Shown here piece after piece: positions 1 through 54,336 of a DNA stretch of 54,336 nt (the stretch's first letter is position 1; the number at the start of each line of letters is the position of its first letter). The stretch is taken from positions 1 to 54,336 of the IMG/VR virus record IMGVR_UViG_3300009684_000040. The stretch is one strand, 5' to 3'. Below the pieces are notes generated by a model. The model had not been told where the DNA came from, searched no databases, and worked only from the letters and a program-made list of their open reading frames with translations. The position numbers and the translations under genes were made by a program. The DNA is from a virus.

Positions 1-291
1 AAACGACTCAGCAACGCATACGACTTCGATCACGGCAAGATCGCCAAGGCCATCGCAGACCACCGTGCCGAGGAGTACCTTGAGCTCAACATCGGCAAGA
101 AGGCCGGCCACAAGTACTGGGTCTTCCCAGACTTCTCCGTGCTCGTTGAGGACCCAAACGGCTTTATGTACTCAGACAGCTACGACTGGGTTTACGACGA
201 GCTGGTCACCGCACGCTTTGAATGTGGCGACCTTGACATCGACGAGTGGGCAGAGGAGATGGGTAAGGGCGTCGACCGTATCTTCTACTGA
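1..291 (+). CDS. Hypothetical protein, 5' end cut by window edge
   Basis: Frame 1 is open from the first base to a TGA at 289-291, giving the last 96 residues of a protein that begins outside the window. It is acidic and rich in Asp, Glu and aromatics, ends in a patch like DIDEWAEEMGKG, and has no motif I recognise. Codon use matches the neighbouring phage genes. It converges with the leftward nuclease gene and the two stop codons overlap by 7 bases, so this is the junction of two opposing operons. I assign no function. Confidence 0.7.
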   Translation, partial: KRLSNAYDFDHGKIAKAIADHRAEEYLELNIGKKAGHKYWVFPDFSVLVEDPNGFMYSDSYDWVYDELVTARFECGDLDIDEWAEEMGKGVDRIFY

Positions 292-1040
292 TGGTCGTTC
301 TTCAATTGCCAGAAGGAGAGGAGGTGGCAGAACATACGCCACCCCTTCTCCATGTCATCCTCGGTCCACTCTTGGATGCAGGCTAGACCCGGCCTAGAAC
401 GGGATACAAACACGTTAGCGCAGACCGCCTTAGGCATACCCAGCCCGACACGATAGGCGGCCAACTGCATCATGTTCTCGTCGTAGTTAACGATCTCGGA
501 CTCGGATTCAAAGTCCTTAGTCTTGACGTCCAGCACGATGCCATCTGTGTGCAGGTCAACGCGGCCACCAAACCCCATCTCATGCGCGAAGGACCGCTCA
601 GGGATCCAGGTGCGCTCGCCGTATGCCATCTTGATGACGTCAGTGGCCCCGGTAACGTGCTCGGCGTAAGCGTCCGGGTAACTGGTCTGTTCGTAGAAGT
701 GCTCGATCGCGTTATGGATACGGGTCCCCTCCGCCGAGGCAGAGCGCGACGACTCCTGGCTGTCCTTAATGATGCGGGAGATGTAGCTGTCGTCGTCCTC
801 ACCCTCATTGCGGGTCACCGTAAGCGCAGACAACAATACCTGACGCTGCATCCAGATATTGAGTCCGGGCTTTGCGGTGACGCCGGTGACGGTGGTGACG
901 GAGGGTACGAGGTCCTTCTTTCTGGCGTCCCTCATCGTGGTCGGGCGATCCCTCCCGTTTAGACCTGTTTGGGTATAAGCAGGATCACCATCGCGGGTAT
1001 ACCAGTGCCCGCCGCTCTGCTCAAACTTAGAAATAATCAT
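285..1040 (-). CDS. RecB/Cas4-like PD-(D/E)XK exonuclease
   Basis: Probable phage recombination or DNA-degradation nuclease of the RecB-like PD-(D/E)XK superfamily (251 aa). Motifs seen in order: EGTRIHNAIE near residue 105 (family motif I with the active-site His at about 109), GGRVDL around 159-164 (metal-binding Asp), LDVKTK at 170-175 (the D-x-K core), and a QLAAY motif near 192-196 matching the family's QxxxY. I chose ATG at 1040, which overlaps the upstream gene's end by 14 bases; the longer reading frame to 1115 would need a 25-residue extension inside the neighbour. It is the last gene of the leftward operon. Together with the SSB at the operon start it suggests a recombination or DNA-processing module. 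Family confident, exact substrate unknown. Confidence 0.82.
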   Translation of the reverse strand: MIISKFEQSGGHWYTRDGDPAYTQTGLNGRDRPTTMRDARKKDLVPSVTTVTGVTAKPGLNIWMQRQVLLSALTVTRNEGEDDDSYISRIIKDSQESSRSASAEGTRIHNAIEHFYEQTSYPDAYAEHVTGATDVIKMAYGERTWIPERSFAHEMGFGGRVDLHTDGIVLDVKTKDFESESEIVNYDENMMQLAAYRVGLGMPKAVCANVFVSRSRPGLACIQEWTEDDMEKGWRMFCHLLSFWQLKNDHQ

Positions 1041-1308
1041 TGAGTGTCCTGTAGTATTTACCAAACCCTTCGTCACGCAGGGCGGCCAGCTCCTTCGGCG
1101 ATCGGAAACCTTCAACCGCCCCCTCTGAGGTCACCTTGAACCTCACCTCGGGGAATTCACAGCGCCGCTCGGCCAGCATCTTCTCTTTGAACTCGGCCTT
1201 GCAGTCGTTGCAGAAACCGTGCCCCGCCGCTGGGTGAGAGACTCGGGCCATCTCTAGCCACTCAGCGTACTGCTCACGGCTCTCAAAACACAGCGGGAAT
1301 TTACGCAT
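1027..1308 (-). CDS. Small hypothetical protein with a CxxC pair
   Basis: 93 residues. An HGFCNDC motif near residue 30 gives one CxxC pair with flanking His residues, which could be half of a metal site, although no second clear CxxC pair is present. The gene overlaps both neighbours (8 bases upstream, 14 bases downstream), so it is translated as part of the leftward operon. No family recognised. Confidence 0.72.
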   Translation of the reverse strand: MRKFPLCFESREQYAEWLEMARVSHPAAGHGFCNDCKAEFKEKMLAERRCEFPEVRFKVTSEGAVEGFRSPKELAALRDEGFGKYYRTLNDYF

Positions 1309-1483
1309 TCTGTTCTTTCTTCAATCGCGCAATCTCCTGCTCGCGGTCACTTAGCTTCTGAATCAGGCTGTAGTTAATCTCCATCCAGAGGTCGCCCTTG
1401 CGGGTACGCTCATCGTGGTCCCGCTTCATCATCTCAAACAGCCGCTCGGCAATCTCAATCTGCCGTGCCATAAACGAGTTCAT
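1301..1483 (-). CDS. Small coiled-coil hypothetical protein
   Basis: 60 residues, charged and helical, ending in a short predicted coiled-coil (LSDREQEIARLKKEQ). Its ATG overlaps the stop of the metallophosphoesterase gene in an ATGA arrangement, typical of translational coupling. An internal Met at residue 5 is an alternative start. It could be a partner or adaptor of a neighbouring operon protein; nothing in the sequence says which. Confidence 0.65.
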   Translation of the reverse strand: MNSFMARQIEIAERLFEMMKRDHDERTRKGDLWMEINYSLIQKLSDREQEIARLKKEQNA

Positions 1484-2412
1484 AGATCCCCCACGTTAAT
1501 CAATTGGCCCCGAAACTCAACGTGATCGTCGTCCCAGCGGTGAACAATCTCCGGCCACAGTAGCTCAGAATCCTCAAACGTCAAAACGGCAAAACCCGAT
1601 CGCCAGTTGGTCGGGTTCATCTCCAGGTAGTCAATAAACTGAGGGCCGTCCACCTCAGCAAGCGTGCCGGTGTCCACGCCGTACCTGTTACCACGCAGAT
1701 CCGCATACGGCGTGACCTTGAGCGAGTGCAGGTGCCCGGTGACGATCGAGACTCCAGCGGCTACCGTGTTGGCGTGAGTGGCGTGGATGCCGCCCTTATA
1801 CCGATGCTTCACGATCACATCATTCGTCGGCCAGCAACTCCAGCAGGGGTGCCAGGCGGGAAAGTGATCCTTCAACGAGAACCCGGCGATGTTCTCAAAC
1901 TCGTGAGCTGCCTGAGCCAGACGATTCTCAAACCTGGCGTCGTGGTTACCCAACGGCCAGACCAACTGCACATTGTGGCGGGCCTCTTTCGCTGCCGTCT
2001 CAATCTCCTCTAACGAGGCCTGGCAAGCGTTTAGCTCTTCCTTAAGCGAAGGCCTATGCGTCCACCCGATACGCGGATAGCGGCTGATTGAGGCCCCGTC
2101 AAAGGCGTCCCCGTTGTTGATGACGGCGTAGGGTTTGAGTTCCTTGATCGCCCACAGCAGCCCCTTAAATGCGGTGGAGCGGATGCCAGGCCAGAAGTGG
2201 GCATCAGAGAATACGATGACGGTTCCGGTGGTGATCCCTAGCCGGTGCTCCGCCTTGACGATGTGGGGCGCTCGTAATGGAGGAGGGATCTTTGCCGTGT
2301 TTATACGACGACGTAATGATCTTTCATTGACGCCCAGTACCCGAGACGCTGCGGCTACTGAGCCAGCACTCCGGATTGCAGCCTCAATCTGTTGGTCGGA
2401 GTGCTTTTGCAT
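1480..2412 (-). CDS. Calcineurin-like metallophosphoesterase with N-terminal HTH
   Basis: A 310-residue two-domain protein. Residues 5-45 form a Fis-like helix-turn-helix (IEAAIRSAGSVAAASRVLGV, then an Arg-rich recognition helix). Residues 65-300 are a calcineurin-like metallophosphoesterase with the expected metal ligands: FSDAH (69-73), NNGDAFDG (99-106), LGNHD (154-158), GGIHATH (208-213) and TGHLHS (225-230). This family hydrolyses phosphodiester or phosphomonoester bonds with two metal ions. The DNA-binding domain suggests action on or near DNA. Its start lies 2 bases after the stop of the upstream gene, with GGAG just ahead. The true substrate is unknown. Confidence 0.88.
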   Translation of the reverse strand: MQKHSDQQIEAAIRSAGSVAAASRVLGVNERSLRRRINTAKIPPPLRAPHIVKAEHRLGITTGTVIVFSDAHFWPGIRSTAFKGLLWAIKELKPYAVINNGDAFDGASISRYPRIGWTHRPSLKEELNACQASLEEIETAAKEARHNVQLVWPLGNHDARFENRLAQAAHEFENIAGFSLKDHFPAWHPCWSCWPTNDVIVKHRYKGGIHATHANTVAAGVSIVTGHLHSLKVTPYADLRGNRYGVDTGTLAEVDGPQFIDYLEMNPTNWRSGFAVLTFEDSELLWPEIVHRWDDDHVEFRGQLINVGDL

Positions 2413-2414
2413 TG

Positions 2415-2702
2415 CTACTCCGCCATTTCAAACTCGCCGCAGTACGAGGTGTTTTCTGTACGCGGGAACAATGACGTTGGCAGTATCGATCCATCTTCCT
2501 CGGAGACGACGTTCATGATCGTTGGCGGGTAACGGCGGCACTCCCCGCTTGCCTCTTCATCCTGATACCAGTAGGCGCAGGTTGCACAGGCCACGTCATC
2601 CTCTTCGCCGTCCGCATAACCCTGCTCGGGCTGCTCTTCGGGCTGGATCTCCTCTCCGGCTGCGATGATGCGGAAGGACCACTCTTCTTTCAGTGCTGAC
2701 AT
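2415..2702 (-). CDS. Small cysteine-cluster protein
   Basis: 95 residues, acidic in the middle. The C-terminal half holds CATCAYWYQ, then GECRRYPP, then a final CGEF near the end: four or five cysteines plus aromatics, a layout seen in many small phage proteins that probably bind zinc or an Fe-S cluster. It sits between the FkbM methyltransferase and the metallophosphoesterase in the leftward operon. I cannot assign a function. Confidence 0.72.
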   Translation of the reverse strand: MSALKEEWSFRIIAAGEEIQPEEQPEQGYADGEEDDVACATCAYWYQDEEASGECRRYPPTIMNVVSEEDGSILPTSLFPRTENTSYCGEFEMAE

Positions 2703-2711
2703 AGAAAACTC

Positions 2712-3482
2712 CTAAACGGTTATTGATTCAAGTTCGTCGGTTACGCCAGGAATATCGTTAACCGAGGCGACGATACCCATAGAGTAAATATTATCAAACA
2801 GGTCTTCTTGATTTTCAAAGAAATTAGTCTTCTTGAAAATCGGTTCATTAAACGACCAGACCTTGTAGTCCGACATAAACTGCCGAATATAAAAGTTAAT
2901 CGTCTTCTGAACATGAGGGTTGTACTCCATATAGATGACCGGCTTGTGACGCTTAATTGTTTCATAAGCACCGAGCATCGTCTGCGGTTCAAACCCCTCC
3001 GCGTCCACCTTAATGTAATCGCACCTCTCAAGGTTTAGGTCGTCGATCTTTACGACCGGAACCCTCTCTCCCTCAAGGCCGCCAACCGTCACCCCGCCAA
3101 AGTTGTATTCGCTTCCGATCTCAATCTCAGGCACTACGATCGTCGAAACCTGGTCACCCACCGCGGCGTGGACAGCGTTTACGTTATAGACCTCGTTGCA
3201 GATCAAGTTGGCGCACAGCATCTGAAAGATCAAACGCTGCGGCTCAAACGCATACAGAACACCTTCAGGACCGATGTGGTGAGCAAGCGGCACGGTGTGG
3301 CTGCCGATATTCGAGCCGACCTCCACAATGACGCCGCCCTCCGGCACGGCAGAGCGGGAGAAGTCAACTAGCTTCTGCTCCCACTCGCCGTACTGCTCAA
3401 GACACTTGCCGATGTAGGTATCCTGAGCCGGATAAAAGAACTTGCCCTCTCGAGCCTCAATCATCGCAATTTTGTGACTCAT
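2712..3482 (-). CDS. FkbM-family SAM-dependent methyltransferase
   Basis: 256 residues with the FkbM methyltransferase layout: SAM-binding motif I VEVGSNIGSHTVPLA (53-67), acidic motif YAFEP (77-81), and the family signature KVDAEGFEPQTMLGA (158-172). FkbM enzymes make O-methyl groups, mostly on sugars or polyketides; in phages and bacteria they often sit with glycan genes. Its start overlaps the upstream gene's stop in an ATGA. Here it is in the early leftward operon far from the GT60-like glycosyltransferase at 41336, so a glycan-methylating role on the virion or host surface is possible but unproven. Confidence 0.85.
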   Translation of the reverse strand: MSHKIAMIEAREGKFFYPAQDTYIGKCLEQYGEWEQKLVDFSRSAVPEGGVIVEVGSNIGSHTVPLAHHIGPEGVLYAFEPQRLIFQMLCANLICNEVYNVNAVHAAVGDQVSTIVVPEIEIGSEYNFGGVTVGGLEGERVPVVKIDDLNLERCDYIKVDAEGFEPQTMLGAYETIKRHKPVIYMEYNPHVQKTINFYIRQFMSDYKVWSFNEPIFKKTNFFENQEDLFDNIYSMGIVASVNDIPGVTDELESITV

Positions 3483-3766
3483 TTTGCCCTCGAGATCAAG
3501 AACACCTCAACGCCCCACGCCTCAGAGAGCTTGCGCTCAATTGAGTTCAGCACCTTGTGATCGGCGAATGCAGAGATCGGAGGACGCCTAATCGTGATGT
3601 CGATTGCCCACGGCGTGCTCTGCAGCATCACCTGTTTCGCCATCCCGGTCAGGCCCACGTCCTTGATCACCTTCTCAAAAAATAGGTTGTTTGAGGGTTT
3701 AGGCTCGTCGTACTTGGCGGACTCAATCTCCATCATCGCCGCCCGCAGCTCGTCAGTGAATTCCAT
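3479..3766 (-). CDS. Hypothetical protein
   Basis: 95 residues, no recognised domain. The gene has a good ribosome-binding site (GGAGG, 6 bases before ATG), which lies within the end of the small membrane protein gene, and its own stop overlaps the start of the methyltransferase. The protein ends in WGVEVFLISRAK with a preceding amphipathic helix. Position in the operon is its only functional clue. Confidence 0.72.
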   Translation of the reverse strand: MEFTDELRAAMMEIESAKYDEPKPSNNLFFEKVIKDVGLTGMAKQVMLQSTPWAIDITIRRPPISAFADHKVLNSIERKLSEAWGVEVFLISRAK

Positions 3767-3893
3767 TGCGATCCTCCATGCGGTTGGATATAACCGCTAC
3801 CAGTCCACAACACCCCAGCAGCACGACGGCGACGATCGTCTCGCCAGCCAACGCGCAGGCCAGGCCCATTCCGAATAAAATTGCGCTTGCCAT
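3753..3893 (-). CDS. Small membrane protein
   Basis: A 46-residue open frame filling the gap between the SSB gene and the gene at 3479-3766. Its ATG lies 2 bases after the SSB stop and it overlaps the next gene by 14 bases. Residues 2-35 are almost entirely hydrophobic (segments like ILFGMGLACALAG and IVAVVLLGCCGLVAV), predicting one or two membrane spans. A competing frame at 3733-3921 has an Arg-rich random-looking product. Possible role at the membrane early in infection; no family recognised. Confidence 0.5.
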   Translation of the reverse strand: MASAILFGMGLACALAGETIVAVVLLGCCGLVAVISNRMEDRNGIH

Positions 3894-3895
3894 GA

Positions 3896-4516
3896 TCAGA
3901 ACGGGATGTCGTCGTCTTCAACCACCGCCGCCGAGAAGTTCACCGGAACCTTCTTCTGGTTCCACTCGGGGCAGGCCATGATCTTCTCCTTGAGGCGGTC
4001 GTTAAGCTTCTCAAAGACGGTCATGTTCCGATCGTCAAGGCTCCAGTAGTCAACCTCGTTGTACGGCGTCGGGAGATTCTTCTTAAGCGTGGCGTGGACC
4101 GGGCTAACGCTGCTCACCTTAGAGTAGGAGCGCCCCGTTGCGCCGATCTTCTCCTCCACGGTCAACATACACCACTGCCCGAGAATGTTCTGCATCTTGA
4201 ATCCCTTCTCCTCCTCCGGCGTAAAGTCACGGCCGCGCCATGCACGCAGGGTCTTACGCAGCGTGGCGTTTTCGTTCATGGAGGCGGTGTAGGTCTGGCT
4301 AATGCTCATCGGCTCGCCCTTGCCGATCGTCAGGGGGTTGCCGTCTGCGTCATCGCCATGGACCTCCCACTGGATCAGGACGATGTGGCGCTTGCTAACC
4401 TCGCCGTCGTAGGTGTTGGTTTGCGTTCCCATGTCGACGAATCGGTAGCATCGCGCGAGGTAGGTTCCGCTCGGTACTGGCTTGTAAGTGCTCTCGGATT
4501 GCTTGCTTAGGATCAT
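3896..4516 (-). CDS. ssb: Single-stranded DNA-binding protein-like
   Basis: 206 residues ending in an acidic tip DDDIPF. That tail is the hallmark of SSB proteins, which use it to recruit replication and repair partners. The body (roughly residues 12-130) is beta-rich with segments such as GTYLARCYRFVD and HIVLIQWEVHG compatible with an OB fold. SSBs coat single-stranded DNA during replication and recombination. It is the first gene of the leftward operon, directly behind the promoter at 4558-4585. The SSB call rests on the tail and on context; the OB fold itself is an inference. Confidence 0.75.
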   Translation of the reverse strand: MILSKQSESTYKPVPSGTYLARCYRFVDMGTQTNTYDGEVSKRHIVLIQWEVHGDDADGNPLTIGKGEPMSISQTYTASMNENATLRKTLRAWRGRDFTPEEEKGFKMQNILGQWCMLTVEEKIGATGRSYSKVSSVSPVHATLKKNLPTPYNEVDYWSLDDRNMTVFEKLNDRLKEKIMACPEWNQKKVPVNFSAAVVEDDDIPF

Positions 4517-4557
4517 GATTTTCCTTGATTAAATGTGCCGCGGATCGGGCAAGGCGG

Positions 4558-4585
4558 ACTCTACACTGCTAAAAAAAAATGTCAA
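4558..4585 (-). promoter_or_regulatory. Sigma70-like promoter for the leftward operon
   Basis: Read on the minus strand, a consensus TTGACA (-35, 4580-4585) is followed by 16 bases, including a nine-T run, and TAGAGT (-10, 4558-4563, 4 of 6 to TATAAT). It stands about 40 bases ahead of the SSB start and faces the leftward operon. The perfect -35 suggests early transcription by host RNA polymerase. Confidence 0.62.
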
Positions 4586-4593
4586 CACCCCCC

Positions 4594-4637
4594 TTGACGC
4601 CGTGCTAGAAAAACGACAACCTGCCGCACCAAGGAGG
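4594..4637 (+). promoter_or_regulatory. Start region of the rightward replication operon, strong RBS
   Basis: AAGGAGG at 4631-4637 stands 7 bases before the ATG at 4645, the clearest ribosome-binding site in this region, and fixes that start. A TTGACG at 4594-4599 could be a -35 element, but no good -10 hexamer follows at normal spacing, so the rightward promoter itself is uncertain. The rest of the 128-base divergent gap holds only the leftward promoter. Confidence 0.5.
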
Positions 4638-4644
4638 AAAACCG

Positions 4645-5277
4645 ATGAACTGGTACAAGTGGCGGATGACCGAGTATGCAGCGATGACCCGGCATCTATC
4701 TGACGGCGAGGACCTAGCGCTGCGTCGCATCATTGACCTTTACTACACCCTCAGGCACCCATTACCACTAGACCCAACCTGGACCGCCAAGAGGATTCAG
4801 TTTGAGCGGTACGACGTGGTGAGCGACGTCCTACAAGAGTTCTTCAAACGCACCGACGAGGGCTGGGTCTACCCTCAGGCCGAAGAGGACATCGCCAACT
4901 TCGAGGACAAGGCGCAGAAGGCAAGAACCGCCGCCGAGCAACGCTGGATGCGGACGCATAGCGAACGTAATGCAGAAGAGAGAAGAGAAGATAAGAACAG
5001 AGAAGAAAAAAACAATATGGCCGCTAACGCTGATCGTTTTATGGAATTTTGGAATGCGTGGCCGCCAGGAAAGCGCAAGTACGACAAGACCGGCGCTCTA
5101 AGGGCATGGGCTCGTTACAAGCTTGACCCGTACGCCGATACAATCATCGCCCACGTCGAGCGGCAGAAGGCGTCGCAGTCGTGGCTCGAGGGCTACATCC
5201 CGGCACCAACGACCTACCTCAACCAAGCGCGGTGGGAGGCGGACGCCAACGTAACACCAGTGAGGCGTGGAAAATGA
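4645..5277 (+). CDS. DUF1376 (YdaU-like) replication-associated protein
   Basis: 210 residues. The N-terminal 75 or so (NWYKWRMTEYAAMTRHLSDGED..RRIIDLYY) match the DUF1376/YdaU family of phage proteins. These are usually found at the head of replication operons and are thought to act like helicase loaders or replisome organisers. A charged helical linker (residues 95-125, many Glu and Arg) leads to a C-terminal region FMEFWNAWPPGKRKYDKTGA that resembles the end of phage replication proteins. It overlaps the primase-like gene by ATGA. Role in replication initiation is inferred from family and context. Confidence 0.78.
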   Translation: MNWYKWRMTEYAAMTRHLSDGEDLALRRIIDLYYTLRHPLPLDPTWTAKRIQFERYDVVSDVLQEFFKRTDEGWVYPQAEEDIANFEDKAQKARTAAEQRWMRTHSERNAEERREDKNREEKNNMAANADRFMEFWNAWPPGKRKYDKTGALRAWARYKLDPYADTIIAHVERQKASQSWLEGYIPAPTTYLNQARWEADANVTPVRRGK

Positions 5278-5669
5278 TTGATAATGTGCTCTCTCGCCTA
5301 GACCGGGTAAGCGGCAGGAACGGCTCCTGGACCGCGAAGTGCCCGGCTCACCAAGACAAATCCCCATCGCTTGCCATCGCGGAGCGTGACGGGGTTGTTC
5401 TCCTCCACTGTTTTGCGGGGTGCTCTGCCTATGAAATATGTTCTGCGATCGGCCTGGAGATTTCTGAACTCTTTCCGGAGCGCGTGGAGACGGGTAAGCC
5501 GAAACCTAAGTTCTTCTCCAAGGACCTACTGAAGATCATTCACTTCGAGGCGTGCGTTGTCATGATGCTGGCCTCTGATGTCGCGAATGGAAAATCTATC
5601 TCCCAGGACGACCTAAACCGCGCCTGGCTTGCCTACGAGAGGATTGATGAAGCTCTCAAATTCGCTTGA
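5274..5669 (+). CDS. CHC2 zinc-finger primase fragment
   Basis: 131 residues starting at the ATGA overlap with the previous stop; longer starts run through that gene. Residues 21-52 hold CPAHQDKSPSL then HCFAGC, the CHC2 zinc-binding finger of DnaG/T7-gp4 type primases (ligands Cys23, His26, Cys46, Cys50), which recognises the DNA template when primers are made. The Toprim catalytic domain that should follow is absent; instead there is a helical tail to residue 131. It is coupled to the helicase gene by a 23-base overlap, so the two may act as a split primase-helicase. The primer-synthesising domain is not in this window. Confidence 0.78.
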   Translation: MIDNVLSRLDRVSGRNGSWTAKCPAHQDKSPSLAIAERDGVVLLHCFAGCSAYEICSAIGLEISELFPERVETGKPKPKFFSKDLLKIIHFEACVVMMLASDVANGKSISQDDLNRAWLAYERIDEALKFA

Positions 5670-6633
5670 CGGTATTGAGGCTCGAGCACGGGCCCTTGAC
5701 GAAAACAGACGATTAAGGAAGGAGGAGATTGATGTCGACAGATACGAAAAGTTAAGCGAAATTAAACTCAAGGTCAGGGAGGCCAGCGCCTATCTCCTTG
5801 ACATACTCGACAGCCGCAACCAGCCAGCGCCACCCAAACCGCTGCAGATGCCGTGGCAAAAGACGCACGGTGACTTTGAGTATCGGCTGGGTGAGGTAAC
5901 CGTATACGCCGGGTCTAACGGTGGCGGCAAGTCCCTGCTAACGGGTCAGGTTGCTCTTAGCCTCGTGCAGCAGGGCGAGAAGGTCTGCATAGCGTCATTC
6001 GAGATGAAGCCGACCCGTACCCTATCCCGGATGCTGCGACAGTTCAGCGGGGAGAATACGGAGGGGCTAATGTACCCTCAGGAGCGCCTTACGAGCACCG
6101 TGATGGCCTTTGACACGTTCTCGGCTAGCAAACTGTGGCTCTACGACCAGCAGGGCACCACCGACGCCAGAACGGTGATTGCGATGGCCCGCTACTGTGC
6201 GATGGAGTTGGGAATTCGCCACGTTTTCATCGACAGCTTGATGAAGTGTGTGCACGGCGAGGACGACTACAACGCGCAGAAGGGTTTTATTAACGAGCTG
6301 ACGGCGCTGGCTCGAGACCACAACGTCCACGTCCACCTCGTGCATCACATCCGCAAGCTCGCGAGTGAGGAGATGCAGCCCAACAAGTTTGACCTCAAGG
6401 GCTCGGGGGCGATCACCGATCAGGTTGATAACGTCTTTCTAATTTGGCGTAACAAAAAGAAGGAGATGGCGGTAAAGGCGGGCGGCAGCTACACCCCGTA
6501 TGAGTACGACCTGATGCTGATGTGCGAGAAGCAGCGCAACGGAGACTGCGAGGAGTGGTATCAGTTGTGGTATCACCGCGACAGCCAGTCGTTTTGTGAC
6601 AACGCAGAGATGACCCTCATTAAATATGATTGA
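5647..6633 (+). CDS. DnaB/Twinkle-like replicative helicase
   Basis: 328 residues with start ATG at 5647, preceded by GAGAGGA. A RecA-fold helicase domain fills residues 75-320: Walker A GSNGGGKS (89-96), a conserved SFEM strand (117-120), Walker B VFIDSL (193-198) and an LVHHIRK motif like the H4 region of hexameric SF4 helicases. These enzymes unwind DNA at the replication fork. The short N-terminal region (about 65 residues) is helical and has no primase domain. It follows the CHC2 protein and precedes the resolvase. Confidence 0.85.
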   Translation: MKLSNSLDGIEARARALDENRRLRKEEIDVDRYEKLSEIKLKVREASAYLLDILDSRNQPAPPKPLQMPWQKTHGDFEYRLGEVTVYAGSNGGGKSLLTGQVALSLVQQGEKVCIASFEMKPTRTLSRMLRQFSGENTEGLMYPQERLTSTVMAFDTFSASKLWLYDQQGTTDARTVIAMARYCAMELGIRHVFIDSLMKCVHGEDDYNAQKGFINELTALARDHNVHVHLVHHIRKLASEEMQPNKFDLKGSGAITDQVDNVFLIWRNKKKEMAVKAGGSYTPYEYDLMLMCEKQRNGDCEEWYQLWYHRDSQSFCDNAEMTLIKYD

Positions 6634-7003
6634 ACTCACACTACCTTGGCCGCCCTCGGTCAACAATTACTGGAAAAAATGGCGCAACCGGATGGTGATC
6701 TCCGAAGGCGGGAGGCTCTACCGGGAGGCTGTAGCGCTGCAGGTATCGATGCAGGCCCCTAACACGAGCCTGGAGTGCCCTCTTGTGGTGGAGATCGAGG
6801 CATGGCGCCCTGACCGTCGCAAAAGGGATCTTGACAATCTCTGCAAGGCGACGTTAGATGCTCTTGCGACGGCCGGAGTGTACCGGGACGACTCGCAGAT
6901 TCAGGATCTAAGGATTTATTGGGCAGAGCACCTGGGCGGAATGCTCAAGGTCAAAATCAAGGAGCGTAAGCGTGGTGAAGAACGAATGGACGAAGGGGTT
7001 TGA
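6626..7003 (+). CDS. rusA: RusA-family Holliday junction resolvase
   Basis: 125 residues of the RusA endonuclease family. The N terminus LPWPPSVNNYW is the family signature and the catalytic acidic block is RRKRDLDNLCKATLDAL (65-80, Asp68 and Asp70), followed by DDSQI (88-92). RusA cleaves four-way DNA junctions so that branched replication intermediates can be packaged. It overlaps the helicase by 8 bases. Confidence 0.92.
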   Translation: MIELTLPWPPSVNNYWKKWRNRMVISEGGRLYREAVALQVSMQAPNTSLECPLVVEIEAWRPDRRKRDLDNLCKATLDALATAGVYRDDSQIQDLRIYWAEHLGGMLKVKIKERKRGEERMDEGV

Positions 7004-7142
7004 TGCTGGGGTGGCGATCATGCTGCTCGAGATACAGGACTACATGGATCTGAGGCCGGAGCAGGAGTCGGTGCTGCTGCCGCTGCTGGATCATCTTCGA
7101 CAGGAAGATCCTACTAGGGTTTCCCCTAGTGAAGAAAGTTGA
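6972..7142 (+). CDS. Small hypothetical protein (GTG start)
   Basis: A 56-residue frame with tandem GTG codons at 6972 and 6975; AAGGAG about 8 bases ahead supports this start. It overlaps the end of rusA by 32 bases. The product (KGFDAGVAIMLLEIQ, then a Leu-rich stretch VLLPLLDHL) is helical with no known family. Its last 27 bases lie inside the first copy of the 43-bp element, so coding and regulatory sequence overlap. Confidence 0.55.
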   Translation: MVKNEWTKGFDAGVAIMLLEIQDYMDLRPEQESVLLPLLDHLRQEDPTRVSPSEES

Positions 7143-7158
7143 AAAAAGTTCACACAAG
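7116..7158 (+). repeat. 43-bp element, copy 1
   Basis: This 43-bp stretch recurs at 11078-11120 with only three differing bases. It begins in an inverted repeat (ACTAGGG, loop TTTC, CCCTAGT, starting at 7113), then carries two AAAGTT blocks spaced 10 bp apart, which places A-tracts in helical phase, and ends in TTCACACAAG. It lies just upstream of the gene at 7206. Most likely a phage regulatory or promoter element. Confidence 0.8.
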
Positions 7159-7179
7159 AGGGAAGTTCTTCGGTAGGAT
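7149..7179 (+). promoter_or_regulatory. Candidate promoter at the end of the 43-bp element
   Basis: TTCACA (7149-7154, 5 of 6 to TTGACA) is followed after 19 bases by TAGGAT (7174-7179, 4 of 6 to TATAAT). The phased A-tracts upstream could act as an UP element. The spacer is longer than the usual 17, so this is tentative; the second copy keeps the same -35 but has only GAGTAT at the matching position. Confidence 0.4.
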
Positions 7180-7205
7180 TCTCACATCGCAACCGGAGAA
7201 CCACC

Positions 7206-7496
7206 ATGAACACCACCGAAATCAACGCAGTAGACACCCTCGGCAGCCTCCTCGCTCAGATCGCAACCCTCACCGCCCAGGCTGACGCCATCAAGGATCA
7301 GCTTAAGGACTCGGCAACGATGCCTGGCGGCTCGAAGGTGTTTGAGGGTGCGCTGTTTAAGGCGACCCACTCTGAAGCAAACCGGTCTACCGTTGACTGG
7401 AAGGCTCTGGTCAAGTCCTGCGGCATCAGCGAGAGCAAGATCGCTGAGTTTACGAAGACGACCGCGGTGTTCTCGATCAAGGTCACCAGCCGGTGA
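7206..7496 (+). CDS. Hypothetical early protein
   Basis: 96 residues with GGAGA ahead of ATG. The N-terminal half is an amphipathic helix (TLGSLLAQIATLTAQADAIK), compatible with a short coiled coil, and the second half is mixed alpha/beta (VFEGALFKATHSEANRSTVDW). It is the first gene after the 43-bp element and is followed by a terminator-like hairpin, so it may be a separate, highly expressed small transcript. No family recognised. Confidence 0.75.
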   Translation: MNTTEINAVDTLGSLLAQIATLTAQADAIKDQLKDSATMPGGSKVFEGALFKATHSEANRSTVDWKALVKSCGISESKIAEFTKTTAVFSIKVTSR

Positions 7497-7505
7497 TTTT
7501 TCTAG

Positions 7506-7537
7506 CGGGGGCCCTGTTCGCAAGTGGGGCCCTTTTT
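7506..7537 (+). terminator. Intrinsic terminator
   Basis: GGGCCC at 7509-7514 pairs with a second GGGCCC at 7527-7532 across a 12-base loop, immediately followed by TTTTT. It starts 10 bases after the stop of the gene at 7206-7496. The stem is short but GC-only. Confidence 0.6.
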
Positions 7538-7560
7538 CATTTCTTATTTTGGGTGACGAG

Positions 7561-7767
7561 ATGATTAACGTCGCAGAGAGCATTGTAGAGGTTGGATTAC
7601 TTGCCAGGAAGTTACAGGAGGTCTGTGCTTTCTCTGAGCCAGATCGTGAGGTTGTCGAAGACCTGGTTTCCCAATTATTATTTCATTGTTCGCGTATTTA
7701 CGTTGAGAGCAATGAAGTTACTAGATTTGAGAAACCATTTTGGCAAACGGGGCAACTCCTCAGCTAG
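7561..7767 (+). CDS. Small hypothetical protein
   Basis: 68 residues (ATG at 7561). Helical and acidic, e.g. VAESIVEVGLLARKL and REVVEDLVSQLLFHC. The upstream part of the same open frame runs back through the gene at 7206 and is not credible. Ribosome-binding site weak. No family recognised. Confidence 0.58.
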   Translation: MINVAESIVEVGLLARKLQEVCAFSEPDREVVEDLVSQLLFHCSRIYVESNEVTRFEKPFWQTGQLLS

Positions 7768-7996
7768 GTCGGTAGGCGAGGAGGAGCTTGTTGAGGCGAT
7801 GCAGTTTATGTCGTCCAAGAACAAGCGAATCAAGGTCTATAGCAACTATGGCTTTGTCAATCAATCCCACAAGTTTCCATGCCGGATCCAGTTTATTGAG
7901 GGGCGTCGTATGCCTGACGACTCTTGGGACTGGACGATTGGGTGGGAGTCTGGGGCCCGGAAAAACGGAATCGGTGAAAGGATAATCGTGACATGA
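7712..7996 (+). CDS. Hypothetical protein
   Basis: Up to 94 residues from ATG 7712 (GAGAG upstream), overlapping the previous gene by 56 bases; a start at ATG 7799, preceded by GAGGAGG some 20 bases away, would avoid the overlap and give 65 residues. The conserved-looking part is at the C terminus: a beta-rich stretch with KVYSNYGFVNQSHKF and DDSWDWTIGWESGARKNG. Function unknown; start uncertain. Confidence 0.55.
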   Translation: MKLLDLRNHFGKRGNSSARSVGEEELVEAMQFMSSKNKRIKVYSNYGFVNQSHKFPCRIQFIEGRRMPDDSWDWTIGWESGARKNGIGERIIVT

Positions 7997-8286
7997 TGCG
8001 TGACATTGAATGGAAGAAGTGGCGGGATCAGATCATGAAAAACGACGGCAGTTATCACCCCCTTGAGGAGGCTCTATACAAGGCCTGGTGCGCCGCATGG
8101 GACTCCGCCGTGCATTGTTATGAGGACACCAAGCCAAACCTGCGTCTCGGGCAGCGTGGAATCATCAAGCTTGCGATGGACGCCGGGCTAGTGGAGCGTA
8201 GCGAGATTGGCGGCCACTACGTCTGCGGTGAGGTCGAGGAGGTGGTGGACTTTGCTAGGCTGATTGAGGACGCCCATGCAATATGA
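7993..8286 (+). CDS. Hypothetical protein
   Basis: 97 residues. The start overlaps the preceding stop (ATGATG around TGA); either of two adjacent Met codons could be used. The sequence reads YHPLEEALYKAWCAAWDSAVHCYED near the middle, helical and aromatic, with an acidic C terminus. Part of the small-gene train; no family recognised. Confidence 0.7.
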   Translation: MMRDIEWKKWRDQIMKNDGSYHPLEEALYKAWCAAWDSAVHCYEDTKPNLRLGQRGIIKLAMDAGLVERSEIGGHYVCGEVEEVVDFARLIEDAHAI

Positions 8287-8560
8287 GCAGATTATTACGG
8301 ACTACCTTGACGACAAGGGCGAGATGTTCGTAACCGAGATGCGGATACCGGATATGTTGCGCTCGACGCTTAACTCGCGTCTGTCTGTGATGGCGCAGGC
8401 CGGCAAGATCAATCGGCGGCAGGAGTGGCACGAGGGGTTTCGCAAGAAGTGCTGGATGTATAGCCTGCCAAACCGTGAGAAGGTTTACAAGGGTGCGAGT
8501 CCGTACAAAGGGGAGCCGGAATATGCCTACATACTCAGAAATTTTTTCAGAGCAGCCTGA
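8276..8560 (+). CDS. Hypothetical winged-helix-like small protein
   Basis: 94 residues from ATG 8276, overlapping the upstream gene by 11 bases. Residues 1-50 (QIITDYLDDKGEMFVTEMRI, then LNSRLSVMAQAGKINRR) read like a winged-helix fold: helix, helix, recognition helix, basic wing. A DNA-binding role is an inference from pattern only. Confidence 0.62.
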   Translation: MQYEQIITDYLDDKGEMFVTEMRIPDMLRSTLNSRLSVMAQAGKINRRQEWHEGFRKKCWMYSLPNREKVYKGASPYKGEPEYAYILRNFFRAA

Positions 8561-8777
8561 GTGCTACGTCGATACGCCAGAGGTCCTCAAGCAGGCGTAC
8601 AAGGCCGGGTACGCGGATGCGATGGGGTGGAAGCGTGACAACTACCTCGAGGACGTCGGCTGGATTGGCCTAACGGATGAGGATATGGCTGAGTTACGTC
8701 GAAACGGGCTCCACGCGATCAGCGACGACCACTTCCGGGCCATCGAAGCAAGGGTCAAGGAGAAGAACAGTGGGTAG
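8523..8777 (+). CDS. Small protein with WxGLTDED...KEKN module
   Basis: 84 residues from ATG 8523, with GGGGAG upstream. The C-terminal 40 residues, WIGLTDEDMAELRR then AIEARVKEKN, form a module shared with the gene at 9105-9461. I know this module from many short phage and prophage proteins of Burkholderiales, function unknown. The middle contains VLKQAYKAGYADAMGW. Confidence 0.72.
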   Translation: MPTYSEIFSEQPECYVDTPEVLKQAYKAGYADAMGWKRDNYLEDVGWIGLTDEDMAELRRNGLHAISDDHFRAIEARVKEKNSG

Positions 8778-9108
8778 AGAAGACATCATCCGCATGGCGC
8801 GGGAGGCAAATTTATGGCAATCATGGTTGGAAAGGCTTGAAGAATCAACAAAAACCATTGCTTCGTTAGAGCAATTCGCCGCCCTTGTTGCCGCGCATGA
8901 GCGGGAGGAGGTTGCCCGATGGATGATGGAACGCGGCTATGCGACAGGGCATGGCGACACCGTTGAAGACCTGCTGCAAGAATTAGAGTGGCAAGTTGCG
9001 GAGCGGGAGCGCGAGGCCTGCGCCAAGGTAGTAGAAAACTATTGCGGCGCATGGGATGACCAAGGCTACGCGCTCGCCAACGCCATCAGAAGAAGGGGGA
9101 AGAAATGA
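8770..9108 (+). CDS. Hypothetical helical protein (REDIIRMAREA family)
   Basis: 112 residues from GTG 8770, preceded by AAGGAG at 6 bases, overlapping the previous gene by 8 bases. N terminus REDIIRMAREANLW, then LEQFAALVAAHEREEVARW and a second REREACAKVVENYCGAWDD: a helical repeat-like protein. I recognise this pattern as widespread in small proteins of betaproteobacterial phages. Function unknown. Confidence 0.72.
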   Translation: MGREDIIRMAREANLWQSWLERLEESTKTIASLEQFAALVAAHEREEVARWMMERGYATGHGDTVEDLLQELEWQVAEREREACAKVVENYCGAWDDQGYALANAIRRRGKK

Positions 9109-9461
9109 CTGACCGCGAACTAATGCAACAGGCGCTAAGTGTTCTGTGCAATAACGTATATCCCAGAGATGGAGTCAGAGATAACAGGCATCTAACGCCT
9201 AAAAGCCACGCTGAAATTTATCAACAAACCATAGACGCTTTGTTCTATAGACTGGCACAACCAAAGACCCCCGAAGTCACCCCCGAAGTCACCCCCTATG
9301 TAATTGACTGCCCCCGGTGCGGTCATTGCTGTCCACAGCGCCAGTGGGTCGGGCTGACGGATGAGGACAGACAAGAATTGGCGGCAGAGCAACACAGTTG
9401 GGAAGGCTTGTGTTCTGCGGTTGAAGCCAAGCTCAAGGAGAAGAACGGTAATGTTCAATGA
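9105..9461 (+). CDS. Small zinc-finger-like protein with WxGLTDED module
   Basis: 118 residues. After a helical N-terminal part, residues 55-68 carry a tandem TPEVTPEVTP, encoded by a 13-base repeat, then CPRCGHCC (about 69-76), a metal-binding-like Cys cluster, then the WVGLTDEDRQEL...VEAKLKEKN module shared with the gene at 8523-8777. ATGA overlap with the previous gene. Function unknown. Confidence 0.7.
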   Translation: MTDRELMQQALSVLCNNVYPRDGVRDNRHLTPKSHAEIYQQTIDALFYRLAQPKTPEVTPEVTPYVIDCPRCGHCCPQRQWVGLTDEDRQELAAEQHSWEGLCSAVEAKLKEKNGNVQ

Positions 9462-9564
9462 ATACGCCGGATTTCCCAACGATGAATTTTTTACCGTACT
9501 GCTGCATTGCATGGCGAGCAGCTCTGCTGACATGGTTTATTTTTTACTGGGTGACGGGCAGTGA
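9451..9564 (+). CDS. Small hypothetical protein
   Basis: 37 residues from ATG 9451, AAGGAG 10 bases ahead. Acidic N terminus, then a hydrophobic stretch (VYFLLGDG). Overlaps the previous gene by 11 bases and the next by 4. Support is ribosome-binding site and spacing only. Confidence 0.45.
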   Translation: MFNEYAGFPNDEFFTVLLHCMASSSADMVYFLLGDGQ

Positions 9565-9701
9565 TTAGATACGGCATTCTTGACGATGAAGGCAAGGTTG
9601 TCCGGTGGGTCTGGGTCAAGCCGCCCTACCCGCACATCGTGAGCAGACCTAAACGTAAACCGAAGTTCGACTTCACTAATTTTGAGCCGGCACCATTTTG
9701 A
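9561..9701 (+). CDS. Small basic protein, RYGILDDEGKVVRWVWVK type
   Basis: 46 residues from GTG 9561, which overlaps the preceding TGA. The N terminus IRYGILDDEGKVVRWVWVK matches a short protein I know from Burkholderiales phages; the C terminus is basic (RPKRKPKFDF). Function unknown. Confidence 0.62.
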   Translation: MIRYGILDDEGKVVRWVWVKPPYPHIVSRPKRKPKFDFTNFEPAPF

Positions 9702-9841
9702 TAAACAAGAACTGTCAGCAGTGCAGGGTCCACCCGGCGCTATACAAGGTCCCCACGCTTAAGGGCAACGGGTTCAGGTGGAAGTGCGAGGCCTGCTATA
9801 AGCGCAGGGTACCAAGCGGGATCAGGGAGAAGATTGCGTGA
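9698..9841 (+). CDS. Small zinc-ribbon protein (TTG start)
   Basis: 47 residues from TTG 9698, overlapping the preceding TGA by 3 bases. Two Cys pairs, CQQC near residue 6 and CEAC near residue 32, give a four-Cys zinc ribbon in a basic protein (final residues RRVPSGIREKIA). Possible nucleic-acid binder. No ATG alternative fits the spacing. Confidence 0.52.
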   Translation: MINKNCQQCRVHPALYKVPTLKGNGFRWKCEACYKRRVPSGIREKIA

Positions 9842-9874
9842 CCAGGACAATGGGTAAGGTAAATTTTCAGTGCG

Positions 9875-10618
9875 ATGAAGTTTTACACCGGAATATTTCA
9901 CCCGCACACCGCCGACAAGGTTGATCGGGCGTTTATTTCGGTAAATGTCTTAAAGAAACGAAAGTCTGGGTTCCCGGTCAAAGAGTGGATTATGGATAGC
10001 GGCGCGTTTACGACGATCAACAAGTACGGCGGTTATCCGGAGCCCGTTAGCGAGTACGCCAAGCAGATTAAGCGCTGGAAGACGAACGGAAACTTGGTTG
10101 CGGCAGTGGCTCAAGACTATATGTGCGAGGCTTGGATGATCGCCAAGACGGGCCTCTCAGTTGAGATACACCAGACCCTGACGATTGAGCGGTACGACCA
10201 GTTGATCGCGGAAGACACGGGCGTCTACATCATGCCGGTGCTGCAGGGATACGCACCGCAAGACTACATAGAGCATTTGAAGATGTATGGCGATCGTCTT
10301 AGCGAGGGCGCGTATGTTGGGGTTGGAAGTGTGTGCAAACGAAACGCCAGCCCAAGCGCGATTGTTGAGGTGCTGCACGCGATCAAGGGGGTTAGACCAG
10401 ACTTGCGCCTACATGGATTTGGCGTCAAAACGACAGCTCTTGCGTGGGCCGACGTACGAGACAACCTTTATTCGGCAGACTCAATGGCTTGGTCCTTCGC
10501 GGCAAGGATGGAAGGGCGCAACGGCAACGACTGGAGAAACGCAGTGAAGTTTCAAGATCGAATCAACAACCAACCGGTGCAGCTTAGTCTGCTTTCACAA
10601 CATGGCCGACCTCATTAA
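9875..10618 (+). CDS. dpdA: DpdA-like DNA 7-deazaguanine transglycosylase
   Basis: 247 residues of the tRNA-guanine transglycosylase-like fold as used by DpdA proteins, which replace guanine in DNA by 7-deazaguanine bases and so protect phage DNA from host restriction. Motifs: WIMDSGAF (38-45, candidate catalytic Asp41), AQDYMC (79-84), MPVLQGY (120-126, substrate-pocket region), VGVGSVCKRN (148-157, the GG/S loop), HGFGVK (180-185) and YSADSMAWS (199-207, second Asp202). The length fits the short phage DpdA group. No preQ0 synthesis genes (folE, queD, queE, queC) are in this window, so the base would come from the host or from genes outside. It lies among small early genes and overlaps the DUF3310 gene by 17 bases. 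Confidence 0.78.
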   Translation: MKFYTGIFHPHTADKVDRAFISVNVLKKRKSGFPVKEWIMDSGAFTTINKYGGYPEPVSEYAKQIKRWKTNGNLVAAVAQDYMCEAWMIAKTGLSVEIHQTLTIERYDQLIAEDTGVYIMPVLQGYAPQDYIEHLKMYGDRLSEGAYVGVGSVCKRNASPSAIVEVLHAIKGVRPDLRLHGFGVKTTALAWADVRDNLYSADSMAWSFAARMEGRNGNDWRNAVKFQDRINNQPVQLSLLSQHGRPH

Positions 10619-10817
10619 CAACCCTCCCCACTACACCGCGGGAGGGATCGAGACTATCGACTATATGCGGGCCAAGGCGAGCCCAGAGGAGTTCAGGGGA
10701 TACCTTCGCCTCAACGCCCTTAAATATCTCTCTAGGGCCGGCCTGAAGGGGGATGCGGTGGAGGATCTGCGTAAGTGTGCCTGGTACGTCAACCGGCTGA
10801 TCGAGGAGATGAAGTGA
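10602..10817 (+). CDS. DUF3310 family protein
   Basis: 71 residues, a near-complete DUF3310: NPPHYTAGGIETIDYM, then RGYLRLNALKYLSRAG and EDLRKCAWYVNRLIEE. Small helical proteins of this family are common in phage early regions, often near nucleotide-metabolism genes; the biochemical role is not known. Confidence 0.9.
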   Translation: MADLINNPPHYTAGGIETIDYMRAKASPEEFRGYLRLNALKYLSRAGLKGDAVEDLRKCAWYVNRLIEEMK

Positions 10818-10897
10818 GGTTTCCCGATCAGAACATTTCCGCACCTGGAAGTAGCGCCAGCATCACAAACTTCCCGATCGGGATGGAGCCGAGATGA
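10814..10897 (+). CDS. Possible tiny coupled ORF (27 aa)
   Basis: GTG 10814 overlaps the TGA of the DUF3310 gene and its stop overlaps the ATG of the next gene (GTGA and ATGA couplings at each end), as in the neighbouring small genes. The product has no recognisable motif. An alternative view is untranslated spacer containing a perfect 12-bp palindrome, TCCCGATCGGGA. Confidence 0.33.
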   Translation: MRFPDQNISAPGSSASITNFPIGMEPR

Positions 10898-11091
10898 ACT
10901 GCCCTAGTTGCAACCTCAAGACGCGCACGATCGACACCAGGCAGTATTACGAGCCGACACTGAGCTTTAACTGGGCAGCCCGCCGTATCAAGTGCGAAGG
11001 GTGCAACCTGATCAGCAAGACGGTAGAGCTGCCCCACGAGGACTACGAGAAGCTCTACCTGGCGTATGTTGGGACTAAGGGTTTCCCCTAG
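10894..11091 (+). CDS. NrdR/Ogr-like zinc-ribbon protein
   Basis: 65 residues with CPSC at 3-6 and CEGC at 34-37, and the surrounding TRTIDTR...RRIKCEGC, which resembles the zinc ribbon of NrdR repressors and of Ogr-type phage activators. Without the ATP-cone domain of NrdR it is more likely a small phage DNA-binding regulator. Its stop lies within the second 43-bp element. Confidence 0.68.
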   Translation: MNCPSCNLKTRTIDTRQYYEPTLSFNWAARRIKCEGCNLISKTVELPHEDYEKLYLAYVGTKGFP

Positions 11092-11120
11092 TAAAAAAAG
11101 TTCAAAAAAGTTCACACAAG
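11078..11120 (+). repeat. 43-bp element, copy 2
   Basis: Differs from 7116-7158 at three positions only, and keeps the hairpin start, the phased AAAGTT blocks and TTCACACAAG; here the inverted repeat has a bulged A. It lies upstream of the gene at 11184. The differences are in A-tract positions, as for a tolerated regulatory site. Confidence 0.8.
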
Positions 11121-11183
11121 CGCCGTCCTTTGTGGGAGTATCTGTCTGCGGTCACTACCGATCGCAAACCAGAGGACAGAGAA

Positions 11184-11360
11184 ATGGAAGACCAGATTCG
11201 CATCGCAAACGAAGACTTTGATTGTGTGTTCGTCAGCAAGGAGGATGATAAGGTTCGCTTGTCGATCCACATCTTCGGCGGCAGCGCACGGATTAGGCTC
11301 TCGCCTCAGCAGGCAAGAGAGGTAGTCGCAGCAATCAACGCAATAACGGAGGAATGGTGA
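11184..11360 (+). CDS. Small hypothetical protein
   Basis: 58 residues from ATG 11184 with GAGGACAGAG ahead. A beta-strand-rich first half (FDCVFVSKEDDKVRLSIHI) then a helix (SPQQAREVVAAINAI), like a small alpha/beta regulator or inhibitor. First gene behind the second 43-bp element. No family recognised. Confidence 0.65.
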   Translation: MEDQIRIANEDFDCVFVSKEDDKVRLSIHIFGGSARIRLSPQQAREVVAAINAITEEW

Positions 11361-11527
11361 ACGCAATCAGAGTACGCACGCAGGTCTACAAGCTCGGAAG
11401 GGCAATCTTCTACCCGAGCAACTTCAAGGGGTACTACAGCTTCCCAGGTAACCGCCTGATCACCGAGTGGGAGCTGTTACGAAGGGGCGCCACGGTAGAC
11501 TACGAGATGCTGTGGCCTGCAGCGTGA
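11354..11527 (+). CDS. Small basic hypothetical protein
   Basis: 57 residues from ATG 11354 (or GTG 11357) overlapping the previous stop, with GGAGG directly ahead. Basic and aromatic (KGYYSFPGN, ITEWELLRRGATVDYE). Ends 8 bases before a strong terminator, so it closes the early transcription unit. Confidence 0.6.
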   Translation: MVNAIRVRTQVYKLGRAIFYPSNFKGYYSFPGNRLITEWELLRRGATVDYEMLWPAA

Positions 11528-11534
11528 GGGGAAG

Positions 11535-11562
11535 GAGCTGGGGAGACCCGGCTCTTTTTTTT
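11535..11562 (+). terminator. Strong intrinsic terminator
   Basis: An 8-bp stem, GAGCTGGG (11535-11542) with CCCGGCTC (11547-11554), closes on a GAGA tetraloop and is followed by eight T. One pair is a G-U wobble. It separates the early gene train from the terminase operon. Confidence 0.9.
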
Positions 11563-11858
11563 GTGTCATAATCTGATCTCGCTCCCATGCGGTACGTCGG
11601 TGGTGGGAGCTTGCAAACCCCGTTACACGAGCGAGCCAGAGCGGGGGCGGTGGGCGAATCCTAGAGCCGGGTGGTTGAAATAAGTCTGGGAAAAGCGTTG
11701 CCTAAGAAGCAGTGCAAAGCGGTCCCGTGTCTCTATATTGATACGGTAAGGACTTGCATTGCCTAAGATAAGAATAGAATAGATTGATAGATAGATATAT
11801 AGCGTGTTTTTTTTGATCAAAAACAAAGAGCACCCAGCACTTTGCGGAGGCATAAAAT
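11563..11858. other. Non-coding region ahead of terminase, possible pac/structured RNA
   Basis: 296 bases with no credible gene. Seen: nested inverted repeats (CTCGCT 11578-11583 with AGCGAG 11630-11635, and GCTCCCA 11581-11587 with TGGGAGC 11604-11610, which share bases and so may be alternatives); a 10-bp direct repeat TTGCCTAAGA (11698, 11759); AT-rich GATA repeats at 11785-11800; and a 14-bp palindrome TTTTTGATCAAAAA at 11810-11823. TTGATA at 11738 and several TAGAAT/TAAGAT hexamers could form the structural-operon promoter, though no pair has ideal spacing. Position just before terS also suits a packaging site. I found no tRNA fold. Confidence 0.45.
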
Positions 11859-12224
11859 ATGCACAAAATTACGGATGAGAGTAAGGAAAAGGTAAGGAAG
11901 CTTGCTGCTGCAGGTGTTAGGTTTGAGGATATTGCCGCGAAGCTTGGCATATCTAGTGACACCCTTACGCGTAGATATAGGCAGGAGTTAGATGACGGTA
12001 GGATTGACGCTAACGCTGCTATTGGAGAGACTTTGTATCAGCAGGCTAAGAATGGTAATACTGCTGCGATGATCTTCTGGCTAAAGACTCAGGGTGGCTG
12101 GCGTGAGAAGAACCACGTTGAGGTTACCGGGGAGAATGGTGGCCCTGTTAAGGTAGACACCTCGATCTTTAATGCCATCATCACCAACCTTGAAGCGAAG
12201 CGCCAGATAGAGACAAATGAGTGA
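11859..12224 (+). CDS. terS: Terminase small subunit
   Basis: 121 residues with an N-terminal helix-turn-helix (RKLAAAGVRFEDIAAKLGI then SSDTLTRRY, residues 13-41) and a helical oligomerisation region, the usual TerS layout. TerS recognises the phage packaging site and loads the large subunit. GGAGG lies 9 bases before ATG and the gene overlaps terL by 8 bases. Confidence 0.85.
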   Translation: MHKITDESKEKVRKLAAAGVRFEDIAAKLGISSDTLTRRYRQELDDGRIDANAAIGETLYQQAKNGNTAAMIFWLKTQGGWREKNHVEVTGENGGPVKVDTSIFNAIITNLEAKRQIETNE

Positions 12225-13644
12225 TGCTGCCCTTATTGCGGCACTTAAGGATCCGGATTTAGCGAAGCAGTTCGCCGCCCTTCCTGAGGTTGATAGGGCT
12301 GCGTTTGAGTGGCGTGCTAAGTGGCTAACGCAGGCACACAAGCATCAGATAATGCCGCCCGGTGAATGGTGGAGTACCTGGTTACTCTGCGCGGGCCGGG
12401 GAGCGGGCAAGACGAGATTAGCCGCGGAGCAGATAGGGTGGCTTACATGGTCCAACCCAGGGACTCGAGCGTTAGTAGCCGCCCCAACCTCCTCTGACGT
12501 TCGCGGTACCTGCTTTGAGGGTGATAGCGGGCTGCTCAATGTAATACCGCCTGCGCTGATTGAGGACTACAACAAGAGCCTGCACGAGCTGCGCCTAAAG
12601 AATGGCAGCCTCATCAAGGGTATCCCAGCAAGCGAGCCGGAGCGCTTCCGAGGCCCTCAGTTCCATTTTGCCTGGGCCGATGAGTTAGCGGCTTGGGACT
12701 ACCTGCAAGAGGCGTGGGACCAGATCCAGTTCGGGTTGCGTCTGGGTAAGCGCACGATCATGATCTGCACCACCACGCCGAGGCCTAAGGATCTGATCAT
12801 CGACCTCATCGGCAGGGATGGTGAGGATGTGGTGGTTACGACCGCCTCCACCTACACCAACCTATCCAACCTGAGCCAGAACTTCCAGAAGCAGATCCTG
12901 CAATACGAGGGCACGAAGTTAGGAAGGCAGGAGATTTACGCCGAGATTATTGATCCCGAGGAGTCTGGGATTGTTAAGCGGGATATGTTTAAGCTGTGGC
13001 CTGTTGATAAGCCATTCCCGCGGTTTGAGTACATTATTCAGAGTTATGATTGCGCCTACACAGAGAAGACGCATAACGATCCGACTGCCTGCATTACCTT
13101 TGGCGTATTCAAGCCGCTCGATAGTCCGATGGCGGTAATGGTAATTGATTGCTGGCAAGACCGATTACAATACCCAGACCTGCGCCCTAAGGTAGTTGAG
13201 GAGTTCGAGAATGTTTACGGTGAAGGCAAGGATCGCAAACGTGTTGATCTCATCCTGGTTGAAGATAAGTCAGCCGGGATTAGCCTCATCCAAGACCTAC
13301 AAAGGGCCCATCTCCCCGTGCGTTCGTACAACCCCGGCGGAGCGGATAAGATGCAGCGCCTGAACATCGTATCCAACATCATCGCCCGCGGCAGGGTATG
13401 GATACCGGAGAGCAGCACCAGGCCGGGATTCGTGAGGGACTGGGCAGAGGGTATGGTTAGCCAGCTCTGCTCGTTCCCTGACACGACCCACGACGATTTC
13501 GTTGACTGTACATCGCAAGGGCTTAGGTTCCTGCGTGACTCTGGCTGGATTGATATTGATCCGCCACCTCGAGATCCTTACGACGACGACGACTACGCCG
13601 ATTCCAGCGCAGGCAAGAAGCGCGTTAACCCCTACGCGATTTAG
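12217..13644 (+). CDS. terL: Terminase large subunit
   Basis: 475 residues. ATPase domain: Walker A CAGRGAGKT (58-66), Walker B FAWADE (151-156, catalytic Glu156), coupling TTTPRP near 188. C-terminal RNase H-like nuclease: SYDCAYTEK, then VEDKSAG, then HDDFVDC carry the acidic residues that cut concatemers. The motor pumps DNA into the capsid. Follows terS as in most tailed phages. Confidence 0.95.
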   Translation: MSDAALIAALKDPDLAKQFAALPEVDRAAFEWRAKWLTQAHKHQIMPPGEWWSTWLLCAGRGAGKTRLAAEQIGWLTWSNPGTRALVAAPTSSDVRGTCFEGDSGLLNVIPPALIEDYNKSLHELRLKNGSLIKGIPASEPERFRGPQFHFAWADELAAWDYLQEAWDQIQFGLRLGKRTIMICTTTPRPKDLIIDLIGRDGEDVVVTTASTYTNLSNLSQNFQKQILQYEGTKLGRQEIYAEIIDPEESGIVKRDMFKLWPVDKPFPRFEYIIQSYDCAYTEKTHNDPTACITFGVFKPLDSPMAVMVIDCWQDRLQYPDLRPKVVEEFENVYGEGKDRKRVDLILVEDKSAGISLIQDLQRAHLPVRSYNPGGADKMQRLNIVSNIIARGRVWIPESSTRPGFVRDWAEGMVSQLCSFPDTTHDDFVDCTSQGLRFLRDSGWIDIDPPPRDPYDDDDYADSSAGKKRVNPYAI

Positions 13645-13651
13645 GTGACCT

Positions 13652-16339
13652 ATGAGCGATCGCAGCATGGACAGGTTTGGTTACGCGGACAGGACGATCG
13701 CCAACCTGATGAGACCGCCAGAGGAAAAGGCGGAGAAGAGGAACCTTACCACCGCGGAGAAGGCGCAGGCTTTCCTTGAGGAGCAGCTACGCCAGATCAC
13801 CACCCCAGAGCGGGCACGCAGGCTCTCTATGACGGCCTTTGGCGGCCCCCAGAGTGGTATCCCTGGAGGTATGGGCGCAGTCGACTTCGTGCCGTTCCTA
13901 GGCTCTGCTAAGGGGGTTGAGGAGGGTGCTCGCGACGTTAACCAGGCCGCCTATGATCTGGAGTCTGGCCGGTATGGTGACGCCCTCCGCAACTATGGCT
14001 CTGCGGTCCTTGGCGTGTTACCGGGTGCTGTAGGGGCCATGAAGGTTGCTCCCGGTCTTGCCAAGGCAATCAAGGCGGCCCCACAGGATGAGGCTCTGAG
14101 GCTTGCCCAGTTCCGTGCAGCGTTACCACCGTCGCAGGGTGGGTTAGGGCTTCCGGCAGATAACACGCCAATCGAACGCGCCCAAGCAATGGGGTTTGAT
14201 TACGCTAGAAGAAGTAGAAATCCAAGTGAACCATTTAATGATGTTAATTACGCAATGTTTGCGGAACACAATGGGGATCCAGACGAGGCATTGGATAGAT
14301 TGCGTACATTTGGCAAAGGCCAATGGTTAGGAAGAGCCGAAGTCCCGGTTAAAGACATTCAAAAAGACATTGTTCGTTTAATTAAAAGAAGAGGGCTTAA
14401 CGAACCATATCAAACAACGGCGGCTAACTTGGCAAGAGAAGCCAATCCAACTGACATTGTGAACTCTGGCGGGATGTGGGACGCCCCAGAGATTGCAGAG
14501 GCGGTTGTTGAACACGCTAGGGATAAGGGAGTTGGGGGCGTATTCCTAAATGACGGCGCAATTATATGGGATCCCGAGTTAATACGGTCTCGTGAGGCGG
14601 CCTTTGATCCTTGGCGTAGAGACGCGGCAACTGCAGCAGCGTTCGGCGTAGCGGCTCCTGATTTGATGGCAAAAGAAAAGACAGAAAAGAAGCCTAAGAA
14701 AGATAAGGCTAAAGAAAAGGCCGCGGAGCCCCATATGGCTGATGGCGGTCAGGCAAGGAGTGGCCCGTCGATTGACCAGAAGATGCTTGATGAGGAGCTG
14801 CAACAGGTTCGCAACCGAAAGAAGGGTGGTGATCGCAAGGACCTCTCTGGCCTTGATGTAGCCGTAGCCAATCGGTTTGGGTTTGATCCTGAAGTGGAGC
14901 GCTTGGGTTTGCTGCCCTATCCGCGTGGGGCCCTGACGAAGGGTAGCAAGGTTGACTGGTCAGATTGGGTCGCGCCTCAGTTCGTATATGACGCGGCCAA
15001 GGCGTTCTCCCTGCCTGGCTACGCGGCGCAGGGTGGAGAGTATTCACCCGAGGATGTGGCGAACATGGCCGCAACTATTTCCGGCGGCGGGATGGCGTTT
15101 GGGGAAATCCCCGCTGGCGCATTAGGGATGGCGGCCAGATCAGTTCCAGATAAGGCATTGCCGTTAATGTTGCCCAGGGCCAAACCAAAGACCAAGGCTC
15201 AGATTGAAGAGCTTGCTAGGCGGGTTTCTGATCAGCAGCTTGGCGTTCACGTTACCCCGCCCAACTCAACAACCAACCTAGCCGGACGATCCAAAAAAGA
15301 AAGCAAACGTCTTGAGGCTCTGCCATATACGCTTGATCGTGACCCGTCAATACCAGAGCCAAAAGTCATTGAACCAAAGCTTGGGGATGTTATCGTTGGA
15401 TTCCCAGGCGATCAAACCGTTTCCAATGCAATATTGAGATCGGTAGGAGACATCAAAAACATTGACTCAAACCAAGAAGGCGGGTCAAGGTTTGCTTTAG
15501 GGCATCTGCAACTGCCTGAGGAGGTTAGGCCATTTTGGTCTTCAGGGGCAATTCCGGCTACTAACGTACAAAATAAAGTTGGAAGGATAGCCACACTATT
15601 TGATCCGGAGAACATATGGGGCAGCCACCTAGCGATGGGGCCGACATCAAATGACTTTGCAATGCACTTTGCAGACGCAAACTTAAAGTCTATTGACCTT
15701 TCTAAAATGACCGTTGATCAGATCAATGAGTTTGACAAAATCATATCTGACGGGTTTATCAAGAAAAACAAAAAGACAGGTAAGGCAGAGGTTTTTGCTT
15801 TTCCCGAATGGCCTGGTATTGCAAACCCAGAGGCGGCATATGAGGCAATGCGTCAAAACCCAGAAATGCGAAAGTGGTTTAACAGCAGAGCCAAGGTTCC
15901 AAAAATAACTGATTTGCTTAATATGCCGAAGGGGCAGGATATTCAATGGGCCATCACAGAACCAGACCTGAGGAACATGGAAATCAATATCACAGGGCAC
16001 ACAATGGGCCGATTAAAGCCCGGAGCCCCGCTGACTTCAATGGGGCTTCATCAAACATACTCTCATGAAATTCCTTCGGGCGGCGAGGTTGGTAGGCAAA
16101 GATATCTGACTCCATTTGTCTTGTCTCATCCTGACTCGGCCCAGCACATAGCATCAACTCAGAGACCAGCAGACTTTACCGGCACCATTCAAAAGGTATT
16201 CCCTCATCAAGTCGTCGACCGACAGTTACAGGATGAACTGGGTCAATACTATGAAATGATGAAGCGATTCACTGGAAAGAAGCGCGGTGGTTTGGTCAAG
16301 AAAGAATCCGAAGGCGCTCTATCCCTAATTACTGAGTGA
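13652..16339 (+). CDS. Large polyvalent-type protein between terminase and portal
   Basis: 895 residues, mosaic. Residues 60-140 hold hydrophobic helices around AVLGVLPGAVGAM. Residues about 168-330 end in IIWDPELIRSREAAFDPW, the closing motif I associate with ADP-ribosyltransferase-like domains of phage polyvalent proteins, although the usual HGT start is missing, so activity may be lost. A Lys-rich linker (KKPKKDKAKEK) and MADGGQARSG follow, then a second half repeats the pattern of a hydrophobic segment and an unknown C-terminal domain ending KKRGGLVKK. Two segments (about 14160-14480 and 15250-16330) are AT-richer than the rest, suggesting acquired modules. Possibly packaged in the virion and injected. 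Function unknown. Confidence 0.72.
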   Translation: MSDRSMDRFGYADRTIANLMRPPEEKAEKRNLTTAEKAQAFLEEQLRQITTPERARRLSMTAFGGPQSGIPGGMGAVDFVPFLGSAKGVEEGARDVNQAAYDLESGRYGDALRNYGSAVLGVLPGAVGAMKVAPGLAKAIKAAPQDEALRLAQFRAALPPSQGGLGLPADNTPIERAQAMGFDYARRSRNPSEPFNDVNYAMFAEHNGDPDEALDRLRTFGKGQWLGRAEVPVKDIQKDIVRLIKRRGLNEPYQTTAANLAREANPTDIVNSGGMWDAPEIAEAVVEHARDKGVGGVFLNDGAIIWDPELIRSREAAFDPWRRDAATAAAFGVAAPDLMAKEKTEKKPKKDKAKEKAAEPHMADGGQARSGPSIDQKMLDEELQQVRNRKKGGDRKDLSGLDVAVANRFGFDPEVERLGLLPYPRGALTKGSKVDWSDWVAPQFVYDAAKAFSLPGYAAQGGEYSPEDVANMAATISGGGMAFGEIPAGALGMAARSVPDKALPLMLPRAKPKTKAQIEELARRVSDQQLGVHVTPPNSTTNLAGRSKKESKRLEALPYTLDRDPSIPEPKVIEPKLGDVIVGFPGDQTVSNAILRSVGDIKNIDSNQEGGSRFALGHLQLPEEVRPFWSSGAIPATNVQNKVGRIATLFDPENIWGSHLAMGPTSNDFAMHFADANLKSIDLSKMTVDQINEFDKIISDGFIKKNKKTGKAEVFAFPEWPGIANPEAAYEAMRQNPEMRKWFNSRAKVPKITDLLNMPKGQDIQWAITEPDLRNMEINITGHTMGRLKPGAPLTSMGLHQTYSHEIPSGGEVGRQRYLTPFVLSHPDSAQHIASTQRPADFTGTIQKVFPHQVVDRQLQDELGQYYEMMKRFTGKKRGGLVKKESEGALSLITE

Positions 16340-16347
16340 GAAGCAAT

Positions 16348-18909
16348 ATGGCAACCCAGTTCCCCGTCGATCCGGAGTTCAACCGCTTCATTGAGGGCCA
16401 GCAGCAGGAGGAGCCTGAGCCGCTCGCTGATGACCTCTTCTCTGATGACGATACCGACATTGAGGAGCTTCCTGACGGCGGCGCTATCGTCAAGCAGACG
16501 ACTGAGGGCCCGATGGAGAACGAGGACTTCTATTCCAACCTCGCCGACGACTTCGACGTTGAGATGGATGATGACCTCGGCGGGCTAGCGCTAAGGTATG
16601 TCGAGCTTGTTGAGAAGGACAAGCGGGCGCGGCAAAAGCGTGACGAGCAGTATGAGGAGGGGATCCGCCGTACTGGTCTGGGTAACGATGCTCCTGGTGG
16701 CGCTAACTTCAGCGGGGCCAGCAAGGTAGTCCACCCGATCATGGCCGAGGCCTGCATTGACTTTGCCGCTCGAGCCGTTAAGGAGCTATTCCCGCCTGAC
16801 GGTCCGGTTCGCACCAACATCATCGGCGAGGTTGACGACGACAAGACTGCGGCCGCCGATCGCAAGCGTGACTTCATGAACTGGCAGCTTACTGACCAGA
16901 TTGAGGAGTTCCGCGACGAGCAAGAGCAGATGATGACGCAGCTTCCTCTGGGTGGCTCGCAGTACATGAAGCTCTGGTACGACGAGCGCAAGAAGCGTCC
17001 CTGTGCCGAGTTCCTCCCGATTGACAATGTGCTGCTGCCGTTTGCCGCGGTGAACTTCTATACCGCCCAGCGCGTGACCGAGGTGCAGGACATCACGCAG
17101 TATGAGTTCGAGCGGCGGGTTGCGTCTGGGTTGTACAAGGACATCGGCTGGCTATCCTCCGCGCACGAGCTGGAAGAGACCAAGGCGCAGAAGGCTACCG
17201 ACAAGATTGAGGGCCGATCCAAGGGTGAGAATGAAGACGGGATGCGCCGTATATTCCACATATATACCTGGCTCGAGCTAAAGAACGACAAGTACACAAA
17301 GGGTGAGTCTGCGCCCTACATCCTCATGATTGACGAGTACAACACCGAGGTCATTGGTCTGTACCGCAACTGGGAGGAGGGCGACGAGGCGATGACCAAG
17401 CTTGACTGGATCATCGAGTACAAGTTCATTCCTTGGCGTGGCGCGTATGCGATCGGTCTGCCACACCTCATTGGCGGCCTCTCCGCGGCCCTTACAGGCT
17501 CTCTAAGGGCTCTGCTGGACTCTGCCCACATCAACAACGCTGCGACGCTCCTAAAGCTTAAGGGCGCGAAGCTATCGGGTCAGTCTGTGCAGGTTGAGGT
17601 GACGCAGGTTGCCGAGATTGAGGCGGCCCCTGGCATTGACGACATCAAGAAGCTTGCGATGCCGATGCCGTTTAACCCTCCCTCGCCGGTGCTGATGGAG
17701 TTGCTGGGATGGTTAACGAACGCCGCTAAGGGTGTGGTGACGACGGCCGAGGAGAAGATAGCCGACGTTAACGCTCAGGCTCCGGTTGGCACGACGCAGG
17801 CCTTGATTGAGCAGGGTGCCGCGGTCTTCTCATCTATTCACGCTCGTCTTCATGCTAGCCAGAAACGGCTGTTGAAGGTGCTTGGGCGTATCAATCGCTG
17901 GTATCTGGAGGATATGCAGCGTGATGAGGTCGTGGAGGGGCTTGAGATTAGCCGTGACGACTTCCTAAAGGTCAGTGATGTGGTCCCGGTGAGTGACCCG
18001 CACATCTTCTCTGAGACGCAGCGCATGGCCCAGACGCAGGCTGTGATGGCGATCATGGAGAAGGCGCCTGATTTGTTCAATCGCCAGGCTGTTATTGAGC
18101 GGTTTTTGAAGCAGATCAAGGTTCCTAGCATCAATGAGTTGATGATTAAGAACCCTGAGCCGACGCTAACGGATGCCGCCAATGAGAATGTGGCGATGGC
18201 AAGCAATCAGATGGCTAAGGCGTTCCCTGAGCAGGACCATTTGGGGCATATTCAGGTGCATTTGGACTTTGCAAAGAACCCTGTTTACGGTTCAAACCCC
18301 TTAATTGCGCCTATTTACCTGCCAAAGGTCATAGATCATTTGCGCGAGCACATTGTCTTGTGGTATTTACATCGCATGAGCGGCTATGTTGAGAAAACAA
18401 CTGGAGAAAGTCCGGAAATTTACGAAAACATGGACAATCCTAGGCCGATGGACAAGATTTTTGGGGCTGTTTCTCAGCACGTCATGCTTGATACGCAAGA
18501 AACGCTCGCTGGGATCATGCCTGAGATACAAAAACTCATGCAGATGGCCGAGCAATACAAGCAGAAACCGGAAATGCCGCCTGATGCACAGGTGTTGATG
18601 CAAACGAGCATGGCGGAGACGCAGCGCAGAGCACAAAGAGACCAGCAAGAGATGCAGTTGAAGGCCCAAGAGATGCAGGCCGAGGCGTCAATGAAGACCC
18701 AGAAGATGCAGGCCGACTATGACCTGACTCAGCAGGAGTTGAAGTTGCGCTACGGCTCTAAGCAGCTTGATAACGACCTCAAGGAGCAGATTGAGGGGGC
18801 CAAATTGGAGCGGGATGCCGCGGCATTGAAGATTGACCAGGACAAGGTTGCGATTGAGATGGCTAAGGGTGGTTTAGTTCAACAAGGAGACGGCTATGGC
18901 AACGAGTGA
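16348..18909 (+). CDS. Portal protein
   Basis: 853 residues from ATG 16348 (a GTG at 16336 overlapping the previous stop is possible). After an acidic N terminus, a portal-like body follows (FSGASKVVHPIMAEACIDFA, then WRGAYAIGLPHLIGGLSAAL and LRALLDSAHINN), ending in a long Gln-rich coiled coil (residues 735-840) and the tag MAKGGLVQQGDG. It is large, as in podovirus-type portals. The dodecameric portal sits at one capsid vertex and is the channel for DNA. Position after terL supports the call. Confidence 0.85.
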   Translation: MATQFPVDPEFNRFIEGQQQEEPEPLADDLFSDDDTDIEELPDGGAIVKQTTEGPMENEDFYSNLADDFDVEMDDDLGGLALRYVELVEKDKRARQKRDEQYEEGIRRTGLGNDAPGGANFSGASKVVHPIMAEACIDFAARAVKELFPPDGPVRTNIIGEVDDDKTAAADRKRDFMNWQLTDQIEEFRDEQEQMMTQLPLGGSQYMKLWYDERKKRPCAEFLPIDNVLLPFAAVNFYTAQRVTEVQDITQYEFERRVASGLYKDIGWLSSAHELEETKAQKATDKIEGRSKGENEDGMRRIFHIYTWLELKNDKYTKGESAPYILMIDEYNTEVIGLYRNWEEGDEAMTKLDWIIEYKFIPWRGAYAIGLPHLIGGLSAALTGSLRALLDSAHINNAATLLKLKGAKLSGQSVQVEVTQVAEIEAAPGIDDIKKLAMPMPFNPPSPVLMELLGWLTNAAKGVVTTAEEKIADVNAQAPVGTTQALIEQGAAVFSSIHARLHASQKRLLKVLGRINRWYLEDMQRDEVVEGLEISRDDFLKVSDVVPVSDPHIFSETQRMAQTQAVMAIMEKAPDLFNRQAVIERFLKQIKVPSINELMIKNPEPTLTDAANENVAMASNQMAKAFPEQDHLGHIQVHLDFAKNPVYGSNPLIAPIYLPKVIDHLREHIVLWYLHRMSGYVEKTTGESPEIYENMDNPRPMDKIFGAVSQHVMLDTQETLAGIMPEIQKLMQMAEQYKQKPEMPPDAQVLMQTSMAETQRRAQRDQQEMQLKAQEMQAEASMKTQKMQADYDLTQQELKLRYGSKQLDNDLKEQIEGAKLERDAAALKIDQDKVAIEMAKGGLVQQGDGYGNE

Positions 18910-19045
18910 TCAGGAGCAGCGTGGGGTTAACGTGCCCCAGCACAAGCGGATGGCGATGGGCGAGAAGCTTGACGGCAAGAGTATGAAGGGCGGCGAGAAA
19001 GAGCCGGCAAAGGGTGGGCTGCAACAGGCAAAGGAAAAGAAATGA
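18896..19045 (+). CDS. Small basic hypothetical protein
   Basis: 49 residues, AAGGAG 6 bases before ATG, overlapping the portal end by 14 bases. Lys/Gly-rich (KSMKGGEKEPAKGGLQQ), carrying the KGG motif seen in several virion proteins here. Probably a virion accessory protein; no family recognised. Confidence 0.62.
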   Translation: MATSDQEQRGVNVPQHKRMAMGEKLDGKSMKGGEKEPAKGGLQQAKEKK

Positions 19046-19221
19046 AGTTCGTTTCTGATCTGATTGATTTGATTGATGAGCAGCAAACATTCGTGTCCGA
19101 GTCTATGTTGGCGGGCGCGAATTCTTGGGAGGCGTATCAGCGTCTAGTTGGGCAAAACATTGGCCTGCAGATGGCGCTCGATTTTATTAACAACTTGCTT
19201 GAGGATGGAGATGCAAACTAA
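19042..19221 (+). CDS. Small helical protein near portal
   Basis: 59 residues, ATGA-coupled to the gene before it, with AAAGGAAAAG ahead. Helical and acidic (FVSDLIDLIDEQQTF, then SWEAYQRLVGQNIG). Short helical proteins in this position occur in many podovirus-like phages, but I cannot assign a role. Confidence 0.68.
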   Translation: MKFVSDLIDLIDEQQTFVSESMLAGANSWEAYQRLVGQNIGLQMALDFINNLLEDGDAN

Positions 19222-19621
19222 CGATCTGGAATGGGCTTTCCCATCGGTAGAACCGGGGGCGCGACCTGCTGGCGGACGGATTCTGGTCCAACTGCGGCGG
19301 ACGAAGCGTAAGACGGCGGGTGCGGGAATCATTCTCGTAGAGGAGACGAAGGAGACGGAGAAGTGGAACAACATGGTGGCTAAGGTCATCGCGTTGGGCC
19401 CCCTAGCCTTCTGCCACCGCGACACGCAGAAACCTTGGCCGGAAGGCGCATGGTGCAACGTGGGCGATTTTGTCCGAGTGCCTAAGTGGGGCGGGGATCG
19501 ATGGGAGATTCCTGTGCCTGGCGAGGACGGCGAAGACCCGGCCCTTTTTGCCATTTTCAACGATCACGAGGTTATTGCGATCGTTACCGGCAACCCTCTT
19601 GATATGAAGGCGTTTGTATGA
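19211..19621 (+). CDS. GroES-like co-chaperonin
   Basis: 136 residues from ATG 19211 (GAGG 6 bases ahead). Order of GroES features: RPAGGRILVQL (N-terminal strand), TKRKTAGAGIILVEET (mobile loop that contacts GroEL), VAKVIALGP (barrel strand), VGDFVRVPKWGGDRWEI (matching GDxVxxxKxGG). It is longer than bacterial GroES (about 97 residues) owing to an insert near residues 66-80. Phage co-chaperonins such as T4 gp31 replace host GroES to fold the capsid protein. The place between portal and scaffold/capsid fits that role. Confidence 0.85.
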   Translation: MQTNDLEWAFPSVEPGARPAGGRILVQLRRTKRKTAGAGIILVEETKETEKWNNMVAKVIALGPLAFCHRDTQKPWPEGAWCNVGDFVRVPKWGGDRWEIPVPGEDGEDPALFAIFNDHEVIAIVTGNPLDMKAFV

Positions 19622-20472
19622 CGGACGAAATTCAAGACATTGTTGACGTGGTGGAGGAAACCGACGGCTCCGTTGTCGCTGAGATTCCCCACGAGAGTGA
19701 GCCTCAAGAAGAGCCGTCTTCGGAACTAGCGGAGCAGAACCGCAACCGCCGCAAGGAGAAGAAGGAGCGGTATAAGCGTATCAACGAGGAGAAGGATACG
19801 CAGCTTGAGCTTTTGCAGCGCCAGAACCGTGAGCTGCTCGAGCGCCTAACCGCTGTAGAGCGCCGTGGTGTCCAGTCCGAGGTCTCTTCGATGGAGAAGA
19901 AGATCCAGGACGAGGAGGAGCGCTACAAGTGGGCCCAGGATCAGATGAAGAAGGCGATGGGTGAGCTTGACGGGGAGACCTTCGTTAGCGCCCAGCAGGT
20001 TCAGGCCGACGCCGAGAAGAAGCTTGAGTATTGGCGCTGGAAGAAGCAAAACACCATTGAGCAGGCTGAGGCACCTCCGAAGGCAGATCCAAAGGTTATC
20101 AATTACGCAAACCAATGGATGTCAAAGAATAAGTGGTATGACCCTAACGGCAATGATTCGGATAGTGAGATTGCCCGCGTAATTGACGCCCAATTGGTAA
20201 AGGAAAACTATGATCCTGCCTCTGCCGAGTATTGGGAAGAATTGGATGCTCGCGTGAAGGAGCGCATTCCGCGTCGCCAGAGCAGGCCTAGGAGCGTCGT
20301 AACGGGCTCAGAGAGGGAGACCGCATCCGAGAAGGACGGTAACTCTTTCTACATTAGCCCTGAGCGCGTTAGGGCTATGAAGGAGGCTGGATTTTGGGAC
20401 GACCCCAAGATGCGGTCAAAGATGATCAAGCGATTTGCAGAGTGGAATCGAAACAATCGGGAAAATGACTAA
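19618..20472 (+). CDS. Capsid assembly scaffolding protein
   Basis: 284 residues, highly charged. Residues 38-145 are a long coiled coil (ELAEQNRNRRKEKKERYKRI at the start, then many Glu/Lys heptads), and the C terminus is basic and helical (RAMKEAGFWDDPKMRSKM). Scaffolds of this kind line the growing procapsid and leave it. It precedes the capsid genes, overlapping the GroES-like gene by ATGA. Confidence 0.8.
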   Translation: MTDEIQDIVDVVEETDGSVVAEIPHESEPQEEPSSELAEQNRNRRKEKKERYKRINEEKDTQLELLQRQNRELLERLTAVERRGVQSEVSSMEKKIQDEEERYKWAQDQMKKAMGELDGETFVSAQQVQADAEKKLEYWRWKKQNTIEQAEAPPKADPKVINYANQWMSKNKWYDPNGNDSDSEIARVIDAQLVKENYDPASAEYWEELDARVKERIPRRQSRPRSVVTGSERETASEKDGNSFYISPERVRAMKEAGFWDDPKMRSKMIKRFAEWNRNNREND

Positions 20473-20474
20473 AA

Positions 20475-21017
20475 ATGGATGCTAGAATTAAGAAACCGTT
20501 ATCTCTTGGCGGACGCGAAACTCGTGCTAGCGAGGACGCATCAAGGGCTCCTGTAGAGGAGAAGTTCGTCTCAACGCAAGAACGTCGGAAGATGTGGAGC
20601 GATGAGTGGACACAAAGTGCGCTGCCAAAAGTGCCTGAGCTTCCGGGATGGCATCTTTGCTGGCTATCGACAACTAACTCTTACGACAGTATTGATAAGC
20701 GGATTCGTCTTGGGTACGTTCCTGTTAGGGCAGATGAGTTACCTGGGTTTGAGAATTACCGCGTAAAGGCTGGCGAGCAAATCGGACACGTTGCCTGCAA
20801 CGAAATGGTTTTATACAAAATCCCTATGGACTTGTATCAAGACATTATGTTGCAAATGCACCATGAGATGCCAAACGACGAGGCGGATAAGATTCGCGTC
20901 CAAGTTGAAAATCTTCAGGGTGCTCGTGACAGTTCCGGCAAGAGTCTGGGTCGGGTAGAGGGCGAAGGGTTTGGCGAATTCGACCGAAATGTAAGAACCC
21001 CCGTATTTGCGGGATAA
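20475..21017 (+). CDS. Hypothetical virion-associated protein
   Basis: 180 residues between scaffold and capsid genes, mixed alpha/beta (LPGWHLCWLSTTNSYDSIDK, ENYRVKAGEQIGHVACNEM). Its location suggests a head protein or assembly factor. No family recognised, but the same gene position is occupied in other podovirus-like genomes. Confidence 0.68.
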   Translation: MDARIKKPLSLGGRETRASEDASRAPVEEKFVSTQERRKMWSDEWTQSALPKVPELPGWHLCWLSTTNSYDSIDKRIRLGYVPVRADELPGFENYRVKAGEQIGHVACNEMVLYKIPMDLYQDIMLQMHHEMPNDEADKIRVQVENLQGARDSSGKSLGRVEGEGFGEFDRNVRTPVFAG

Positions 21018-21034
21018 CTTTTAGGAGTAATGCT

Positions 21035-21661
21035 ATGTCAGCAAATAGTGCTCCGTTCGGCCTGCGTCCGGCGTTCCACCCTTCCGGTCTGGATCGTGCC
21101 CAAGCGCTTGCTGGCGGTATTGCCTCGGCTTATAACACCGATATTCTCAAGGGTGCTCCGGTTAAGCAGAACACGAGCGGTAACATCGTTCTGGCTGCTG
21201 CATCGGATGCAATTCTCGGCGCATTCTCTGGCGTGGAGTGGACTGATACAACGGGCCGCCGTCGTGTCTCCAACTACTGGCCGGCGAACACTGCCTACCA
21301 AACCGGATCCTGTGTCGCCTATTTCTATAGCGATCCCAACATCGTTTACGAAATCCAGACCGATGCAACGATCACTCAGGCCTCTATCGGCGACGAGTAC
21401 GACTTCTCGGCTAGCACGGGCTTTACGGTCTCTAGCGGTTCCACGACCACTGGACTGTCCACGGCTGGCTTGGGCGTTTCTACCGCTGCTGGCGCTGCCG
21501 GAACTGGCGTGATGCGTGTTGTTGATTTGGCTCCCTACACCGACAACGCATGGGGTGATGCGTATGTGGTTGTGCGGGTTCAGATCGCCAAGCACCAGTA
21601 CGCTTCGATTAACGTGTCGTCGAATGCGGCGTCCACTGCGGCCTACCCGGCTGCGCTGTAA
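21035..21661 (+). CDS. Capsid decoration or minor head protein
   Basis: 208 residues starting SANSAPFGLRPAFHPSG, a beginning I know from decoration proteins placed just before the major capsid gene. Beta-rich, Ala/Thr/Ser-rich (TTTGLSTAGLGVSTAAGAAG), no charge clusters. GGAG 9 bases ahead. Likely binds the outside of the mature capsid to stabilise it. Confidence 0.72.
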   Translation: MSANSAPFGLRPAFHPSGLDRAQALAGGIASAYNTDILKGAPVKQNTSGNIVLAAASDAILGAFSGVEWTDTTGRRRVSNYWPANTAYQTGSCVAYFYSDPNIVYEIQTDATITQASIGDEYDFSASTGFTVSSGSTTTGLSTAGLGVSTAAGAAGTGVMRVVDLAPYTDNAWGDAYVVVRVQIAKHQYASINVSSNAASTAAYPAAL

Positions 21662-21676
21662 TAGGAGGACTGAATC

Positions 21677-22591
21677 ATGGCAGCTCCAATGCGTAGTACT
21701 GACTTTCGGAGCATCGTTGAGCCAATTCTCAATGAGTGCTTCGATGGAGTCTATGACCAACGTACCGATGAATGGTCGCGGGTTTTCCGTGAGCAGACCG
21801 GTATCCCCCGCAACTACCACGAGGAACCGGTCCTTTACGGTTTCGGCGCGGCTCCACAACTGCCTGACGGGACCCCGGTTTCGTATCAGCAGGGTGGTGT
21901 GCTCTTCCTCAAGCGCTATGTGTACAACGTCTATGGCTTGGCGTTTGCACTGACCAAGGTGCTTGTTGAGGACGGCGACCATATCCGTATCGGCCAGGTT
22001 TACTCGCGTCACCTTGCTCAGTCTTTGATTGAGACGAAGGAGACTCTGGCTGCAAACGTGCTTAACCGTGCGTTTAACTCCAGCTATCCTGGCGGTGACG
22101 GTGTTGCGCTTAACTCCAACTCGCACCCGCTCGTTAGCGGCACCTTCAGCAACCTGTTGACGACCGCGGCAAACCTGTCGCAGACCTCGCTTGAGCAGAT
22201 GTTGATCCAGATCCGTCAGGCTGTGGACAACAACGGTAAGAAGATTCGTCTGGTCCCACGCCAGTTGGTTGTGGCTCCCGGCAACGTCTTCCAGGCCGAG
22301 GTTCTGTTGAAGTCTGTTCTGCGTTCGGGCAGCGCCAACAACGACATCAACCCGGTCAAGTCGATTGGGCTGTTGGACGAAGGCGCGGCTGTTCTCTCGC
22401 GTTTGACCTCCGCCACTGCATGGTGGGTTCAGACCGACGCTCCAGAGGGCATGAAGCTCCTGATGCGCCGCAAGCTTGAGAAGACGATGGAAGGCGACTT
22501 TGAAACCGACTCAATGCGCTACAAGGCAACTGAGCGTTACGACCTCGGATTCACGGACCCAAGGGCGATGTACGGAACTCCAGGTGTTTGA
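21677..22591 (+). CDS. Major capsid protein (HK97-like fold probable)
   Basis: 304 residues. N-terminal helix region (SIVEPILNECFDGVYD), spine helix KETLAANVLNRAFN (about 117-130), and LEQMLIQIRQAVD followed by RLVPRQLVVAPGNVFQAEVLL, the pattern of Mu-like HK97-fold capsid proteins. It ends RYDLGFTDPRAMYGTPGV. A GC-rich hairpin follows. Builds the icosahedral shell; the fold is inferred from order and pattern. Confidence 0.85.
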   Translation: MAAPMRSTDFRSIVEPILNECFDGVYDQRTDEWSRVFREQTGIPRNYHEEPVLYGFGAAPQLPDGTPVSYQQGGVLFLKRYVYNVYGLAFALTKVLVEDGDHIRIGQVYSRHLAQSLIETKETLAANVLNRAFNSSYPGGDGVALNSNSHPLVSGTFSNLLTTAANLSQTSLEQMLIQIRQAVDNNGKKIRLVPRQLVVAPGNVFQAEVLLKSVLRSGSANNDINPVKSIGLLDEGAAVLSRLTSATAWWVQTDAPEGMKLLMRRKLEKTMEGDFETDSMRYKATERYDLGFTDPRAMYGTPGV

Positions 22592-22597
22592 CGACAC

Positions 22598-22622
22598 GGG
22601 GGGCTAATCACCCCCCTCTTTG
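22598..22622 (+). terminator. Hairpin terminator or attenuator after the capsid gene
   Basis: Perfect stem of six G (22598-22603) with six C (22611-22616), 7-base loop CTAATCA, then TCTTTG. The U-run is weak, so it may only partly stop transcription, raising capsid over downstream genes. Confidence 0.55.
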
Positions 22623-22655
22623 AATTTACTGGTCAAGCTTTTCAAGGAGAAGACC

Positions 22656-23630
22656 ATGCCGCAGTTCAGCGAAGATTTGTTTCTCGGTCCGGCCCAAACC
22701 TTTATGGGCACCGGTAACCGTCCATATACCACCACCGCGATTGGCGGCACGGGTGGCTCCTCTTCCTCCACCTTGACCATCACATCGATCGGTTTTGGTG
22801 CTCCTATTGTGCTTGGGATGTACGTTGACGGCACGAGCGTGACCGACGGCACCTACATCACAGCGTTTGGCACGGGTACCGGCGGCGCTGGCACCTATAC
22901 CCTTAACCAGGCGATCAACATTGCCAACACGACGGCATTAACGCTGCACGGTAATATTCCGTTTGATGATCCTAGCCAAATGGATCTGGGCGTTGGTCCT
23001 CTTGGCCGTATCTATGTCTGGGATGTCATTCCACAGGCTGCGGTAACCAACAACATCGCCGCGTCTCAAACGGCTGCCGGCTCTGGTGCTGTGACGTTGA
23101 CTGCGGGCACCTCGGCAAAGTCGGTGGTTCGCAACGATGGCACGACGGTCATTCAGTTGGATCTGCCTCGTGCGGTGAAGGTGAACTGCTCGACGACGGC
23201 TCGTGCGTTTACGGTTAGCGGTTATGACTACTACGGCCAGCCGATGACGGAGACGATTACGGTTTCTGTTGCAGGTACCGCGGTGACTGGCAAGAAGGCC
23301 TTCTATCAGGTCTCTGGCGCAACGATCGCTGGCTCCGCTACCTCAGTCGTGATCGGCACTAGCGACGTGCTTGGTATCCCGGTGCGCGTGGTTAACGTGG
23401 CTTATGTGGCGAGCGTTAAGAGCAACAGCACTCTGGCTCAGGATGCTGGTACGTTCGTCGCGGCGGATACGGCTACGGCCACCGCAACCACTGGCGACGT
23501 TCGCGGCACCTACACCCCCGCAACAGCATCGGACGGCATTGTTCGTACCGTGATGGGCATCCTGCTGCCGGCTATTGCGGTCGGCCCCAATGCAACCCGT
23601 GTCGGCGCTCTGGGCGTCACCCAGGCATAA
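22656..23630 (+). CDS. Virion structural protein with Gly/Thr-rich module
   Basis: 324 residues from ATG 22656 (AAGGAG 7 bases ahead; an upstream start adds 12 residues). Low in charge and rich in Thr/Val/Gly/Ala. A module near residues 50-85 (TSVTDGTYITAFGTGTGGAG, then TYTLNQA) recurs across phage structural proteins. Beta-rich; a decoration or tail-tube-like role is possible. Confidence 0.66.
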   Translation: MPQFSEDLFLGPAQTFMGTGNRPYTTTAIGGTGGSSSSTLTITSIGFGAPIVLGMYVDGTSVTDGTYITAFGTGTGGAGTYTLNQAINIANTTALTLHGNIPFDDPSQMDLGVGPLGRIYVWDVIPQAAVTNNIAASQTAAGSGAVTLTAGTSAKSVVRNDGTTVIQLDLPRAVKVNCSTTARAFTVSGYDYYGQPMTETITVSVAGTAVTGKKAFYQVSGATIAGSATSVVIGTSDVLGIPVRVVNVAYVASVKSNSTLAQDAGTFVAADTATATATTGDVRGTYTPATASDGIVRTVMGILLPAIAVGPNATRVGALGVTQA

Positions 23631-23643
23631 GGAGTAAAGAATC

Positions 23644-24927
23644 ATGGGTCAGTTTAAGCCAATGATCAAGATGGAGACCACCGAGCCAACCGTAGAGTTG
23701 AAGCTCAAGAAGGGTGGCGCGGTCAAGAAGATGGCCCGCGGTGGTGCTCCGATGGGTGCAATGGTCGGCGCTCCTAAGGGTGGCGTGATGGCTGGCGCGG
23801 CTCCGAAGATGCCTGCTCTTGCAGCTCGTCGTCGTGCGATGAAGGCTATGGGTGCTGCTCCGGCGGCTCCTATTGGGCCTGCTGCGGCGATGATGGGCAT
23901 GAAGAAGGGCGGCAAGGCTGACATGGCGCAGGACAAGGCCATGCTCAAGAAGGCCTTTATGCAGCACGATACGCAAGAGCACAAGGGCGGCAAGGGTACC
24001 AAACTCAAGCTGAAGTCTGGCGGCATGGCCGGAAAGATGGAGCGGTTTGAGACCAAGACCACGATTGAGGGCAACGAGGGCCAGTTTAAGAAAACGAAAA
24101 TGCACGAGGCCAAACCGGATCGCGTGAAGGGTCCCACCGGCATGATCAAGGAGAAGAATGCTGGCGGTTACAAGACTGGCGGCGTTGTGAAGGGCGCGGG
24201 TGGTTTTAAGACTGGCGGCGTTGTTGAGGGTCAGGGCGGTTTCCGCAAAGGCGGTGCCATAAAAAAGTTTGCTGAGGGCGGCCGCGTACAGCACGACGGC
24301 GGTCCGGAGCAGATGAAGCAGGGCAAGAAGAAGCCTGCCGGTCCCGTTTCTATCAACAGCCTCGCTGGCACCTATAAGAAGGGTGGCGCGGTGATGATGG
24401 CTACTGGTGGTTCGGCCGTTAAACCTCCCGTTCAACCTACCGCGGAGGGACACGCTAGGGCGGCGCTTTCGGCCTCTTTGGCGGCGAGTCAAAAACACTC
24501 TCAAATGCGGTCTCAGCAAGAAGCAAACCGGGTGGCGTCAAAAAATGCCCGCGCCGAACTGAGCGCATCTTGGTCTACCGAGGTTCTTCGGGAATCTATA
24601 GCTGCCGCCAAAAGAAGCTCCGCGGCTAAAGATTTGGGGCCCTTTGTAGTGTCTTCTGCCCCCCCTAAAAAGGCAGCCTCTGTTCCCCCTCAACGAGCAG
24701 AGATTCAATGGACAGGGCCGACGGGGCAGGGAACCATTAATGAAGATGGTTCTTATGGCGGTAGAAACCCTAACATTCGTGTAAGCCAGACTCCTGCTCC
24801 TACAAGGCCGCCTCGCCCGCAACCTATTCCTATTCCTTCTGAGGATTTGGGGGCGAGACCTCTGCCTGTTCCTGTGCCTCGCGTGGAAAATTCGGATTAT
24901 CGTCGAGGCGGTCGCGTTAAGCGTTAA
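23644..24927 (+). CDS. Basic Gly/Lys/Met-rich repeat protein
   Basis: 427 residues. Residues 20-260 are full of KKGG, ARGG and TGGV repeats (KLKKGGAVKK, YKTGGVVKG, FKTGGVVEG, GFRKGGAIKK) with strong positive charge and almost no hydrophobic core. The second half (about 260-427) is AT-richer and Pro/Ser-rich, ending RRGGRVKR. Good RBS. Such a protein could condense DNA or bind the capsid interior. Not assignable to a family by eye. Confidence 0.68.
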   Translation: MGQFKPMIKMETTEPTVELKLKKGGAVKKMARGGAPMGAMVGAPKGGVMAGAAPKMPALAARRRAMKAMGAAPAAPIGPAAAMMGMKKGGKADMAQDKAMLKKAFMQHDTQEHKGGKGTKLKLKSGGMAGKMERFETKTTIEGNEGQFKKTKMHEAKPDRVKGPTGMIKEKNAGGYKTGGVVKGAGGFKTGGVVEGQGGFRKGGAIKKFAEGGRVQHDGGPEQMKQGKKKPAGPVSINSLAGTYKKGGAVMMATGGSAVKPPVQPTAEGHARAALSASLAASQKHSQMRSQQEANRVASKNARAELSASWSTEVLRESIAAAKRSSAAKDLGPFVVSSAPPKKAASVPPQRAEIQWTGPTGQGTINEDGSYGGRNPNIRVSQTPAPTRPPRPQPIPIPSEDLGARPLPVPVPRVENSDYRRGGRVKR

Positions 24928-24938
24928 CGGAGATTGGT

Positions 24939-25712
24939 ATGGGCGTTTATTCTTCTGCTACCCGGCAGGGCGCGTATGAGCCGTTTGAGCTGCAGGTTGC
25001 TCGTGGTCAAATACAGGCGCATTCTGTTGTAACTGTTTCTGGCTACAACTCTGATGTTGATACTGCATGGGAAATGATTACTCCTATTGGAGATTTATCA
25101 TATCCAGCCTCCGCTTTGCAGATGACTGTGAGTTCATCTAGTGCCAGCGACACATCGGCAGGCACTGGCGCACGAACTGTATTGATTACCGGGTTGGATG
25201 CCAACTACGCGGTTATCAGTGAGACGGTGACGATGAATGGTCAAACCGCTGTCACAACCACAAACTCATTCTTGCGCGTCAACGCTATGTTGGTGACAAC
25301 CGCGGGCACGGGCCTTGCAAACGCAGGAATTATTTACATTGGCTCAGGCACTGTAACTTCTGGCGTTCCAGCAACCATTTATAATTTGATTTCTTCTGGT
25401 TATAACAATGCAACTTCGAGCCAATACACAATCCCTGCTGGCTATACTGGATACTTGGTAATTGCTCGAATTGGCTTGGCTCAAGATACTGGAACCAGTT
25501 TAATTACTGCAAGAACCCGTTTTGTTGGAACAAATGGAATTGCCATCACCGGCCCATTGATTGTTACCAATAACAACATCTCTACCCAACCATTTCCCTA
25601 TCCCATTTCAATTGCTGAAAAGACTCGCATTCAAGGCGAAGCAATTGGCGGTGCGGCAAATAATGAAGCAGCCGGGTTCTTCCAGTTAATTCTCATTAAG
25701 AATGCGGACTAA
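24939..25712 (+). CDS. Virion structural protein
   Basis: 257 residues, Thr/Ser/Ala-rich and beta-like (QLQVARGQIQAHSV is typical of the N-terminal part; many TTNSFLRVNAML-type strands), with little charge. It follows the basic repeat protein and precedes another basic protein. Possible capsid fibre or decoration. GGAG 8 bases before ATG. Confidence 0.65.
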   Translation: MGVYSSATRQGAYEPFELQVARGQIQAHSVVTVSGYNSDVDTAWEMITPIGDLSYPASALQMTVSSSSASDTSAGTGARTVLITGLDANYAVISETVTMNGQTAVTTTNSFLRVNAMLVTTAGTGLANAGIIYIGSGTVTSGVPATIYNLISSGYNNATSSQYTIPAGYTGYLVIARIGLAQDTGTSLITARTRFVGTNGIAITGPLIVTNNNISTQPFPYPISIAEKTRIQGEAIGGAANNEAAGFFQLILIKNAD

Positions 25713-25714
25713 TT

Positions 25715-26215
25715 ATGCCCACCAAGTCTCCTGCCCAAGAGCGGTTAATGCAGGCGGTCGCGCACAACCCTAAGTTTGCAAAGAAGGTTGGCATCCCGAC
25801 GAAGGTTGGCAAGGAGTTTACGGCTAAAGAGGGCGGTCTCTACGCGAATATTCACGCAAAGCAGGAGCGTATTGCTCACGGTAGCGGCGAGAAGATGCGT
25901 AAACCTGGCTCTCCAGGTGCACCAAAAGCGCAGGCGTTCAAGGAATCTGCGAAGACTGCGAAGATGAAGGAAGGTGGACCTAGCCTGGCTATAGGGCGCG
26001 GAGAAAAGCTCCCAGCAAGCCAAGGAGCGGGTTTAACGGCCAAGGGTAGGGCTAAGTACAACCGCGAGACGGGAAGCGATCTGAAGCCTCCCCAGCCGGG
26101 CGGAGGGGCAAGGCGTGATTCGTTTTGCGCCCGCATGGGTCCGGTTGCTGAGAAGAGTGAGAAGGGTAGTCGTGCTAGGGCCTCGATGAAGCGTTGGGGC
26201 TGTCCGTCATGGTAG
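25715..26215 (+). CDS. Basic virion protein with DUF6321-like C terminus
   Basis: 166 residues, very basic. N terminus SPAQERLMQAVAHNPKFAKK is a short helix motif seen in small phage proteins, middle KMKEGGPSL, and C terminus GLTAKGRAKYNRETGSDLK, then RRDSFCARM and ASMKRWGCPSW, which I associate with DUF6321. Could bind DNA in the virion. No clear RBS. Converges with the HNH gene and overlaps it by 9 bases. Confidence 0.68.
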   Translation: MPTKSPAQERLMQAVAHNPKFAKKVGIPTKVGKEFTAKEGGLYANIHAKQERIAHGSGEKMRKPGSPGAPKAQAFKESAKTAKMKEGGPSLAIGRGEKLPASQGAGLTAKGRAKYNRETGSDLKPPQPGGGARRDSFCARMGPVAEKSEKGSRARASMKRWGCPSW

Positions 26216-26701
26216 TCGGTCGTGGTGTGTAAATAATTTGTTTGCTTCTTTTTTGTAAGCTGCATAAGCCTCTTCGGCAGAATCAAAGAATCCGATTGTT
26301 GTTCTTTCCCTGTTGTGGCAAATTCTTGACATCCACTTGTTTACTTGTTTGTGCCAAGTGACCCCTCGGTAGCCTGAAGAGCTGTTTTTAGGGGCCGGTC
26401 TGTTTTGTTGATTTTGGTTTGCTGTCACAAGGCGCAGGTTTTCAAGCCGATTGTCAATTCTATTTCCGTTGATGTGGTCAAGATAAAAGCCTTCTGGAAT
26501 GTGCCCAAACATATAAACCCAGATAATTCTGTGTAACTTATGCGTTTGAGAGTTAAAGCTCATCACTTTGTACCCAGACGGATGTAGACACCCTGCTATT
26601 CTCCCTTTGAGCACGTTTGATCGACCTTCTTTCCAAGTTACAATACCCGCAATGGGATCATACTCAAGCATTGATCGTAGTTCAGACTGGCTTGGCAACA
26701 T
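26207..26701 (-). CDS. HNH homing endonuclease with AP2 domain
   Basis: 164 residues from ATG 26701 (a GTG at 26722 is possible). HNH core: LHRIIWVYMFGHIPEG then LDHINGNRIDNRLENLR (about 66-100). C-terminal AP2-like DNA-binding domain: GYRGVTWHKQVNKWM, IGFFDSAEEAYAAYKKEA. This combination is a free-standing homing endonuclease that cuts phage DNA lacking it. It is the only leftward gene in the structural half and lies between two rightward structural genes, as expected for a mobile insert. Confidence 0.92.
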   Translation of the reverse strand: MLPSQSELRSMLEYDPIAGIVTWKEGRSNVLKGRIAGCLHPSGYKVMSFNSQTHKLHRIIWVYMFGHIPEGFYLDHINGNRIDNRLENLRLVTANQNQQNRPAPKNSSSGYRGVTWHKQVNKWMSRICHNRERTTIGFFDSAEEAYAAYKKEANKLFTHHDRLP

Positions 26702-26759
26702 GACGCTTCCGTTTTGGTGCACTAAAAGCCGTAGGTTACCACAATTTTGGGAATGGTAA

Positions 26760-27812
26760 ATGGCGTACAGCGGAACGGTCGGTCAGACGGTTATCAATGT
26801 CCAGAAGGTTATTGATCATGCCGCTCGTCGTGCAGGAAAACTTGCGGAAGAGTTAACCGTTGAGCAGGTAAACTCTGCCCGTGAGTCTCTGTATTTCGTC
26901 TTATCGCACCTGATCAACACCGGAGTTGACTACTGGGCGATTGAAAAGAAGGTGTTTGGCCTTCTTCCAGACAAGCAGGTCTATGATATGCCTGCGGGGT
27001 TCAACGATACCCTAAACGTCTTGTATCGGCGCATGAACCGCCCCTCTGGAGCCTACTCCTCAAGCTCTGGGATCGCAATAAACGCCTTTGACGGCAACAT
27101 CGACACTGTTTGCACACAGACTTCTCCGAATGGAAACATATCAATTTATTACAATTCCCCGGTCTATGTCGGGTCAATCGGAGTATTACCGGGAGTTTCT
27201 GGAAACATCACGGTTGTATTTGAGTATTCCACCGACGGAATTACATGGAATGCGCTCTACTCCCCGGGGCAAACGACGTGGGCTGACAAAGAATGGCTCT
27301 GGTACGACATTGAGACGGGTCAAAACGTCCAGTATTACCGGATGCGAGCCATTAACGGAAGCACGATAGCCGTTAGGGAGTTGTATTTTGGCAACAACTC
27401 GACAGAAATCACGATGGCTAGCCTTAATCGTGATGACTACACGAACCTGCCGAACAAAAACTTTACTGCAAACCAGCCGTTTCAGTATTGGCTAAACCGC
27501 ACGATCCCGTATTCGCAGATTAACCTGTGGCCGGTACCGAGTGATGCGTTTGTGCAGATGGTTGTCTGGTACTCGCGTCAGGTTATGGACGTGGGTGCGC
27601 TTACGGATGAGCTAGAGATACCCCAGCGCTGGTATATGGCGATTGTGAATATGCTGGCGCATCAGATGGCGATGGAGTTGCCGGGTGTTGAGCCTGCTCG
27701 TATTCAGTATCTTGAGGCTCAGGCGCAGTCTACGTTTAACCTTGCAGAGCAGGAGGAGCGTGGTCGAGGTCCAATTTACTTTGCTCCGAATATTGCGCCC
27801 TATAACAGGTGA
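26760..27812 (+). CDS. Head-tail adaptor (tail tubular A-like) with inserted discoidin-like domain
   Basis: 350 residues. Residues 1-95 (VINVQKVIDHAARRAG, SARESLYFVLSHLINT) and 212-350 (INLWPVPSDAFVQM, IPQRWYMAIVNMLAHQMA) match phage adaptor/tail tubular A proteins of SU10 or T7 type. Between them, residues 97-211 read like an F5/8 (discoidin) beta-sandwich: NAFDGNIDTVCTQ at the start, EYSTDGITW in the middle, YYRMRAINGS and VRELYF at the end. Such domains bind carbohydrates, so the insertion may display a glycan-binding surface on the connector. Confidence 0.75.
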   Translation: MAYSGTVGQTVINVQKVIDHAARRAGKLAEELTVEQVNSARESLYFVLSHLINTGVDYWAIEKKVFGLLPDKQVYDMPAGFNDTLNVLYRRMNRPSGAYSSSSGIAINAFDGNIDTVCTQTSPNGNISIYYNSPVYVGSIGVLPGVSGNITVVFEYSTDGITWNALYSPGQTTWADKEWLWYDIETGQNVQYYRMRAINGSTIAVRELYFGNNSTEITMASLNRDDYTNLPNKNFTANQPFQYWLNRTIPYSQINLWPVPSDAFVQMVVWYSRQVMDVGALTDELEIPQRWYMAIVNMLAHQMAMELPGVEPARIQYLEAQAQSTFNLAEQEERGRGPIYFAPNIAPYNR

Positions 27813-27815
27813 TGT

Positions 27816-28151
27816 ATGCCTGTTTTCCTTGATACGACGGGGCTCTCAGATTTAGCAATTGCAATCTGTGACCGGTGCCGCATGAAGAGGCCGCACGCGG
27901 CAATGCGAACTGATCCAAACTTTCCAGGTCTGCAGGTCTGCGATCAGGGTTGCGCGGATAACTTTGATCCGTATCGACTCGCTGCACGCAAGACAGAAAA
28001 GATTACAATACGCTTTCCGCGCCCTGACGAGAGTGTTGCAGTTGAGGATAACAACCTCACGACTGGCGGAGATAATAATTTTGTATTGTCGCCAGAGCAA
28101 AATACTCAGACGCCAGAGAATAACGGCAACCTGGATAGTATCGAGATATAG
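27816..28151 (+). CDS. Zinc-finger-like tail-region protein
   Basis: 111 residues. CDRCRMKRPHAAM then VCDQGCADNF gives four Cys and a His, a likely zinc site; KTEKITIRFPRPDES follows. I have seen near-identical openings (FLDTTGLSDLAIAICDRC) in uncultured phages before fibre genes. The last 45 residues are Asn/Gln/Thr-rich. Function unknown. Confidence 0.7.
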   Translation: MPVFLDTTGLSDLAIAICDRCRMKRPHAAMRTDPNFPGLQVCDQGCADNFDPYRLAARKTEKITIRFPRPDESVAVEDNNLTTGGDNNFVLSPEQNTQTPENNGNLDSIEI

Positions 28152-31100
28152 ATGGCAAATGTAACTATTACCCAGCTTCCAGCGGCCCAACCCCTAACCG
28201 GCACGGAGCTGGTCCCTGTCGTCCAGAACGGGCAGACGGTTCGCACGACTACTGGTGCTATCGGTGGCGGCGGTGGCGGTAGCGGGTCTGTTACATCTGT
28301 CAACGTCTCTGGTGGCACTACGGGTTTGACGACGACTGGCGGGCCGATTACTACCTCTGGGACTATCACACTAGGTGGGACACTTGCGGTTGGGAGTGGC
28401 GGCACCGGCGGGACTACTGCGGCTACCGCTCGAGTAAACCTGCTGCCAAGTTACGCAGGAAATGAATCGTATGTGCTGCGGGTAAACCCTACCGCTACGG
28501 ATGTTGAGTGGTCTGCTGCTGGGAGTGGCGGTGGGGTTGTCAGCGTAACTGGAACCGCAAACGAGATCAATTCGACCGGCGGCATCACTCCGGTTCTTTC
28601 GTTGCCAAACTCCCTCACCTTCACAGGGAAAACCATTACTGGCGGGGCGTTTTCTGGCGGCACGATTGACAACACCTCTATTGGCTCCACGACACCTGCG
28701 GCGGGTAGGTTTTCAACAATAAGCGCCCCCACCGGAACCATTGTTGCAACCCCGACCAGCAACAACGATATTGTTAACAAGGCCTATGCTGATGCGGTCT
28801 CATCCGGGCTGTCTTTTCACCAAAATTGTAACCTTGCGACCGCCGACTTTTTGCCGGATTGCACATATAACAACGGATCTTCTGGAGTCGGCGCAACCCT
28901 GACCGCTATCTCAAATGGTGCGCTTTTAGTTGACTCGGTTAACGTCGCTGCTGGCAACCGCGTGCTAGTCAAGAACCAGTCTAATCAGGCGCAAAACGGC
29001 ATCTATACGGTTACCCAGGCTGGCGACGTATTAAATCCGTTCGTTTTGACTCGAGCGACGGACTACAACACGCCTGGCACGACCTACCTTAATGTTGATT
29101 CTGGCGACTTCACCCTTATCCTGACTGGCGCTACGAATGCAAATACTTCGTGGGTTCAGACAGCTCTACAGCCAATTACGATTGGCACTACCAGCCTTGT
29201 CTTTGTTCAGTTTGGCTCGGGGTCTGCTGTCTACTCAAACGGCACCGGCCTAAGCCTATCCGGCACAAATCAATTTAGCATTACGAATACAGGCGTGACC
29301 TCTGGGACCTACGGCTCTGCCACTCAGGTACCTCAGATTGCCGTAAACGCTCAGGGTCAGATTACTGGGGCCATTAACACCGCGATTGCGATTAACGGCA
29401 ACCAGGTTACTACTGGGACTGTTGCGATTTCTCAGGGTGGCACCGGTCAGTCAAGCGCGGCCAACGCTATCAACGCCCTGCTGCCGTCCCAAACCTCAAA
29501 CAACGGCAAGTTTTTAACCACTAACGGCACGAGCGCCTCTTGGGGTTCGGCTGGGACTGTGACGTCGGTTTCTGTCGTCTCTGCGAACGGGTTTGCTGGC
29601 ACTGTGGCGACCGCCTCAACAACGCCTGCTCTTACCCTTTCCACTACGATAACAGGGCTTCTTAAGGGCAACGGAACATCAATTAGTGCGGCGACGGCGA
29701 ATACAGATTATCAGTCTCCGTTCTCACTGACTACAACCGGAACGAGCGGCGCGGCTACATTTAACGGCACCGTGCTAAACATTCCAAACTATGCGACGGG
29801 CGGGTCTCCTGGTGGGTCAAACACTCAGATCCAATTTAACAATAGCGGTGCGTTTGGCGGCTCTGCTAATTTGACCTGGAACGGCAGCAGCATTCAGGTT
29901 GGTGGACAGGGATCGGTTAGGTTTGGCGACCTTGACAATAGCAACTGGGTGGCGTTTAGGGCGCCTTCGGTTGTGGGGACAAATGTAACCTGGACCCTTC
30001 CCTCGGCTGGGGGAACGGCCGGTCAACTTCTGTCAACGGATGCCTCAAATAATTTGTCGTGGGTTACGGCGACCGGAACTGGAACCGTTACAAGCGTTGG
30101 TCAGACATTTACCGGGGGCATCGTTTCTGTTGCCGGTTCTCCTGTTACAACAACTGGCTCGTTTGATTTGACTGTTGCTGGGACTAGCGGCGGCATAGTT
30201 TATTTCTCGTCGGGCACCACTTGGGCATCTTCTGGCGCGCTTGCATCTAATGCTCTGGTTGTTGGTGGCGGTGCTGGCGCGGCTCCTTCAACGGTTACGA
30301 CTGGCACTGGAGTTGTTACCGCTCTTGGTGTGAACACTGGTTCTGCTGGCGCGTTCGTTGTTAATGGTGGGGCGCTCGGAACGCCAAGCTCTGGGACGTT
30401 AACCAATGCGACGGGACTTCCTGTCTCTACGGGTGTTTCTGGCCTAGGAACCGGGGTTGCGGCTGCCCTGGGTACAAATACAGGCACAGCGGGATCGGTA
30501 GTTGTTAACGGTGGGGCTCTTGGGACTCCATCAAGCGGGACCGTTACAAATCTCACCGGCACCGCATCAATCAACATCAACGGTACTGTTGGCGATACGA
30601 CTCCGACGACTGGGGTGTTTACTACTGCCACGGCTAGAGCGGCGGCAACGCAAGACTCTGTAATCCTGCAAGGTCGAGCTGGCGGCACCTCTAGCTATGG
30701 CGTAACACTCACCCCAACAACACTTACTGCCAGTCGCACACTGACCCTTCCTGATGCCTCTGGAACGGTTTTGTATAGCGGTGGCCCTCTTGGCACCCCC
30801 TCTAGCGGCACTCTAACCAGCGCCACCGGGTTGCCTTTAACGACTGGCGTTACCGGGGTTCTTCCTGTTGCAAACGGCGGTACTAACGCAAGCGCTGCCG
30901 GTATCACCGCATTCAATAACATTACGGGCTACACGGCATCCGGCGCTACTGGAACGACCAGTACCAATTTGGTGTTTTCAACAACGCCAACGCTCACAAA
31001 CCCGACTGTTACGAACTACACCGAAAGCGTTGTGGCTATCGGCACGGTAACAACTACAAACACCATATCGTTAACTAGCGGCACGGTTCAAACAGCTACG

Positions 31101-31340
31101 TTAACAGCCTCAACTGCTTGTACATTCACAATGCCCACTGCAACCGCTGGTAAGTCATTCGTTCTGTTACTTAAACAAGCCGCATCTACGGGTAACGGTA
31201 GCGCAACATTTACTGGGGTCAAATGGGGTTCTGCTGGCGCTCCGACAATTACGGCAACGGCAGGAAAAATGGACATACTGTCTTTTATTGCTGATGGTAC
31301 AAACTGGTATGGCTCCATTACTCAAGGGTACACGCCATAA
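28152..31340 (+). CDS. Tail fibre protein
   Basis: 1,062 residues, Gly/Thr/Ser-rich with almost no charge, as in trimeric beta-fibres. N terminus TITQLPAAQPLTGTELVPVV is a fibre attachment motif. Residues 217-356 hold a globular domain (KAYADAVSSGLSFHQN, NRVLVKNQSNQAQNGIYTV) common in phage fibres. Then repeats GGTGQSS, GGALGTPSSGTLTNATG and PVANGGTN, and a closing domain with TWYGSITQGYTP type ending. Receptor binding is the expected role. Start ATG weakly supported by RBS. Confidence 0.85.
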   Translation: MANVTITQLPAAQPLTGTELVPVVQNGQTVRTTTGAIGGGGGGSGSVTSVNVSGGTTGLTTTGGPITTSGTITLGGTLAVGSGGTGGTTAATARVNLLPSYAGNESYVLRVNPTATDVEWSAAGSGGGVVSVTGTANEINSTGGITPVLSLPNSLTFTGKTITGGAFSGGTIDNTSIGSTTPAAGRFSTISAPTGTIVATPTSNNDIVNKAYADAVSSGLSFHQNCNLATADFLPDCTYNNGSSGVGATLTAISNGALLVDSVNVAAGNRVLVKNQSNQAQNGIYTVTQAGDVLNPFVLTRATDYNTPGTTYLNVDSGDFTLILTGATNANTSWVQTALQPITIGTTSLVFVQFGSGSAVYSNGTGLSLSGTNQFSITNTGVTSGTYGSATQVPQIAVNAQGQITGAINTAIAINGNQVTTGTVAISQGGTGQSSAANAINALLPSQTSNNGKFLTTNGTSASWGSAGTVTSVSVVSANGFAGTVATASTTPALTLSTTITGLLKGNGTSISAATANTDYQSPFSLTTTGTSGAATFNGTVLNIPNYATGGSPGGSNTQIQFNNSGAFGGSANLTWNGSSIQVGGQGSVRFGDLDNSNWVAFRAPSVVGTNVTWTLPSAGGTAGQLLSTDASNNLSWVTATGTGTVTSVGQTFTGGIVSVAGSPVTTTGSFDLTVAGTSGGIVYFSSGTTWASSGALASNALVVGGGAGAAPSTVTTGTGVVTALGVNTGSAGAFVVNGGALGTPSSGTLTNATGLPVSTGVSGLGTGVAAALGTNTGTAGSVVVNGGALGTPSSGTVTNLTGTASININGTVGDTTPTTGVFTTATARAAATQDSVILQGRAGGTSSYGVTLTPTTLTASRTLTLPDASGTVLYSGGPLGTPSSGTLTSATGLPLTTGVTGVLPVANGGTNASAAGITAFNNITGYTASGATGTTSTNLVFSTTPTLTNPTVTNYTESVVAIGTVTTTNTISLTSGTVQTATLTASTACTFTMPTATAGKSFVLLLKQAASTGNGSATFTGVKWGSAGAPTITATAGKMDILSFIADGTNWYGSITQGYTP

Positions 31341-32272
31341 TGTTTGCCGCCCTCAATAATTTTTTAACACTGCAAGCCTCTGCGGCTGGGCCAACTTCAA
31401 TTGAGTATTTGGTTGTTGCCGGTGGTGGCGGCGGCGGATCTGATACAAACGGTGGCGCGGGGGGCGGCGGCGCTGGTGGATTGCTTACCAACGTCGGAGG
31501 CTCGGCCTATTCTGTTGTAGCCGCAACGTCATACACGGTTACGGTTGGCGCTGGTGGTGCTGGTGGTGCGGCATCAGCAGATAGCACTGCACAGGGTTCT
31601 GTTGGTAGCGTTTCATCATGGAACACAACTGCTGTTGGTGGTGGTGCAAAAATTGAATCCACTGGTGGGGGTGGTGGAGTTGCTTGGAGGACTGGGGCTA
31701 ACACCAATAAAAACGGTGGGTCTGGAGCAGGCGGCGCGCAATCTAGTGATGTAAATTTTCGCAACGCTGGTACTGGAACTTCTGGTCAAGGTTCAGACGG
31801 AGGGGCTGGAGCTACTTCTAATGGTTCTGGCGGAGGTGGCGGCGCTGGAGGAATTGGAACTGCGGCTACAATTTCGGCATCTGGAAATGGGGGAAGCGGT
31901 TCTACGAGTAGCATTACCGGATCTTCTGTTTATTACGCTTACGGCGGTGGCGGTGGCGGTTATTCAACAGCAACTCCCGGAAATGGTGGAACAGGAGCTA
32001 CAGGAACGGCTGGCAAAGGCGGCGCTTCGGGATCCCCAAATATTGCTGCTGTATCCGCTGATGCAAACACTGGCGGGGGCGGCGGGGGCGGCGGGAACCT
32101 AAGCGCGACAACCCCAAAATATTCTGGCGGGGCAGGAGGAAAAGGCGTTGTTATTATTCGTTACCCGGACACTTTCAGCGCAGCATCAGCAACAACCGGA
32201 AGCCCGACTATTACTGTAACCGGCGGGTATCGAATCTACAAGTTTACCGACACCGGCTCTATTACATTCTGA
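31340..32272 (+). CDS. Glycine-rich receptor-binding tip protein
   Basis: 310 residues. After a short N terminus (IEYLVVAGGGGGG) the protein is built of poly-Gly tracts (GGGGAGG, GGGGGGYS, GGGGGGGG) separated by short variable loops, ending KGVVIIRYPD, a glycine-rich domain type with a polyglycine-II core. Loop tips of such proteins contact bacterial receptors, as in T-even gp38-type adhesins. Overlaps the fibre stop by one base. Gly-tract lengths probably vary among relatives. Confidence 0.78.
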   Translation: MFAALNNFLTLQASAAGPTSIEYLVVAGGGGGGSDTNGGAGGGGAGGLLTNVGGSAYSVVAATSYTVTVGAGGAGGAASADSTAQGSVGSVSSWNTTAVGGGAKIESTGGGGGVAWRTGANTNKNGGSGAGGAQSSDVNFRNAGTGTSGQGSDGGAGATSNGSGGGGGAGGIGTAATISASGNGGSGSTSSITGSSVYYAYGGGGGGYSTATPGNGGTGATGTAGKGGASGSPNIAAVSADANTGGGGGGGGNLSATTPKYSGGAGGKGVVIIRYPDTFSAASATTGSPTITVTGGYRIYKFTDTGSITF

Positions 32273-32280
32273 GAAATTAA

Positions 32281-32643
32281 ATGGCTTACTTTGCAAAACT
32301 TGATGAAAACAATGTTGTGCTTGAAGTTCTCGCCGTTAACAATAATGAGCTATTGCAAGACGGTGTTGAATCTGAGGCAAAAGGGATTCAGTTTCTTGTA
32401 GACTGGTCTGGCGGGTACACCCACTGGAAACAAACCAGTTACAACCGAAGAATCCGTAAACATTACGCTGCTATTGGTTTTACCTACGACGCTCAACGTG
32501 ATGCATTCATTCCTCCGCAGCCGTTTCCATCGTGGGTTTTGAACGAAGAAAATTGCCTGTGGGAAGCACCAACGCCGATGCCTGACGATGGTCAGCGGTA
32601 TCAATGGGACGAGGCAACAACTTCTTGGTCGTTAGTGAAATAA
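32281..32643 (+). CDS. Tail-fibre-associated protein (YFAKLDENNVV family)
   Basis: 120 residues: AYFAKLDENNVVLEVLAV, then KHYAAIGFTYDAQRDAFIPP and PSWVLNEENCLWEAPTPMP, a widespread small phage protein usually beside fibre genes. Probably a structural or assembly partner for fibres; mechanism not known. Confidence 0.82.
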   Translation: MAYFAKLDENNVVLEVLAVNNNELLQDGVESEAKGIQFLVDWSGGYTHWKQTSYNRRIRKHYAAIGFTYDAQRDAFIPPQPFPSWVLNEENCLWEAPTPMPDDGQRYQWDEATTSWSLVK

Positions 32644-32646
32644 AAA

Positions 32647-32802
32647 ATGAACACCCAGCGCAACCAGATGCTCAAGGACGCCGACTGGACTCAGGTAGCA
32701 GACGCTCCGGTTGACAAAACAAAGTGGGCGACCTACCGCCAGGCTCTACGAGACATCACAACTCAGGCGGATCCCTTTAATATTATTTGGCCGGCGGTGT
32801 AA
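32647..32802 (+). CDS. Tail assembly chaperone-like protein (Phage_tail_APC)
   Basis: 51 residues: RNQMLKDADWTQVADAPVD then WATYRQALRDITTQ and NIIWPAV. This is the short form of the phage tail assembly chaperone family. ATG at 32647 is 4 bases after the previous stop. Helps fold or load tail proteins. Confidence 0.8.
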   Translation: MNTQRNQMLKDADWTQVADAPVDKTKWATYRQALRDITTQADPFNIIWPAV

Positions 32803-32804
32803 AC

Positions 32805-34409
32805 ATGGCACAGGCAACCTTCACCCCTATCCAGCTCTATTACAGCGCCAACACCGGAGCCACGCCATCAACTTCAAACCTGGCGGCGGGTGAGCTTGCG
32901 ATTAACACTGCAGACGGGAAGCTTTTCTATAAGGACAGCACCGGCAACCTGCAGACGATCGCAACAAAGGCAGCCGCGACAAACCCACTCCCGGTAAATA
33001 CGGGCGGGACGGGCATCCAGACGCTCACACAGGGCGGTATTGCATACGGTGGGGCTACGACCTACGCCTTTACTGCAACCGGCACAGCGGGCGATCTATT
33101 GAGTTCTAACGGTACCGGGGCCCCGACCTGGGTTACGCCGACAAATTCAAACACGGCCTCGGCGATCGTTAAGCGCGATGCGTCGGGTAACTTTGCCGCC
33201 GGAACCATCACCGCCTCGCTTACCGGGACCGCCAGCACCGCGACCAACTTGGCAAACGGCGCGGCAGGCTCTATCCCCTATCAATCGGGCTCTGGCACTA
33301 CTGCGTTCTTGGCCTCGTCGACTAGCGGGAACGTCCTCACGATGTCTCCTGGCGGCCTTCCAACATGGGCCCCTGCAGGTACGTCAACCCTAGCATCAAA
33401 CTTGGCTGGCGGTACGGCTGGGGCCCTTGCGTACCAGTCTGCTGTTAACACAACCTCTTTCTTGGCGGCGGGGACTAGCGGACAGGTTCTAACGCTAACC
33501 TCAAGCCAGCTCCCCGCCTGGGGTACGTTAAATTTCCCATCATCCGTTGCCAATATTACGGGTGGCGCTGCGGGTTCCTTGCCGTATCAATCAGCCTCAA
33601 GCACCACGGCATTCCTTTCTGCAGGTAGTTCTGGACAAGTGCTTGCATTAACGTCGGCGCAACTTCCCGCCTGGACAACCTTGGGCGCGGTTACTTCTGT
33701 TGCCAATCTCTCTGGCGGCGCAATCAACAAGATCCCTTACCAGAGCGCGGCTAGCACGACGACCTTCATTGACGCCCCAACCGCCTCTAGTTATCTCAAG
33801 TACACCGGCAGCGCGTTTGCTTGGGCCAATCCGGTAACGACGGTCTCTGCTGGAACCGGGATGTCCTTTACTGACATTACAAACACCGGCAGCGTGGCGA
33901 TAGACACCACAGTCGTCCCGAGGTTTGCGAATGCAGGCACTTTTACGGCCACTCAGACATTTGCCGGGTCAAGTAGCTCGGCCTCTCTTGCGTTGAAGAA
34001 TGCCCTCGAGACCTGCACCGTTACCGGCTCCGCTGCATCTGGCGCACTCAACATTGACGTCTCCACGCAGTCGGTGATCTTCTATAACACGGCGACTACC
34101 AGCCCTTGGTCGCTTAACTTCCGTGCAAGTAGCGGGACCCCCCTGAGTTCTTTCATGAGTCAGGGTCAGTCGGTAACGGTTGCTGTTCTTGCCCAGATTG
34201 GTGCGGTAACCACTGCATATAACAGCGCATTGACGGTTGGCGGGTCAGCGGTGACGATTGACGGTGTGGCTCCTGCTGCACTGAGGTGGCAGGGTGGAAC
34301 TGCTCCCACATCGGGCAATTCGAACAGCGTCGACGTCTACACCTACACCATCATCCGCACCGGTCTGTCCTCGTATACGGTGCTGGCTTCCCAAACAAAG
34401 TTCGCCTAA
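32805..34409 (+). CDS. Second tail fibre protein
   Basis: 534 residues from ATG 32805. N terminus FTPIQLYYSANTGATPSTSN then GELAINTADGKLFYKDS is a phage fibre attachment module; a middle of Ala/Ser/Thr-rich repeats (YQSASSTTAFLSAGSSGQVL repeated four times with changes) and a conserved C-terminal domain (LETCTVTGSAASGALN, SSYTVLASQTKF) follow. Receptor-binding or trimeric fibre. Confidence 0.82.
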   Translation: MAQATFTPIQLYYSANTGATPSTSNLAAGELAINTADGKLFYKDSTGNLQTIATKAAATNPLPVNTGGTGIQTLTQGGIAYGGATTYAFTATGTAGDLLSSNGTGAPTWVTPTNSNTASAIVKRDASGNFAAGTITASLTGTASTATNLANGAAGSIPYQSGSGTTAFLASSTSGNVLTMSPGGLPTWAPAGTSTLASNLAGGTAGALAYQSAVNTTSFLAAGTSGQVLTLTSSQLPAWGTLNFPSSVANITGGAAGSLPYQSASSTTAFLSAGSSGQVLALTSAQLPAWTTLGAVTSVANLSGGAINKIPYQSAASTTTFIDAPTASSYLKYTGSAFAWANPVTTVSAGTGMSFTDITNTGSVAIDTTVVPRFANAGTFTATQTFAGSSSSASLALKNALETCTVTGSAASGALNIDVSTQSVIFYNTATTSPWSLNFRASSGTPLSSFMSQGQSVTVAVLAQIGAVTTAYNSALTVGGSAVTIDGVAPAALRWQGGTAPTSGNSNSVDVYTYTIIRTGLSSYTVLASQTKFA

Positions 34410-34411
34410 TC

Positions 34412-35653
34412 ATGCCAACACTTGCAACGCTCGGTGCCGCCTCTGCTCGAGGATTCGGTGACTTTTATACAGTAACCAGCATACCTAACGGCGGCTGGAT
34501 GGCGAAGATTGGTGCGTATACAAGGTTCATGACAATCGACGCCGCCAACAACCTTTATGTCGGCAACACTGTGGGCCTGATATTAAAAGTCGCCCCGGCC
34601 GGCACGCTGACCTGGCAGACATCAGTTAACCAATCTGGAAGTTCTATAAACGTAAACGGGCTGCAGTTCTTAAACTCAAATTTAATTGGAATTGCCGGCA
34701 ACTCGGGAGGGGGCGCACCCGTCACCTTAAAAGCCTCAATCACTTTGTTAGATACTAGCGGCAATATTTTTTCTTCCCGTTACGTATCAAACACCGGAAA
34801 TTTTGCTTTCAACAGCATGGTCACATCCGACAATGGAAGTTTGTATCTTGGCGGGATTGTTCTTTCTGGCGTCACGGGGTTGTTCAAATACTATGGAAAC
34901 TCAATAGTAACTAAGAAATTTTACAGCAACGCATCTACGTCTTTGACTTTTATTGGCGGCGGCAGCAATGACACTGCGTATCTAGGCGACCTTAGTAACG
35001 GGATCGCCACAAGCATTACAAAGGTCGACTCAAATATTTCTGTGCTTTGGAGCTTCAAAAATAGCACCTTTAACAAAGTTAGCCAAGTTGTAGAGTCAAA
35101 CGGATTTATTTATGCCGTCGGCGCGTCTTCTATCGTCAAACTAAACGCTTCAACTGGCGCATTTGTATGGGCAAACACTTTGAGTTCGTCGCAATTAACC
35201 TGCCTTGCCATTGATAGTTCAAATAATATTTACGTTGGCGGATATAACTCAAGCGCCAAAACTGGAATTTTGTTCAAAGTAAGCAGCGGCGGAACGCTCT
35301 CTTGGCAAAGAAATTTTGTCATGAGCCCCATAGACGCCTCTTTGTTCACCATAGTCTCGGCGGTTACCGTTAACAACACGAATAACTCTGTTTGCGTCCT
35401 AATCTCTACACCATTTAACGTATCTCCCATATCAATTTTGTTTTCTGTACCTCAAGACGGCACTCTAACCGGAACCTATACTGCGGGGGGTGGCACGCTT
35501 GTTTACGCTGTTAATTCGGGCTCGTTTTCCTCAGTAAGCTACACGTTCACCACTACATCACCTTCGTTTGGTTCGCCGTCTTATATTGACTCCGCGCTAT
35601 CTCTTTCTTCAACTGCAGCGTCAACTAGTTATGACCTTATCTCAATTCCCTAA
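34412..35653 (+). CDS. Beta-propeller-like tail protein
   Basis: 413 residues from ATG 34412. Blade-like repeats with MTIDAANNLYVGNT, VTSDNGSLYLGG, FIYAVGASSIVKL, LAIDSSNNIYVGGY, GTLSWQR and similar suggest a PQQ/SBBP-type beta-propeller. Beta-propellers in phages often bind sugars or act on the host surface. AT-richer than neighbours, possibly a horizontally gained receptor module. Confidence 0.7.
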   Translation: MPTLATLGAASARGFGDFYTVTSIPNGGWMAKIGAYTRFMTIDAANNLYVGNTVGLILKVAPAGTLTWQTSVNQSGSSINVNGLQFLNSNLIGIAGNSGGGAPVTLKASITLLDTSGNIFSSRYVSNTGNFAFNSMVTSDNGSLYLGGIVLSGVTGLFKYYGNSIVTKKFYSNASTSLTFIGGGSNDTAYLGDLSNGIATSITKVDSNISVLWSFKNSTFNKVSQVVESNGFIYAVGASSIVKLNASTGAFVWANTLSSSQLTCLAIDSSNNIYVGGYNSSAKTGILFKVSSGGTLSWQRNFVMSPIDASLFTIVSAVTVNNTNNSVCVLISTPFNVSPISILFSVPQDGTLTGTYTAGGGTLVYAVNSGSFSSVSYTFTTTSPSFGSPSYIDSALSLSSTAASTSYDLISIP

Positions 35654-35665
35654 TGGAGTCACATC

Positions 35666-35839
35666 ATGAGCAAGAAATGGATTCAGGAGGCTATTAAAAA
35701 GCCTGGCGCACTGCGAGAGGAACTCGGTGTCAAAGAGGGTAAGAAGATCCCGATGAAGAAGCTAGATAAAGCCGCTCACGCCTCTGGTAAACTTGGGCAG
35801 CGCGCACGACTAGCTAAAACCCTCCGAGGCTTTGACTGA
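35666..35839 (+). CDS. Small basic protein KKWIQEAIKKPGALR
   Basis: 57 residues with GGAG ahead. SKKWIQEAIKKPGALREEL then GKKIPMKKLDKAAHASG and LAKTLRGF: a short, very basic protein widespread in phages, near lysis genes. Function unknown; could be a virion or DNA-binding protein. Confidence 0.75.
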   Translation: MSKKWIQEAIKKPGALREELGVKEGKKIPMKKLDKAAHASGKLGQRARLAKTLRGFD

Positions 35840-35840
35840 C

Positions 35841-36065
35841 ATGAATGAAATCCAGATGGGGTTCAACATTCTCGTTGGCCTGGTCGCCTTCTTTGGTGGC
35901 TGGATCTTGAACAATATCTCCAAGACGCTTGACCGGTTAGATCAAGACGTTCGGAATATGCCCAAGACCTATGTCATTAAAGAGGACTACCGCCGAGATA
36001 TTGACGAACTGAAGTCCATCTGCCATCAAATTTTTGATCGTCTTGAGAGCAAGGCGGACAAGTAA
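35841..36065 (+). CDS. Small membrane protein, holin-like candidate
   Basis: 74 residues from ATG 35841. One predicted membrane span (about 9-25, NILVGLVAFFGGWIL) and a charged helical C-terminal coiled coil. This single-span plus coiled coil design is seen in class III holins and XhlA-like proteins. It stands 15 bases before the endolysin. A true holin or a holin helper; the second holin at 36593 makes the division of labour unclear. Confidence 0.62.
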   Translation: MNEIQMGFNILVGLVAFFGGWILNNISKTLDRLDQDVRNMPKTYVIKEDYRRDIDELKSICHQIFDRLESKADK

Positions 36066-36080
36066 AGAGGAGGCTAGATC

Positions 36081-36593
36081 ATGGCCGACTTTGACGCTGC
36101 ATTTGAGAAGATGATCGTTGACGAGGGGGGCTACGTCCTCCACGCTGTTCCCGGTGACACGGGTGGGATGACCTATGCTGGAATTGCTAGAAATAAATAC
36201 CCCCACTGGCCGGGGTGGAATCTTATTGACCACGAAGAAAAGGGCCCTCTCCTTACTGAGATGGTGCGTAAGTTTTATAAGGCTGAGTTTTGGGACCGTA
36301 TCCGAGGGGATGAGATTGCGAGCCAGCCTATTGCGGAGTCAATCTTCAACTTCGGCGTCAACACCGGAATCAACGTCGCGGTAAAGCTGGCGCAGTTAAT
36401 CGTCGGCGTGACCCCTGATGGCGCTGTTGGCCCGAAGACGGTTGAGAAGTTTAATTCTGTTGAGGCGGACTCGTTCAAGAAGGCCTATGCGTTAGCCAAG
36501 ATCGCCCGCTACGCCGACATCTGCAATAAGAACAAGGCCCAGTCTAAATTTTTGCTTGGCTGGATCAACAGAACGCTGAGGGGCCTAAAGTAA
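36081..36593 (+). CDS. Endolysin, glycoside hydrolase family 108
   Basis: 170 residues, GH108 muramidase-like: VDEGGYVLHAVPGDTGG with catalytic Glu15 and Asp26 nearby, MTYAGIARNKYP, then a C-terminal peptidoglycan-binding-3-like half (IFNFGVNTGINVAVKLAQ, GVTPDGAVGPKTVEK). It cleaves the glycan strands of the host cell wall to release phage. AGAGGAGG is a strong RBS. Overlaps the holin by one base. Confidence 0.9.
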   Translation: MADFDAAFEKMIVDEGGYVLHAVPGDTGGMTYAGIARNKYPHWPGWNLIDHEEKGPLLTEMVRKFYKAEFWDRIRGDEIASQPIAESIFNFGVNTGINVAVKLAQLIVGVTPDGAVGPKTVEKFNSVEADSFKKAYALAKIARYADICNKNKAQSKFLLGWINRTLRGLK

Positions 36594-37030
36594 TGGACTT
36601 GCTTGGTATAGGCGCAATTATTGAGGGCGTTGGCAAGGTTGCGGGCGACCTTGTAACGACAGACAAAGAAAGGCTTGAGATTGGTCTAAAGGGCCGAGAG
36701 CTTGACCTAGAAGAGAAGCGGATTGAGCAGGCGACGGACCTCGCTCAGGTTGAAGTTAACAAGATTGAGGCGAACAACCCCAACGTATTTGTAAGCGGAT
36801 GGCGTCCTGCTGTTGGCTGGGTTGGCGTGCTGGGGTTGGCTTATCAGTTCATTGGCTACCCGCTACTGCAGTGGTGCTGGGTCTTTGGGCAGGGAATAGA
36901 CTGGATACCGAAGGGATTGGCCGCGCCACCGAACTTAGAGGTTGAGCAGCTCATGACGCTACTGGCCGGGTTGCTTGGGTTTGGTGGCATGAGGTCGTTT
37001 GAGAAGACTAAGGGCGTAGCCGCAAAGTAA
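36593..37030 (+). CDS. Holin (GTA-type three-TM family)
   Basis: 145 residues. Helical charged N-terminal half (LKGRELDLEEKRIEQATDL), then membrane spans at about 73-95 (VGWVGVLGLAYQFIGYPLL) and 117-135 (LMTLLAGLLGFGGM) with the family's closing RSFEKTKG. This matches the GTA/phage 3TM holin family. Forms the pore that lets the endolysin reach the wall. Confidence 0.85.
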   Translation: MDLLGIGAIIEGVGKVAGDLVTTDKERLEIGLKGRELDLEEKRIEQATDLAQVEVNKIEANNPNVFVSGWRPAVGWVGVLGLAYQFIGYPLLQWCWVFGQGIDWIPKGLAAPPNLEVEQLMTLLAGLLGFGGMRSFEKTKGVAAK

Positions 37031-37039
37031 GGAAAGATC

Positions 37040-37669
37040 ATGGCAGCGGTAATGACCTACTCGAGCCTGGTTGATGACATCTCTACCTACCTAGAGCGCA
37101 CCGACACGGCCACGATTGAGAAGATCCCGACCATCATCATGCTGGCGGAGCAGGTGATCGCGGCCGAGTTGCAGTTTTTGGGCAACTTGACGGTGGCGAC
37201 CAGCACGATGACACCCAACGAGCCGACGATCGTAAAGCCCGCTCGCTGGCGCAAGACCGTCTCCATGAACCTAACCAGCAACGGCGTTCGGGAGCCGATC
37301 CTGCTGCGAAAGTACGAGTATCTACGCAACTACTGGCCTGACCCGCTGCAGACGGATACCCCAGTGTTTTACTCGGATTATGACTACACGCACTGGTTTG
37401 TGGTTCCCACACCAGACCTCGCCTATAACTACGAGGTTCTGTATTACGAGAGACCGCAGCCGCTTGACATCAATAACCAAACGAACTGGTTCACGCAGTA
37501 CGCTCCGCAGGCGATGTTGTACGGCAGCCTCTTGCAAGCCATGCCATTCCTTAAGAACGACGAGCGCACCCCGCTTTGGCAGGCCCAGTACGACAAGATT
37601 ATTGCCACACTCAAGACCGAGGACGTGGCGCGAATTGGTGACCGTCAGACAGTAGTGAGGGATTCATAA
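37040..37669 (+). CDS. Second head-tail adaptor-like protein
   Basis: 209 residues: SLVDDISTYLERTD, IPTIIMLAEQVIAAELQFL, ILLRKYEYLRNYWPDP, and RWRKTVSMNL: an adaptor of the SU10/T7 tail-tubular A kind without the insert seen at 26760. Having two paralogous-looking adaptors is unusual. It follows the lysis genes and precedes a structural gene. Confidence 0.72.
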   Translation: MAAVMTYSSLVDDISTYLERTDTATIEKIPTIIMLAEQVIAAELQFLGNLTVATSTMTPNEPTIVKPARWRKTVSMNLTSNGVREPILLRKYEYLRNYWPDPLQTDTPVFYSDYDYTHWFVVPTPDLAYNYEVLYYERPQPLDINNQTNWFTQYAPQAMLYGSLLQAMPFLKNDERTPLWQAQYDKIIATLKTEDVARIGDRQTVVRDS

Positions 37670-38895
37670 TGAGCTTTATTAGCCCCTTCACCGGCGACGT
37701 AATTCAGCCGACCGACGTCTCCTATCGCAGCGTCTCTCTAACGGCCAACACGACGCTTGCGTGGCCTGTTAATGGTAACGCTACAGGCAACGTCGTCGCT
37801 CGCATCATGGACGTTACAGCGTCTTCCGCGGGCCTTAATCTGACGCTTCCACCGGCTACCCAGGCATCGGTTGGTTCAGACAGCCTAATCCGTAACGTCG
37901 GCAGCAACTCCTTTAACGTCCTAGACAACGCTGGGGGTGCGGTTGCCACGATCGCCGCTGGTCAGGCTCGTTACATCTACATCACGACAAACGCTACTGA
38001 TGCCGGGACGTGGGGCTCGATTGCGTTTGGTGCGGGTGCCTCTAACGCTGACGCGGCTACGCTTGCTGGGTACGGATTAAGGGCGATTACTACGACGCTC
38101 AACACCGCGCACCAGGTCAACACGTTCTCTAATGCGTATACGGCGGTTGCTGCGGACAGGGCGGATACCTTTGTCTGGACGGGCGGCTCGGATACCCTGA
38201 CGCTTACCTCTGCCGTTACGCTTGGCAACGACTGGTTTATCTTGTTGCGTAACGGTGGCAGCGGAAATCTTGCCGTCGTACCAAGCTCGGGTCAGTTGAT
38301 TGACGGCTCCGCTTCTATTTCTTTGGCTCCCAGTGATTCGTGCATGATTTGCTGCTCTGGGGCCGCTTTTTATACCGTTGGGCTGGGGAGAAGCACCCAG
38401 TTTAACTTTACTCAGTTAACGAAGGCCGTATCTGCGGGGACGTATACCCTGACGGCTACTGAGGCTGCCAACGTCATCCAGAAGTACACCGGGACGATTG
38501 TGAGCCCTGTGACGGTGGTGGTGCCGCAGACGATTCAGGTCTACTACATCACTAACCAGGCGAGCAGTTCAATCACCTTCACGACGGGTGCTGCGGGTGC
38601 TGCGACTGTCTCGGTGCCGGGTAGTCAGCAGGTGATCTTGCTCTGTGACTCGGTGAACCTGTTTAACGCCTCCACGATCGCGGTTGGTGGGTCTTCCTTG
38701 TCCTTGGTGAGTGGAACGGTTGGGTCTCCCTCTTTGTCCTTCTTGTCTGAGGCCTCGACCGGAATGTATTACGTCGGGACCGGGGAGGTTGGGCTGGCGA
38801 TCCTCGGCGTCAAGCGTTTTGGCCTCACCGCTACCGGACTGACGATTAGTGGAACCGGCACATTCACGGGCGGGGTATCTGGCGGGGTATTCTGA
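37669..38895 (+). CDS. Fibre-like virion protein (FISPFTGDVIQPTDVSYRS)
   Basis: 408 residues, beta-rich. FISPFTGDVIQPTDVSYRS, then RIMDVTASSAGLNLTLP and LIRNVGSNSFNVLDN form a lead domain I know from phage structural proteins; the rest is Thr/Val/Gly-rich and ends LTISGTGTFTGGVSGGVF. Tail or fibre base component. Starts one base before the previous gene ends. Confidence 0.7.
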   Translation: MSFISPFTGDVIQPTDVSYRSVSLTANTTLAWPVNGNATGNVVARIMDVTASSAGLNLTLPPATQASVGSDSLIRNVGSNSFNVLDNAGGAVATIAAGQARYIYITTNATDAGTWGSIAFGAGASNADAATLAGYGLRAITTTLNTAHQVNTFSNAYTAVAADRADTFVWTGGSDTLTLTSAVTLGNDWFILLRNGGSGNLAVVPSSGQLIDGSASISLAPSDSCMICCSGAAFYTVGLGRSTQFNFTQLTKAVSAGTYTLTATEAANVIQKYTGTIVSPVTVVVPQTIQVYYITNQASSSITFTTGAAGAATVSVPGSQQVILLCDSVNLFNASTIAVGGSSLSLVSGTVGSPSLSFLSEASTGMYYVGTGEVGLAILGVKRFGLTATGLTISGTGTFTGGVSGGVF

Positions 38896-38896
38896 G

Positions 38897-41110
38897 ATGA
38901 CTAAGAAGGTTTTTTCTCTAGATACTCAGGCGGGTGTACAACGCGACGGTACGCTGTTTGACAAGAACTTCTATAACGACGGGCGTTGGGTAAGGTTTCA
39001 GCGTGGCAGGCCTCGTAAGATCGGCGGCTACCGGATGCTCTCTGACCAGCTCACGGGTCCATCTCGAGGGATGTGGACTAACGCTGCGAATGGCGTCAAC
39101 CAGATTTTCTCGGGCTACAGCGGCGGCCTGCAGGAGCTCGTGATTGACAACAACGGCAACGGTCAGGGTATCCAGAACTTTACCCTCTCAAACTTTGAGG
39201 CGAACGCAAACAATCTTTGGCAGTTTGACGGGTTTTATGACGTCGGCGGTAACGGCGTTGGCTCAATCGTTGCTCATCCAGGTAAAAACCTTGCGGCGAT
39301 TGATAACTCGGTTAACACGCCGGTGCTTATTGGAGACATCAACGGCTCCACGATGTCTAAGGTTGGGGTGTTTACCAACTCGCTTACGGGGAACAACACG
39401 CTAATTGCCACAATTCCTGCGGCGAACCCGTTGATTGGCGTCGGTCAAACGGTAACTGGGACGGGAATCCCGGCTGATACAAAAGTTGTTGGCGTCAATA
39501 CCACGAATATCACCCTCAACAACGTCATTCCATCGGGGACCGTCACTGCCACCTTTGACAATAACGTGGATGTATCTGGTGGCGTCGTCTCCCTGCACCC
39601 TTACCTGTTTGTCTTTGGTAACAATGGATTCCTAAAGAACTGCTCTGCCGGCAACCCTGCGAATTGGGTGGGGCTGGACTCAAACGAGGTTAACGTCGCC
39701 ACCGGTAAGATTGTGGCTGGGTTAGCGGTTCGAGGCGGTAGCAACTCTCCTTCTGGTCTGTTCTGGAGTCTTGACAGCCTGATTCGGGTCTCATACATCG
39801 GCGGGACGGGGACTCCTGCTCAGTATTGGCGCTATGAAACGATCTCGGGGCAGACTTCGATTATGTCTAGCCAGTCCGTGATTGAGTACGACGGGATCTA
39901 TTTCTGGTGCGGCGTTGACCGGTTCATGCTCTACGGCGGGACGGTGAAGGAGATCCCTAACGACTTTAACCAGAACTATTTCTTTGACAACCTTAACTAC
40001 TCGCAGCGGCAGAAGGTTTGGGCCTGCAAGGTGCCGAGGTACGGAGAGATTTGGTGGTTCTATCCTCGCGGTACGTCAACCGAGTGCAACGACGCGATTA
40101 TCTATAACGTCCGAGCCGGGGTATGGTATGACGCTGGGCAGGCTTTAGGGGCAGGCAGGAGCGCCGGCTACTTCTCAATGGTCTTCCCCTACCCAATCAT
40201 GGCGCAGTCGACCACGATCCCTAGCACGCAGGTATTTACAAACACCTTCACGACGATAAGCGGTAGCGTCTGGCTAAATGCAGACTCCGCAAGTGCGCTG
40301 GCAGACCCGCTTCAGGTGATTACAGGGGATAATATTGCCGCCAATACGACGGTCGTTTCGGTTGTTTCTAGTAGCCTAAAGACGCTGGGGGCAATTACCG
40401 GAGGCTCTAGCTATACGCCAGGCACATACAATGCAACTGCATTATCTGGTGGCGGTGGCTTTGGTGCTACGGCAAATATAGTCGTGGGGGGCGGCGGCTC
40501 GGTTACCTCGGTGACGATCGTTAGCAGGGGCTCTGGGTATACCGTGGGGTCAACTATAACGGCAACCATACCTGGCGGGGCTGGATTCTCTGTGCCGGTT
40601 AGTGCTGTTTATGTTCAGAGCATCCAGATGTCAAACGCCGCAACTGGATCCGGCACCCAGACTCTGACGTTTAGCTCGCCACTGAACCGGATTCGCGTCT
40701 ATCAGCATGAGTATGGCGTTAATGACGTGACCGGCCAGAACGCGGCGGCGATTGAGTCTTACTTTGAGACAAACGACCTTGGATGGGTGTCAGGAGGCCC
40801 TGCAGCAGCCGCTCCACCTCCAGGTCAGGGCGGAGTAGCCGGAGACAACAAATGGCTGCGTCTAGAGCGTGTGGAGCCCGATTTTGTGCAGACCGGTAAC
40901 ATGAGCCTAGTCATTACGGGTAGGCCTTACGCGCAGTCTGATGATGCTACGTCAGCGCCGTATGTTTTTGGTCCTACGACTGGCAAGATTGACATGAAGG
41001 AGCAGAGGCGGGAGTTGAGGTTGCGTTTCATTAGTAACGTGGTGGACGGCAACTATCAACTCGGTAAAGTGTTGTTAAGTGGAGACTTTGGCGACGTTCG
41101 GGGGTACTGA
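38897..41110 (+). CDS. Large tail protein (tail tubular B-like / stabilisation)
   Basis: 737 residues from ATG 38897. VFSLDTQAGVQRDGTLFDKN, then GRWVRFQRGRPRKIGGYRML and GYSGGLQELVIDNNGNG: a conserved large tail protein of podovirus-like phages, probably the nozzle. Two inserts (about 175-235 and 450-590) contain VKVTGTGIPADTK-like and GGGGFGATANIVVGGGGSVT repeats, variable beta modules. Ends LGKVLLSGDFGDVRGY. Family by pattern memory; role by position. Confidence 0.72.
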   Translation: MTKKVFSLDTQAGVQRDGTLFDKNFYNDGRWVRFQRGRPRKIGGYRMLSDQLTGPSRGMWTNAANGVNQIFSGYSGGLQELVIDNNGNGQGIQNFTLSNFEANANNLWQFDGFYDVGGNGVGSIVAHPGKNLAAIDNSVNTPVLIGDINGSTMSKVGVFTNSLTGNNTLIATIPAANPLIGVGQTVTGTGIPADTKVVGVNTTNITLNNVIPSGTVTATFDNNVDVSGGVVSLHPYLFVFGNNGFLKNCSAGNPANWVGLDSNEVNVATGKIVAGLAVRGGSNSPSGLFWSLDSLIRVSYIGGTGTPAQYWRYETISGQTSIMSSQSVIEYDGIYFWCGVDRFMLYGGTVKEIPNDFNQNYFFDNLNYSQRQKVWACKVPRYGEIWWFYPRGTSTECNDAIIYNVRAGVWYDAGQALGAGRSAGYFSMVFPYPIMAQSTTIPSTQVFTNTFTTISGSVWLNADSASALADPLQVITGDNIAANTTVVSVVSSSLKTLGAITGGSSYTPGTYNATALSGGGGFGATANIVVGGGGSVTSVTIVSRGSGYTVGSTITATIPGGAGFSVPVSAVYVQSIQMSNAATGSGTQTLTFSSPLNRIRVYQHEYGVNDVTGQNAAAIESYFETNDLGWVSGGPAAAAPPPGQGGVAGDNKWLRLERVEPDFVQTGNMSLVITGRPYAQSDDATSAPYVFGPTTGKIDMKEQRRELRLRFISNVVDGNYQLGKVLLSGDFGDVRGY

Positions 41111-41349
41111 TGGCCGTTTTATATGACCCGCGCTATCATACTTTCGTGTCTTGGGCCGACCTAATGGTGGAGCAATTCGCCAGCAATCAGCTTGAGATAC
41201 CGAATGAGAAGACCGATTGGAAGGCGTGGGGTCAAGGCCTCAAGTCTATCGGGGTCTTTTCTAACGAAGCCGTTCCCGATCCTGATCAGTACGGAAACTG
41301 GTCGGATTGGGCCTCTGCACTTATCAATGCGATGAATGGAAATGTCTGA
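41110..41349 (+). CDS. Small tail-region protein
   Basis: 79 residues, overlapping the previous stop by one base. Tyr/Trp-rich (YDPRYHTFVSWADLMVEQFA, DWKAWGQGLKSIG, GNWSDWASALINAMNG), helical, common after large tail proteins in related phages. Function unknown. Confidence 0.75.
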   Translation: MAVLYDPRYHTFVSWADLMVEQFASNQLEIPNEKTDWKAWGQGLKSIGVFSNEAVPDPDQYGNWSDWASALINAMNGNV

Positions 41350-42286
41350 CACAATTTTTGTTGGTATCTCATCCTACCGTGACCCGCTCCTAGCCCACAC
41401 CATCAAAAGCGCCTTAGACAACGCCAAGTACCCTGAAAAGATCAGGTTCGGTGTTGTTGAGCAGGAGGTCCCAGAGCGGCGGATCGTTCCTGAATCATTT
41501 TGTGGCGCCAACATCACCCATATAGCGATTGACCCCAAGGTATCTCGAGGTGCCTGCTGGGCGAGGTCGTTGCAGATGTCCTTATTCGACGATGAGGACT
41601 GGGTCTTCCAGGTTGACTCCCACACCGTCTTTGATCACGGATGGGACGAGTATTTTGTGGAGATGAGCAAGATACTGATGATGACCAACCCGAAGGTCGT
41701 TATCTCGGGCTACCCAAGGGGCTTCATATTTAAGAATGGCAGGTCTGAGAAGGTGCCTGATGACGGGAAGGTCATCGTCCATACCTGCACAGAGGACACG
41801 AACTTTGATCATGGGCCGGTGCTCAACATCCCACCAAAAGGAATTGACTCCGAGGTCCCGGTAAAGGGCTTTTATATTGGCGCCCAGACCATGTTTGCTC
41901 CGGGGCGGTTTATCTATGAGGTCCCTTATGACCCCTACCTTTACTTTAACGGTGAGGAGCACTCCCTTGCGGTGCGGGCGTTTACGTTTGGGTGGGACAT
42001 TTACCACTGCCCAGGTATGCCGGTCTATCACCTTTACGAAACGAGCGACACGGACAGCTACCGCAAAAAGCACTGGGAAGATAAAGAGAACGAAGATCGT
42101 AAGGTAAAATGGGGGAATATGGACGTTAGATCCAAGACTCGCCTTGCCGAGATGCTCTTGTATGGCAAGGACGTTGGCAGGATCGGCCTTGGTAATGTTA
42201 GGACGCTGCAGGAGTTTGCAGAGTTCTCTGGTATTGACTACCCCAATAAGTTCATCCACGAAAAGGCTCGAAAGGGAATTTGGTGA
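41336..42286 (+). CDS. GT60-like GlcNAc glycosyltransferase
   Basis: 316 residues. Opening FVGISSYRDPLLAHTIKSAL then KIRFGVVEQ, and QVDSH at 92-96 (metal/UDP-binding DxD-like site), KGFYIGAQTMFAPG, YLYFNGEEHSLAVRAFTFGWDI: the fold of GlcNAc transferases (family GT60) that transfer N-acetylglucosamine to hydroxyproline or Ser/Thr. ATG 41336 or 41342 is the start; neither has a clear RBS. It stands 3 bases before the giant Ser-rich protein gene, so glycosylation of that protein is a natural guess. An alternative acceptor is another virion protein or the host surface. Confidence 0.85.
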   Translation: MEMSDTIFVGISSYRDPLLAHTIKSALDNAKYPEKIRFGVVEQEVPERRIVPESFCGANITHIAIDPKVSRGACWARSLQMSLFDDEDWVFQVDSHTVFDHGWDEYFVEMSKILMMTNPKVVISGYPRGFIFKNGRSEKVPDDGKVIVHTCTEDTNFDHGPVLNIPPKGIDSEVPVKGFYIGAQTMFAPGRFIYEVPYDPYLYFNGEEHSLAVRAFTFGWDIYHCPGMPVYHLYETSDTDSYRKKHWEDKENEDRKVKWGNMDVRSKTRLAEMLLYGKDVGRIGLGNVRTLQEFAEFSGIDYPNKFIHEKARKGIW

Positions 42287-42289
42287 CCT

Positions 42290-45200
42290 ATGGCTACTGA
42301 CCTCACCGTATTAAAGGGGGAACTTTATCTATTAAACAAAGCGTCTAATAATGGTTACGATAATCGCGCTATGGGGCCGGAGTCCCATATCAATAATATA
42401 GCCAACATCCTATATAACCAATATGGCGTAAAGTCTCTAAAGGATATTGAGCCTTACTGGGTTCCCGCAACGCCCAGAATTGACGGCAGATATGAGATGC
42501 GGCGGACCGGCGACTATCATCATTCATATTCAAGGATGCCGAACGGTTATATGTATGATGTTCAGGTTCCGACCATGACATCTGTTTATATCCCACCGGT
42601 CCCCGCCGTCCCAGCACATTGGTCAACAACGGAAGCGGTAAACAAGGCAAACGGCAAAGTAATCCCAATAGGGCAGATTGGCTCTAGCGGGGAGGGGAAG
42701 GGCTACACAAACTATAAGTTAATTCCGGTTAAACAGGCAAACGGATCAACTGTTTTTGCTCCAGGGCAAGAATGGCATGACTCAAATTCCTTTAACCAGA
42801 TAGCCCCATACCTGTTTTTGGGTTTGGCGCTTACCGGGGTTGGCGGGGTACTTGGTGCCGCAGTTGGATTAGAGGGGGCGGCAGCTAGTGCATTTGGAAC
42901 CGCTGCAATCACAACGGCAATATCGGCTGCTGCAGGAAAAATCGGGGACGTCGGCGATGTTATTGAGTCCTTCGCCAAGGGATTTGCTGGCAACTATTTA
43001 GGAGACATTGTCGGCAAGGAGTTGGGCTCTGTAATTGATGACAGTATTGGAAAGGGCGCGGCGGCTGATGTAATTAAGAATGTTGCCGTTGGCGGGACAA
43101 GAAACGCGATTCAGGCTGCGGTTGACGGGAAAAACTTAAAACAAATTCAAGACGCATTTGAGAAGGGGGGAGCGTCCGCAGCAATTCCTTCAATCCTTGG
43201 TCAGGTTCCCGGATACAAGGATTTGTCTACCGGGGCGCAGGGAATTATTTCAACTGCCCTTACGGGAAAATTGAATGGCAAGGTGCCCACTGCCGGCTTA
43301 ATTCAATCTGCAATAACTGCTACCGGGATCGTTGCCGACACCGCCAAGTCTCTGAATCTTAATCCGGCTCAAGAGAGGCTGATTGTCTCTGGGCTAACAA
43401 ACACCGCGATGGCGTTGGCTACCAATAAGCCAATTGACGAGGCGCTAGCAAAAACTCTAGTACAGGCAGGGCAAACGGCGTTTAATGATCTGGGGAAGAC
43501 TTACGCCAAACAAATCACCGCGGGATTGACTGATAGCGTCAAGGACAAGATAAAGACGCCCCAAGATCTGGCTGTCTTAGTGCAACAGTCCTCCGAAAAC
43601 GTAGACCAGCTTCTTGAAACAATAAGCGCCGCGGACAAACGTCAAAGCGCAATTGAGAGCCGCCTTGCTGCCATCAAATCAGATATTGATCCTCAGATTC
43701 AATCCTATCAAAAGGCAGAGGCAGAAAGAAACAGGCAGCTAACAAACTACTACGACATGATTGGCAGCGGCTACTCCGTTGGCGCAATCAATGACCAGAT
43801 TGACAAGCTAAACGCCGCCACGGAAGAATTTAACACTGAGTCCAATGCGCTGCAAAACAAATGGTCAAAATATGAGGGCGAAACAAAAAGTCTTAATGAC
43901 GAACTAGGGAAGCTAAAGGTTTCTATTCCGAGAGACATTCAATCGTTCAATGACTTTAAGCAAAACCTGCAGGCTGCTGGGAAGACGCTGGACTCCTTTA
44001 ACGAAGACCTTAAGAAAGGCACCGAGGCTTCGTTTGTTAGCAAGGTTGCGCCTGATTTTGATGCAAACGCATACGCCAAGCTTCACAAGATCAACCCGTC
44101 TGAGGCCTACAGCAACTGGATAGGGACTGGGATGACGGCCCCTATCAATGAGGCTGAAGTCAAGACTATGGCGGCCGCCGCTCCCAAGAGTGTTATTGAG
44201 GGGCTAGCGGATGCTGGGGACGTCAAGGAGGGCTTGGTTGACTCCCACCTGGCGTATGCAATTGCTGCGAGCGCGAAGGACCAGCAGGAGAAGGCTCAGG
44301 AGGCTATCCAGGCCAATATGCAGGGCTACGCCAAGGCCGCTTACGAGGCAGCGCAGACCGGTAGCAAGACCTTCAAGTTTATTGGCGATGACGGTGTCCA
44401 GTACACGCTCAACACGCCCAAAGAGCTTCTTCCGCACTCGTACCAGGATGCCCTGCAGACCGCCATTAACAACGGTGACAAGACGTTCAAGTACACCGGC
44501 GAGGATGGCAAAGAGTACACGGTTCCGATCGCAAACAACCTGCTGCCCAAAACTTATCAAGACGCGATGCAGGCGGCGAAGCAGCGCGGTGACAAGACCT
44601 TTCAGTACCTGGGCGAGGACGGCAAGCAGTATACGGTTGCTGTCCCACAGGCCGTGCAGCAGACGTCAATTGTTTCAAAGACGCCGGCCGCGGTTCCAAC
44701 CGTATATGGCTCTTGGAACAAGCCCACCTTAGATCAGTATGAGATCCCTGCTGGCGTCAAGCTCGCCACACCGCAGCAGGTTTACAACGATCGTACAGCG
44801 ACCCTAATGAAGCTCCCAGATGGCAACTACGCCTGGGTGCAGGTGCAGAGCGATCGGGTTCGAGATCAGAAATATGGCACGACGGATCCGGACTGGTTAA
44901 AGGCCAACGACCCGCTCGCTTACGTCGCAACGCTTAAAAACATTCCAACTGATCAGTTGCCGGCGTCCTTGCAGAAGAGTCAGCCTGGCTACGTTAAGGC
45001 TGCAGAGGCTTTGATTGGGAGGGTAAAAGAATTTGCGCCTGACGTTGCTATGGATGCTACGGCCATGCTTCTGAATGGCGCGGGCGACGCAGCAAATATT
45101 TTTGGGGCCGTTGCATCTCTCTTTACTGGCACCAAAACAGAGAACACGGCGCTTGGTAAACTCGCCAAGAACCTAACAAACCTTAGCGATAAGGCAATGA

Positions 45201-48200
45201 GCGACGATCTTCGGTCTGCTATTGCTGATAACGTGCAGAGGTGGAACGACTCAAAAGGGCTCGGCGGTAGCGTTAGTGCGATTGCTCAAAGTATCTGGGA
45301 AAACCCCGTAGCCACTCTGGGGTTCCAGGCTGGGTCTGAGGTGGTCAGTGAACTGCTTACGGGAGGGTTTGCAGGAGTTGGGGCGAAGTTAGCTGGAAAG
45401 GCGGCTAAAGGTGCTTACGTTGCCGATGAGCTGGCGGCAAAGATTGCATCCAAAACCGGCATTGTGATGGCCGAGTTTCCGGAGATCGTTTCAGGGGTTA
45501 AAGGCGCGTTTGAGGACACCTATAAGGACGTATACGACACCGCAATCAAAAACGGTAAGACGGATGCTCAGGCCGCTCAAATGGCTGCTGAGGCCGCGTA
45601 TAAGGTCGCCGGCGCAAGCTTGGTAACGGGGCTGGTTGTCAACGGGAAAAACCCAAATGAACTGTCTAACCTCATGTTTGGAGCCAAACCATCGGCTTCC
45701 AAGCAGAACTTTTTAGACGCAACAACGGGCCTCTCTAAGGCATATGTTAATCAAGTAAAAAAGACGGGCGCGGAAGAGGCTAAAGACGAATTCATTGAGC
45801 AGTTGGTGCCAAGCTCCGTTAGGGATCTTTACAAAGGCGCAAACTTTGGGCTTTCAGAAATTGACCCCGGCAAGAGTCTAACCGAGGCGGCGTATGCAGG
45901 GATTATTGGGGGACTGACAGGCGGAACGATTGCTGCCGGCGTTATTCCTGCACGAAGCATTGATGATGTAAACAGGAATATTACAACGCTGACCTCGCCC
46001 GCAATGTTGACGGCGATTGATAAGGCGCAGCAGATCAAGCCTGGTACGCCCTCATACACCTACGACAATCTTAAGGCTGCAGAGAATCAGATTATTACTG
46101 CTGCCCATGAAATAGGCGTACAAGATCCAGAGCAGATTTCTAAGATAATTTTAAGCGTCCAGCCTGACGCAAATATAAACGAAGTCAACAAATTGATTGA
46201 GGCAGACGCCAGAGCCTCAATTGAAAAGTCAATAAAGGAGTCTGCACCAACGCTTAGTCCGTCTGCTCTTAAATCTGCCGTTGACGACAACTACAACAGA
46301 TTGTCTACGTCTATATTTGAGAGCAAAGATACGTCTATCGCAACCGCATCAATGGACCCAAGTGCGGCGTCCAGTTACATCACATCAAGACAGTCTGCGT
46401 CAACTTCTTTTTCGTTATATGCAAGCCAGCAGGAGTCATTAAAGCCTGGCGCGTCAAAGTCTTTGATGTCATCGTCCTTGTCCGCGTCATCGCTGTCTGC
46501 CTACAAATCATCTTCGGCAAGCGTATCTAAATCCGTAGCGGACAAATCAGAGTCCACTCAGAAAAGCCTTTCCCTTTCCTCGCAGTCGGCGCAATCGGAA
46601 TCTGTAAGTAAGTCGCAAAGTACATCCATCTCATCTGATGCGTCAAAATCATCTTCAATTGAAGCTTCAAAATCGTCTTCGATCTCTAGCGTGGCTGCGT
46701 CCTCTAGCAGGTCACAGAGCGCATCTATTTTGGCTGAACAATCAAGGTCGAAATCTATTCAGGCCTCAGAGTCAACCAGCGCGTCTTCGTCAAAATCTAT
46801 ATCGGAAGTAAAGGCCGCTTCTATCTCTAAGTCCACTTCCTTATCTCAATCTACTTCAAGTTCAAAATCGTTATCCACATCTCTTTCCATCTCAACCTCC
46901 TCTAGCAACGCGGCAATTAGCGCGTCAAAAGCCGGGTCTGAGGCTGTTTCAAAATCCAAATCGGTTTCAATTGTATCTAACTCTGTTTCAGTTTCTAAGT
47001 CGATTTCAACGTCAACTTCAATATCTTTGTCGCAGTCAAAGTCTGTTTCAACGGATCAGTCTTTGTCGCGGTCAAACTCTACATCGGCCTCCAATTCGGC
47101 GTCGCGGTCTATTAGCACTTCGTCTTACAAGGCCTCGGTGGACGCATCTAAGGCTGAGTCTAGTCGGCAATCTATTTCTGCCTCGGCGTCTCGGTCTGCT
47201 AGCGTTTTGGCGTCCCAATCGCTCTCCACGTCAAAATCTATATCTACCTCCGAGTCTCAGTCGGCCTCTAAATCTATACTTTTGTCTCAGGCCCAGTCAT
47301 CACGAGATGAGTCGGCGTCAAAGAGCACTTCAAAATCACTCTCAGAATCCACCTCTAGAGTGTCTTCATCTAAAGCCTCTGTAGACGCCTCAACATCAAA
47401 GTCAATTTCAGATTCCGTTTCCAAATCTGCTAGCACCTCTGCTTCCAAGTCGGCTAGCGATTACGCATCAAAAATATCTGCAGACTCTTCGACATCAAAA
47501 TCTATTTCATTGTCAGCGTCCACGGCTGCAAGCACATCCCTGTCCAAATCTAATCTTGAAGCCTCAACATCAAAGTCAATTTCAGAATCCACCTCTAGAG
47601 TGTCTTCATCTAAAGCCTCTGTAGATGCCTCAACATCAAAGTCAATTTCAGAATCCACCTCTAGAGTGTCTTCATCTAAAGCCTCTGTAGATGCCTCAAC
47701 ATCAAAGTCAATTTCAGAATCTTCTGCCAAGAGTTCTAGCGCCTCTAAAACTTCATCACCGGCAAGCTCAACGCCTCAGTCCTCAAGCGCCTCATTGCCA
47801 AGCACTACCACAGATGCTTCGGCGTCTGAATCAGCTTCTAAATCAATTAGCCTATCCGCGTCTAAAGAGGCTTCAAAATCTCAATCTGCCGCAGCACTTG
47901 CGGAAACTTCTGCTTCAAAGTCGGCAAGCATATCTGCGGTTAAAGCCTCAAAAGACGCTTCAATTTCAAAATCAACGTCCGAATCAGTATCTAAATTAAC
48001 CTCAAAATCAATTAGCGCGTCCTCGGTTGCGGCTTCAAATTCCGCATCAAAGTCGCAATCAGTATCGAATTCCATATCAAAGTCGTCTAGCATTTCTGCT
48101 TACAAATCGCAAGCGGCAACGACCGTCTCTACAACGGGAAGCGTAAACCCTTGCCAATCAAAGTCAATATCTTATTCCGCCTATCAGTCGCTCCAAGAGT

Positions 48201-50308
48201 CGGCAGCCAAAATATCCAAAGACGCATCTATCTCAATCTCAACCTCAAAGTCCCTTTCAAACTCAATATATGAGTCAAATCGGGTTGCCAGCGTACAGAA
48301 TTCCAAGAGCGCGTCTGTATCAAAATCATCTTCATTGTCAGCTTCGAGGTCCATATCAACGTCTTCTATTGAAAACTCAACAAGCGTCTCTCGAAGCGAA
48401 TCTATCTCAAAATCTATTTCATACTCAACATCAACATCTACAAACGCTTCTGCCGCCAAAGCATCAAGAGACGCCTCGACCTCTCAATCCAAATCAATTT
48501 CGGCATCTAATTCTTCGCAGACCTCCCAGAGTCAGTCCGTTTCAAAACCTGTTAGCCAATCAAATGCCAATCAGTCAAACAAGGTTTCGCCAACAACGTC
48601 AACCTCTGGTAAATCGCTAACCGTCAACGCCTCAAAAAGCGAGTCAATTTCAAGGTCTCAGTCAGCATCGCTGTTAATGTCAACCTCGGTTTCTGTTAGC
48701 GTTTCCAAAGTAAAGAACTCAAAAAGCGAGTCCATTTCAAGGTATCAGTCAGCATCGCTGTTAATGTCAACCTCGGTTTCTGTTAGCGTTTCAGGGGTAA
48801 AGAACTCAAAAAGCATATCTGCCTCCAAATACGCTTCAGAGTCAACGTCAACTTCTATCTCAAAATCAACCAGCGTTTCAAGCGTAAAGGCCTCGAAGGC
48901 TTCGTCTGCCTCTCAAACAAAATCTTCGTCTAGTTCAAAGCCGGTCTCGTCTAGCGCATCGTCCTCTGCGGCGTCGTCATCCAAGTCTTTGCAATCATCT
49001 TCTGTAAAGCCAGTAAACTCAGAGTCCATTTCAAAGTCAGTTTCTGCGTCAATCTCGGTCTCCAACTCAAAATCAATTTCGCAGTCTAAGTCCATATCGG
49101 CTTCTAATTCCAAGTCAATTTCTTCTTCTATATCAAAATCAACGTCTATTTCCATATCAACATCCAAGTCGGTTAGTAAAAAACCCAAGGTTACAAGCAG
49201 CGGTTCTGGATCTGTTGCTCCGACATCGTCACAAACGAGTAGCGCGTCTCAGACTACGGGAACTAGCACCGGGACCTCAGTAGACAGCTCTTCAAGTGTT
49301 AGCAAATCTATTAGCGAAAGCGTATCTCAGAGCCTTAGCACTAGCATTGAAAATTCTCTTAGCACGTCAACCAGCGAATCAATCAGTACGTCAACCAGCG
49401 AATCAATCAGTACATCAATCAGCGAATCAATCAGTACGTCAATCAGCACGTCAATCAGCAACTCAATCAACACATCAGTTGACACTTCAACCAGCACCGA
49501 TGTTCAGCCGCCGCCCACTTCTTCTGTTGTCACTACGTCTGCAAGCGAAACGACGTCGGCTCCCGTAACGACTTCCCCTGCTATCACCTCTTCTGCGGTG
49601 CAGTCCTCGACCGAGACAACCTCGTCGCCACCCGTCACATCTTCGCCCGCCGTAACATCTTCGCCCGCCGTAACGTCATCGCCTGCTGTAACTTCGCCAA
49701 AGGTCACGGTACCTCTATCAAGTAGTCGACCGGCAAGCAGTGGATTTCAATTCAGCACCCCTTCAATTGCGCCAGTTACGGATTCCACGTTCTCAGATTA
49801 TGTTAGGCCTATAATTGGCGGCGCACCGGCATACAAGGGAATTTTGGATCAGTTTTTCAAGAAAGTTGAAACGGACAACCAACCGGAGGCTTCCATGCCC
49901 AAGCAAGCTTATTATGAGTATGGAGAGTCAACTCCGATTTCTGACATTATTGGCAGCAACGAAGAGGTCGCTCCAGAAGAGGAGCCTGCTTTTGCTGCTG
50001 GCGGATTAACGTCTCCCCTAAAAACCTTCTATAAGTCGGGTAAAATACGCCAGGACTTCCGCAAGGGCGATGCCGTCTCAGGGCCTGGTGATGGGCAATC
50101 TGACGACATTCCCGCGATGCTAGCGGATGGCGAGTTTGTTATTCCCGCTGACGTCGTGGCTGCCTTGGGTAACGGCTCAACTAAGGCTGGGAGCGATCAG
50201 TTGTACAAGATGATGCACGAAATTCGTAACCGTGCCAGGTCTGCCCACCCGAAGAGCCTTCCACCTAAAGCTCTGTCGCCACTTGATTACCTGAAGCGGA
50301 GAAAATAA
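42290..50308 (+). CDS. Giant serine-rich virion protein (2,672 aa)
   Basis: N-terminal 1-180: unknown. 180-280: Ala/Gly-rich hydrophobic helices (LGLALTGVGGVLGAAVGL) as in ejection or tape-measure proteins. 430-560: coiled coil. 691-790: three 38-residue tandem repeats around GDKTFKY.GEDGKEYTV. 890-1340: more hydrophobic helical segments (AYAGIIGGLTGGTIAAGVI). 1359-2404: serine-rich tract, about half Ser by eye (patterns SKSISESTS, SASTSKS). 2405-2484: Thr/Pro/Ser mucin-like stalk (PVTSSPAVTSSPAVTS). 2485-2672: globular end with AAGGLTSPLK and GPGDGQSDDIPAMLADGEFVI, a motif found at C termini of tape-measure-type proteins. It fills the tape-measure/ejection slot between GT60 and internal proteins. 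Frame is intact throughout. Confidence 0.75.
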   Translation: MATDLTVLKGELYLLNKASNNGYDNRAMGPESHINNIANILYNQYGVKSLKDIEPYWVPATPRIDGRYEMRRTGDYHHSYSRMPNGYMYDVQVPTMTSVYIPPVPAVPAHWSTTEAVNKANGKVIPIGQIGSSGEGKGYTNYKLIPVKQANGSTVFAPGQEWHDSNSFNQIAPYLFLGLALTGVGGVLGAAVGLEGAAASAFGTAAITTAISAAAGKIGDVGDVIESFAKGFAGNYLGDIVGKELGSVIDDSIGKGAAADVIKNVAVGGTRNAIQAAVDGKNLKQIQDAFEKGGASAAIPSILGQVPGYKDLSTGAQGIISTALTGKLNGKVPTAGLIQSAITATGIVADTAKSLNLNPAQERLIVSGLTNTAMALATNKPIDEALAKTLVQAGQTAFNDLGKTYAKQITAGLTDSVKDKIKTPQDLAVLVQQSSENVDQLLETISAADKRQSAIESRLAAIKSDIDPQIQSYQKAEAERNRQLTNYYDMIGSGYSVGAINDQIDKLNAATEEFNTESNALQNKWSKYEGETKSLNDELGKLKVSIPRDIQSFNDFKQNLQAAGKTLDSFNEDLKKGTEASFVSKVAPDFDANAYAKLHKINPSEAYSNWIGTGMTAPINEAEVKTMAAAAPKSVIEGLADAGDVKEGLVDSHLAYAIAASAKDQQEKAQEAIQANMQGYAKAAYEAAQTGSKTFKFIGDDGVQYTLNTPKELLPHSYQDALQTAINNGDKTFKYTGEDGKEYTVPIANNLLPKTYQDAMQAAKQRGDKTFQYLGEDGKQYTVAVPQAVQQTSIVSKTPAAVPTVYGSWNKPTLDQYEIPAGVKLATPQQVYNDRTATLMKLPDGNYAWVQVQSDRVRDQKYGTTDPDWLKANDPLAYVATLKNIPTDQLPASLQKSQPGYVKAAEALIGRVKEFAPDVAMDATAMLLNGAGDAANIFGAVASLFTGTKTENTALGKLAKNLTNLSDKAMSDDLRSAIADNVQRWNDSKGLGGSVSAIAQSIWENPVATLGFQAGSEVVSELLTGGFAGVGAKLAGKAAKGAYVADELAAKIASKTGIVMAEFPEIVSGVKGAFEDTYKDVYDTAIKNGKTDAQAAQMAAEAAYKVAGASLVTGLVVNGKNPNELSNLMFGAKPSASKQNFLDATTGLSKAYVNQVKKTGAEEAKDEFIEQLVPSSVRDLYKGANFGLSEIDPGKSLTEAAYAGIIGGLTGGTIAAGVIPARSIDDVNRNITTLTSPAMLTAIDKAQQIKPGTPSYTYDNLKAAENQIITAAHEIGVQDPEQISKIILSVQPDANINEVNKLIEADARASIEKSIKESAPTLSPSALKSAVDDNYNRLSTSIFESKDTSIATASMDPSAASSYITSRQSASTSFSLYASQQESLKPGASKSLMSSSLSASSLSAYKSSSASVSKSVADKSESTQKSLSLSSQSAQSESVSKSQSTSISSDASKSSSIEASKSSSISSVAASSSRSQSASILAEQSRSKSIQASESTSASSSKSISEVKAASISKSTSLSQSTSSSKSLSTSLSISTSSSNAAISASKAGSEAVSKSKSVSIVSNSVSVSKSISTSTSISLSQSKSVSTDQSLSRSNSTSASNSASRSISTSSYKASVDASKAESSRQSISASASRSASVLASQSLSTSKSISTSESQSASKSILLSQAQSSRDESASKSTSKSLSESTSRVSSSKASVDASTSKSISDSVSKSASTSASKSASDYASKISADSSTSKSISLSASTAASTSLSKSNLEASTSKSISESTSRVSSSKASVDASTSKSISESTSRVSSSKASVDASTSKSISESSAKSSSASKTSSPASSTPQSSSASLPSTTTDASASESASKSISLSASKEASKSQSAAALAETSASKSASISAVKASKDASISKSTSESVSKLTSKSISASSVAASNSASKSQSVSNSISKSSSISAYKSQAATTVSTTGSVNPCQSKSISYSAYQSLQESAAKISKDASISISTSKSLSNSIYESNRVASVQNSKSASVSKSSSLSASRSISTSSIENSTSVSRSESISKSISYSTSTSTNASAAKASRDASTSQSKSISASNSSQTSQSQSVSKPVSQSNANQSNKVSPTTSTSGKSLTVNASKSESISRSQSASLLMSTSVSVSVSKVKNSKSESISRYQSASLLMSTSVSVSVSGVKNSKSISASKYASESTSTSISKSTSVSSVKASKASSASQTKSSSSSKPVSSSASSSAASSSKSLQSSSVKPVNSESISKSVSASISVSNSKSISQSKSISASNSKSISSSISKSTSISISTSKSVSKKPKVTSSGSGSVAPTSSQTSSASQTTGTSTGTSVDSSSSVSKSISESVSQSLSTSIENSLSTSTSESISTSTSESISTSISESISTSISTSISNSINTSVDTSTSTDVQPPPTSSVVTTSASETTSAPVTTSPAITSSAVQSSTETTSSPPVTSSPAVTSSPAVTSSPAVTSPKVTVPLSSSRPASSGFQFSTPSIAPVTDSTFSDYVRPIIGGAPAYKGILDQFFKKVETDNQPEASMPKQAYYEYGESTPISDIIGSNEEVAPEEEPAFAAGGLTSPLKTFYKSGKIRQDFRKGDAVSGPGDGQSDDIPAMLADGEFVIPADVVAALGNGSTKAGSDQLYKMMHEIRNRARSAHPKSLPPKALSPLDYLKRRK
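44360..44660 (+). repeat. Three 114-bp tandem repeats in the giant protein
   Basis: Units begin at 44360, 44474 and 44588 (38 codons each, the last one shortened). The consensus product is GDKTFKYTGEDGKEYTV followed by a Leu/Pro/Tyr-rich helix QDALQ; aligned residues match mostly at conserved positions with synonymous drift, so this is an old duplication. Confidence 0.85.
46364..49501 (+). repeat. Serine-rich low-complexity tract
   Basis: Codons 1359-2404 of the giant protein: Ser at about every second position with Lys, Ala, Ile, Thr and Val between. Both TCN and AGY serine codons are used. Contains recent duplications: a 66-bp unit as tandem copies at 47585-47650 and 47651-47716, plus a distal copy at 47345-47410; an 87-bp unit at 48635-48721 and 48722-48808; and 24-bp units near 49365-49480 (TSTSESIS). 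Confidence 0.9.
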
Positions 50309-51324
50309 TGGGATTTCTGCAGGGCAACGCGCTCCCAAATGTCACGGAGACCCAAACCACCACCGACAAGCTGCCGGATTGGTATACCAATGTAGCGACC
50401 GGGCTGTCGTCTGTTGGTCAGGATTATCTCAAGAAAACTCCTGATCAATTAACAGCCGCCTATGACCCGATGCAAACGCTGGGTTATGGTCAGATTGAAG
50501 GTGCCGCAGGGGCCTATAAACCGGGCCTGGCAAGCGCAACTCAGACGGCCAATGCTGCCGCAGCCGGGATTACTCCTGAGCGCCTACAGCAGCTTATGAA
50601 CCCCTACACGCAGAACGTCGTGCAGGAGCTGGCGCGTCAGAGCGGATTGAGTCTACAAAGAAACATCCTCCCGCAGATCACCGGTCAGTTTGTTGGCTCG
50701 GGTGCATTGGGCTCCTCGCGTTATGCAGGCGCGCTTGGGCAGGCGATGACGGATACCGCGGCAAACTTGTCTGGTCAGCAGGGCAAGCTGCTAGAGAGCG
50801 GCTATAGCGACGCCATGAAGAGTCTGCTCCAAGAACAGCAGAATCAGGTTGCCGCAGGTAAGTTGCAGGGCGATCTGGCGGCGCAAGAGCAGGCGTTGGG
50901 ATTGACTGGTGCTAAGGCCTTGACCACCGCCGGGGCAGAGCGTCAGAAGTATGAGCAGCAGAAGCTCGAGGCGCCACTCACCGCGGCATCTAACGTCGCA
51001 GGGCTCTTGAGAGGATATACGCTGCCGAATGACAAGACTCAGACGACTGTTAAGCCGGGACAGCAGGGTCAGTTTGGTTTGAGTGACTTTGAGAAGATTG
51101 GCACCATCACATCCGTTCTTGGTGGCACTGACAAAGGCAAGTTCCTTGAGGGGCTTAAAAACGCCGGCAACAATGTTAAAGGGTATATTACTAACTTTAT
51201 TGGCAGCAATCCTCAATATAACTGGACAAATCTTTCGGGCTGGGGAAGTTATGGCACCGGGTCTGACAATCCAGAGGCAGAATTAGACACGGTTGTTTCT
51301 CCACAGGCCCTTGGTGACCGTTAA
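50308..51324 (+). CDS. Internal/ejection virion protein
   Basis: 338 residues. LPDWYTNVATGLSSVGQDY, then YDPMQTLGYGQIEGAAGAY, PYTQNVVQELARQSG and QITGQFVGSGALGSSRYAG: a helical protein I associate with ejection or DNA-injection proteins of podovirus-like phages. ATG overlaps the previous stop. Probably in the capsid core, ejected ahead of DNA. Confidence 0.72.
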   Translation: MGFLQGNALPNVTETQTTTDKLPDWYTNVATGLSSVGQDYLKKTPDQLTAAYDPMQTLGYGQIEGAAGAYKPGLASATQTANAAAAGITPERLQQLMNPYTQNVVQELARQSGLSLQRNILPQITGQFVGSGALGSSRYAGALGQAMTDTAANLSGQQGKLLESGYSDAMKSLLQEQQNQVAAGKLQGDLAAQEQALGLTGAKALTTAGAERQKYEQQKLEAPLTAASNVAGLLRGYTLPNDKTQTTVKPGQQGQFGLSDFEKIGTITSVLGGTDKGKFLEGLKNAGNNVKGYITNFIGSNPQYNWTNLSGWGSYGTGSDNPEAELDTVVSPQALGDR

Positions 51325-51332
51325 GGATCTCT

Positions 51333-53243
51333 ATGGCAACCAAGACCCCAATCATTACCGATGAAGAGCAGCAGCAGCGGCTAGACGAGGCCTATCAGCG
51401 TCTTGTTGACTCGCTTGACCAGCGCAAGAATAGAGTCTTCGACCCGACATGGATGGCCGCCGCTCAGGCTTTTGCTACGCCTTCAAAGACGGGTAGCGCA
51501 TTTGAGGCTATTGGTCGGGTCGCTGGAGCAGTCGGTAAAGCTCAAGAGGCGGAGCAGGCCCAGGAGCAGGGTATTGCTCAGAAGATGTTTGAGATTGAGC
51601 GCCAGCGGATTGAGATGGCGCAGAAGAGGAATCTATACGACGAGGCGGTTAAGATTGGAAGAGGTGAATCTGCCCCTGGTGGGTTACCGCAAGCCGCGCC
51701 GCAGCCGGCCCCACCTAGTCCCCTAGCGGCCGCAGCCCCTGGATTTTTTGAGAATCCCCAAGCTGAACCCGTAGCAAATCGACCGCAAAAGACTCAAGCC
51801 GCCGAGCCAAGGCCTGATTTCGTAACGTCACCACTACAGCAAGCGGCCGCAGCGCCTTCGCAGATCAAACAAACGCCTATTGATATGGCACCGCCCCAGC
51901 CTGCGCCTATCACCGCCGCTCCTCCTGCTGCCGCACCTTCTCCACTTTCCGCTGCATCTCCTTCTACAGCGCAAACTCCTGCCGCCTCTTTTGCTGCTGC
52001 CAACGCTGCCGCTTCAAAATACAACCTTTCTCCAGATGCGAGAAAACTGTTCTTGATGTCATTCAGGGACAGTGGTGATTACACAACGGCGATGTCAAAA
52101 GCCCAAGAATATGACAAAAAAGCTCATGAGATGGCGATTGCAGAGCGGAATGCTCTCGTCAACGAAGCCAACTCTGCTCAAAATGCAGTAAGGGTGACGA
52201 CAGGCGGCAATTTAATGCAAGTCAGTCCAACTGGAACGGTAACCCCTCTGTATCTTGGCAGCGGTAACAAAACGATTATTAACGGCAAAGAATACTTGGC
52301 AAATCCAAGGGAGATAAACGATTTAGAGATGGCTCGGCATCGCGGAAATTGGGACGAGGTTCAAAACCTTGAGGCTAAAATTTTAGGGCAAGCGGAGGCT
52401 CCTCCATCAACCCCGCCAGCTACCCCAACTGGGCCGCTTTCTGCTGCAAGCAAGCCACCTAAACCCCCCACGAAGAGGGAGTCGGTAGAGGAGGCGGCGG
52501 CAAGAATCGCAGACGAAGAAAGCAAACGGAAAATCAATGAATCGGTGAAGACTGAGCAGCTAAAAGAAGAGCAAAAGTTACAAAGAAGTATTGTTGAGTC
52601 TAAAGAGGACGCCTCATCTCAAAAACGCAACGCGGAGAGGTTGATTAAAATCTTTTCCGATAAGGGTATTCAAGAGATTCTGGGTCCGACAGCCAAGCCT
52701 GGTGTCAAAGCCGCCTTCCTTGAGATTGCTAGCAACCCGCTTGACGTTGCCGGTAACAAGGTTGCCATTACCAATCTACAGAAGGCGCTTGTTCAGTCCA
52801 AGGCTACTCAAGAGCAGATTGACAAGCTAAACGTCGCCAACTCAACGCTTCGGTTAGTCGAGCTTTCTACCGCCAAAAGCTTCCTCAAGGGTCAGGGCGC
52901 TGTGTCTAACTCTGAGCGCGAGCTGGTTGCGGAAATTAACGGCTCTGTCTACAAGGATCCGGCTAACGCCCTGTTGTATAAAGCTCAACTTGCGTTTGCT
53001 CAGGCCGACATGAAGGATCGCTACATCAAAACCTTCCAGACCTGGAAAGACAAGCACCCTGATGGCACGGTTGAGCAATTTAACCGGACCGATGCCTATA
53101 ACCAGATTGAGAGCAGTTACGGTAAGCAGCTTGAGAAAATCGGCGAGACGATTAAGCTAGGCAAGCCCGCGACGAAGACGGAGACGAAGTCAGAGACGCC
53201 AATGTCAGCCATTCGCAACGGCTTAGAATCACTTATTAAGTAA
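51333..53243 (+). CDS. Internal virion protein with coiled coils
   Basis: 636 residues. Helical N terminus (EQQQRLDEAYQRLVDSLDQR), a Pro/Ala-rich linker (AAPQPAPPSPLAAAAPG and similar, about 120-215), and a long charged helical region (RESVEEAAARIADEESKRK) to the end. Reads like a T7 gp15-type core protein; exact identity unknown. AAGGA 8 bases ahead. Confidence 0.7.
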   Translation: MATKTPIITDEEQQQRLDEAYQRLVDSLDQRKNRVFDPTWMAAAQAFATPSKTGSAFEAIGRVAGAVGKAQEAEQAQEQGIAQKMFEIERQRIEMAQKRNLYDEAVKIGRGESAPGGLPQAAPQPAPPSPLAAAAPGFFENPQAEPVANRPQKTQAAEPRPDFVTSPLQQAAAAPSQIKQTPIDMAPPQPAPITAAPPAAAPSPLSAASPSTAQTPAASFAAANAAASKYNLSPDARKLFLMSFRDSGDYTTAMSKAQEYDKKAHEMAIAERNALVNEANSAQNAVRVTTGGNLMQVSPTGTVTPLYLGSGNKTIINGKEYLANPREINDLEMARHRGNWDEVQNLEAKILGQAEAPPSTPPATPTGPLSAASKPPKPPTKRESVEEAAARIADEESKRKINESVKTEQLKEEQKLQRSIVESKEDASSQKRNAERLIKIFSDKGIQEILGPTAKPGVKAAFLEIASNPLDVAGNKVAITNLQKALVQSKATQEQIDKLNVANSTLRLVELSTAKSFLKGQGAVSNSERELVAEINGSVYKDPANALLYKAQLAFAQADMKDRYIKTFQTWKDKHPDGTVEQFNRTDAYNQIESSYGKQLEKIGETIKLGKPATKTETKSETPMSAIRNGLESLIK

Positions 53244-53253
53244 CGAGGGCGAT

Positions 53254-54336
53254 ATGGCTTTCTTCATCCAAGACCTCGACGACAACCAGAAAAAGATCGC
53301 CGCCCTTGTGTCTGCTAAGGCCGAGGAACTGGGCGTTGACAAGGATCTGGCGCTTTCTATGGCGTTTGCAGAGAGTGAGCTGCGCCACTTCAATCCGAAT
53401 GGCAAGACCGTCATGAGCCCCAAGAAAGCTGTCGGGGTCATGCAAGTTATGCCTGCAACCTCGAAGCAGTACGGATTCAACCCAAAGGATTTGCACGATC
53501 CTGAGAAGAACATCACCGCCGGGGTAACCGTCCTAAAGGATATGCTTGACAAGAGCGAAAATGACCCTATGATCGCCGCCGCCAAGTACAACTGGGGACC
53601 TAATCACGACTTCTTCAAGACCGGCGAGGGGGACATCCCGCAGGAGACCAAGGACTACCTCAAGCGCATCAAGTCCTACGGTGGCTTTGGCGGAGAGGCT
53701 CCCAGTTCAGAACAAACCCCTGCGGAACAAGCCCCACCACCAGAGGAGCCGATAGAAGTCCCCCCTGCGGCGGAGATTCCGGTCGCGCAGCCAACTGCAG
53801 AAACCCCAAAAAGTCCAGAAGAGATCCAGAAAGAGGAGGCGGAGGGGCGTAAGGATGACGTCTTAACCGCAGCAGCACTCGGCGGAACCGCGGGTCTTGG
53901 CGCTGGTTATGTACGCAAGCAGGCCACTGCAGTTGAGGATCGCATTCTGAGAGAGGAAAGGGCGAGGGCGGCCGCAGCAAGGAAGATAGCCGCGATGGAG
54001 GCTAGGGGTGCCCCTCCCAAGGCGCCTGGCAACCTTCCCGCTCCAACCCCCCCTGCGCCAGAGAAGCCTGCGCCGCTTAAGGGTGCCCAGAAATGGGTTC
54101 AGAGCCTTGGCAACGAGGTTCCCTATAAGGTTGCAGCTCAAGCCGAGACGATGGATAAGGTTAGTCCTCGAGGCGGCCAGACACTGATCAATCAGGATGC
54201 TGCTGCGATGGAGAAGATCCGGCAGATGGGAGAGGGCCGGCAGCGTCTGATTGGCGAGGGCATGGGGCAGATGATGGTCCCGCCGGAGGTCGCTGAGGAG
54301 AGGGCTAGGGCCGCCGCTGCCGCCGAGGCTAATACT
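53254..54336 (+). CDS. Lytic transglycosylase internal virion protein (3' cut by window)
   Basis: 361 codons, open to the window end. Residues 15-120 are an SLT-type lytic transglycosylase: AFAESELRHFNPNGK with catalytic Glu40, GVMQVMPATSKQYGF, AAAKYNWGP. These enzymes cut peptidoglycan during DNA entry, as the N-terminal domain of T7 gp16 does. Residues 150-200 are Pro/Glu-rich linker, a short hydrophobic helix (LTAAALGGTAGLGAGYV) follows, and the rest is Ala/Arg-rich. Its C terminus lies outside the window. Confidence 0.87.
   Translation, partial: MAFFIQDLDDNQKKIAALVSAKAEELGVDKDLALSMAFAESELRHFNPNGKTVMSPKKAVGVMQVMPATSKQYGFNPKDLHDPEKNITAGVTVLKDMLDKSENDPMIAAAKYNWGPNHDFFKTGEGDIPQETKDYLKRIKSYGGFGGEAPSSEQTPAEQAPPPEEPIEVPPAAEIPVAQPTAETPKSPEEIQKEEAEGRKDDVLTAAALGGTAGLGAGYVRKQATAVEDRILREERARAAAARKIAAMEARGAPPKAPGNLPAPTPPAPEKPAPLKGAQKWVQSLGNEVPYKVAAQAETMDKVSPRGGQTLINQDAAAMEKIRQMGEGRQRLIGEGMGQMMVPPEVAEERARAAAAAEANT

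Follow-up and report, generated by a model that had tools for sequence, protein, structure and literature searches.

The ORF at positions 9,875 to 10,618 of a viral DNA fragment of 54,336 nt (the whole stretch that was analysed, called 'the window' below) encodes a genuine DpdA, and its locus belongs to a known arrangement in which a phage dpdA occurs without preQ0-synthesis genes alongside. The gene product is probably a stand-alone enzyme, carried as an accessory cassette, that replaces guanine in the DNA of the phage by a 7-deazaguanine derived from the host or from uptake, likely with an anti-restriction role.

Genomic context and identity of dpdA

The window, a linear fragment from IMG/VR, has incomplete ORFs at either end, and its source phage has been described as freshwater. 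Replication genes (for a primosomal protein, a DnaB-type helicase and RusA) are followed by the dpdA-DUF3310 pair and then by the terminase, portal and virion genes (Table 1). Searches with the terminase large subunit (TerL) identified at least 587 confirmed relatives, which make up a large uncultivated phage group; the nearest phage record was MW202545 (Manatee Spring, 70%), followed by Caulobacter phages (43%), and a megablast of the first 25 kb of the window against phage records returned nothing. Elsewhere in the window, a single 2672-aa ORF (42290-50308) with no Pfam match above cut-off is flanked on one side by the gene for a GlcNAc-type glycosyltransferase and on the other by one that matches 'DNA ejection protein'; it possibly encodes a giant internal virion protein.

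Table 1. Coordinates of the features discussed in the text (window positions unless a locus is given)
Feature	Position	Strand	Remarks
dpdA	9875..10618	+	ATG start, 247 aa; presumed catalytic D41 (MDSGAF) and D202 (SADSMAWS)
DUF3310 gene	10602..10817	+	71 aa; overlaps the dpdA 3' end; retained in sisters lacking dpdA
Terminase large subunit	12217..13644	+	Used to find phage relatives
dpdA cassette	9844..10602	+	Present in the window, missing in L021, where the flanks join cleanly
dpdA-VUT/YhhQ adjacency	L011:10001-11220, L182:10001-11312, L171:10001-11274, L223:4405-6278, L224:3282-4738		Unrelated phages and actinobacterial plasmids

The original prediction had read four motifs (MDSGAF, MPVLQGY, VGVGSVCKRN and SADSMAWS) in this ORF, and all four were present exactly as claimed, in a plus-strand frame of 247 aa. 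Its placement of the protein in the DpdA branch of the TGT fold was borne out by the DpdA-family profile check, in which the Pfam family DpdA (PF23859) matched at an E-value of 7.6e-41 (140.4 bits, with a cut-off of 27). PHROG 1279 also matched (E 3.9e-61); its label, 'queuine tRNA-ribosyltransferase', is shared by the GenBank names of the phage homologues. No TGT family profile was found in the protein, a Pfam scan to an E-value of 10 giving DpdA and a weak TH1 match only.

Using tblastn, 402 phage records were found to match the window DpdA, the best relatives being Microcystis phages (56%), Sinorhizobium phage phiLM21 (52%) and Rhizobium phage RHph_TM3_3_3 (51%). Mycobacteriophages accounted for 390 of the matching records, with approximately 36-42% identity among the matches listed; Pegunavirus phages (68-69 kb), which we believe to include Orion, encode homologues about 39% identical to the window protein. 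A single-sequence search of bacterial genome contigs confirmed no relatives, a profile search of such contigs gave 37 loci, and the family was present in 134 plasmid records. The dpdA of Microcystis phage Mwe-JY07 (L013:12001-12768) seems to be frameshifted in its last fifth, being recovered in two pieces by tblastn, and SADSMAWS is missing from its annotated frame.

Fold and active site

As sequence searches of the PDB gave chance matches only, the protein was compared at the level of the fold, using a structure model built on an alignment of 46 relatives (mean pLDDT 92.5, pTM 0.89). The top Foldseek match in the PDB, and further support for the predicted DpdA assignment, was 7ui4 (DNA preQ0 insertase DpdA; E 1.3e-6, TM 0.59 on query), with tRNA TGTs ranking after it, while the best match among predicted viral structures was a mycobacteriophage homologue (TM 0.84 on query). 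D41, Q124-G125, G149-S152 and D202 were invariant across the 46 relatives, and the two aspartates were also invariant in an alignment with the DpdA proteins of phages 9g, CAjan and 7-11; a profile comparison with 9g DpdA likewise aligned the catalytic motifs. From general knowledge of TGTs, we equate D41 with the base-recognition aspartate of the motif DSGGF, and D202 with the nucleophile. The sequence has no C-terminal Cys/His zinc site like that of tRNA TGTs: with only two cysteines (C84 and C154) in 247 aa, there is no room for it.

preQ0-synthesis genes and precursor supply

No folE, queD, queE or queC was found in the window, in line with what had been predicted: QueD and QueC profiles gave nothing in its six frames, a Pfam scan of plausible ORFs returned no FolE, QueC, QueD, radical-SAM (QueE) or QueF family, and the complete dPreQ0 pathway (folE, queD, queE and queC with dpdA) was not encountered within the fragment. 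Nor did any QueC match exceed the cut-off in 49 other viral contigs with dpdA (many of them 40-70 kb long), in clade relatives of 52-60 kb, or in the records of phiLM21, RHph_TM3_3_3 and Mwe-JY07.

QueC or the queuosine-precursor transporter family TIGR00697 was encoded by every one of 35 bacterial genomes examined for carrying close DpdA relatives, a result that is consistent with outside supply but is weak evidence and no proof, because QueC is common in bacteria. Strong QueC matches (E better than 1e-20) were obtained for 28 of these genomes and one, a Candidatus Eremiobacterota MAG, had a QueC split into two neighbouring pieces within a single open frame, while the remaining six (Geminisphaera, Aureimonas, two Hyphomicrobiales MAGs, Elainella and Microvirga) matched TIGR00697 above cut-off. 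Geminisphaera colitermitum TAV2 carries three dpdA loci (L118, L131 and L132) and a queuosine-precursor transporter, with no convincing QueC.

From 87 dereplicated dpdA loci, 118 neighbours in the same orientation as dpdA were selected for a survey, and among these neighbours C5 DNA methylase (6) and Vut_1 (5) were the commonest Pfam families; the others included Lar (2), N6/N4 methylase, a 5-hmdU DNA kinase domain, Mom, ArdC-N and one PTPS (QueD family). A Vut_1 gene was present in 6 of 50 dpdA-bearing viral records, and in five of the six (L011, L171, L179, L182 and L211) it directly followed dpdA on the same strand; the pairing recurred, with the VUT gene first, on two plasmids, from Nocardia and Embleya. 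Three tested VUT proteins were related by NCBIfam to queuosine-precursor transporters, and because these matches fall below the cut-off the substrate is a presumed one. The adjacency of the two genes in unrelated phages and on plasmids suggests a module of dpdA plus precursor uptake, and its recurrence in relatives opens the idea of salvage to testing. The Pfam scan of the window ORFs gave no VUT family, that is, no such transporter of the phage's own. The original prediction had left the supply of preQ0 either to the host or to synthesis genes elsewhere in the phage genome; host-derived preQ0 is the better supported of the two and genes elsewhere the less supported, and external supply of the base, presumably by the host, is the best reading for the window phage.

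Selection and accessory status

Between the window dpdA and close homologues in other phages (L001-L008), dN was approximately 0.08-0.12 with synonymous sites near or at saturation, and dN/dS was 0.03-0.05 in the two comparisons for which it could be computed. Selection on the gene is strongly purifying. In its distribution dpdA acts as an accessory cassette that can come or go independently: the sister phage L021 (IMGVR 3300027741), approximately 97% identical around the locus, has no dpdA (Table 1), and its DUF3310 gene can start with a GTG overlapping the upstream stop, whereas in the window dpdA lies in between and DUF3310 starts with ATG. In L001, L006, L007 and L012 dpdA adjoins DUF3310, like in the window, while dpdA is absent from L030 and from most of the other TerL relatives whose sequence extends far enough upstream. 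Proteins 86-88% identical to the window DpdA were found in a different phage type (L002-L005 and L008), where their gene immediately precedes a different terminase gene.

A functional partnership between DUF3310 and DpdA was considered and rejected, since DUF3310 also occurs in dpdA-negative sisters; it gave no BLAST match to the kinase-annotated dpdA neighbour in phage 7-11. The variable region that holds dpdA is bracketed by a 45-bp direct repeat (7114-7158 and 11076-11120), in which an A-rich stretch comes after a small inverted repeat (CTAGGG-TTT-CCCCTAG). The repeat also occurs in L021, L007, L030 and L001 (up to three copies), and was not found in more distant relatives.

Restriction-site signal

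Palindromic hexamers were depleted in the window (1-54336), with an observed/expected ratio of 0.69 relative to 0.98 (sd 0.03) in Markov simulations, and several type II sites were absent altogether (for example AACGTT, 0 observed and 15.9 expected); the phage lineage may meet type II restriction. The depletion was alike in dpdA-positive and dpdA-negative relatives and was dropped as a sign of modification status, and because the dpdA-negative relatives show the same it neither supports nor refutes modification.

Interpretation and alternatives

In the reading that we regard as probable, DpdA would swap guanine in the phage DNA during infection for a 7-deazaguanine, most likely preQ0, through a TGT-type base exchange in which D202 would attack C1' of the nucleoside and D41 would act as the base-recognition and acid-base aspartate. 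The base would come from the queuosine pathway of the host or from uptake, and the phage would likely benefit by having some sites shielded from the restriction enzymes of its host. Genes for DNA methylases and anti-restriction functions near dpdA in relatives were counted in favour of a DNA-modification reading, and the same neighbours argue against an enzyme acting, as a TGT, on host or phage tRNA instead of DNA. The tRNA alternative draws on the PHROG and GenBank names and on the tRNA TGTs that come after DpdA in the fold search, but it is very unlikely given that Pfam identifies DpdA and no TGT family, that the top PDB match is a DNA enzyme, and that a protein of this length with two cysteines cannot accommodate the TGT zinc site. 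That the phage carries folE, queD, queE and queC outside the fragment and, like CAjan and Rosebush, synthesises preQ0 itself appears highly improbable: the open ends of the window would allow it and one relative has a PTPS/QueD-family neighbour of dpdA, but QueC was lacking above cut-off both from the 49 dpdA-bearing viral contigs and from the 52-60 kb clade relatives, and the synthesis genes that adjoin dpdA in CAjan and 9g do not do so in the window.

Several points were counted against the preferred explanation, base exchange in phage DNA with an external supply: published DpdA-only phages have unmodified or trace-modified DNA, the window phage lacks a transporter of its own, QueC is common in bacteria, and a sister phage approximately 97% identical does without dpdA. 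The absence of dpdA from the sister, shared by most TerL relatives with enough upstream sequence, could instead mean that dpdA is a near-neutral passenger, an intact enzyme whose base is rarely found in the hosts used and which causes little or no modification, as the unmodified DNA of Orion (PMC6884629) would also allow. The strong purifying selection and the occurrence of nearly the same protein in different phage types argue for a selected function, and make a passenger quite unlikely. A broader view, unlikely but worth stating, is that the short PHROG 1279 DpdAs form a widespread minimal 'salvage' module of phages, prophages and plasmids, often with a VUT transporter, some of which may insert a salvaged base other than preQ0 (for example preQ1).

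Comparison with known systems

Hutinet et al. (2019) described 76 phages that encode DpdA but lack the synthesis genes (group 3, the DpdA-only phages), for which host preQ0 or uptake was suggested, and reported YhhQ homologues in some phages, with no correlation to any group (PMC6884629). The window phage, known here from an open-ended fragment, probably fits this group: like the group 3 phages and Pantoea phage MED16 it has dpdA, with preQ0-synthesis genes not found in the window, and the same combination holds for the 49 other dpdA-bearing viral contigs as judged by QueC only. Unlike the DpdA-only phages studied by mass spectrometry, it is known from sequence alone. The claim of the original prediction that DpdA implies modified guanine in the phage DNA goes too far, since the DNA of Orion is unmodified, Salmonella phage 7-11 has approximately 0.02% of G as dADG (PMC6884629), and MED16 has approximately 0.13% of G as dADG in DNA that is still cut by several enzymes (PMC8306585). 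Modified DNA is not assured for the window phage because these published DpdA-only phages show none or traces.

At the protein level, 7-11 DpdA has no detectable similarity to the window protein by BLASTP or profile, although both aspartates align. The best solved-structure match, 7ui4, is longer (413-residue target) and 16% identical. Phages phiLM21, RHph_TM3_3_3 and Mwe-JY07/25 encode the same short PHROG 1279 protein (51-56% identity), but are of other phage types, with other neighbourhoods and no DUF3310 overlap. The DpdA proteins of Escherichia phages CAjan and 9g (306-317 aa, approximately 21-22% identical) align with that of the window in their catalytic motifs; their dpdA sits beside FolE, QueD, QueE and QueC-type genes, whereas that of the window does not, and near the CAjan dpdA lies a gene annotated as a putative preQ0 transporter, a kind of gene that the window phage does not have. 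The DpdA-only phages were the largest and least understood group of the 2019 survey, and the window phage and its sister provide a natural comparison of two phages approximately 97% identical in DNA, with and without a single dpdA gene.

Follow-up and report, generated by a model that had tools for sequence, protein, structure and literature searches.

A single open reading frame in a phage contig encodes a giant protein, about a thousand residues of which follow a Ser-x-Ser-x pattern, and parts of this tract are repeated almost letter for letter in the DNA. How did the tract arise, and does its serine serve a purpose? We examined the repeats, the genes around them and their counterparts in other phages. 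The window is the whole stretch of DNA analysed, 54,336 nucleotides long, and its features are collected in Table 1.

Table 1. Features of the giant gene and its surroundings, with positions in the window
Feature	Position	Strand	Remarks
SU10-type adaptor	starts 37040		first in the gene order around the giant gene
408-aa protein	starts 37669		after the SU10-type adaptor
phrog_3287-like virion protein	starts 38849		before the 79-aa gene
79-aa 'YDPRYHTF' protein	41110..41349	+	end overlaps start of glycosyltransferase gene by 14 bp
Glycosyltransferase, 316 aa, Pfam PF11397 (GlcNAc; GT60 type)	41336..42286	+	D94-S95-H96 motif
Giant 2672-aa protein, carrier of the tract	42290..50308	+	single open frame
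N-terminal part, ~1358 aa	42290..46363	+	two hydrophobic, Gly/Ala-rich segments (residues 170-212 and 1200-1224); exchanged among relatives
Ser-x-Ser-x tract, ~1045 aa	46364..49501	+	43% Ser; 68% of Ser with Ser at +2; 35 exact matches to a pattern of nine TCN-NNN units, 0 expected
Distant, slightly diverged copy of 66-bp unit	~47330..47416	+	differs from each tandem copy at 2 of 72 bp
Tandem array of 66-bp unit	47561..47721	+	2.4 copies, 100%; repeat search
87-bp tandem duplication	48631-48717 and 48718-48804	+	93% identity, 6 differences
Array of 24-bp unit	49364..49458	+	4 copies, 91%; repeat search
Ser/Thr-Pro-rich mucin-like segment	49502..49741	+	30% S, 20% T, 16% P
18-bp array inside Ser/Thr-Pro-rich segment	49632-49692	+	repeat search
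Conserved C-terminal domain of giant protein	49739..50308	+	motif GPGDGQSDDIPAMLADGEFV.PADVV..LGNGSTKAG
DNA-ejection-like protein	50308..51324	+	phrog_4287, E 4e-7; start overlaps giant stop by 1 bp
Unknown gene	starts 51333		between DNA-ejection-like and transglycosylase genes
Lytic transglycosylase virion protein	53254..54336	+	Pfam SLT, E 7e-17; runs off the window

Turnover of the serine tract by duplication and exchange

The first-pass annotation had described a 66-bp unit present twice in a row and once at a distance, an 87-bp unit present twice, and 24-bp units, and all of these were located in the tract. The longest exact repeat was 95 bp, at an offset of 66. Codons of the tract were permuted among synonymous positions, which leaves the protein unchanged. 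In 300 such shuffles the longest repeat averaged 15.9 bp and never exceeded 25 bp, and when codon order was shuffled the maximum was 19. Repeated 24-mer positions numbered 218 in the tract versus 0.01 in the synonymous-codon shuffles. Since their length lies far beyond that in the synonymous-codon shuffles, the repeats are recent DNA duplications, as had been proposed, rather than a product of amino-acid constraint. The same annotation held that the frame is never broken, so that length changes are selected in codon multiples. The frame is indeed kept (10 of 10 high-scoring self-matches in the tract were in frame), but any essential reading frame would show this, and it is not in itself evidence of tuning; what is left of the selection claim is ordinary frame conservation.

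Length variation, which had also been predicted, was checked in relatives and found in two pairs that differ by low-complexity indels. The close relatives L008 and L010 are separated by seven indels, all within the tract and none in the remaining ~1,560 residues; over the first 1340 residues, most 100-residue blocks are 95-100% identical, and one stretch is 79-85% identical. Between L033 and L035 the only differences are gaps of 24, 14 and 24 residues, which fall in Gly-Ser/Gly-Thr low-complexity linkers; outside them identity is 100%. The giant protein measures 1928-2672 aa in complete relatives that carry the glycosyltransferase. The tract of the window cannot be aligned to that of L004. When window positions 42290-46181, in the giant gene's N-terminal part, were compared with L004, dS was 1.5 versus 0.20-0.27 in flanking genes, which marks this part as a sharply bounded recombination module. 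Because the N-terminal part and the tract were exchanged as a module, slippage alone does not account for the difference between the two tracts. The N-terminal parts of the glycosyltransferase-positive phages fall into several mutually non-alignable types, while the enzyme and a low-complexity tract are kept. The tract thus grows, shrinks and turns over rapidly by in-frame tandem duplication, and it is exchanged between phages as a module.

Gene order and the upstream glycosyltransferase

The C-terminal domain of the giant protein gave short PHROG tape-measure matches over ~45 residues, its motif matched tape-measure-annotated phage genes by tblastn, and the phrog_4287 and SLT genes lie downstream. 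These observations suggest that the giant protein is part of the ejection/tail module, and both its position and its C-terminal motif fit a tape-measure or ejection protein. The likeness to phage tape-measure and internal ejection proteins lies in this motif and in the gene order with an ejection protein and a transglycosylase; unlike tape-measure proteins, however, the giant protein has neighbours that suggest a short-tailed phage. By portal, the nearest named phages were an unclassified phage from Manatee Spring and RW-group Caulobacter phages. A relative of the C-terminal domain is encoded by 262 viral contigs, and no tblastn match to the N-terminal part was found among 50,697 phage records. 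The AlphaFold model of the C-terminal domain was too poor to interpret (pLDDT 59, pTM 0.19).

Relatives keep the 79-aa gene upstream of the giant gene, and the slot between the two is a cargo site that is empty in some of them. The cargo is a beta-ketoacyl synthase with a carrier-protein-like gene in L085 (9361-11245), a ketoacyl synthase with a small protein in L178 (MW202545.1; 8894-10280) and a PF10118 metal-dependent hydrolase in L054 (3388-4083). Elsewhere in the window, an FkbM-type methyltransferase (2712-3482, minus strand; PF05050, E 6e-13) may have a sugar as its substrate, and a queuine tRNA-ribosyltransferase-like gene (9875-10618; phrog_1279, E 4e-61) suggests deazaguanine modification of DNA or tRNA.

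In the window this slot holds the glycosyltransferase gene, which ends 3 bp 5' of the giant gene within one tightly packed gene run. The enzyme matched PF11397 with an E value of 3.3e-52 (178.5 bits against a curated cut-off of 21) and a PHROG glycosyltransferase at 2e-45. D94-S95-H96, a DxD/DxH metal-binding motif, was invariant in 14 homologues, and a dN/dS of 0.04-0.11 indicates strong purifying selection. The best structural matches of its AlphaFold model, which at pLDDT 45 is too poor for conclusions, were mostly GT-A enzymes. A PDB sequence search gave no useful match, and a scan of genome contigs (genome_contigs) gave no relative. The GT60 family comprises polypeptide alpha-GlcNAc transferases that start mucin-type O-glycosylation, as established through work on Dictyostelium and T. 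cruzi (PMC8724618).

A sequence-degenerate scan found homologues of the enzyme in 13 further close contigs and in one at 34% identity. In the close contigs the giant gene lies directly 3' of the enzyme gene wherever the contig extends, except in L085/L086, where three genes (carrier-protein-like, ketoacyl synthase and unknown) intervene. Among the 80 records that contain the C-terminal domain, 6 carry the enzyme and 74 lack it, and of these 74, L009 is truncated at the end in question; since the enzyme-positive phages form one clade, its absence from the 73 others is phylogenetically confounded. We rejected a rule that the enzyme follows Ser/Thr-rich linkers. At least 100 Ser/Thr were present in the linkers of 21 of 62 enzyme-negative relatives, many of them Gly-Ser or Gly-Thr, and two enzyme-positive relatives, both truncated, have Ser-poor tracts that are Lys/Ala-rich (L174) or Lys-Ala-Ser (L176). 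Among known phages the enzyme matched only three large ones, at 28-30%. XacN1 was rejected as a parallel case, for the large protein whose gene lies near its glycosyltransferase is not rich in Ser. In large phages, distant relatives of this enzyme are encoded near a carbamoyltransferase, annotated in L170 (XacN1; 12001-15718) and recognised by eye in L177 (10001-15966).

Ser-x-Ser tails and glycosyltransferases in unrelated phages

Because the association with the GT60-type enzyme is limited to one clade and by the linkers described above, independent cases were sought by homology-free scans of viral contigs for Ser-x-Ser coding. Many matches of the first scan were dropped as antisense or poly-Ser. 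At least 14 records with convincing sense-strand Ser-x-Ser or Ser-Pro tails were picked by eye among the matches listed. The tailed proteins include capsid-adjacent and tail proteins with folded N-terminal parts of their own. Long tails of this kind occur on many unrelated viral proteins in metagenomes (L239, L339, L367, L415, L323, L320, L342, L387, L321, L305, L398, L312, L196 and L185). They often lie near clusters of GT2 enzymes and methyltransferase-like genes, and in L185 also near a sugar aminotransferase.

Among the matches listed, a GT2 enzyme (PF00535) was present in 9 of 14 tailed records versus 2 of 45 controls (Fisher p 7e-6; counting homologous cases only once gives 1e-3). The controls came from the first Ser-x-Ser scan, and in both positive ones the GT2 gene was more than 5 kb from the match. 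Five of the 14 tailed records among these matches lacked GT2, and several of the five are short fragments. In L185, L196, L302 and L303 the GT2 gene is next or next but one after the tailed protein, which has 290-507 aa. All homologues found of one tail-linked GT2 adjoin a tailed protein in this size range. A GT2 glycosyltransferase gene broken by stops or a frameshift lies 8 bp after the Ser-x-Ser protein of L342 (6489-7167, reverse strand). PF11397 was not found in any of the 14 tailed records, so that different enzyme families adjoin similar tails in unrelated phages.

Ser-x-Ser tails with glycosyltransferases recur in other phages. A wider reading is that many environmental phages independently pair a virion protein whose Ser-x-Ser tail is hypervariable with a glycosyltransferase of its own. 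Such pairs, drawing on enzymes from different families (mucin-initiating GT60 type here, GT2 elsewhere), would give ejection, tail and capsid-adjacent proteins glycosylated stalks resembling those of serine-rich repeat adhesins or mucins. We put this forward tentatively, as plausible but short of probable. A literature search returned no described Ser-x-Ser virion protein with its own glycosyltransferase, which does not prove absence elsewhere.

A proposed glycosylated stalk and its alternatives

With moderate confidence, we consider that the tract is best explained as a slippage-grown, O-glycosylated serine stalk modified by the adjacent enzyme. The tract would form a long, probably extended, Ser-rich stalk within a giant protein of the ejection/tail module. 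Selection would keep its composition, with Ser at about every second residue, and not its sequence, as suggested by the near-uniform Ser content despite turnover. In the infected cell, ahead of assembly, Ser/Thr residues of the tract, of the neighbouring Ser/Thr-Pro segment or of both would receive a sugar from the phage glycosyltransferase, probably GlcNAc with UDP-GlcNAc as the donor. The product would be a bottlebrush-like stalk, stiff, soluble and protease-resistant, with adsorption, shielding and ejection as candidate roles, and its length would be free to drift if glycan density matters more than exact length. This reading is supported by repeats beyond those of shuffled sequences, tract-confined indels, a PF11397 enzyme encoded 3 bp upstream, purifying selection on that enzyme and its retention despite N-terminal swaps, and the independent recurrence of Ser-x-Ser tails with GT2. 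It is weakened by the Ser-poor tracts of two enzyme-positive relatives, the Ser/Thr-rich linkers of enzyme-negative ones and the tailed records that lack GT2. It is not obvious that a chain bearing glycans could be threaded through a short tail, and the glycosyltransferase could be aimed at another target.

Alternatively, the tract may be an unglycosylated entropic spacer, a disordered and length-tolerant linker between the N- and C-terminal domains for which any hydrophilic low-complexity sequence serves, with the enzyme modifying something else. Relatives do fill the same slot in the protein with varied low-complexity sequence, namely (GS)n, (GT)n, TGTTG, KASVEKAS and KAAKEAADAK, and the gene slot upstream elsewhere holds a ketoacyl synthase, a PF10118 hydrolase or nothing. 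We nevertheless regard such a spacer as unlikely, because Ser-x-Ser coding with a glycosyltransferase recurs in unrelated phages and, in the GT60 clade, the enzyme is retained beside the giant gene through changes of its N-terminal part. The first-pass annotation had offered a tunable spacer or a decoy surface. The decoy found no support; the tunable spacer is possible but incomplete, since it leaves out two features that speak for a glycan acceptor, the neighbouring glycosyltransferase gene and a Ser content that is nearly uniform along the whole tract.

Neutral drift, in which slippage expands TCN-rich repeats, selection removes only frameshifts and serine is a by-product of repeated codons, would agree with the recent duplications and the many in-frame indels. 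The composition of the tract makes it improbable. The 450 Ser residues stay at ~40-47% in successive bins across nearly 1000 residues, and Gly, Pro and aromatics are almost missing. All six Ser codons are used, among them AGY, which cannot be reached from TCN in one step. Drift also leaves the association of Ser-x-Ser tails with glycosyltransferases unexplained. Misassembly of repeat copies from metagenomic reads is very improbable: the records are metagenome assemblies, but the frame is open throughout, the copies carry distinct substitutions, other contigs bear different repeats of their own, protein lengths are identical across independent samples (L005/L006, L018/L019, L022/L023 and L029/L030), and the longest exact repeat is only 95 bp, with the usual short reads being longer.

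The O-glycosylated stalk proposed here has counterparts in known systems. Staphylococcal Ser-Asp repeat proteins are modified by the dedicated glycosyltransferases SdgA/SdgB (PMC3794999); they share dipeptide Ser repeats and dedicated enzymes with the phage pair, but they are bacterial surface proteins with Ser-Asp repeats and other enzymes. Mycobacteriophage glycans are placed at the C-termini of capsid and tail-tube subunits by Freeman 2023, as cited in PMC12619734. There too phage structural proteins are the glycan carriers, whereas here a carrier role is suggested by genomic linkage, and the candidate carrier is a Ser tract of ~1000 aa within a giant protein of the ejection module. The GT60 mucin systems of Dictyostelium and Trypanosoma cruzi resemble the present one in enzyme family by profile, the DxH motif and a Ser/Thr/Pro-rich candidate acceptor; here, in contrast, the enzyme is phage-encoded and cytosolic in bacteria, the acceptor is adjacent in the genome and the activity is predicted.

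Serine-rich repeat adhesins of bacteria (GspB, Fap1 and PsrP, with accessory Sec loci) have variable-length Ser-x tracts with few aromatics and a dedicated adjacent glycosyltransferase. The phage protein shares their long alternating tract. It differs in having no LPxTG anchor (an LPxT[GNA] motif was not found in the giant protein) and in an adjacent enzyme that is PF11397, not GtfA/GtfB; GtfA/GtfB, SecA2/SecY2 and Asp genes had no match among the window ORFs scanned.

The repeats alone are a correct but ordinary finding, and the genomic context raises their interest. If the tract is glycosylated as proposed, phages would share a trick of bacterial serine-rich repeat adhesins and parasite mucins, namely a cheap, repeat-grown Ser scaffold with a dedicated enzyme. 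The free length variation of these tracts would be explained, and a Ser-x-Ser tail beside a glycosyltransferase gene would be a simple genomic signature of glycosylated phage proteins.
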